A stretch of DNA of 36,525 nucleotides from Desulfosporosinus sp. GTDB taxonomy: Bacteria; Campylobacterota; Campylobacteria; Campylobacterales; Arcobacteraceae. The notes beneath the pieces are model-generated. The model worked only from the letters and a program-made list of their open reading frames with translations. It had not been told where the DNA came from and did not search any database. The stretch is taken from the NCBI GenBank assembly GCA_020719775.1, contig DYPS01000020.1:1-36525 (forward strand), in the 5' to 3' direction. Of the stretch, positions 1 to 36,525 are shown piece after piece (within the stretch, counting starts at the first letter, position 1; the number at the start of each line of letters is the position of its first letter). The position numbers and the translations under genes were made by a program.

Positions 1-728
1 TTTATTGTGAATTAGAAAATTGCCAATTTTGGATGAAGTTTGTACAGTTCTATTACTGCTTTTAGCTTTTATTAATACATGTGGTTCTGTTAATTTCTTT
101 TCCTTCTGTACACAAAATCTTCAAAAGACATAAATCCTGGTTTTTCTGGATTTATCTCCTATTCTATTTGCTCTTACTTATTCATTTTTCTTTTAATCCT
201 TGCTCCTTACTTAACATAAACTTGCTTGAAAAACTACTAACTCATAATTTAAAACTCAACATGTTGATATTTTATAAATTACTCCTTCATTTATTAGACT
301 GTATACCCCATTTGTTCAGCAAGTCCTTTTGATACTATAATCCTTCCCATACATATTTATTCGTTTTTTTACTATAGAACGGCTACTATAAAAAATTTAT
401 TTTTCATTCTTTATAAGTAATCTGATAAAATTGCATTGTGGTAAACCTTCGAGAATTCTTAAATAACTGCCTTGATTCCCATATAGAAAAATTAGAATGA
501 AACTCCCCAGTGATATAGAATTTAATTTTTTTCTGTTTCAGCAAGTTGTTAAAATTCTTATCGATATTCTGAGAGACCTTTGGTTACTTTTTTAAAAGCT
601 TTCAAGTTAAAGGTGATTAGGTATTGTGAAAACTCAATACTTTTCATGGTTTTGAAATAAAAATTGTATGGAACATCGCTAACTTCTTAACCATTCTTTT
701 TAAAAGATTAGTGGACCACATCACTCAT
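1..728 (-). CDS. Unknown ciliate protein, weakly PAS-like, C-terminus beyond the left edge
   Basis: Reading TAA/TAG as Gln, this minus-strand frame stays open from an ATG at 728 to the window edge, about 242 codons. It starts MSDVVHQSFKKNG. The first 90 residues look alpha-helical (EFSQYLITFNLKAFKKV). A central stretch around residues 125-160 (ICMGRIIVSKGLAEQMGYTV) resembles the strand-plus-helix pattern of PAS domains, but only weakly. The last part is very basic and Gln-rich, with the motif FEDFVYRRKRNQQ. The start is supported by the paralogue at 1273-2164, which begins with the equivalent ATG (MNDVVHSSF). A nuclear or DNA-binding role would fit the basic C-terminus, but this is a guess. 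I do not recognise the family. Confidence 0.6.
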
Positions 729-1272
729 TTGGTACATATAGAGAAAGCTAAAGATGATTGAATCTTTCTATTATCTTTTATTAAGCTTCTTAAAAGCCTT
801 TTTGACGTTTTTTTTGTTCGAATCTTTTTTTTAACATTAGCTACTTCTTTAGTTACTCATGAATTTTAAATGTAAATAAAAAGTTGAAGTTAAATTGCAG
901 GTTATAGTAAGTAATAATATAACCTATAAATGATATGTAATAATTCATATAACTATAACTGATTAAAAAATAAATATAAGTTCCACATTCGCAAATTTAT
1001 AAATTTTTAATCAATAATCAGTTAGGAAATGTTCTGAAATGAAAGACTAGATAAGTGTTTATATAATTCAAAATGCCTTTAAAAATAAGAGAACTATCTA
1101 TAATCTTATAATTAAATTTAATAAGTTCGAATTTTTAGTTTTAGTTTTAATTAATTAAGTTCGCTACATTTTTATTCTATTTAAATATTTTTATATAGAC
1201 AATTCTGAAATATTAGAATAAGAGTATTTTTATCACATATATTGTTTGTCTTGCTTATTTTAACAGCTCATC
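729..1272. other. AT-rich intergenic region with no supported gene
   Basis: This stretch lies between the start of the left-edge gene (728) and the TGA of its decayed paralogue (1273). It should hold the promoter of the former and the 3' flank of the latter. It is dominated by A/T runs and I see no frame with convincing protein composition, no tRNA-like fold and no long repeat. Confidence 0.5.
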
Positions 1273-2164
1273 TCATACCTCTTTATAAATTTTCTAATCT
1301 TAAGCCTTTATAACATGGGTTAAATAAGACTTATATTAATTTTCAGTTTATTTTTATTAGTAAAATCTGGCTTTCTTCTTTGCTTGGTACCTTTTGGATG
1401 TTTAAATGCTTTAAACTATGTTTTATGTGTCTATCTCTGACTAAAATATTGTCAGCTTTGGATGAGGTTTATTAATTTGTATCACTGCATTGAGTTTCTA
1501 TTAATATATGCGATTTTCAGAATCCTTTTTTTTCCTGTACACAAAATCATCGGCAGACATAAAAATAGTATTTTGCGGAGTTATACTCTACACCTACACT
1601 TATTGTTTTTCCTTATTCATCATTTTTTATTCTTACTTCCGAACATTACATATACCTGTCGAAAAAATTAGCTACTCATAATTTAAAATTCAACATGCTG
1701 ATATTTTATAAATTACTCCTTCATTTATTAGACCGTATACCCTATCTATTTCACAAGTGACCTTGAAACTACGATTCTTCCAACGCATATTTGACTTTTT
1801 TTTAAGTCTATAACTGCCAAAATAAAATTTTTGCTTTTATTTCTCTATATATGTAGTCTGATAAAATGGCATTATGATCGATGTTTGAGAATTTTTTGAT
1901 AACTTCCTTGAGTGCAAGCTGAATAAATTCGAATGAAACTCCCCAGTCATAGAGAATTTATGTTTTTCCTGATTATGCTACTTTTTTAAATTGCTATCGA
2001 TATTCAGACAATGGCTTAATGCCTTCTTTAAATGTCTTCATATTGAAGGTGATAACATGCTAAGAAAACTTAACGCTTTTCATTGTCTTGAAATATAAAT
2101 TGTACGGAATGTCGCTTACTACTTAGCTATCATTAGGAAAAGATGAGTGAACGACATCATTCAT
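1273..2164 (-). pseudogene. Decayed paralogue of the left-edge gene
   Basis: Translated with UAA/UAG as Gln, this minus-strand region matches the gene at 1-728 along its length: MNDVVHSSF against MSDVVHQSF, SDIPYNLYFKTMKS against SDVPYNFYFKTMKS, and GYTVQQMKEQFIKYQHVEF in both. It is broken. One base appears to be missing in the T-rich run near 1834-1838, and near 1594-1600 the frame hits TGATGA and must shift to continue as MMNKEKQ. The copy shows the C-terminus missing from the window-edge gene: a basic tail (SKRYQAKKKARFYQQK) and a final IYKEV before TGA at 1273-1275. Single-base errors in a poor assembly could mimic some lesions, but at least two independent ones are present. Confidence 0.7.
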
Positions 2165-2404
2165 TTGAAATAAATACAAAAAACTAAAAAAGATGGACTA
2201 TTTCTATTATTTTTTAATAATCTTTTTCAAGGCTTTTTTTCCAACCTTTTTGGTTTAATTCTTATTCTCCAATTAAGTCATTTCTATATTACTCATATTA
2301 TTTTATGTTATAGGGAAAAAGGTAATGTGAATTAATCAATATTTGTAAATTATAATTTTTTAGAACTCATAATTAATATAACTACTTATTTATACTTTAT
2401 AAAG

Positions 2405-2629
2405 ATGAACGAATAATAATACTCTAAATTCACAAAGGCTCTCGCTTCTGGATACAAAGAGCTCATAACCCATCGTCCTGAAAGGCCACTCTAACACTTT
2501 ATTTTCAATTTGCTTCAGAAAGTTCCTTAATAGATGAGAGCTAAGGATTAGTAAATATCATAGTTTTTTAAAAAGTATGAATAAACAGATTTAAAAAAAG
2601 TGGAAAGCTTAGAGTCTTCTCAGGTATGA
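2405..2629 (+). CDS. Small DPY-30/RIIa-type dimerisation-docking protein, 74 aa
   Basis: The frame ATG 2405 to TGA 2627-2629 is 75 codons with several in-frame TAA/TAG read as Gln. It starts MNEQQYSKFTKALASGYKE. Residues 10-45 match the dimerisation-docking (RIIa/DPY-30) pattern: a helix, then ELITHRPERPLQHFIFNLL, where RPxxP followed by an aromatic and paired leucines is the family signature. A charged helix follows (ISQFFKKYEQTDLKK). Such domains form four-helix bundles that bind amphipathic helices. In ciliates they are common in axonemal and protein kinase A anchoring proteins, so a ciliary scaffold role is plausible but not shown. It converges on the coiled-coil gene, with 141 bp between the two TGA codons. 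No intron is needed. Confidence 0.72.
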
Positions 2630-2770
2630 TTATTGATTTACACTTTATTATATCCAATTAATAAAATCATTCTTGATATAATTATCTATGAGTATTAGAA
2701 AAAGCTTTTTAAATTTATACAAAATTTAATGCTAATTAATTATCAATTATGGAAATAAAAAGTTTCGCTT

Positions 2771-5305
2771 TCATTATTTTTTCATTTTTAGCTCCATCAA
2801 CCTATCTGAATTATATTTCATCAATAAATTTGTCTGTTTTATCTGACCAACAATCTAAGCACGCTCTTAATGACTCATTCCTGACTTATCAATTTACACT
2901 AATATCTAATTTTATTACATTAGTTTCAAAGCCTGCTTTTGAAGCTAAATTTACATAGCCTTTAGGACGTTTTGAGAAAAGCTATTCTGACTTTGTTTGA
3001 AATTATTAAATGACATAGAGTTATTAAAAGTTGAAGTATGGAAAGGAATATGATTCTACTTTCCAGTGGCAAAAGAGTTGTTTATCTAACTACTGTAATA
3101 ATAATTATCAGGATAATACTGCATTTATTGTCTTTATCCTGATGGATAGTTGTATCTATTTCCGTTTGCACTATTGTAGTGGTAGATGTCTTCCTAATAT
3201 GGGTGATATTTGTATGCTGTTGGCTCGCATGATCTTAAAAGAATTTAAGGTTGTTTTTATATTTATTAATGAGTTTGATAGAGTTATTGAGGTGGACTTG
3301 GCTTTAATATTGCTTGTGATTTTTGCATGTAGTTTTTTAAGTTTGAGGATTATCGAGATGCATTTGATGCGTTTGAATTTTTAGATTTTTGACTTTTGTT
3401 AGTTATTTAATTCTTATTTTTGTTGGTTTAGGATTTTTCATGTTTTTTGTTAGTTTTTTTTGTCTATTTGATGAAATATTTTGACTATTTTAGAGATTTG
3501 TGCTCAATACTCTTATTAAAATTCATAGATTTCTTGTTCGGAATAATAGAACTAGCGTCAGGTTACTCCTTTTTAATGTTTTACTTTTTGTTCAAATTAA
3601 TTTGATTAAACAAATTTTCCTTATTATTATTTGATTTTCTTTCTAAACTTTTCGTTTTTGGTTAATCCTTCAGTTTATTAGAAGATGATTTATCTTGTTT
3701 CTCTACGCTTTTGACTTTATTTTAAGTTATAATAATTTTGTTTTTGTTTTTAGGCATCACATTTATTTCTGAAGAGGCAGCAATAAATTTATTTTTTTAT
3801 TGAAATTAATTTTCCCTTTATGACTATTCGGAATCATCTTATTCTTTTGACTCTCTTGACTCTTAGAAATGCATGTCCTAATTTTAAGTGTTAATTTATG
3901 CATGTCTATATTTATGTCTTTATTATTTTGAGGGAGGCGCATTTAAGTTTAAGTTTAATGATTGTGGAATGTGATTTGCCACTTTTGAAAGTTATTACAT
4001 TTAAACTTAACTTTCATGAGCGTAGTCGTTGTTTTGGTAGTTTTCTTATAATGAGTCATTTTATTACTGTTAAAATGTATCTGATACTATTTACGGGGAC
4101 TAGCTTAATGATTTTTATATAATTTTGCTCTTTCTTTTAAAGTTTTATTGAGTCTATTTTATATTATTTTTTTAACATTTTTTTAAGTGCTACTTGAACT
4201 AATTCATTAAACTTATATGAGCTTTATTAAGTTTTGTCAATTACTTTTCCTTGTTTTTCAAATTTTGTTTCATTTCCTTAATTAACATTTTCCCATTCTC
4301 TTACACTTCCTGCTTAATAGAAGACTCCTTATTAAAAGATTAAACTTTTATTAGTAATTTTTCCCTTTACAAGGTTAGATCGTTTTTTTAGTTTGCTAGC
4401 TTTCTTATCTGTTCCTGTAAAGTGATAATTTTTTTATCATTTTATTTATTAGTGCTATTAATTTAGTTTTTGAGACTGCAAATCGTAAGCTAGAGTTCCT
4501 AACTTTTATTTAACTATTTTGAGTATTTTGAAAATACAGACTAAACTGATTTCTATTTCAAATTCTAAAGGGTAGAGTTTTTCTAAATCAACTTTTTGTT
4601 TTCTGCTAACAAGACTTGAGAAACTTACTTAGCCTAAATACACTATTTCTTCAATGAATCATTTTAATTGACAAGCTCATTGAGTTTTTCTTCAAATATT
4701 AAACACCTTTTATTTTGCTATGTTATTGATTTTTCTAGAGTCTTAAGTCTTTTTGTTTGTTAGTCACGATTTTATTTCAAAAATTTGTTTTACTTTAACA
4801 TTTTTTACATTTTCTTTGTATTATTGTCAAACTATGCTGCTTTTTGTTACATTTATTAGAGGAAGGTGCATGATGACTTCATTGAATCCATTTTTTATGA
4901 TTGTAAGATGTTCACACTTTTTCGGAGACTTGTATTTTATTATTATAGAGTTTTTGCTTTCTTTTGAAGGGCCTGCATAGCGCTTACATAGGACTTGCTT
5001 TTGATTCTTTCTGATTAGTTTGAATTCAGGCTTTGATGATTGTTTTCCTGATGTTTGTGAAGATTTGATAGACTCGACATGTTTTATTTATTAATTGACT
5101 AAAAAGTTTAATTTCTGGCGAATGTCATATCATCTGGCTCATAAGAAGACTTTGCGCTCATTAAGGTCCAATCATTGCCAAACTTTGGTGAATTATGTGA
5201 AGTCGGCGCCATCTGCATAAGCCATAGCTCAAGCTGTTTCGACGATAATGAAGAATTGGAAAGCTGATCATACTCTGAAAACACACTGGTCTGCTGCCTT
5301 GACAT
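2771..5305 (-). CDS. Long coiled-coil protein, 844 aa, unknown function
   Basis: The minus-strand frame from ATG 5305 to TGA 2771-2773 is exactly 845 codons with no internal TGA, although TAA/TAG (Gln) occur throughout. It begins MSRQQTSVFSEYDQLSNS. The first 90 residues are Ser/Thr-rich. Residues about 90-400 are a long heptad-like coiled coil rich in Lys, Gln, Leu and Asn (for example LQEQIRKLANQKNDLTLQ). The following 200 residues are low-complexity Lys/Asn/Ser/Gln sequence, and then comes a Tyr/Asn/Pro-rich stretch. The C-terminal 70 residues return to a predicted helix (QRAQIVGQIKQTNLL-like region ending MELKMKKQ). There is no signal peptide and no membrane segment. A cytoskeletal or basal-body scaffold is plausible from composition only. 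It is divergent from the ORF at 5754. Confidence 0.82.
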
Positions 5306-5753
5306 AGGATAAATAGTTAATTATGAATATACAATTTGAATGAATATCAGTTGTTAAATAAAATATAAAAAGTCTAATTTATAGCTTTATAATTGCGAGC
5401 ATGTTTTTTGCTTCAGGATTAGACATTTATTTTAAGTGGACACGTACCACAATTAATTTTAATTAGGCAAATTATGTTAATATTCTCGTCTCCTCAATTC
5501 TCAGTTATGAAAAGGGCTATCGTTATGGCAATGAAATAATTAATATTTGATATTTGATAATTGCTTTATTGCTATCTATCAATTTTATAATAATTATTAT
5601 ATGATGGTTCTGTTATTTTGTTATTTTAATCCTTTCCAATTTTAATTATATATTCAAAAGTTCTAAATTTAAATAAACAAACATTAAAATTACATATAGT
5701 GACTCAGCCTGTCACTCATAAATAACCAATTAGTCAAGAAATAGCATAAAAAA
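5306..5753. promoter_or_regulatory. Divergent intergenic region between the coiled-coil gene and the 1,494-codon ORF
   Basis: The two flanking genes are transcribed away from each other, so this 448-bp AT-rich interval should hold both promoters. I see no conserved box I can name and no ORF with good composition. A short near-repeat (ATATTTGATATTTGATAATT) lies near 5543-5563. Confidence 0.45.
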
Positions 5754-8700
5754 ATGAAATATGATACTAAATTGTCAAAACACACTGAATAAACCAATTC
5801 GGTCAAAAGGCTTTTCTAAGGTCAACAACATATGTTCACAGTTGCAGTACAGTTTTTGAAAAATTCATAACATAAGAACGCAAACACTATCTTTTTCTAA
5901 AATAAGATAAAGTAGGAAGTATCCTTTAAGTTTTATAAGGAGTTGAGTTATATTGTAAGATAGGTTTTTAGAGCTACAGATAAAAAACTTATCAATTTTA
6001 TTAATAAATTCCAAACTGATGAAATTTTATAACTAAAGGAGTTGTAGTCCATGAAGAAATATGTTTTAAATGCTAATCCCAAAGTTAAGCTTACTTTAGA
6101 CTTACTATTTTTTTTGAACAAAATTAAAAGTGGAATCTAAATTAAACAGATTATCACTCAATTTCATCACTAAAATATTCAAAATATCATGAACTCTCTT
6201 AATTATTAGTCTTCGTGCATTTTAAAAGCTAAAATTTATACGGTTTTGGTCCTTGCGAAGTATAGACTATAGCAATTTAGATAAGGGTAAAAATTAATAT
6301 TGATTTAAAATTGTGTAAAGTAACGAAAAAAATATGAAAACTTAATCCCTGAAAACCTTTAATTTATGAAAACAACATTTTACTTAAGTACAGTCCTAAT
6401 TGATACCTTAATTGGATCTTACATCAATAGATAACATTAAATTCTATAACTTTTAAAATAAGAAGAGAAAAGATGCAACAATTCACTATTAAATGAGTCA
6501 TATAAACAGGTATATCTGAATAATCTCCATGACCTTAAGGAAAAATTTAAGAAAAATATAATGTAAGAGATTATTCCAATAAAAAAAAATAAAGATTTAT
6601 CAAACACCCCAAAAAATTAAAAAAATTTTTTTCAGACTAAACTTAAGTTAGAAGAAAGCGATTCTCATTTTTATAACTAAAAAAGTTCATAAAAATTGGA
6701 ATAGTTTTGTAAGAGAACTTAAAAAAGATTATTTAATCAAAATAGTTAAACAAATTCTAAAGAATCTCTTAGTAGCGGTATCTATAGCTCAAACAAACTT
6801 TAAAAGAGCAAGTCTATGAACTTAAGAGGCATGTACAAACACATATTTTAAGTGAATTAAGATGACCATCATCTTTCGTATAATCCAGCAAAACAAAAAG
6901 CATATAAATCTAGATCATTGGTTAGGCAAAAAGATCAGTCTCTTAAAAATTTATTAAGCTCTTCTTTGAGCAAAAAGATATAAATTTATTTGGAATATGA
7001 GAAAATGAATAAACATTTTAGTGGTCAGCAAAATAATAGAAGAAAAAAAAAAAATTTGGACTAGTCTCGTGCGAGCTCACAGGACAATACCAATAAGTCT
7101 ATTGATAAAATTCCATAAAATTCAAGGATTTCTAAAAATAGTAGATAAAAACTCAGTGAAAACAGTCAAGGTGCTCAAATAAATAAGCAAATATCTTAGT
7201 TTAAAAAAAATGGAAAAGCATTTAAAAAAAAGAAAATCGCCTCACTATATAAAGCATTTGCATTTAATAATAAGGTTATTGATATTTGTCAGTGGAAGCT
7301 TTGTGAATAAAAGTAAAGGTTGCAGGAGATGGTATTTTTTCAAAAATATTTTGTGAAAGAAACATTAACTCATCCGATAAAAGAGTTTTAGGCAGGAATA
7401 AAAAAGTAAACATAAAAGTACGAACAGCTTATCACAACGAAATGCTAATTTAAACTTAAATTTATCAAATTTTGGTTAGAAAAATTGTTAATCTGCGAAG
7501 TGAAACTAAGTCAAATATAAAAAATCTTTACTTTATAAATTTAAATAAATAGTAAGAAAAACAAAATTATTTTGCATCGAGGAAATAATATTCTATGCGA
7601 AAGATTTATTACTATTTGGCCAACACTTAGGTATTTAATTCAAAAAAAAATATTTCAATTTGGGGTTTTCAAAAGATACTAAGATATTTTTATGCAAGTC
7701 GTTTCGAAAAAGAACGATAAGAAAAAAATTAAAAAATAAAAATAAAAATAAAGCTTTAAAGATATTGAAAATAAGTTATTTTCTAAGTATTTTGGAGATA
7801 TTTCAAAGGAATAAGCAGAATAAATTACATTCTTTTTGGATTTCTGTTACAAATTTATTTGTTTGATTAGTCATAGATAAAAAAAAGAAAATTCCTTTAA
7901 AGAACATGTGAAAAATATCACATAAGACGTTAATTTTCAATTATCTTAAAATTAGGCTCATTTACAAGTTTAAATGAAAAGAAATTCAAAATTGTAATTA
8001 AATCTAATGTCAACATCTGATATTCTTTTGTGCACGTTTTTTAACAAAAGTTAAAACACATTTTTTTTTATAAAAGTCTTCATATCAAAATATTAAATTT
8101 TGAAAATGTTATAAGATAGAAAGAAAAATAAAAAAACAACTGGAATAACTGTTTCAATATATTTTCGGTCAAACTTCAGAAAGTATGATTGCTCATCTGT
8201 TATTGAACTGAATAAAATTGATTTAAAAAATTTTCATATAAAAATTGAAGATTTCTTTCAATAGATCACATATTTTTTAAAGTTTGGTCGTTTTGCTTGT
8301 TCTTTCTCATAAAACTTTTATAATTTTTGTATAAACAAACTTTACATTCACTCTTCTCTAGGAATAAGCACAATTTAATCAAAACCACTAATAAAATCCG
8401 CAAGGTTTACAGACTTATATATCTCAAAAAAAGTTATAAAGTCACTTATTGAGCACTAATAAACTGAAAAAACTGAGTTATATCCTATTTCAATCACATA
8501 AAATTGCTTAGATCTATTTTCATGGCATTTAAGAGCAAATAATATCCTTCTTCCCAATTCTAAATGGAGGATTGTCCAAAAAAAAATAAAAAATATTTTA
8601 TCTTTCATGACTCATTTATCGAAAGTGACAAGAAGGAAAAGCAGTTTGTTAGCTTCATAAAAAATCAGATAATATAAGTAAGTATAAGATTCTAAAAAAG

Positions 8701-10238
8701 TTTAATACAAAAATGATGGTTTTTCAAAATCTAGATTTTGCTTATAACAAAAAACTGTCTATTATTTAGAAAAAATACAAAATCATCCTTGTAAAATTAG
8801 GGTAAGTATCCTTCAAGAGATTCATGCAAATATGTGGATCGCATAAATTTTAATATTCAGATCAAATTCAAAAAACCTTTAAAAATTTTACATAAGTTTA
8901 AATGATTTTTAATTACTAAACAGACCAATTGCTAAGATTAACAAAAGAAAATAGAAGGATGCCTAAAAAAAATAATAAAACAGTATAAGTAACAGTAATA
9001 GTCGTAGCATTATCAGTGACTCTAACATATCTTCTATTGTGCCCTAGAAAAGTTAATATTAAAAACCTTCAGTTGAGTAAAGTTCAACCATTTTTAATAA
9101 TTTTGAAGCGATAAAAATGTCCGATCCTAAAATGGTTCTGATGAATTTCATTAAAAGGATCGACTTCATGAAGTAAAATTGTTTTCAAAAGGTGTTTATA
9201 CATGGAGATTTCCAAGATTTTCGTCTTAACTAAAAAATAGCATCAAATTTAAAAGATGATCTATAAAAAGGTCACTTAAAGCATCAATACTTGGCACCAT
9301 TTTAACACTATTTTTAAACTATTATAAGCAAACCAGTAAGGGTCTAGATAGACAAGAAAAAACAGTATGTAATGCTAACTTTGATAAAACTTCGAATAAA
9401 TTCCAAAGTTTACTATCAATTTAAGATGATTTTGAAGGAAAAATAATTTCATTATGCATTTTAGATGAGTTAAAAGTCCATGATTTAGCTTTTAAATTTG
9501 TCTTCTAGTTAATCTATTAATAAAAGTTTCTAAGGATTTAATCATTTTATGAAAGAGTAAGGATGTGTTCCTTCTATTGTTATTAATTTAAATGAGTCTC
9601 AAAAATCTGAGTTATCGCATAATTTTTATCAATCAAGATAGTCTAAGCTTTTGGTTCCAGAAAAAAGAACTTCGATATTATCGAAAATTCCTCAAATATT
9701 TTAACCCACATAATAAGATTCCTTATTATCCTTAATCAGATGTCTGTATAGCTACAGCAAATAAGTCTTTTAAACTCTGATGCAGAATATAAAAATATAG
9801 CAGATAAGCAGTCGAATGGTTTTAATAATTTACAAAAAAAAGAAAATAATGCACAAACGAATCCTCTAACAAATAAACACATCTCAAACAGGCCTCTAAA
9901 TAGTATAAATAAAATAATAGCACTAAGACTTAAGATTATAAATATCTTCAGATAACTTTACTGACAGCTATTCCAATATTTTCAGGAGTGTTTAGGAAAA
10001 TCAAAATTAGGATTTATTATCATCTTTTAGATTAGTCTTGCTGAATGCTTGTCCTGAAAGTGTTTAATAAATATTGGAAAAATAAATTATTGTTTAGATG
10101 TAATAGGAAGAGACTTTACAGAGAATTTAATTTTAGAATTAGAAAAGATGTATAAAGTATGGAAGTAGTGGGAAAAAAATTAAAAAAATGGCATAGATCT
10201 TCATGAAGTTTTACGAATCTAATATGAAAAAATATTGA
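5754..10238 (+). CDS. Very long ORF (1,494 aa), basic, unknown function
   Basis: From ATG 5754 the frame runs to TGA 10236-10238 with no internal TGA (checked line by line for most of it), 1,495 codons with many TAA/TAG as Gln. It starts MKYDTKLSKHTEQTNSVKRL. Residues 1-230 look like a folded helical region (for example ANPKVKLTLDLLFFLNKIK). Residues 240-480 are Lys/Asn/Ser-rich and low in complexity. Helical segments then alternate with linkers. Aromatic- and Ile/Leu-rich stretches around residues 830-900 could be membrane-associated, but no clear helix is forced. I do not recognise the family. In the last quarter (about 9310-9920) other frames also read like protein, so one or more frameshifts, or a decaying gene, are possible. 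It converges on the first SPRY gene with 91 bp between. Confidence 0.58.
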
Positions 10239-10329
10239 TAAAGGAATTAATTTTGATTTTTCATCAATAAATATAAGGCTCAATTAATAATCATTGTATT
10301 GAATTGCATAAATTTAGATAATAAATCAT

Positions 10330-11340
10330 TCAATCAATTTCGATTTCGTCATTCAATCCCATTAGCTCGACAAAAGGATATAAGTCCATTGCGCTAAAGT
10401 TTTTCTCAATTACTCTTTAGTATATGCAAGCGTCGTTTATGTAAAATGAAATCTTCTTTTTGTTTTCCACAACCATTTTTAGCAAATCATCATTAACAAC
10501 CTTTTTTTCATACTTTTTTACTTATTTTTGAACCCCTAAGTTTCGAACTGTGTGTGTATGTCCATAAAATTGAATGATCTAAGTTTGGCAATCGAGCCAC
10601 CTTTTATCGAACATGTTACTAGATTCAATTCCAAAACCAATAGAATTGTCTTTAACATTTTTCAACTTAATTTACAAAGTAAAAACTTCATTTTAGCTGA
10701 GCTTATTCCCCCAAAGTTGATAATATGAGCCACCTTAAACAGTTTTTTTCATTAAATTCCCAAAAATTAGGTATTTATTTGAGAATTTGCAGTTAGGGTT
10801 AACAGTAAATTTGTTTAACTTCTTTGGCTCATTTAATTTTTATGCTTTTTCATCTTTTTACCAATTTTGTTTTTGTATTTATTATTGCATGTTTTACACG
10901 ATAAATCTTAAATTATTTAGTTAATTTTATTGCTCCGATATTATCAAGTCTTTACTTTTCACTTATCCTTAAAGAAAATTAACCTTTTATTATAATTTTT
11001 TTATTTTTCTGTCTTGCAGCTTTTCTTTCGATTACTAAATCTTTTGAAGAGGAAGGGAAAACTTCTTTTTTTTATTCATAAACGCTATCTAAATTGTCAA
11101 GGAATTATCTTCTAAATTAAAGGATGATCGTTCTGTAGTTTATAGTGACATAAACAAGTCTTGAGCCGTTTCGAATAAATGAAGAAATATTTCAGGAAGA
11201 TTATCATTGGAGTAATCACCTTGATGTGCACTCTAAGTTTCATTATTTTAGACAAAGATATTAATCGTGCCTTTCTGAAACGAGAATGAATAGTTGATTT
11301 AGTCCTTTTTGAAGTTAAATTATCTTTTTTATCCTTACAT
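10330..11340 (-). CDS. SPRY-domain protein with N-terminal beta-rich domain and coiled coil, copy 1 (336 aa)
   Basis: ATG 11340 to TGA 10330-10332 is 337 codons with no internal TGA. Residues about 10-100 are an uncharacterised beta-rich domain (INYSFSFQKGTINIFV, then YSNDNLPEIFLHLFE). Residues 102-170 are a Gln/Lys/Leu coiled coil. Residues about 180-336 form a SPRY domain: LIFGNL, then YQLWGNKLSQNEVFTLQIKL, then DNSIGFGIES, and the near-terminal ISFYINDACIYQ with LYPFVELMGLNDEIEI, the usual closing strands. SPRY domains bind protein partners, so this is likely a cytosolic oligomeric adaptor; the partner is unknown. The start is supported by copies 2-4, which begin at the equivalent Met. It is the last gene of a minus-strand tandem array and one of two intact copies. 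Confidence 0.85.
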
Positions 11341-11522
11341 TGTTGGTTCTTCAATTGATAAACTTTTCAAAAGATATAAATGTGAAAGAGTTAGGTAAGT
11401 ATTAAATATTAACTATATAAAAAAAAAATTAATTTTATAAACAAGATTAAATAAATTAAAACTTTTGAAGAATAATGTGATAGTTTATCTGAGTGCAATA
11501 TTTAAATCTAATCATTTAGACT

Positions 11523-12651
11523 TCAAACAATCTCAATTTCATCATTCATTCCCATTAACTCAACAAAAGGGTATAAGTCCATCTATCCAAACCATTTTTA
11601 AATTGCTGTTTAGTATATGCAAAGGTCGTTTATGTAAAAAGATATCTTCTTCTTGTTTTATACAATCATTGACAAAAAATCATTGTTAGAAACTTTTTTT
11701 AAAGGGTTTTTGACTTACTTTTTTTAGCCTAATATTTGTATTGTATGTGTATGACCATAGAATTGAATTATTTATGCATGCAAATCAAGCCATCTTTTAT
11801 CTAACATATTTCTAGACTAAATTCTTCCAAAGCCAATAGAATTGTCTTTAATATTTTTTAATTTAATTTGCAAAGTGAAAACTTCATTTTAGCTTATCTT
11901 GTTCCCCCAAAGTTGAAAATACGAACTACCTTCAACATTTTTTTTTTATTGAATCCCCGATAATTATATATCTGTCCGAAAATTTGCAGTTAGGGTTAAC
12001 TGTAAATTTGCCTATAATTTTTGGCTCATTTGGTTTATATATTTTTTAATTTTTTTGCCAATTTTATTTTTGCATTTATTATTGCATGCTTTACATTATA
12101 AATCTTAAATTATTCAGTTAATTATGTTGCTCCAATATTATCAGGTCTTTACTTTTCACTTACCTTTAAAGAAAATTGGTTCTTTCTTACATTTTTTTTA
12201 TCTTTTAGGCGATAAATCTTAAATTATTTAGTTAATTATATTGCTACAATATTATCAAGTCTTTACTTTTCACTTACCTTCAAAGAAAAATGACTTTTTC
12301 TTATAACTTTTCCATTTTTCTGTCCTGCAGCCTTTCCCTTGAATATTAAATTTTTTAAAGAGGAAGGGAAAGCTTCTTTTTTTTATTCATAATAGCTGTC
12401 TAAATTGCCAAAGAATTATCTTCTAAATTAAAGGATGATTGTTCTGTAGTTTATAGTGACCTGTATAAGTCTTGAGCCGTTTAGAATAAGTGAAGAAATA
12501 TTTCAGGAAGATTGTCATTTGAATAATCGCCTTGGTAAGCATGCTATTTTTTATTGTCTTAGACTAGTATTTTTATAGTACCTTTCTGAAAAGAAAATGA
12601 GTAGTTTATTTCTTCTTTTTTGAAGTTTAATTATTTTTTTAATCCTTACAT
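11523..12651 (-). pseudogene. SPRY/coiled-coil gene copy 2, disrupted, with an internal tandem duplication
   Basis: It aligns with copy 1 from Met (12649-12651) to TGA (11523-11525): INYSFSFQKGTI, DNLPEIFLHLFQTAQDL, WGNKISQNEVFTLQIKL, ISFYINDLCIYQ, LYPFVELMGMNDEIEI. Three oddities are present. First, the coiled-coil segment is duplicated in tandem with a 114-bp (38-codon) offset. Second, the upstream repeat has an in-frame TGA at 12280-12282 where copy 1 has TAA (Gln). Third, a 10-base T run at 11938-11947 (A10 in the gene sense) is one base too long for the downstream SPRY frame. The homopolymer lesion could be a sequencing error, but the TGA is a plain substitution. Probably a young pseudogene. 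Confidence 0.75.
12098..12294 (-). repeat. Tandem duplication inside SPRY copy 2
   Basis: The segment from 12098 to about 12179 recurs from 12212 to about 12294 with a few substitutions. The offset is 114 bp, so the reading frame is kept. It covers the part of the coiled coil encoding QVKSKDLIIL and NQLNNLRFI. Copies 1 and 3 have only one such unit. Confidence 0.85.
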
Positions 12652-12779
12652 CTTTTTGTTCTTTAATAGATAAATTTTTCCCAAAAAGTTAAATGCAAAG
12701 TTGATGAATAATGTATATATTAAAGGTCAAAAAATTAATCATATTTTGTAAATCTATTTTTTTTAAGCCATAAACTATA

Positions 12780-13215
12780 ACAGTTTGTCGGTTTTTAATA
12801 TGTTTATTTCTTGCTTATTTTTTTACTTATTCTCTAAAATCTTTTATTTATTTCCAAAATTATATTTTAATGCCTTTTTTTTCTTTAATTAAACAGAAAT
12901 TTAATCTTTTAAAAGTTTTATTATCTTTCTTTCTGCTTGCTTCTCTCTTTCTTATTTATAAAGTCAGGGGTAACTAAATTTACTTTATCCATAAAATCTG
13001 CTTAATTGATATAAAAATATCTTTTAAATTAAATCTTGATAACCTTGTGGGCTGAAGTTATATGAATAATTTTTGAATAATTTCAAATAAATCAATAATT
13101 GTTTTAGGGAAATTACATTGGAATCTATGATATGCAAGTTCTCACTTATTGTCTTACACAAATATGTTTATAGTATTTTTTTGATAAGAAAAAACACATC
13201 TGATAAAAAACTCAT
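12780..13215 (-). pseudogene. Relic of a further SPRY-family copy (N-terminal part only)
   Basis: Between copies 2 and 3 the minus strand still reads like the family's N-terminal domain: SYQKNTINIFVQDNK, then a TGA, then ELAYHRFQCNFPKTIIDLFEI in the place of DNLPEIFLHLF, then a basic stretch like the start of the coiled coil. No SPRY part is left before copy 2 begins. An in-frame TGA and strong divergence mark it as an old, truncated duplicate. Confidence 0.6.
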
Positions 13216-13318
13216 GAGAAATAATATTCGATATAGGAACATTCATCTCTATAAAATACTATTTAATCAGATCATAAAATTATTATTTTATTCCTATTAA
13301 ACTTATGTTCTTTTAAAA

Positions 13319-14284
13319 TCAAATGATCTCTATTTAGTCCCCAAGGTCTCTTAACTGTATAAATGGATATAAATCTTGGCTACTGAATTACTTATCAATA
13401 TTTTATTAAAGAATAGTAATATTGTTTATGAAAAGGAAGATCTTATTCTTATTTTGGACTACCATTTTTAATTTATCATTTTTTATGACTTTTTTGGAAT
13501 TTGAAACATATTTAGTTCTTCCTAAACATACTGTATTATGAGTAGGACCGTTGTACATTATCATTTCATTTTGAAAATTAATCACTCTGCTATCAAATAA
13601 TTTATTAGATTAAATTCCAATTCCAATTATATTGTCTGTTATATTTTTCAAAACGATTTATAGAGTAAACACTTCATTTTATTCTATTTTATTGCCCCAT
13701 ATTTGGTAAATTAAGCCAAACTAAGCAGTTCTTTTAATTATGTTTCCAGTAATTTGATATCTGTTTGAATAAAAACAATTTTAATTAACAGTGAACTTTT
13801 TACATTTTTTTTATTACTTTATCTCCATATTTTTAACAGCGTTTTAAAAATTATATTTTTTTAGCTAATTCTTTAGTCTTTAAATCATTAAATCTTTATT
13901 TACTCCCTACAACTCTAAATACTTAACCTTTTATTAAAGTCTTTTTATCTTTCTATCTTGAGACTTTTATTTTGATTCCTAACTTCTTTAAAGTGGCAAC
14001 ACAAGTATTTTTTTTTTATTCATAAAAACTACTTAAAGCACTAAAGAAGAATTTTCTAAACTGAAGCATGAATGATCAGTATTTTGTAGCGACGTAAACA
14101 GATCTCTTGCATTTTCAAAAAAGTGCAAAAACACTTCAGGAAGATTATCATTCGAATACTAACCTTGATAGACTAATTAGTGTTTACAATCTTCAATGAA
14201 TATTTTGATTGCACCTTTCTGAAACGTAAAATAGTAGCTAACTTATTATTTTTGAAAATTGATTTATTTGAGTTCGGCTTCCAT
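13319..14284 (-). CDS. SPRY-domain protein with N-terminal beta-rich domain and coiled coil, copy 3 (321 aa)
   Basis: ATG 14284 to TGA 13319-13321 is 322 codons and open throughout. It begins MEAELKQINFQKQQVSYYF, with the same N-terminal domain as copy 1 (FTFQKGAIKIFIED; YSNDNLPEVFLHFFENARDLF). A coiled coil follows (about residues 100-165), then a SPRY domain (IYQIWGNKIEQNEVFTLQIVL; IIGIGIQSNKLFDS; the closing IFLFINNITILQ and LYPFIQLRDLGDQIEI). Copies 3 and 4 are closer to each other than to 1 and 2, including about 150 bp of 5' flank. An upstream open stretch is also similar in copy 4 but contains a 3-base indel and then loses frame, so the Met at MEAEL is the best start. Likely an adaptor protein; the partner is unknown. 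Confidence 0.85.
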
Positions 14285-14298
14285 TTGTTTGATATTAT

Positions 14299-14940
14299 TC
14301 AACTGTCGATATATCTTATCTTATATTAATAGTGATTGCTTAAAAAATATAATTTGTGAGTTAATATATTAAGATAAATATATTAAGATGGTTTTAAGAA
14401 TGTCATTTTTGACACGGCTGCCAAGTTTAATAAGATTGGCTCGGATTATAAAATTCTAATATATTTTAATTATAAGTTATATTTATAAGATAAAATAATT
14501 TCTATTTAGGCCCCAATATCTCTCATTTGTATGAATGGATACAAATCCTTGCTCTTGAATTATTTGTCGATGCTCTCCTAAAAAATTAGCACATTGTTTA
14601 TGAATAAAGATATCTTATTTTTGTATTAGACAAGCATTTTTAATTTATCATTTTTTATGACTTTTTTAACTGCACCCAAATGTTTAGTCCGGCCAAGGCA
14701 TATTGTATTATTCAAATTAAAACACGAATGCTAAGTATTTTGAAGTGATGTAAACAGATCTTTCGCATTTTCAAAAAAATGCAAGAAAACTTCAGGAAGA
14801 TTGTCATTTGAGTATTGGCCTTAATATATGCAGTATTATTTGCCATCTTCAATGAATATTTTGATTGCACCATTCTGGAACGCAAAATAGTAGCTGATTT
14901 GATCCTTTTTGAAACTGATTTACTTGAGTTCGGCTTCCAT
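14299..14940 (-). CDS. SPRY-family copy 4, internally deleted hybrid ORF (213 aa)
   Basis: ATG 14940 to TGA 14299-14301 is 214 codons and open. The N-terminal domain is intact (MEAELKQISFKKDQISYYF ... DNLPEVFLHFFENAKDLF). After HSCFNLNN the frame jumps straight into the second half of the SPRY domain (TICLGRTKHLGAV, KISLFINNVLIFQ, LYPFIQMRDIGAQIEI), so the coiled coil and the first SPRY strands are missing. The deletion keeps the frame; its joint is near 14720-14735. The family's usual stop after IEI is also lost, and the frame runs on about 60 codons through AT-rich sequence to a TGA inside the 5' flank of copy 3. It may make a small fusion protein or be a pseudogene that happens to remain open. 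Confidence 0.6.
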
Positions 14941-15201
14941 CTATATGTCGATATTATTTACTTGCAGATATATCTTATCTAAATATTTATAGCGATTCAA
15001 TATAAAAAAGAATTTAATATAATCCAGATAATAATATTTTTAAATTGCCATTTTTGACATTGATGCCAAGTTTTCTTTAATTTTTTTAAAATGTCCTCTC
15101 CATTAATAAATACTTCCATTAGTTGAAATTTAAATTATCAAATAAATATTTTACTATTTCTTTTATTACGTGAAATCAATATAACTATATAGCTATATAA
15201 A
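14941..15201. other. Intergenic region between POLD2 and the SPRY array
   Basis: Both neighbours are on the minus strand, so this holds the POLD2 3' flank and the promoter of SPRY copy 4. A segment at about 15044-15077, shared with the 5' flank of copy 3 (about 14400-14434), is the only recognisable feature. Confidence 0.5.
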
Positions 15202-16453
15202 TCATAGCTAAAATTATTTAGTCTGTAAATCCTCATTTGAAATATCGATTATACTCATTCTATTTCCAGGAACTGCAACTAATCTCACCTTTCTCATATT
15301 ATCTTAAAACATTGATGTTCTGAACTAGCTACTTTTGCCATGGATGACTAAGTGTGGCATTTCTCTAATAATTAATGGATCTTGTTTGTAAGGCTAACTT
15401 GCCATCGTAAAGGCTTCAGTTGGGCACATGTGAGATGATTTTACAATTATCTACATCAGCTAAATCTAAGATTAGATTGAACAGTTTGCCTTCATGTCAA
15501 GAAGGTTCTAGCCACAGCCGATCAGCATATTTAAATTGTTTTTTCCTTTGAATACTTGAGGATTTGAACAAAGACCAACATATTCTCTACTTTTTGGGAA
15601 AATAACAGGGTTATGCATAATTAATGGGGATATCCGTTTTCTATCCTTTCCACTTGAAGGAATCACAAAAGTTTACACATTTTTACTGATCTGTTATAAA
15701 AAGTTATCGAATTCTTTTATTTCCTTAACTTATTTCTTAAAACCTCCAATAATGACTATATTCGCTAAGTTTCTATTTATTAAATTATCCTAGTTTTTTA
15801 TAAAATGGCTCAGCTTGTACATAGTCTCAAGAGTAGGTTCAGACAAAACTATTAAATACTTTGGGTGTTTTATTGTATTCAAAAGTTTAGGTTGGTGTGG
15901 ATATTCTGGGTAAAACATTTCACCAACCAAAAACTTGTTTGCATTTTTTTTATATTTACCTTTTATCAAGACAACGACTCCGAAGATAAGTTTATTTGGC
16001 TTAATGATTTGACCTGAAAATTAATTAAAAAATACCATCTAACATAGTCCCTTAATCAAACTACAACTTAACTTTTCCAGTATTATCCTAGAGCTAAAAC
16101 TAATCCAGCTCATCCCACACCCGATTATGATCAGCATATTTTTATTTATATCCTTTCTCAAAGGCACGGATCCTATATTTCTATATCCTCTTCAAGACAC
16201 CATACAGACAGTCGATATTTTGTTTATCTTCGACTTAGCACATCTCTCTAAGCTAATTTATTCCTACATTTGCATCTCTGAATGATCTTTTTTTGAACTC
16301 CTCTAATCGATGCTTGTACATTTATTTGAATTATAGGGTTAGTTATCTTTTTTAGCAGGGCATAACCGGATAAGTTAAGAGACCTTTTTATCTCTCGATG
16401 TGTATACTAGGAGCAAGAGAAAGATTGTCAAATGATAGGAGAAGTGACTGCAT
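15202..16453 (-). CDS. POLD2: DNA polymerase delta small (B) subunit
   Basis: The gene is two exons on the minus strand, 16453-16036 and 16013-15202, joined across a 22-nt intron, giving 409 residues (human POLD2 has 469). It is the accessory subunit that links the polymerase delta catalytic chain to its other subunits in replication. The N-terminal part has the family pattern QFKQMYKHRLEEF, then CLYGVLKR, then the OB-fold segment LQDNTGKVKLQFDQ. The inactive phosphodiesterase-like domain follows: NIVIIGGFKK, FDNFLQQISKNV, PLIMHNPVIFPKS. The C-terminus has the conserved order NPQ, IGCGQNLLDM, CPTEAF, DPLIIREMPHLVIHG, and closes with VRLVAVPGNRMSIID before TGA 15202-15204. The start is MQSLLLSFDNLSLAPS; no earlier in-frame Met was seen. 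It is the clearest housekeeping gene in the window. Confidence 0.88.
16014..16035 (-). other. 22-nt intron in POLD2
   Basis: In gene sense it starts GTATTT and ends TTTCAG. Removing it joins GTMLDG to QIIKPNKLIFG and restores the conserved POLD2 OB-fold frame. Without removal the upstream frame reads a different, non-homologous peptide. It shifts the frame by one, so the evidence is the homology on both sides. Confidence 0.8.
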
Positions 16454-16645
16454 ACTTGTTGGATTTATTAAAGTGGTATTAAGTGATTGAGCGCTAAAAT
16501 ATTATTTTTTTATAAATGGCAGAGTTCTAAATATAAATGAAGAATTCAATAATTAAAAATAATCAAATACAGACAACTAAATTCCCTGAAACTATCAGCA
16601 TGCAATGACAAATTTAAGGAGCTTGTAAAGCTTAAATTTAGCACA

Positions 16646-17211
16646 TCAAGTTTATATATAGAGTGGATAGGACTTATGGTCTTTTAGCTCAATGGCATCT
16701 ATCTAATCATACAAAAACCACAGGTTAGAAAATTCATGCCCAAGACTAACGCTCTATTCAAGTCGCATCTCTTCAATAGCACTTTGTAGTTAATAAGCAT
16801 GTCAACTGCTAATTATTTACTTTTCGTAAAGTTCGATCATACTTATCGTTATTTCATGTAAGGTGCTGAATAATTAAATTCAAGACTTAATTTAGTAATA
16901 CTCAATTAATTCTCTATGCTATTTTTATATTAAGTTAATTTTCCTGATAAGAAATAATTTAATTACAACTTACAATGCTAATTTATTTGCCTTTATTTTT
17001 TGCATATATCATTTTTCCTTATGGTAAGACTCTCTCCTTCTTGATCCTACATGGAATATTTTTATTTTTGATGACCAATGACAGTCTTTTGCTGAATTAA
17101 GGTTAACTATAGTCAAATGCAGACATTTTTTAAATTCGCGAATGATCTATAAGTTTTAAGTCTAGGCTTTCCGAAGGGAATATTAAATTCATGATAAAGA
17201 CATTGCTTCAT
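16646..17211 (-). pseudogene. Unresolved minus-strand coding remnant or multi-exon small gene
   Basis: Two minus-strand stretches have good protein composition but do not join simply. The first starts with ATG 17211 (MKQCLYHEFNIPFGKPRL), meets TGA at 17113-17115, then reads on well as KYSMQDQEGESLTIRK and NQLSITKLSLEFNYSAPYM to a TGA at 16839. An 18-nt GT...AG segment at 17107-17124 would remove the first TGA in frame. The second is one base out of register: MIELYEKQIISS, a TGA at 16802-16804, then a very protein-like IEEMRLEQSVSLGHEFSNLW continuing to HKSYPLYIQT and TGA 16646-16648. It may be a small gene with tiny introns that I cannot place, or a decayed one. The plus strand is also TGA-poor here, so the strand choice is not certain. 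Confidence 0.38.
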
Positions 17212-17645
17212 AAAAATAAGCCAAGCTCGAAATAAATAGCAAATTCACAAAAACGCAGAGCATTAAAATAAAAAAATTTAAAAAATAACGAGTCATCAAC
17301 TAATGTAAAATTAAAAAATAAAGGCTCAAATTAAGCAAAGACAAAGTCGTACTATTAATCAAGAAGGAAATAACAGTTATAGTAAAAATTAATTATACTA
17401 CTTGGAGTTAACTATCATTGCAGAGCTATTAAAAAAAATAATCAAAAATAGGAAAGCAAAATGTAAAATATATTAAAGTTATCATTTTCTGATCATCATG
17501 CACGACTCATGCAATAGCTAAAGAAATATTGGTATTGCTTCTATATTATTTTTGCCATTTTTAGAATTTTATGCATTGGTATTTTATTGGGATTATTAAT
17601 TCTTAACCAACTTATTTTTTTTTCATAATATTTATAAAAGTTTAA
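17212..17645. other. A-rich intergenic region upstream of the fibrocystin-like gene
   Basis: It lies between two divergent starts and should hold the promoter of the fibrocystin-like gene. Plus-strand frames are open through parts of it, with ATG codons at 17461 and 17498. The 17498 frame joins the main protein frame without an intron and would add a hydrophobic N-terminal extension. I judged this less likely than the start at 17646 because the latter gives a standard signal peptide. Confidence 0.45.
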
Positions 17646-20600
17646 ATGTTCTTCAAACAAACCAGGCACAAGACTGCCAGTTTATTACTTCTAACATGCT
17701 TAATAAGTAAATATCCATTTATTTAGTTAATCTTAGCCTTATACAAGCAGTACCTTCAATTTAATATGTCTCAACAAATATTTTGGCACCAGTACCCGCT
17801 TACGGCTCACTCATGGGAGGAACCACTCTTTATATCAAAGGGTCAGGCTTTAGTACCATCTCTAATTAAAACTCGATTTTTATTGGACCCTATCCATGTA
17901 TAGCCAATGCAGATGGAGCCCAAGATAGTCTATTAGTCTGCAGAACGACTGAATTCACTGATCCAAATTTTAAATATGGATTAGCAACAACAGTCACAGT
18001 CACAACACCCGAATCCTCACCCTAAACAGCCACCTGCACTATATCTGTATGTAAATTTTCATACGTTGGATCTTACACACCTCTTCTTTATTAAATAAAT
18101 CCAAGAAGTGCATATGGAGATGAACAGATTAAAATATGGGGCGTTCATAGAATTACTGACCCAGGGGATGGAAGATCAGCTACAATGGGACAAATTTAAA
18201 GCCTACTTATTGATGGAATTACCTGTTCCTTGATTGATGTTGTTCAGTAAGATACCATAAGCTCAGGAAGTAGAGATTTAATTGAATGTAATGTCTACAA
18301 GGACCAAGATGCAGGAGAGTATAATTTTTCTGAAACTGTTAATTCAGGTTTGATGCAAAATTCAGTTAGAACTTTCCAGACTAGTTTATTTACGGGAAAT
18401 AACTACACACAAAGAGTTGTCGCCAAAGTTGATGCCATGCCATTCCATTAAGGAGGAAGCTTAGGTCAAAATATTAGGTTATTAGGTACTGGATTTGCTC
18501 AAAATCTTACAAACTTTACATGCCAAGTTGCAGGCCAATAATGCCAAGTTACAGAATCTACAGTAACTTCGATTACAGTAAGCATTCCTATTCAAGATCT
18601 TTCAAATGTTAATTTTGGAGCTCTTCCAAAAGACTCATCTGATGCTCAAACTCAATAAGGGTAATTTTTGGGCTCACATGGATTCAGATACACCAAATAT
18701 GACATAACAGATATGTGGAAAACAACCTAAAATTGGATAACCTTTCTACAACAACCATCAAATGGTTTAACCGTACTCGATGACAAGTTAGTTACAGAAG
18801 TCAGTTCAACTTAAAGTTAATCTTCACCTTATGCTTAATATTGGAGAGGATACTTTATAGCACCAACCACAGGAGTTTATAGATTTGCAGGGACCGGCGA
18901 TGACTAATTTATCGTAAAGTTTTCACAAGTTCAAAACAGCTCAAATTTAGCAAATTTACAGACCCTGATCTCTTAATCCCAATATTCAAATCAACATTTC
19001 CTTCCATATTGGACAGGCTAAGGAACTACTTAGGTTAACATTACTCTTAGCAAGGGCTATTATTATATGGAAGCTGCCAACTTAAACTATGGAGGTGTTG
19101 GTTTTTTCAAATTAATAGTTGATACCCCTTAAAATGGTTATGTGATTAATCCAACATGGCAAGTTGATAAAGTTTAGATAATTCAAAACAACTTAATTCC
19201 TGAAATAATTACAGTAACTGTGAATAACACAGCCCTATCAGCTAGTTCAAACCATTCATTTAATCTTTACTATCAAACAGTTTCAAGTGGAATTGTAAGC
19301 ACCTACCTCTGCGTATTTGCTTTAGGGGATACTGCAGATTAATTTTCATATAAATTATCTCAATCAAACATGTCAGCGCTATCAAACTACAATGATGTCG
19401 TAACTTTACAGACAGTTACTGATGCAAGTCTTGCTATTACAAGCTACATTTACACAATCACAATAAACAATTACAGATTAAACCCAGTGGTTCCATTAAC
19501 TCAGACTTCTGCAGTTAAGATAGCTCAAACCCAAAACCACTCTGCTGCAATCAGCGGAACATACAGTTTAAAAATTGGCACTGATGTCCTATCCGTTTGG
19601 TCTACAAAGCTAAACGCTGATTCTCCTAACATATCATTTGACGTCAATACATATCATTTAACAGAAGCCTTAAACAAATATTACAGTTCTTCATAAATAA
19701 ATGTTGTTTCTTTGAAAGGAATATCAAATGTGGATAAAATTACATATTTCATTTAGTATGTTGGTGTTTTAGGTGTTCCTGGAGAATTGACTGTCAGTGA
19801 TTCTATTCTCTTATTAGGAGGATCAAATAATACTTTTACTAAGACTGTAACTACATTAAGATGGTTTTCAAATAGACCATTTTACAGTCCGATTCCCATG
19901 GATTTCATGAAAACTGCAGAATCCACTCCTCAACTTTATCTAACCACTAACAACATTCCCATCATTTGTCAAGATTGCAGCTACGCATTCGATTCAACCA
20001 AAAATGCTGTTGTTAACTCCGCATCATTATCTAGCACTACTTACACAATTTCGGTCACAGATACTGCGAGCGTTGGATTCACACTCAGTGATGTTTCAGT
20101 TTACCTCCTCGGAGTTCAATGCAAAACTTTGACTGGAAGTTTGGCCAGTTTTACTTGCAACTTCGACACTAATACTGCTGGAAGTCCTGCTTTGCCAGCA
20201 GGTTCTGCTACTCCTTAAGTTCACATCGCTCAAATCGGTTATGCAGATGTTTCAGCCTTGACTTCAGTTACAATTAGTTCGACTGTCACATCTTTGTCAC
20301 CAGCCTCTACAGGCACTAATGGAGGAATCAAAGCCACTTTAATAGGAACAGGTTTTCCTCTTGATTCCACTACCTCTTTCTCAATCGTCCTCTGTGACAA
20401 TTCAGTAAATAATTTCATATCAGTCTCCAACTAAAAAATCGAGTTCATAATCCCAAAAGCAGTTACTGCCTGTTCAGGATCTACAAAGTCTCAACTCTAG
20501 TTCGGTGGACAGAATCTGACTTTAACCTTCACTTATGACGATGCAGTAACTCCACAAGTCACTTCATTATCAACAACTTCAGCTTCACCTATTCTGAAAG

Positions 20601-23600
20601 GTCAAGTCACAATCACTGGATCTCAATTTACAACAACAGCCAACACACACGTTTGGCTAACTCAAAACGGTGTTCAAATTTACGAACTTGGAATTCTTTC
20701 CTTAACCTCTACCTCAATTCAATGTGTTCTTGGAGGTGGAAAAACTGGACTTTATAATGTTCAAATTTTCGATTCAACTACAGGAGCAAGTACAATCAGC
20801 GCAAACTCTGAATTCAGATATGAAATTCTTGTTGATTCAGTCTCTCCAACAAGTGGAGGACTTGGTGGAGGATATGACATCACCATTACTGGAAGAAATT
20901 TCGCTTCAGCTGATTCTCACACTGTTTTTGTAGGAGATGCAATGAACAGCATTTGCACAATAAAATCTGCAACAGCCACACAAATCGTCTGCACAGTTCC
21001 AAGAATGGATGACACTTATACTCCAAGCACAGCACTTGGAGTTGTAGTAACTGGAAGAATTTTGTAGGAAAGTCGGTGTGCAGGAACATGCGATTTTACA
21101 TTCGACTAAAGTCCATCAATGACCAACTACGTTTTGGTTCCAAGTACTTTAACTTATGATGCTGGAACTGTTGTCACAATAAATGGAGATTCTACAAAAG
21201 GAACAAACTTGACAGGTGCAATTGTCACAGTGGATGGAGTAAGTGTTAACCTAACTACATCAACCTAAACTTCTCTAAGTTTCGCATATCCTGCCTTAAC
21301 AGTAGGAAGTTATGAAATAGTTATTCAAACTACATTGGGATCATCAGTTACAAACAACTTCCCATTAATCCAAACCTCAACAAAAGCTTGGTTCGCAACA
21401 AGCGTCTCAAGTAGTACTGGTTCATCTCAGGGTCAAATCATATCCGTTCAAACCAATGGTCTAACATCTAGCAGAACCGACAGCAAACTTTATGTATACT
21501 AAATATGCACTGGTTCAAACACATAATTAAAAATAGTCTCAGCTGCACCTAACAAAATAGAATTCTAAAGCATCAAAGCTATCGGAACTAATTATCAATG
21601 CAAATTTAATGTCACATATGGAACATTATTCAAAGTATACAGCTACACATATGATTTTGCTAAAACCCCTGCAGTAAGTATCGCTTCAAATTCCGGTGTA
21701 TATACTTTGACTCGAACAAATATGACAACAACTGTCTACAATACTGTCATTTTTGAGTACTTAGACTCTCAAGGAAACCCAACTTCCAGTGTATATGCAG
21801 CAACATTAGCAGCAGATAATACCATAACCCCAATTAGTGGGTATTTACCAAATGGGCAGTTTAGAATCAGAGTTCATTCAAATACATATGGCTATGCAGT
21901 AGTATCTCCATCAACTTTTACTAAAGCTTGGCCTTCAACTCCAACTGCAACTTCAGTTACTTCTTCATTCGTTGGCGGTCAAACTTTGACAATCTCTGGA
22001 GCTGGATTCATTACATCTCATCCTGAAAATAATGAAGTTAGCGTTTGCGGAATTAGAGCAGCTGTTCGATCAGCTACTAATTCTCAGTTAGTACTCACTG
22101 TACCTCCATTAGTGACAACTCAAACTCAACAACTTTATAATTTAGCCAAATCTTCAATTATTAAAGGCTCTGTAATCAGTGATACTCCAGCAAATGCACT
22201 TTTCGTAGTTGATGGAGTTACTAAAACAGTTTATTCATCCGCCAATCCAACGTGCTATGTCGGCCTGAATTTCGGATCAAACGTTTTTGCCGACATTTCG
22301 TCAATAAAATACATGCCAAACCCTGCTTGGGCTACAGCTTCAAAATATTTGTCAGGAGCTGTATTTGAAGGTTCAAATGATAGTACAACATGGACAAATA
22401 TTTTCTCAATTGACACATCTCAAGTTCACTCAGGATGGAATTATTGGATGCCTTCAAGTGCCATTCAATATCAATTTGTCAGATTTTCTCATACTTCAGT
22501 TTCAGGATGTCAACTTTCAGACTTTGTATTCTAAGGAATCATCTACTCAAAGTAATCAGTGACAAGTGGAGTCGACAAACAATGCAATGTAGTAGTCAAA
22601 GCACCAACAACCGATATCACAATTTCTAATGCAGTTACTTACAGTCACGCAGCTACTTCAACCATTACTGGAATATCTCCGAGTTTCGCATCAAGCGCCG
22701 GAGGAGACACTGTCACAATTACTGGTACAAATTTCGGAACTGTGACTAGTGACATCACTGTCACCATTGACGGTGTAGTTTGTTCTGTTTCAAGCACAAC
22801 TGCTACTCAAATTCAATGCGTAACTGGCTATAGAGCTTCAGCTCCAGCCTCTGGAAATTCATTCGTTGTTACTTCTCAAGGAAATGCAGTTTTACTCACA
22901 GTTCCGCCATTCTTATATATCGACAGATGGTCAAATCAAGCAACATGGGGTGGAGAAGCCTTCCCTAGATAAGGAGACTCTGTGTACGTACCAGTTGGCA
23001 TGACACTGCTTGTCGATGTATAAGCGACACCTATCTTAAACACAGTTTTAGTCGAAGGTAAAATCAAATTTAGTGATGAAATGGACATGACTTTAGACGC
23101 ACACTACTTTATCATCAACAAAGGTGAGTTCGAAGCAGGGACAGAGGCAAACAGGTATCAACATAAACTGACAATCACTCTACATGGAGGATACTACGAC
23201 AAACAGTTACCAATTTTCGGAAACAAAGTCCTTGGTTGTAATAACTGCAAATTCAGTCTGCACGGTCAAGTTAGAACTCCAACATGGACATTAACAGCCA
23301 ATACAGTCAACGTAGGCGCCACATCATTGACAGTCGTTGAGGCAGTCGATTGGCAAATAGGATAGAAAATCGTCATTGCTTCATCTTCTTTCGACCATTA
23401 CGAAAGTGAGTAAAAAACAATCGCCTCAGTTTCAGCCGATAATATGACAATCACAGTTGTTGAACCTTTCAAATTTAGACATTTTTCAGCCGTATAGACT
23501 TACGCTGGAAAAGACTTCGTAATGAGAGCTGAAGTCGGTTTATTGACAAGAAACATCAAAGTTCAAGGAAACGATCAGTCAGTTGCCGATAGGTACGGTT

Positions 23601-26600
23601 CACACATGATGATGAACGGAAAGAGGGACCAAGGATTGGTGGCTTCATTCAGTTATGCTGAGATCACAAATTGCGGTCAACCTAAGATTATTGGTCGTTA
23701 TTGCACCCATTTCCATATGGCTGGATAAATGCCAGAAAGTTCAGTTCGAGGAATTGCAGTCCATCATTCATACGCAAGAGTCTTAACAATTCACGGAACA
23801 CACTTCTTGACAGTTTAGAAAAACGTTGGTTATCATGTTTAAGGACACAACATTTTCATTTAAGATGGTATCGAAACAAATAATGTCATCCAAGACAACT
23901 TATTGATCTCATCAATCACCTCACTAACATTACTTCAAAGTGACATAACAGTGGCAAGTATTTGGGTAACAAATCCATACAATACAGTTCAAAGAAACCA
24001 TGCAGCTGGTGGTGATTTCTATGGTATCTGGTATTAAGTAAAAGATCATCCAGATGGACCAAGTGCTACATCTGATATCTGCCCAATGGGAATGCAGATT
24101 GGAGTTTCAAGAGACAATGTTGCTCACTCCAATCTTAGATTCGGTTTAAGAATTTTCAAGTTAAGATCTGCACAATATCCATGTGATCCTATTTTTGATT
24201 AAAGTCTACTAGATCCATATACAGCAAATGTTCCAATATAATCTGTTTTCGATAACTACACACTATGGAAGAACAAAGAATGCGGATTTTTAGGTGAATA
24301 ACTTGGATATACAACTATTAACAACTTCAAAACAATCGATAGTATTAAGGGTGGGCTTCAATTCCACAAGACTAACTTCACAAAGCAGCTAGTCATTGCT
24401 CAAAACTCGGTAGTGGTCGGTTTTTCAAACGGAAACGCACCTGCTGACATCGACACAGACTACAATAATGCAAGAGGTCTTATCGCATCAAGAACAGACG
24501 GTTTCAAAGCTATTAACATCACATTCGTCAACTTCGGCCCCACTATGACCCCTTTACAATCCTGCAGTTAATGCTACCATTTCAAACTTTGGGTTGTCGG
24601 TTCAAAAACAACATAATTTGCACAAATAACTTATGTCAACATTACTGGAAACTATATTTTCTGGGAAAAATGGAGAAGAGAAGTCTTTATGGATTTGGAC
24701 GGAACTTTGTTGAAACCTTTAGTAGATAATATTAGTCCGGCTATCTCTGCACAAACCTCAGGCTCGATAACACCATATAGACCAAGCGTCATGGTTCCAA
24801 GTCACTGTTATCATATTACTGGACCTGTTTGGAATGATACGACTTATTGTGATTCAACTGTAACTTTGAGAAGCATTCTTTTCACGAACGCAATGCCGAG
24901 TATTGACTTTATGTCAATTGATATTAAATCACACTTATTGATCGATCCTTACGATAATTTCTCCACCCTTTATTTGACAGATGATGACTTCTCTCAATAA
25001 TACATGATTGTCATTAAACCATCAAGCATGGATATCAAATCTTCATGGGCTATGCCATTCGCTGTAAATCAGTTTTATAATATTCATTGGAAATTAGGAA
25101 TAGACTTTACTCATGTCGCAATTGCTCCATCTCGATTATGGAAATAAACCGAAGGAGTTGTTCTAAGATTCAACTACACAGATAATAGAGAGCTGTTCCA
25201 AATAGGAAAATGGTATCAATAGCACATTAATTTGCCATATATCGATAAATCATTGGCAATTATTAATCCAACAACATGCAAAAATGGAGACTATTTCCAT
25301 GATTCTGATAATAAATACTTATTTGTTTGTGTCAGTGGAAGAAATAAAACTGTCAGATAATGGATTGATGTGAACGGTATCAGATGCCTTAACTTCTGCC
25401 CTTAGGAACCACTTGAACCGGGAAAATAGGATTTCCAAAGATAATGGACAAACGTCACTCAATGGAACTTAACAGATGCTAGCAATAATCCAAGACTTCC
25501 GGTAGCTGGTGAAAATATAACGATTCCATATTAATGGAACTTAGTTTTGAATACAAACCCTCCTGTTCTTAATTATCTTGACATCAAAGGTGACCTAATT
25601 TTTGATAGAGCCCAAGACATCACCTTATAGGCTCATTATATCTGGGTTTCACAAGGAAACATCACAATTGGATCTTAAGCGAGTCCTTACATTAAAAAAG
25701 CTACAATTATTCTACACGGCTAAAAAGATGATAATTATTTGGTTATTGATCCAAATGCATCAGGAAATAAGATGCTTGCTAATACTGGTGGATTAAAATT
25801 CTTCGGAAATCCTCCTAAAAATGTCTGGACTAGATTGACAACTACAGCTGTAATGACATCTACCACTATAACTGTTGCAGATGATATTACAGGATGGAAG
25901 GCTCAAGATAAGATTGTAATTGCTCCAAGTTATGACGGACAAAAATAATTCGAAAAAGTTTAAATAGTGTCGATTTCTGGAAAAACAATCACATTTACAC
26001 CCGCTTTACAATTTGAACATTATGGAGCTGCTACTGCAACCATTTCAAACACTTATGGTGTTTTAGATGCACGTTCTGCAGTTGGTTTGTTAACAAGAAA
26101 CATCAGAATTACGAATGCATCAGATTCAAACGGATGGGGATGCAGAGTTTTGAACTATGGTTATTTAGAGTTACCATCAGATTTAATAAATGGAAAAGTA
26201 AAACTGAAAAATGGATACTTACAATGGAACGGCGTTGAGCTTGATGGTTGCGGTCAGTACGATACAACAAATGCAGGCCTAAAAATTGATCATGTTGGTT
26301 TCAATGATCCATCAGTTTTAAGTCCATAAGTTCGAGCTCAATATAATGGATATGCTAAGACATAAATAAACAGCTCATCTATTCATGCATGTTATGGTAT
26401 GTGTACGTGGATTTCGGATTCAAAAAACGTCTCACTTAACAACAACGTCTTTTTCTGGGCAAGAAAATTCCTTGTCTACGTATAAAGAGTCGATCAATAC
26501 AACTTCACTAACAATTTGATGATTGGAGCAAGAAAAAGGGATGAACTTGACAGCGTTCTATCAGGAACTAATATGGTAGATGATGTTTCCGGTTATTAAC

Positions 26601-28654
26601 AGTATACTCCAATCGACTATGTGAATGGACAAGTCATTGTATCAAACAATTTAGTTCAAGGCTCTCAAGGAGAAGGATTTGTCTTCCCATTCACGACATG
26701 TGACTTGATAGATTCCTATAACTTCCACGATAACACAGCTGGATCATGCCTAGTCGGCTTTGCTTTCCAAAAATTATAGGGAAAATAGTGTTTAGCTGCC
26801 GCAAAATTCACTGCTTATGCTTGCCAAATCGGCTTAATGGCTAATCCAACTGGAACTCACCAAAGAATTATCTATCAAGATTCTATCTTTGCTGACAATC
26901 AAAGAGGTATTACCTTGAGATTCGCTCATTAAATTGATGATAACACCATGATCCTCAGAAACTCATACTTTACTGGTATTTCTAGGCCAACTTGCACAAC
27001 TTGTTATTCATCTTCAAAGTTATCCTATTGCAACGGAGGATATGCAATTAGAATGTTTTCAGCAACTATTTCAGGTTAATAGTTCCCATTGGTGAAAAAA
27101 ATTTAAGGACATGATGTAATTTGTACTCAACAAGCTTTTGACTTCAAATCTTACTTTAATAATGTCACATTCTAAAACTATGTATATACAAACCCAACTT
27201 TGCCTTATTGTAAACAAATGAGTGTCTTTAAGCGTCATGACATAGCCTCTGATGGAGTTGCTTCTGTTTATTTAACGAACTCACCTTGCAAAAACTGTGA
27301 ATAAAAAGCATGGGGATCATTCTAACCGCCAAATGTCGCATGGAGGGGATGGTTTGGAGGATGTGGATAATTTGATTGCACAGGTCCCAATAACTACTTC
27401 ATTTATGATCAAGATGGATCATTTACAGGAAGTCCAAGTCAAATTTTGGCAAATAATTCCATGATAGGTGATTATGAAAGTGCATGCAGAGCTATTCCAT
27501 AAATTAATGGGCATCATTGTGCTATGGAAGACTTAGCAGTTTTATAATATGAATCAATTGCACCAGACTTTAATTTAAGAATTATGTGGCCCGTATTTTT
27601 GTTCTATGATGGAGGAAATTGGACATCAAAGACTAATGGATGGAGATAATGGCATTGGAACGGACCTGAACCAATGAATAATAGACTTGCAAGATTTTGG
27701 TCGGTAATAAAACTGCATAAAACTTATAACTTGACATATTCTAGTTAGCCACCTTCAGATTCAAGATTCCAAATCCAAAAAAGACTGGACCCAACAGGAA
27801 ATCCAAATGACTGGGCAATTATCAGAATTTATTATCCACTTCCAAATTCGCTATAAGTTTTAGTAAAAAATTCAACTGGACAAGACATCATCGTGAAACC
27901 ATTCCCTATCAAATAAAACGTTCCAGTTGATTTGTCGCTTCACACAAGTGTTTGCGGAGCTAACAACTTCCATTATCAGAACGGTACAATCTAATTTGTA
28001 GTAAATGGAGTATAAAATTGTCAAGTAAGAGTCAGACTTTCAAGCTATGTTCAATTATCTGCAAGAATCAACATCCCAATTGCAGATTTTTACGCAAATA
28101 ATGGAATAACTACATTTATCACCAACATCTGCGCATTTTTAGGAATTGACACAGGAAGACTCAAAATAGTCGGTGTAAAGAGTGGATCTACCGAACTTAC
28201 AGCAGTTATTCAAGCAAATGCTAGCAGTTTAGATAACTCAACAACATCTTCCGTTTCTCAAGCTGCCACGAATGCAAACTTACAGGCATTAGCATCTCAG
28301 GCAGTAGCAGGAATGCAAAGTGGAGCTGTTGATGTCGGAGGACCTCTGATCAGTGTCAGTTCTTCAGTTGTTGTTTTGAACCCAGATGGATCAGTTTATA
28401 CAGGGTAACAATCAATATAAAGCAACACTCTGATAATAATCCTAGCAGTAATAATTCCAATAATAGTAATCGGAGTAACAGTTGGAGTTGTATGCTACTT
28501 GAAGCGAAAGAGAGAAAGAGTGTCATCGACATAGAGCATAAGCGAGCAATCATTCGGTTCAAACTAGCTAAAATAGTACAAGAGAGAAACCATAAAGGTG
28601 TCATAGGTTCCATTCGAATTGACAAAGATGGGCGACACTTGGTACCACCAATGA
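17646..28654 (+). CDS. PKHD1L1-like: Fibrocystin-like giant type I membrane protein (PKHD1/PKHD1L1 family), 3,662 aa
   Basis: Exons 17646-17706 and 17727-28654 give 3,663 codons ending at TGA 28652-28654. The signal peptide is MFFKQTRHKT plus ASLLLLTCLIINLSLIQA. Domains in order: IPT/TIG repeats (YGSLMGGTTLYIKGSGF first; GGSLGQNIRLLGTGF third); PA14 at about 355-490 (YWRGYFIAPTTGVYRFAGTG); further IPT repeats to about 1750, one interrupted by a discoidin-like insert; G8 domain 1 at about 1755-1880 (ATWGGEAFPRQGDSVYVPVG); beta-helix region (VGLLTRNIKVQG; TNPYNTVQRN; HPDGPSATSDICP); G8 domain 2 at about 2598-2690; a second beta-helix (VGLLTRNIRITN); a conserved C-terminal region; and a transmembrane helix at about 3585-3612 (IIILAVIIPIIVIGVTVG) followed by KRKRERV and a tail of about 50 residues. 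The order matches vertebrate PKHD1L1, so it is probably a cell-surface or ciliary protein; the ligand is unknown. Confidence 0.9.
17707..17726 (+). other. 20-nt intron in the fibrocystin-like gene
   Basis: GTAAATATCCATTTATTTAG. Removing it joins a typical signal peptide (basic n-region, Leu-rich h-region) in frame to the first IPT domain. Unspliced, the main frame has only an atypical Met at 17696 or an extension from 17498. GTA...TAG ends and 20 nt length fit the tiny introns of Paramecium-type ciliates. No RNA evidence was available. Confidence 0.65.
18731..19135 (+). other. PA14 domain segment of the fibrocystin-like protein
   Basis: It encodes NWITFLQQPSNGLTVLD through GVGFFKLIVDTP. The PA14 pattern is clear: YWRGYFIAPTTGVYRFAGTG with the following GDDQFIVKF, then LSKGYYYMEAANLNYGGVGF. 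PA14 is a beta-barrel module often involved in carbohydrate or protein binding. It sits after the third IPT, the same position as in PKHD1 and PKHD1L1. Confidence 0.85.
22236..22550 (+). other. Discoidin (F5/8 type C)-like insert inside an IPT repeat
   Basis: Between the IPT start (GGQTLTISGAGF at about 21975) and later IPT-like strands (QCNVVVKAPTT) lies a segment with F5/8 C features: NPTCYVGLNFGSN, ISSIKYMPNP, FEGSNDSTTWTNIFSID, HSGWNYWMP, YQFVRFSHTSVSGCQLSDFVF. The GSNDxxTW motif, the aromatic-rich core and the terminal cysteine fit discoidin folds. The second gene copy has the same insert at about 30137-30450. Confidence 0.7.
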
Positions 28655-28882
28655 TCAATAAAAAAGAGGATTAATTATGATTATAATTACAATACATTAT
28701 TATTATTCGATTAAATTAAATATGATTTAGGACATGATTAGTAACTTATGAGAAATTTAAGCCTATATTTAATGAAATACTATTTGAATAATAAATTTTA
28801 TGAATGAATGTTCTTAAACTATATACATTTGATAAGCGCTTCTTTAACTTTACTATATTTACTATATTTACTATATTTGTTT
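28655..28882. other. Intergenic region between the two fibrocystin-like copies
   Basis: 228 bp of AT-rich sequence following the TGA of the first copy. It lacks a signal-peptide exon for the second copy, and the frame leading into that copy meets TGA at about 28830. A 9-bp tandem repeat ends four bases before the duplicated sequence begins. Confidence 0.7.
28849..28878 (+). repeat. 9-bp tandem repeat (TTTACTATA), 3.3 copies, at the duplication breakpoint
   Basis: Three exact TTTACTATA units run from 28849 to 28875, followed by TTT. Homology to the first gene copy starts at 28883 (equivalent to 20980). Confidence 0.9.
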
Positions 28883-31800
28883 ACAAATCGTCTGCACAGT
28901 TCCAAGAATGGATTAAACTTATACTCCAAGCACAGCACTTGGAGTTGTAGTAACTGGAAGAATTTTGTAGGAAAGTCGGTGTGCAGGAACATGCGATTTT
29001 ACATTCGACTAAAGTCCATCAATGACCAACTACGTTTTGGTTCCAAGTACTTTAACTTATGATGCTGGAACTGTTGTCACAATAAATGGAGATTCTACAA
29101 AAGGAACAAACTTAACAGGTGCAATTGTCACAGTGGGTGGAGTAAGTGTTAACCTAACTACATCATCCTAAACTTCTCTAAGTTTCGCATATCCTGCGTT
29201 AAAAGCTGGTAGTTATTAAATATTAATCCAAACAACTATCGGCAGCAACTATCCAGACATTAAAACCTCAACCAGCACATGGCTAATTAATGGAATATCT
29301 CGTAGTGCTGGTTCAACCTAAGGACACATTATTTCTGTTGGCGGAAATGGGTTAACAAATAGTGTTTCTGACCCTTTACTAAACATTTATCTTCTTTGTC
29401 CAAGTGCAAAAACAAAGCTAACAATCCTTGCTGCAGTTCCGAATAAAATCACATTTTTAATGATTCCAAAAGCAGCAGACTCCTCTTGCGCAGTTAATGT
29501 CACCTATGGAACAACAGTCAGAGTTTATGGATATACATATGATAGTACTAAGACTCCTGCTGTGAGTATTGTTTAAAATTCAGGAGTTTATACTTTGACA
29601 AAAACAAATTTAACTGGAATGACTTTTGATACTGTAACATTTTAGTATCTTGATTCTCAAGGTAATCCAACTTCAACAGTTTATTCAGGAGTCGCAACAA
29701 ATGTTAATTCGACTACAGCTACATTAGTTCCGGTCGGTGGGTATTTGTCAAATGGGAAATTTAGAATAAGAATTCATACAGGTCTATTGGGGTATTCAGT
29801 CGTTACTCCTTCCATTTTTACTAAAGCTTGGACTTCAACTCCAACTGCAACTTCAGTTACTTCTTCATTCGTTGGTGGTAAAACTTTAACAATCTCTGGA
29901 GCTGGATTCATTACTAATCATCCTGAAAATAATGAAGTTAGTGTTTGTGGAATCAAAGCATCTGTTCAGTCAGCTACTAATTCTCAATTAGTACTTACTG
30001 TACCACCATTAATCACAACTCAAACCTCAGCAACTTTATAATTTAGCCAAATCTTCTACAATTAAGGGCACTGTGATTAGTGATACTCCAGCAAATGCAC
30101 CTTTCGTAGTTGATGGAGCTATCAGCACAATTTACTCATCGACCAATCCAACATGTTATGTTGGTTTGAATTTCGGATCAAACACTTTTGCCAACATTTC
30201 ATCAATAAAATACATGCCAAACCCTGCTTGGGCTACAGCTGCTAATTATCTTAAGGGAGCAACTTTTGAAGGTTCGAATGATAGTACAACATGGACAACA
30301 ATTTTCACAATTGACACATCTCAAGTTCACTCAGGATGGAATTATTGGATGCCTTCAAGTGTCATTCAATATCAATTTGTCAGATTTTCTCATACTTCAG
30401 TTTCAGGATGTCAACTTTCAGACTTTGTATTCTAAGGAATCATCTACTCAAAGTAATCAGTGACAAGTGGAGTCGACAAACAATGCAATGTAGTAGTCAA
30501 AGCACCAACAACCGATATCACAATTTCTAATGCAGTTACTTACAGTCACGCAGCTACTTCAACCATTACTGGAATATCTCCGAGTTTCGCATCAAGCGCC
30601 GGAGGAGACACTGTCACAATTACTGGTACAAATTTCGGAACTGTGACTAGTGACATCACTGTCACCATTGACGGTGTAGTTTGTTCTGTTTCAAGCACAA
30701 CTGCTACTCAAATTCAATGCGTAACTGGCTATAGAGCTTCAGCTCCAGCCTCTGGAAATTCATTCGTTGTTACTTCTCAAGGAAATGCAGTTTTACTCAC
30801 AGTTCCGCCATTCTTATATATCGACAGATGGTCACAAAGTCCTTGGTTGTAAAAACTGCAAATTCAGTCTACACGGTCAAGTTAGAACTCCAACATGGAC
30901 ATTAACAGCCAATACAGTCAACGTAGGCGCCACATCATTGACAGTCGTTGAGGCAGTCGATTGGCAAATAGGATAGAAAATCGTCATTGCTTCATCTTCT
31001 TTCGACCATTACGAAAGTGAGTAAAAAACAATCGCCTCAGTTTCAGCCGATAATATGACAATCACAGTTGTTGAACCTTTCAAATTTAGACATTTTTCAG
31101 CCGTATAGACTTACGCTGGAAAAGACTTCGTAATGAGAGCTGAAGTCGGTTTATTGACAAGAAACATCAAAGTTCAAGGAAACGATCAGTCAGTTGCCGA
31201 TAGGTACGGTTCACACATGATGATGAACGGAAAGAGGGACCAAGGATTGGTGGCTTCATTCAGTTATGCTGAGATCACAAATTGCGGTCAACCTAAGATT
31301 ATTGGTCGTTATTGCACCCATTTCCATATGGCTGGATAAATGCCAGAAAGTTCAGTTCGAGGAATTGCAGTCCATCATTCATACGCAAGAGTCTTAACAA
31401 TTCACGGAACACACTTCTTGACAGTTTAGAAAAACGTTGGTTATCATGTTTAAGGACACAACATTTTCATTTAAGATGGTATCGAAACAAACAATGTCAT
31501 CCAAGACAATCTGATGATCTCATCAATCACCTCACTAACTTTACTTCAAAGCGATATTTCAGTAGCTAGTTATTGGATTACAAATCCTTTTAACTATTTC
31601 CGAAGAAACCATGCAGCAGGAGGTAATTTTTATGGTATTTGGTATTAAGTGAAAGATCATCCAGATGGACCAAGTGCTACAAACGATGTTCGCCCTATGG
31701 GAATGCCAGTTGCTCAATCTACCGATAACATTGCTCATTATAATGCTAGATTCGGTCTTAGAATTATCAAGTTAGCTGCAATGCAATATCCATGTCTTCC

Positions 31801-34800
31801 CCCATTTAACTAAGGTCTAGCAGATCCATACACAGGAAATGTTCCAATTTTGTCTCTATTTGATAACTTTACTTTATGGAGAAATCAATAATGTGGATTT
31901 TTAGGCTAGTAACTCGGATATACAACCATTAATGACTTCAAAACGATCGACAGTCAAAAAGGTGGACTTCAATTCCATAAAACAAATTTCACAAAATAGT
32001 ACGTAACGGCTCAAAATTCAGTAATTGTAGGATTTTCAAGTGGAAACTCACCTGATAATATCGATAGTTATTATAAAAATGGAAGAGGGTTAATCGCCTC
32101 CAGAACAGACGGTCTCTTGGTAAGCAACATCACTTTTGTCAATTTTGGCCCAACCATGACTCCACTACAATCTTGTAGTTAGTGTTGGAACTTAAAACTT
32201 TGGGTTGTTGGTTCAAAAACCACCTAATTCTAAAAGATCACATATACTAATGTGACTGGAAATTACATATTTTGGTAAAAATGGAGAAGATAGATTTTTA
32301 TTGATCGAGATGGAACACTATTAAAGCCTTTAGTTGACTCATTTTTGCCGTCAATATCACCTCAAACTTCCGGAACTATCACCCCATATATCAATAGTTT
32401 AAATCAAGATCACTGCTATAATATAACTGATCCAGCATGGAATGCATCGGTTTATTGCGATTCAACCATTACCTTAAGAAGTATTTTATTCTAAAATGCC
32501 ATGCCTTATATCAATTTTTAGTCTATTGATATCAAAGTTCATTTATTGGACGATCCAATGGACAACTTTACTTTGCTAAGTCTAACCGATGATGATTTTA
32601 CTCAGTAATATCTGATAGTTATAAAGCCGTTGAGCAAGGATATTCCATTTTCTTGGGCAATGCCATTCGCAGTTAACAGAACATATAATGTTCACTGGAA
32701 ATTAGGTATAGATTTTGATCATGTCGCAATTGCCCCATCTAGACTATGGCTATAAACATAAGGAGTTGTTCTTAGGTTTAACTATAGCGATCATCGGTAA
32801 CTGTATAATATTGGAAAGTGGTATCAACAAAAATACAATGTCAATAATACTAAGCAAAATGCCTTACTTGATCCTTTAGCATGCTAAACGGAGATTATTA
32901 TCATGATGTAGATAACAGATACTTGTTCGTTTGTGTCAGTGGAAGAAACAAGCAAATTAGAGAATGGACTGATGTCAACGCCGTAAAATGCTTAAATTAT
33001 TGTCCAACATAAGTTCCTGGTCTGTAAAAGTAGAATTTCGCAAGGTATTGGTATCAAAATGTGAGTCAGTGGAACTTAACAGATTCAAGCGGAAATCCTA
33101 GAGTGCCAGCAGCTGGATAAAATGTAACAATTCCTTATGCATGGAATTTAATAATGGATCAAGATCCACCCCTTCTAAACTATTTGGAAGTTCAAGGAAA
33201 TCTAATATTTGATAAATCTAGAGATAACAGACTACAGGCCCATTATATTTGGGTTTCACAGGGTAATATAACTATCGGATCTGCAGAGAGTCCTTTCACT
33301 AATAAAGCCTAGATTGTTCTACATGGTGAAAAAGACGATCCTTATCTCGTTATAGACGAAAATGCATCAGGTAACAAAATGCTTGTCAACACTGGAGGGT
33401 TACAATTTTTCGGAAATCCTCCTAAAAATGTATGGACCAGATTATCAGCTACTGCCCTAATTGGAGATTCGTCAATAACTGTTGCAGATGATATAACAGG
33501 CTGGAAAGTTAATGATTATGTAATAATTGCGCCAAGTTATGATGGAAAGAAATAATTTGAGAAAGTCCAAATCACGAGTATTACCGGTAAAACAATTAGT
33601 TTTACACCTTCCCTTACCTATGAGCATTATGGAGCTGTAAGTACAACCATTTCAAATACATTTGGTGTCCTAGATGCTAGAGCAGCAGTTGGATTATTAA
33701 CAAGAAATATTAGAATAACTAATGCATCAGATGCAAACGGATGGGGATGCAGAGTTCTCAACTATGGTTATTATCAATTGCCTTAGTCATTAAGTGGAGG
33801 TTAAGTTTTGTTAAAAAATGGATATTTACAATGGAATGGAGTTGAATTAGATGGTTGCGGTCAGTATGATACAACATATGCAGGCTTAAAAATTGATAGA
33901 GTAGGATTTAATGACCCTTCAGCACTAAATCCCGATATTCAAGCACTTTATAATGGATACCCAAAGACATAAATAAACAGTTCATCTATTCATGCATGTT
34001 ATGGTATGTGCACTTGGACCTCCGATTCAAAGAATGTTTCGCTTAACAACAACGTATTTTTCTGGGCAAGGAAATTCCTTGTATATGTATAAAGAGTCGA
34101 TAAATACAACTTCACAAACAATTTATTGGTTGGAGCAAGAAAAAGAGATGAACTTACTCCAATTTTATTGCTAACACACATGCCAGATGATATAGCTGCC
34201 TATTAACAATACACAGCAATAGATTTCGCAAATGGCCAAGTTCAAGTCTCAAACAACTTAGTTCAAGGCTCATAAGGAGAAGGATTCGTTTTTCCATTTA
34301 CTACATGTGATAGGATAAATACTTACAACTTTTATGATAACACAGCTGGTTCATGTGAAATCGGCTTCATGTTTTAAGGTTTGAAAGGACAGACATGTCT
34401 AGCCGCTTCAAAATTTGTAACTTATGCAAGTTAAATTGGTCTCATGGCAAATCCACCAGGTAGTTCACTAAAGACTCATGTATCAAAATTTATTCTTCGC
34501 TGATAATCGAAGAGGAATTACTCTGAGATATGCTCATTAAATCGATGATAATACTGTCATACTGAAAGATTCATATTTTACTGGTATTTCTAGACCAAAC
34601 TGTCTTTCGTGCTATTCGGAATCAAAATTATCCTATTGTAATGGAGGATTTGCTGTTAGAATGTTCTCAGGAACAATTTCGGGTTAAAATTTCCCATTGA
34701 TTAAGCCAGCTGTCGGATTTGATGTAATCTGTACTCAAGAATCATATGACTTTAAATCGTATTTCAATAACGTAACATTTGAAAATTATTACCATACTAA

Positions 34801-36262
34801 TCCACTCATACCGTATTGCAGTAATATGAGCGTTTTTAGAAGACATGACGCAGCTTCAGATGGTGTTGCATCAGTATATATGACGAAATCACTTTGCTTA
34901 AACTGTCAGAATACAACTTGGGCATATTTTGAAAAACCAAATCCAGCATGGCAAGGATGGTTTGGAGGGTGTGGTCAATTGGATTGCACTGGACCAAACA
35001 ACTACTTTATTTATGATCAAGATGGAAATGTTACAGGAAGTCCCAGTCAAATTTTAGCAAATAATTCCATGATCGGTGATTACGAAAGTGCCTGCACCTT
35101 TATTCCATAAATTAAAGGATATCATTGCGCAATGGTAGATTTAGCAGTTTTATAATATGAATCAATCGCACCAGATTTCAACAAGAGAATTATGTGGCCG
35201 GTCTTCTTATTTTATGATGGTGGAAATTGGACAACAACTACAAACGGATGGAAATAATGGGTTTGGAATGGAGCCTAACCTATGAATACAAGACTGGCAA
35301 GATTTTGGTCAGTAATCAAAGTGCAAAAAACCTATAATCTCACATATTCAAGTCAACCTCCTTCAGATTCAAGATTCCAAATCCAAAAAAGACTGGACCC
35401 AACAGGAAACCCAAATGACTGGGCAATTATCAGAATCTATTACCCACTTCCAAATTCAATAGAAGTGTTAGTCAAAAATACAACTGGAAAGGACATCGTT
35501 GTAAAACCCTTCCCTATTAAGTAAAATGTTCCAGTTGATTTATCTCAATATACAGGAGTATGTGGGGCCAACAACTTCCATTATCAAAATGGTACAATAG
35601 AATTCGTCGTCAATGGAGTCTAAAATTGTCAAGTCAGAGTCAGACTATCAAGTTATATCCAACTATCTGCTAGAATCAGCATCCCAATCGCAGACTTCTA
35701 TTCTAACAATGGAGTCACAACATTTATCACAAATATTTGCGCATTTTTAGGAATCGATACCGGAAGACTAAAAATAGTTGGTGTCAAAAGCGGATCAATA
35801 ATTGTTACAGCAGTTATTCATGCAAATGGTAGTAGTTTAGACACCTCAACAACATCTTCAACTTCCCAAGCTGCAATAAATGCAAATTTACAAGCTTTGG
35901 CAGCTAAAGCAGTAGCCGGAATGCAAAGCGGAGCTATTAACGTTGGCGGTCCTCTTATTGACGTAAGTTCCTCAGTCGTAGTACTAAACTCAGACGGTTC
36001 AGTATATTCATAATCTTAAGTTTCTGGCGGCAATATGAAAATAATTTTATTAGCAACAATAATCCCAGTAGTGGTAATCATAGTAGTTGTTTCAGTTGTC
36101 TGCTACTTAAAGCGAAAGAGAGAAAGAGTAGGATCTGCTGAGATCATAAGTTAACAGTCATACAATTCCAGTTAGCTCAAGTAATACAAAAGAACAACCA
36201 TAAAGGTGTCTTAGGTTCCTTTCTAGATAAACAAGATGGAGGACACCTGGTACAACCAATGA
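28883..36262 (+). pseudogene. 5'-truncated, frameshifted tandem copy of the fibrocystin-like gene
   Basis: It is collinear with 20980-28654 of the intact gene, from mid-IPT through both G8 and beta-helix regions to the transmembrane helix (IILLATIIPVVVIIVVVSVV-type) and the TGA at 36260-36262. It lacks the signal peptide, the PA14 domain and about the first 1,100 residues. Four frame breaks are visible: +1 base near 30020; a 290-bp deletion at 30834/30835 that removes most of G8 domain 1; -1 base near 32887; and +1 base near 34450-34475. Within each block the frame is open under the UGA-only code, and most differences from copy 1 are synonymous or conservative. This suggests long functional life before recent inactivation. 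An ATG at 28908 opens the first block but gives no secretion signal. Confidence 0.85.
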
Positions 36263-36275
36263 GAAAGATTGAAGA

Positions 36276-36525
36276 TCAATTTGTACATTAGTACATTAGT
36301 ACTTGATAATTTGATACATTAAACATTGAATTAAATAATTATAGATTTATCTACTAAAATTGAGAACATTAAAAGTTTTCTTGGTCAAGATATTCTTTTG
36401 TATTTTCTGCATTTTTGTATTAAAATTAATTGCATGCTTTTTTATATTTCTTCGGTTCTATGTTCATCTTTTTCATTATAATATTCAAATTATTACTTTG
36501 ACTTTGATTCACTCTTTCAATTTCA
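36276..36525 (-). CDS. C-terminal end of an unknown gene entering from the right edge
   Basis: The minus-strand frame is open from the window edge to TGA 36276-36278, 82 complete codons with several TAA/TAG as Gln. Sample motifs are EIERVNQSQSNNLNIIMKK, KKYKKACNQFQYKNAENTK and a final SNYQVLMYQCTN. It is Asn/Gln/Lys-rich and hydrophilic, with no recognisable domain. It converges on the fibrocystin-like pseudogene with 13 bp between stop codons. The reading depends on composition only, so certainty is moderate. Confidence 0.55.
36283..36302. repeat. Short tandem repeat (GTACATTA, 2.5 copies)
   Basis: GTACATTAGTACATTAGTAC lies just past the pseudogene stop and inside the 3' end of the right-edge minus-strand ORF. 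It contains overlapping GTAC palindromes; no function is inferred. Confidence 0.7.

Follow-up and report, generated by a model that had tools for sequence, protein, structure and literature searches.

A tandem array of five head-to-tail copies of one gene was found on the minus strand at 10333-14940 of the window (the whole stretch of DNA that was analysed, 36,525 nucleotides, bases 1-36525 of contig C52). All five share one orientation and are read with TAA and TAG as glutamine. With a confidence just short of even, we favour a model in which they represent a small family of tandemly encoded ciliate proteins that act as scaffolds or adaptors, combining a coiled-coil dimer, an XRCC4-type head and a SPRY/NHR sandwich, and encoded by old, constrained duplicates. 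For the dimerisation, head fold, peptide binding and cellular role of these proteins we infer the following arrangement. Two chains would pair via a parallel coiled coil, the N-terminal head of about 98 residues is most likely (at roughly even chances) of the XRCC4/SAS-6/CCDC61 type, and the C-terminal SPRY/NHR-type beta-sandwich probably binds a partner peptide. The dimer would thereby carry its pair of heads at one end and its pair of binding domains at the opposite end. The genes themselves are tandem duplicates of long standing that purifying selection has maintained, although three of the five later died.

Reading down from the highest coordinate, the copies follow one another on the minus strand in the order E, B, D, C, A. 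Their positions are as follows.

10333..11340, minus strand: copy A, intact, 336 aa (translation; profile match, E 4e-177; AlphaFold model), with head 11047-11340, coiled coil 10816-11046 and SPRY/NHR-like domain 10333-10815
11526..12651, minus strand: copy C, broken, with an intact head at 12283-12651 and a SPRY-like part at 11526-11945
12896..13204, minus strand: copy D, a remnant holding the head and the start of the coil, with an in-frame TGA (profile match, E 9e-13)
13322..14284, minus strand: copy B, intact, 321 aa (translation; profile match, E 1e-160; head model), with head 13991-14284, coil 13805-13990 and SPRY/NHR-like domain 13322-13804
14494..14940, minus strand: copy E, broken by a large internal deletion

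Under translation table 6, copies A and B read without interruption from Met to a terminal TGA, and the coil of copy B is about two heptads shorter than that of A. In copy C the frame is interrupted after residue 123 by a TGA (12280-12282) at a position that is a glutamine codon in A, and one additional base in a run of A near 11945 shifts the frame. Copy C also repeats about 114 nt of its coil internally and in frame (within 12109-12300, minus strand), so that coil length within the family changes by repeats. Tiny introns were considered as the source of the lesions in copy C and rejected, as the alignment with A runs unbroken through the TGA and the frameshift is a single-base difference. 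No SPRY part is recognisable in copy D. In copy E the first ~78 head residues (14701-14940) are joined to the last ~72 SPRY residues (14494-14712), the last head strands and the coil are missing, and the usual stop codon is lost, so that the frame continues to 14299. By tblastn, A and B are 51% identical over their full length (E 7e-103), A and C 64-75%, and B and E 74-80%; copy D retains 33-44% identity over head and coil (best E 6e-14). The additional base in the homopolymer of copy C could be a sequencing error; the remaining lesions in copies C, D and E are not of that kind. Translation under table 6 and tblastn thus bear out a preliminary description of the locus as a tandem array of head-coil-SPRY genes with two intact copies beside three decayed ones.

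The assembly (2.85 Mb, 228 contigs) is filed as the genome of a prokaryote species, and the genes of the window read through only when TAA and TAG encode glutamine (table 6). Fifty-six protein-kinase matches were found in the same assembly, most of them with several in-frame TAA or TAG codons and distributed over more than 20 contigs. Of 20 contigs sampled, 7 consist of N and 13 were readable, and 5 of these 13 have open frames under table 6 alone. Because of these two observations, a sizeable share of this nominally bacterial genome is ciliate DNA; the ciliate contigs include C23, C42, C59, C77, C78, C100, C155, C188 and C224. Reading by eye, introns of ~20-23 bases were identified in kinase genes on these contigs (L029 on C42, L032 on C59 and L027 on C224), for example GTACAATTTATTTTATACAG on C42 and GTAATAATCATATTATGCAG on C59. 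Introns of this size are known in Paramecium and Nyctotherus, while those of Tetrahymena are longer (PMC2633312). Genetic code and intron size point to a ciliate with Paramecium-like gene structure, co-binned with a bacterium. The code, the introns and the protein kinases on sister contigs led us to reject an origin of the genes in a bacterium. The assembly is rated 100% complete and 0.32% contaminated, a contamination score that does not reveal its many ciliate contigs.

Directly after the head, the sequence obeys the a/d heptad rule to a degree matched by only 2 of 5000 shuffles for copy A and 72 of 5000 for copy B. The heptad pattern supports the proposed coiled coil in both copies and would be consistent with parallel pairing of two chains.

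The full-length AlphaFold model (6 sequences) has a mean pLDDT of 58 and is best in its C-terminal part, where the core reaches ~70-83. Foldseek and VIA-align place this part among concanavalin-like sandwiches. The best match is the PRYSPRY domain of TRIM67 (Z 9.6 over 131 residues, 3.1 A), followed by TRIM9 (Z 9.3), RanBP10 (9.1) and Ash2L (8.9), with RanBP9 and BTN3A1 also found; galectins score equally to SPRY proteins, so that the concanavalin-like assignment holds at the level of fold only. Pfam Neuralized was detected in three of four copies (best E 0.0043; 16.3 bits against a cut-off of 23.3) and Pfam SPRY (PF00622) in one (E 0.01; 16.4 bits against a gathering cut-off of 26.3). In our reading, the pattern KKxSFYIND...DLYPFVEL resembles the latter half of a SPRY domain. 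Taken together, the PRYSPRY fold matches and the sub-cut-off Pfam scores support the SPRY tail that had been proposed, as a SPRY-like domain; we describe it as SPRY/NHR-like without assigning it to PF00622.

This layout resembles that of TRIM and butyrophilin PRYSPRY proteins (TRIM67, TRIM9, TRIM21, BTN3A1) in that a coiled coil precedes a C-terminal SPRY-type sandwich, but the array proteins differ in their N-terminal domain and have no visible membrane segment. No Pfam match to the RING and B-box that precede the coiled coil in TRIM proteins was obtained in copies A, B, C or E. They share with Neuralized (NHR) proteins a C-terminal domain that scores, below cut-off, with Pfam Neuralized, but differ in having a single domain after a coiled coil, again with no RING found.

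The identity of the head is less straightforward. Heads of the XRCC4 superfamily, to which CCDC61/VFL3 belongs together with SAS-6, XRCC4, XLF and PAXX, consist of an N-terminal seven-stranded beta barrel with a helix-turn-helix between strands 4 and 5 (PMC7267773). The AlphaFold model of head A has strands at residues 6-12, 15-22, 25-32 and 36-41 and helices at 45-55 and 59-67, with most of residues 35-102 below pLDDT 50. In the model of head B, four strands extend to residue 44 and are followed by a single helix (48-66), the block up to residue 50 having pLDDT ~60-76. Residues ~66-98 are mostly below pLDDT 50 and drawn helical, and strands 5-7 are absent from the models; by simple propensities the stretches 80-87 and 92-98 (LVLQVVF and ILVLPLQ in B) are beta-prone. 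As modelled, the order of four strands and, in A, a helix-turn-helix matches the initial two thirds of the topology seen in XRCC4 and SAS-6.

When the B head was run against the PDB in an open Foldseek search, 4 of the best 30 rows (E 0.6-1.4) were head-coil structures of CCDC61. VIA-align paired three CCDC61 entries with the head from N-terminus to N-terminus over 59-62 residues (rmsd 2.5-3.5) at Z 5.3-5.7, where values below 8 can reflect a common arrangement. Most rows with a comparable Z cover fewer residues, as matches to a meander. No head match reached E <0.1, and the Z values are tied with pieces of Pur-alpha and methyltransferases. Among the 50 VIA-align matches listed for the head model, SAS-6 and XRCC4 appeared with their coils only and not with their heads. 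Using hhalign, with query sequences confirmed against PDB entries, the head matched none of SAS-6, XRCC4 or CCDC61; these three also miss each other by the same method, and sequence profiles are therefore uninformative on this question. The CCDC61 matches are suggestive, being unprompted support for an XRCC4-type head and short of proof. For the XRCC4/SAS-6 likeness suggested in the preliminary description, the strand-helix order of the modelled half and the repeated, in-register CCDC61 matches speak in favour, but the tied scores and the unmodelled strands 5-7 keep it at the level of a suggestion.

Compared with CCDC61/VFL3, the array proteins are alike in their predicted layout, with N-terminal strands, then a helix-turn-helix (modelled in copy A), then beta-prone stretches that run straight into a coiled coil. 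They differ in head length, ~98 residues being shorter (CCDC61 was crystallised as residues 1-143), and in ending in a predicted folded SPRY/NHR-like sandwich, whereas members of the XRCC4 superfamily, including CCDC61, usually end in a low-complexity tail.

The alternative that survives best is a TRIM-like layout with an unrelated, ciliate-specific head (another beta-meander-plus-helix domain), the link to XRCC4/SAS-6 being due to chance. We regard this as quite possible, at somewhat less than an even chance: the head matches are weak and tied in score with pieces of Pur-alpha and methyltransferases, there is no sequence link to XRCC4, SAS-6 or CCDC61, and SPRY domains of TRIM and butyrophilin proteins are among the best C-terminal matches, but CCDC61 recurs in register, the order of strands and helices and a head leading straight into the coil agree with the XRCC4 type, and the RING or B-box of a TRIM-like layout was not found.

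When the last strands are aligned by eye, which is also the basis of any likeness to the PISA motif of the XRCC4 superfamily, the family motif MNKKK lies against N-x-F-K of SAS-6 and E-F-D-R of CCDC61, and the place of human CCDC61 F128, the head-to-head contact of that protein (PMC7267773), corresponds to a lysine. Should this alignment hold, the lysine would speak against filaments of the SAS-6 kind and in favour of a head like that of PAXX. A more specific proposal, which we consider rather unlikely as a whole, is a new branch of the XRCC4/SAS-6/CCDC61 group with a compact, perhaps PAXX-like head that lacks the hydrophobic head-to-head contact and is fused via the coil to a SPRY-type domain, serving as a ciliate dimeric adaptor, for example at basal bodies or in end joining during programmed genome rearrangement. 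The XRCC4-type scaffold superfamily is small, and its known members take part in DNA end joining and in the building of centrioles and basal bodies. Genome rearrangement in Paramecium relies on ligase IV/XRCC4 end joining (PMC3077386), and Paramecium basal-body orientation uses CCDC61 (PMC7267773), so that either setting is conceivable for the array proteins. The value of the finding hinges on the head fold. An XRCC4-type head would mean that a small scaffold superfamily has been joined to a SPRY-type binding domain, and would provide a lead on ciliate basal-body or genome-rearrangement adaptors; an unrelated head would make this an ordinary lineage-specific coiled-coil-SPRY family.

Relatives of the array were sought at several levels. 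With whole-protein, head and SPRY profiles, no other copies were detected at significant E in the assembly outside the window's contig, and a profile search of 100 relatives, 104 family genomes and 399 order genomes gave significant E for that contig only. IMG/VR and GTDB contigs, collections not built for ciliate genomes, contained no relatives by head profile, SPRY profile or DNA pattern, and sequence searches of the PDB with single copies and with the head and SPRY profiles gave no significant match. In the partial literature library searched, nothing relevant was found on SPRY families in ciliates or on XRCC4-SPRY fusions; the head-coil-SPRY architecture may already be known elsewhere.

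Nei-Gojobori estimates were calculated under table 6. Copies A and B have a saturated dS of 2.6 (dN 0.35), A and C a dS of 0.62-0.88 (dN 0.10-0.15), and B and E a dS of 1.2-2.1 (dN 0.12-0.18), with dN/dS at 0.09-0.17 across pairs, dead copies included. The closest pairs are A-C and B-E, and the members of each pair also lie near one another in the array, as expected from stepwise tandem duplication. The duplicates are old and have been constrained by purifying selection, and this holds even where one partner is now dead, so that the three losses came late. The SPRY part evolves ~1.3-1.6 times faster than the head.

These values do not support the suggestion that copies at the locus are rapidly born and lost in the way of recognition proteins. 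A fast-evolving recognition family (for self/non-self or prey recognition) diversified in this manner could account for a tandem array with three of five copies dead and for SPRY parts that diverge somewhat faster than heads, but it is improbable given the uniformly low dN/dS, the absence of young copies (dS 0.6 to saturation) and the presence of only one locus in the ciliate sequence of the assembly. Still less probable is that misassembly of a mixed bin, or sequencing error, produced the copies or their lesions: the contig does sit in a bacterial bin, one lesion is an added base in an A homopolymer and the second G8 gene of the same window is frameshifted too, but the copies are well diverged from each other in a single orientation, A and B are open under one code with low dN/dS, and a nonsense change, a deletion and the decay of copy D are atypical of sequencing errors.

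The window contains several other genes. At about 1-2300 (minus strand) lies a further tandem pair of an unnamed family, with an apparently open copy near 1-800, which has no Pfam match above cut-off, and a broken copy near 1400-2300. Two long ORFs under table 6, at 2771-5500 (minus strand, 909 codons, rich in Q, N and K) and 5703-10238 (plus strand, 1511 codons), gave no Pfam match at E 0.01. At 17195-36262 on the plus strand, two giant TIG / G8 / CEMIP beta-helix proteins with a layout like that of PKHD1L1 are encoded in tandem; the first gene is open for 3819 codons and has a C-terminal membrane-like segment, and the second, mostly 72-93% identical to it, has several frameshifts and is missing ~90 residues. 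Finally, the ORF at 15202-16191 (minus strand) resembles the small subunit of DNA polymerase delta (Pfam DNA_pol_E_B, E 1.6e-14); its best PDB match is DNA polymerase delta subunit 2, and it comprises 329 codons compared to 469 in the human chain.
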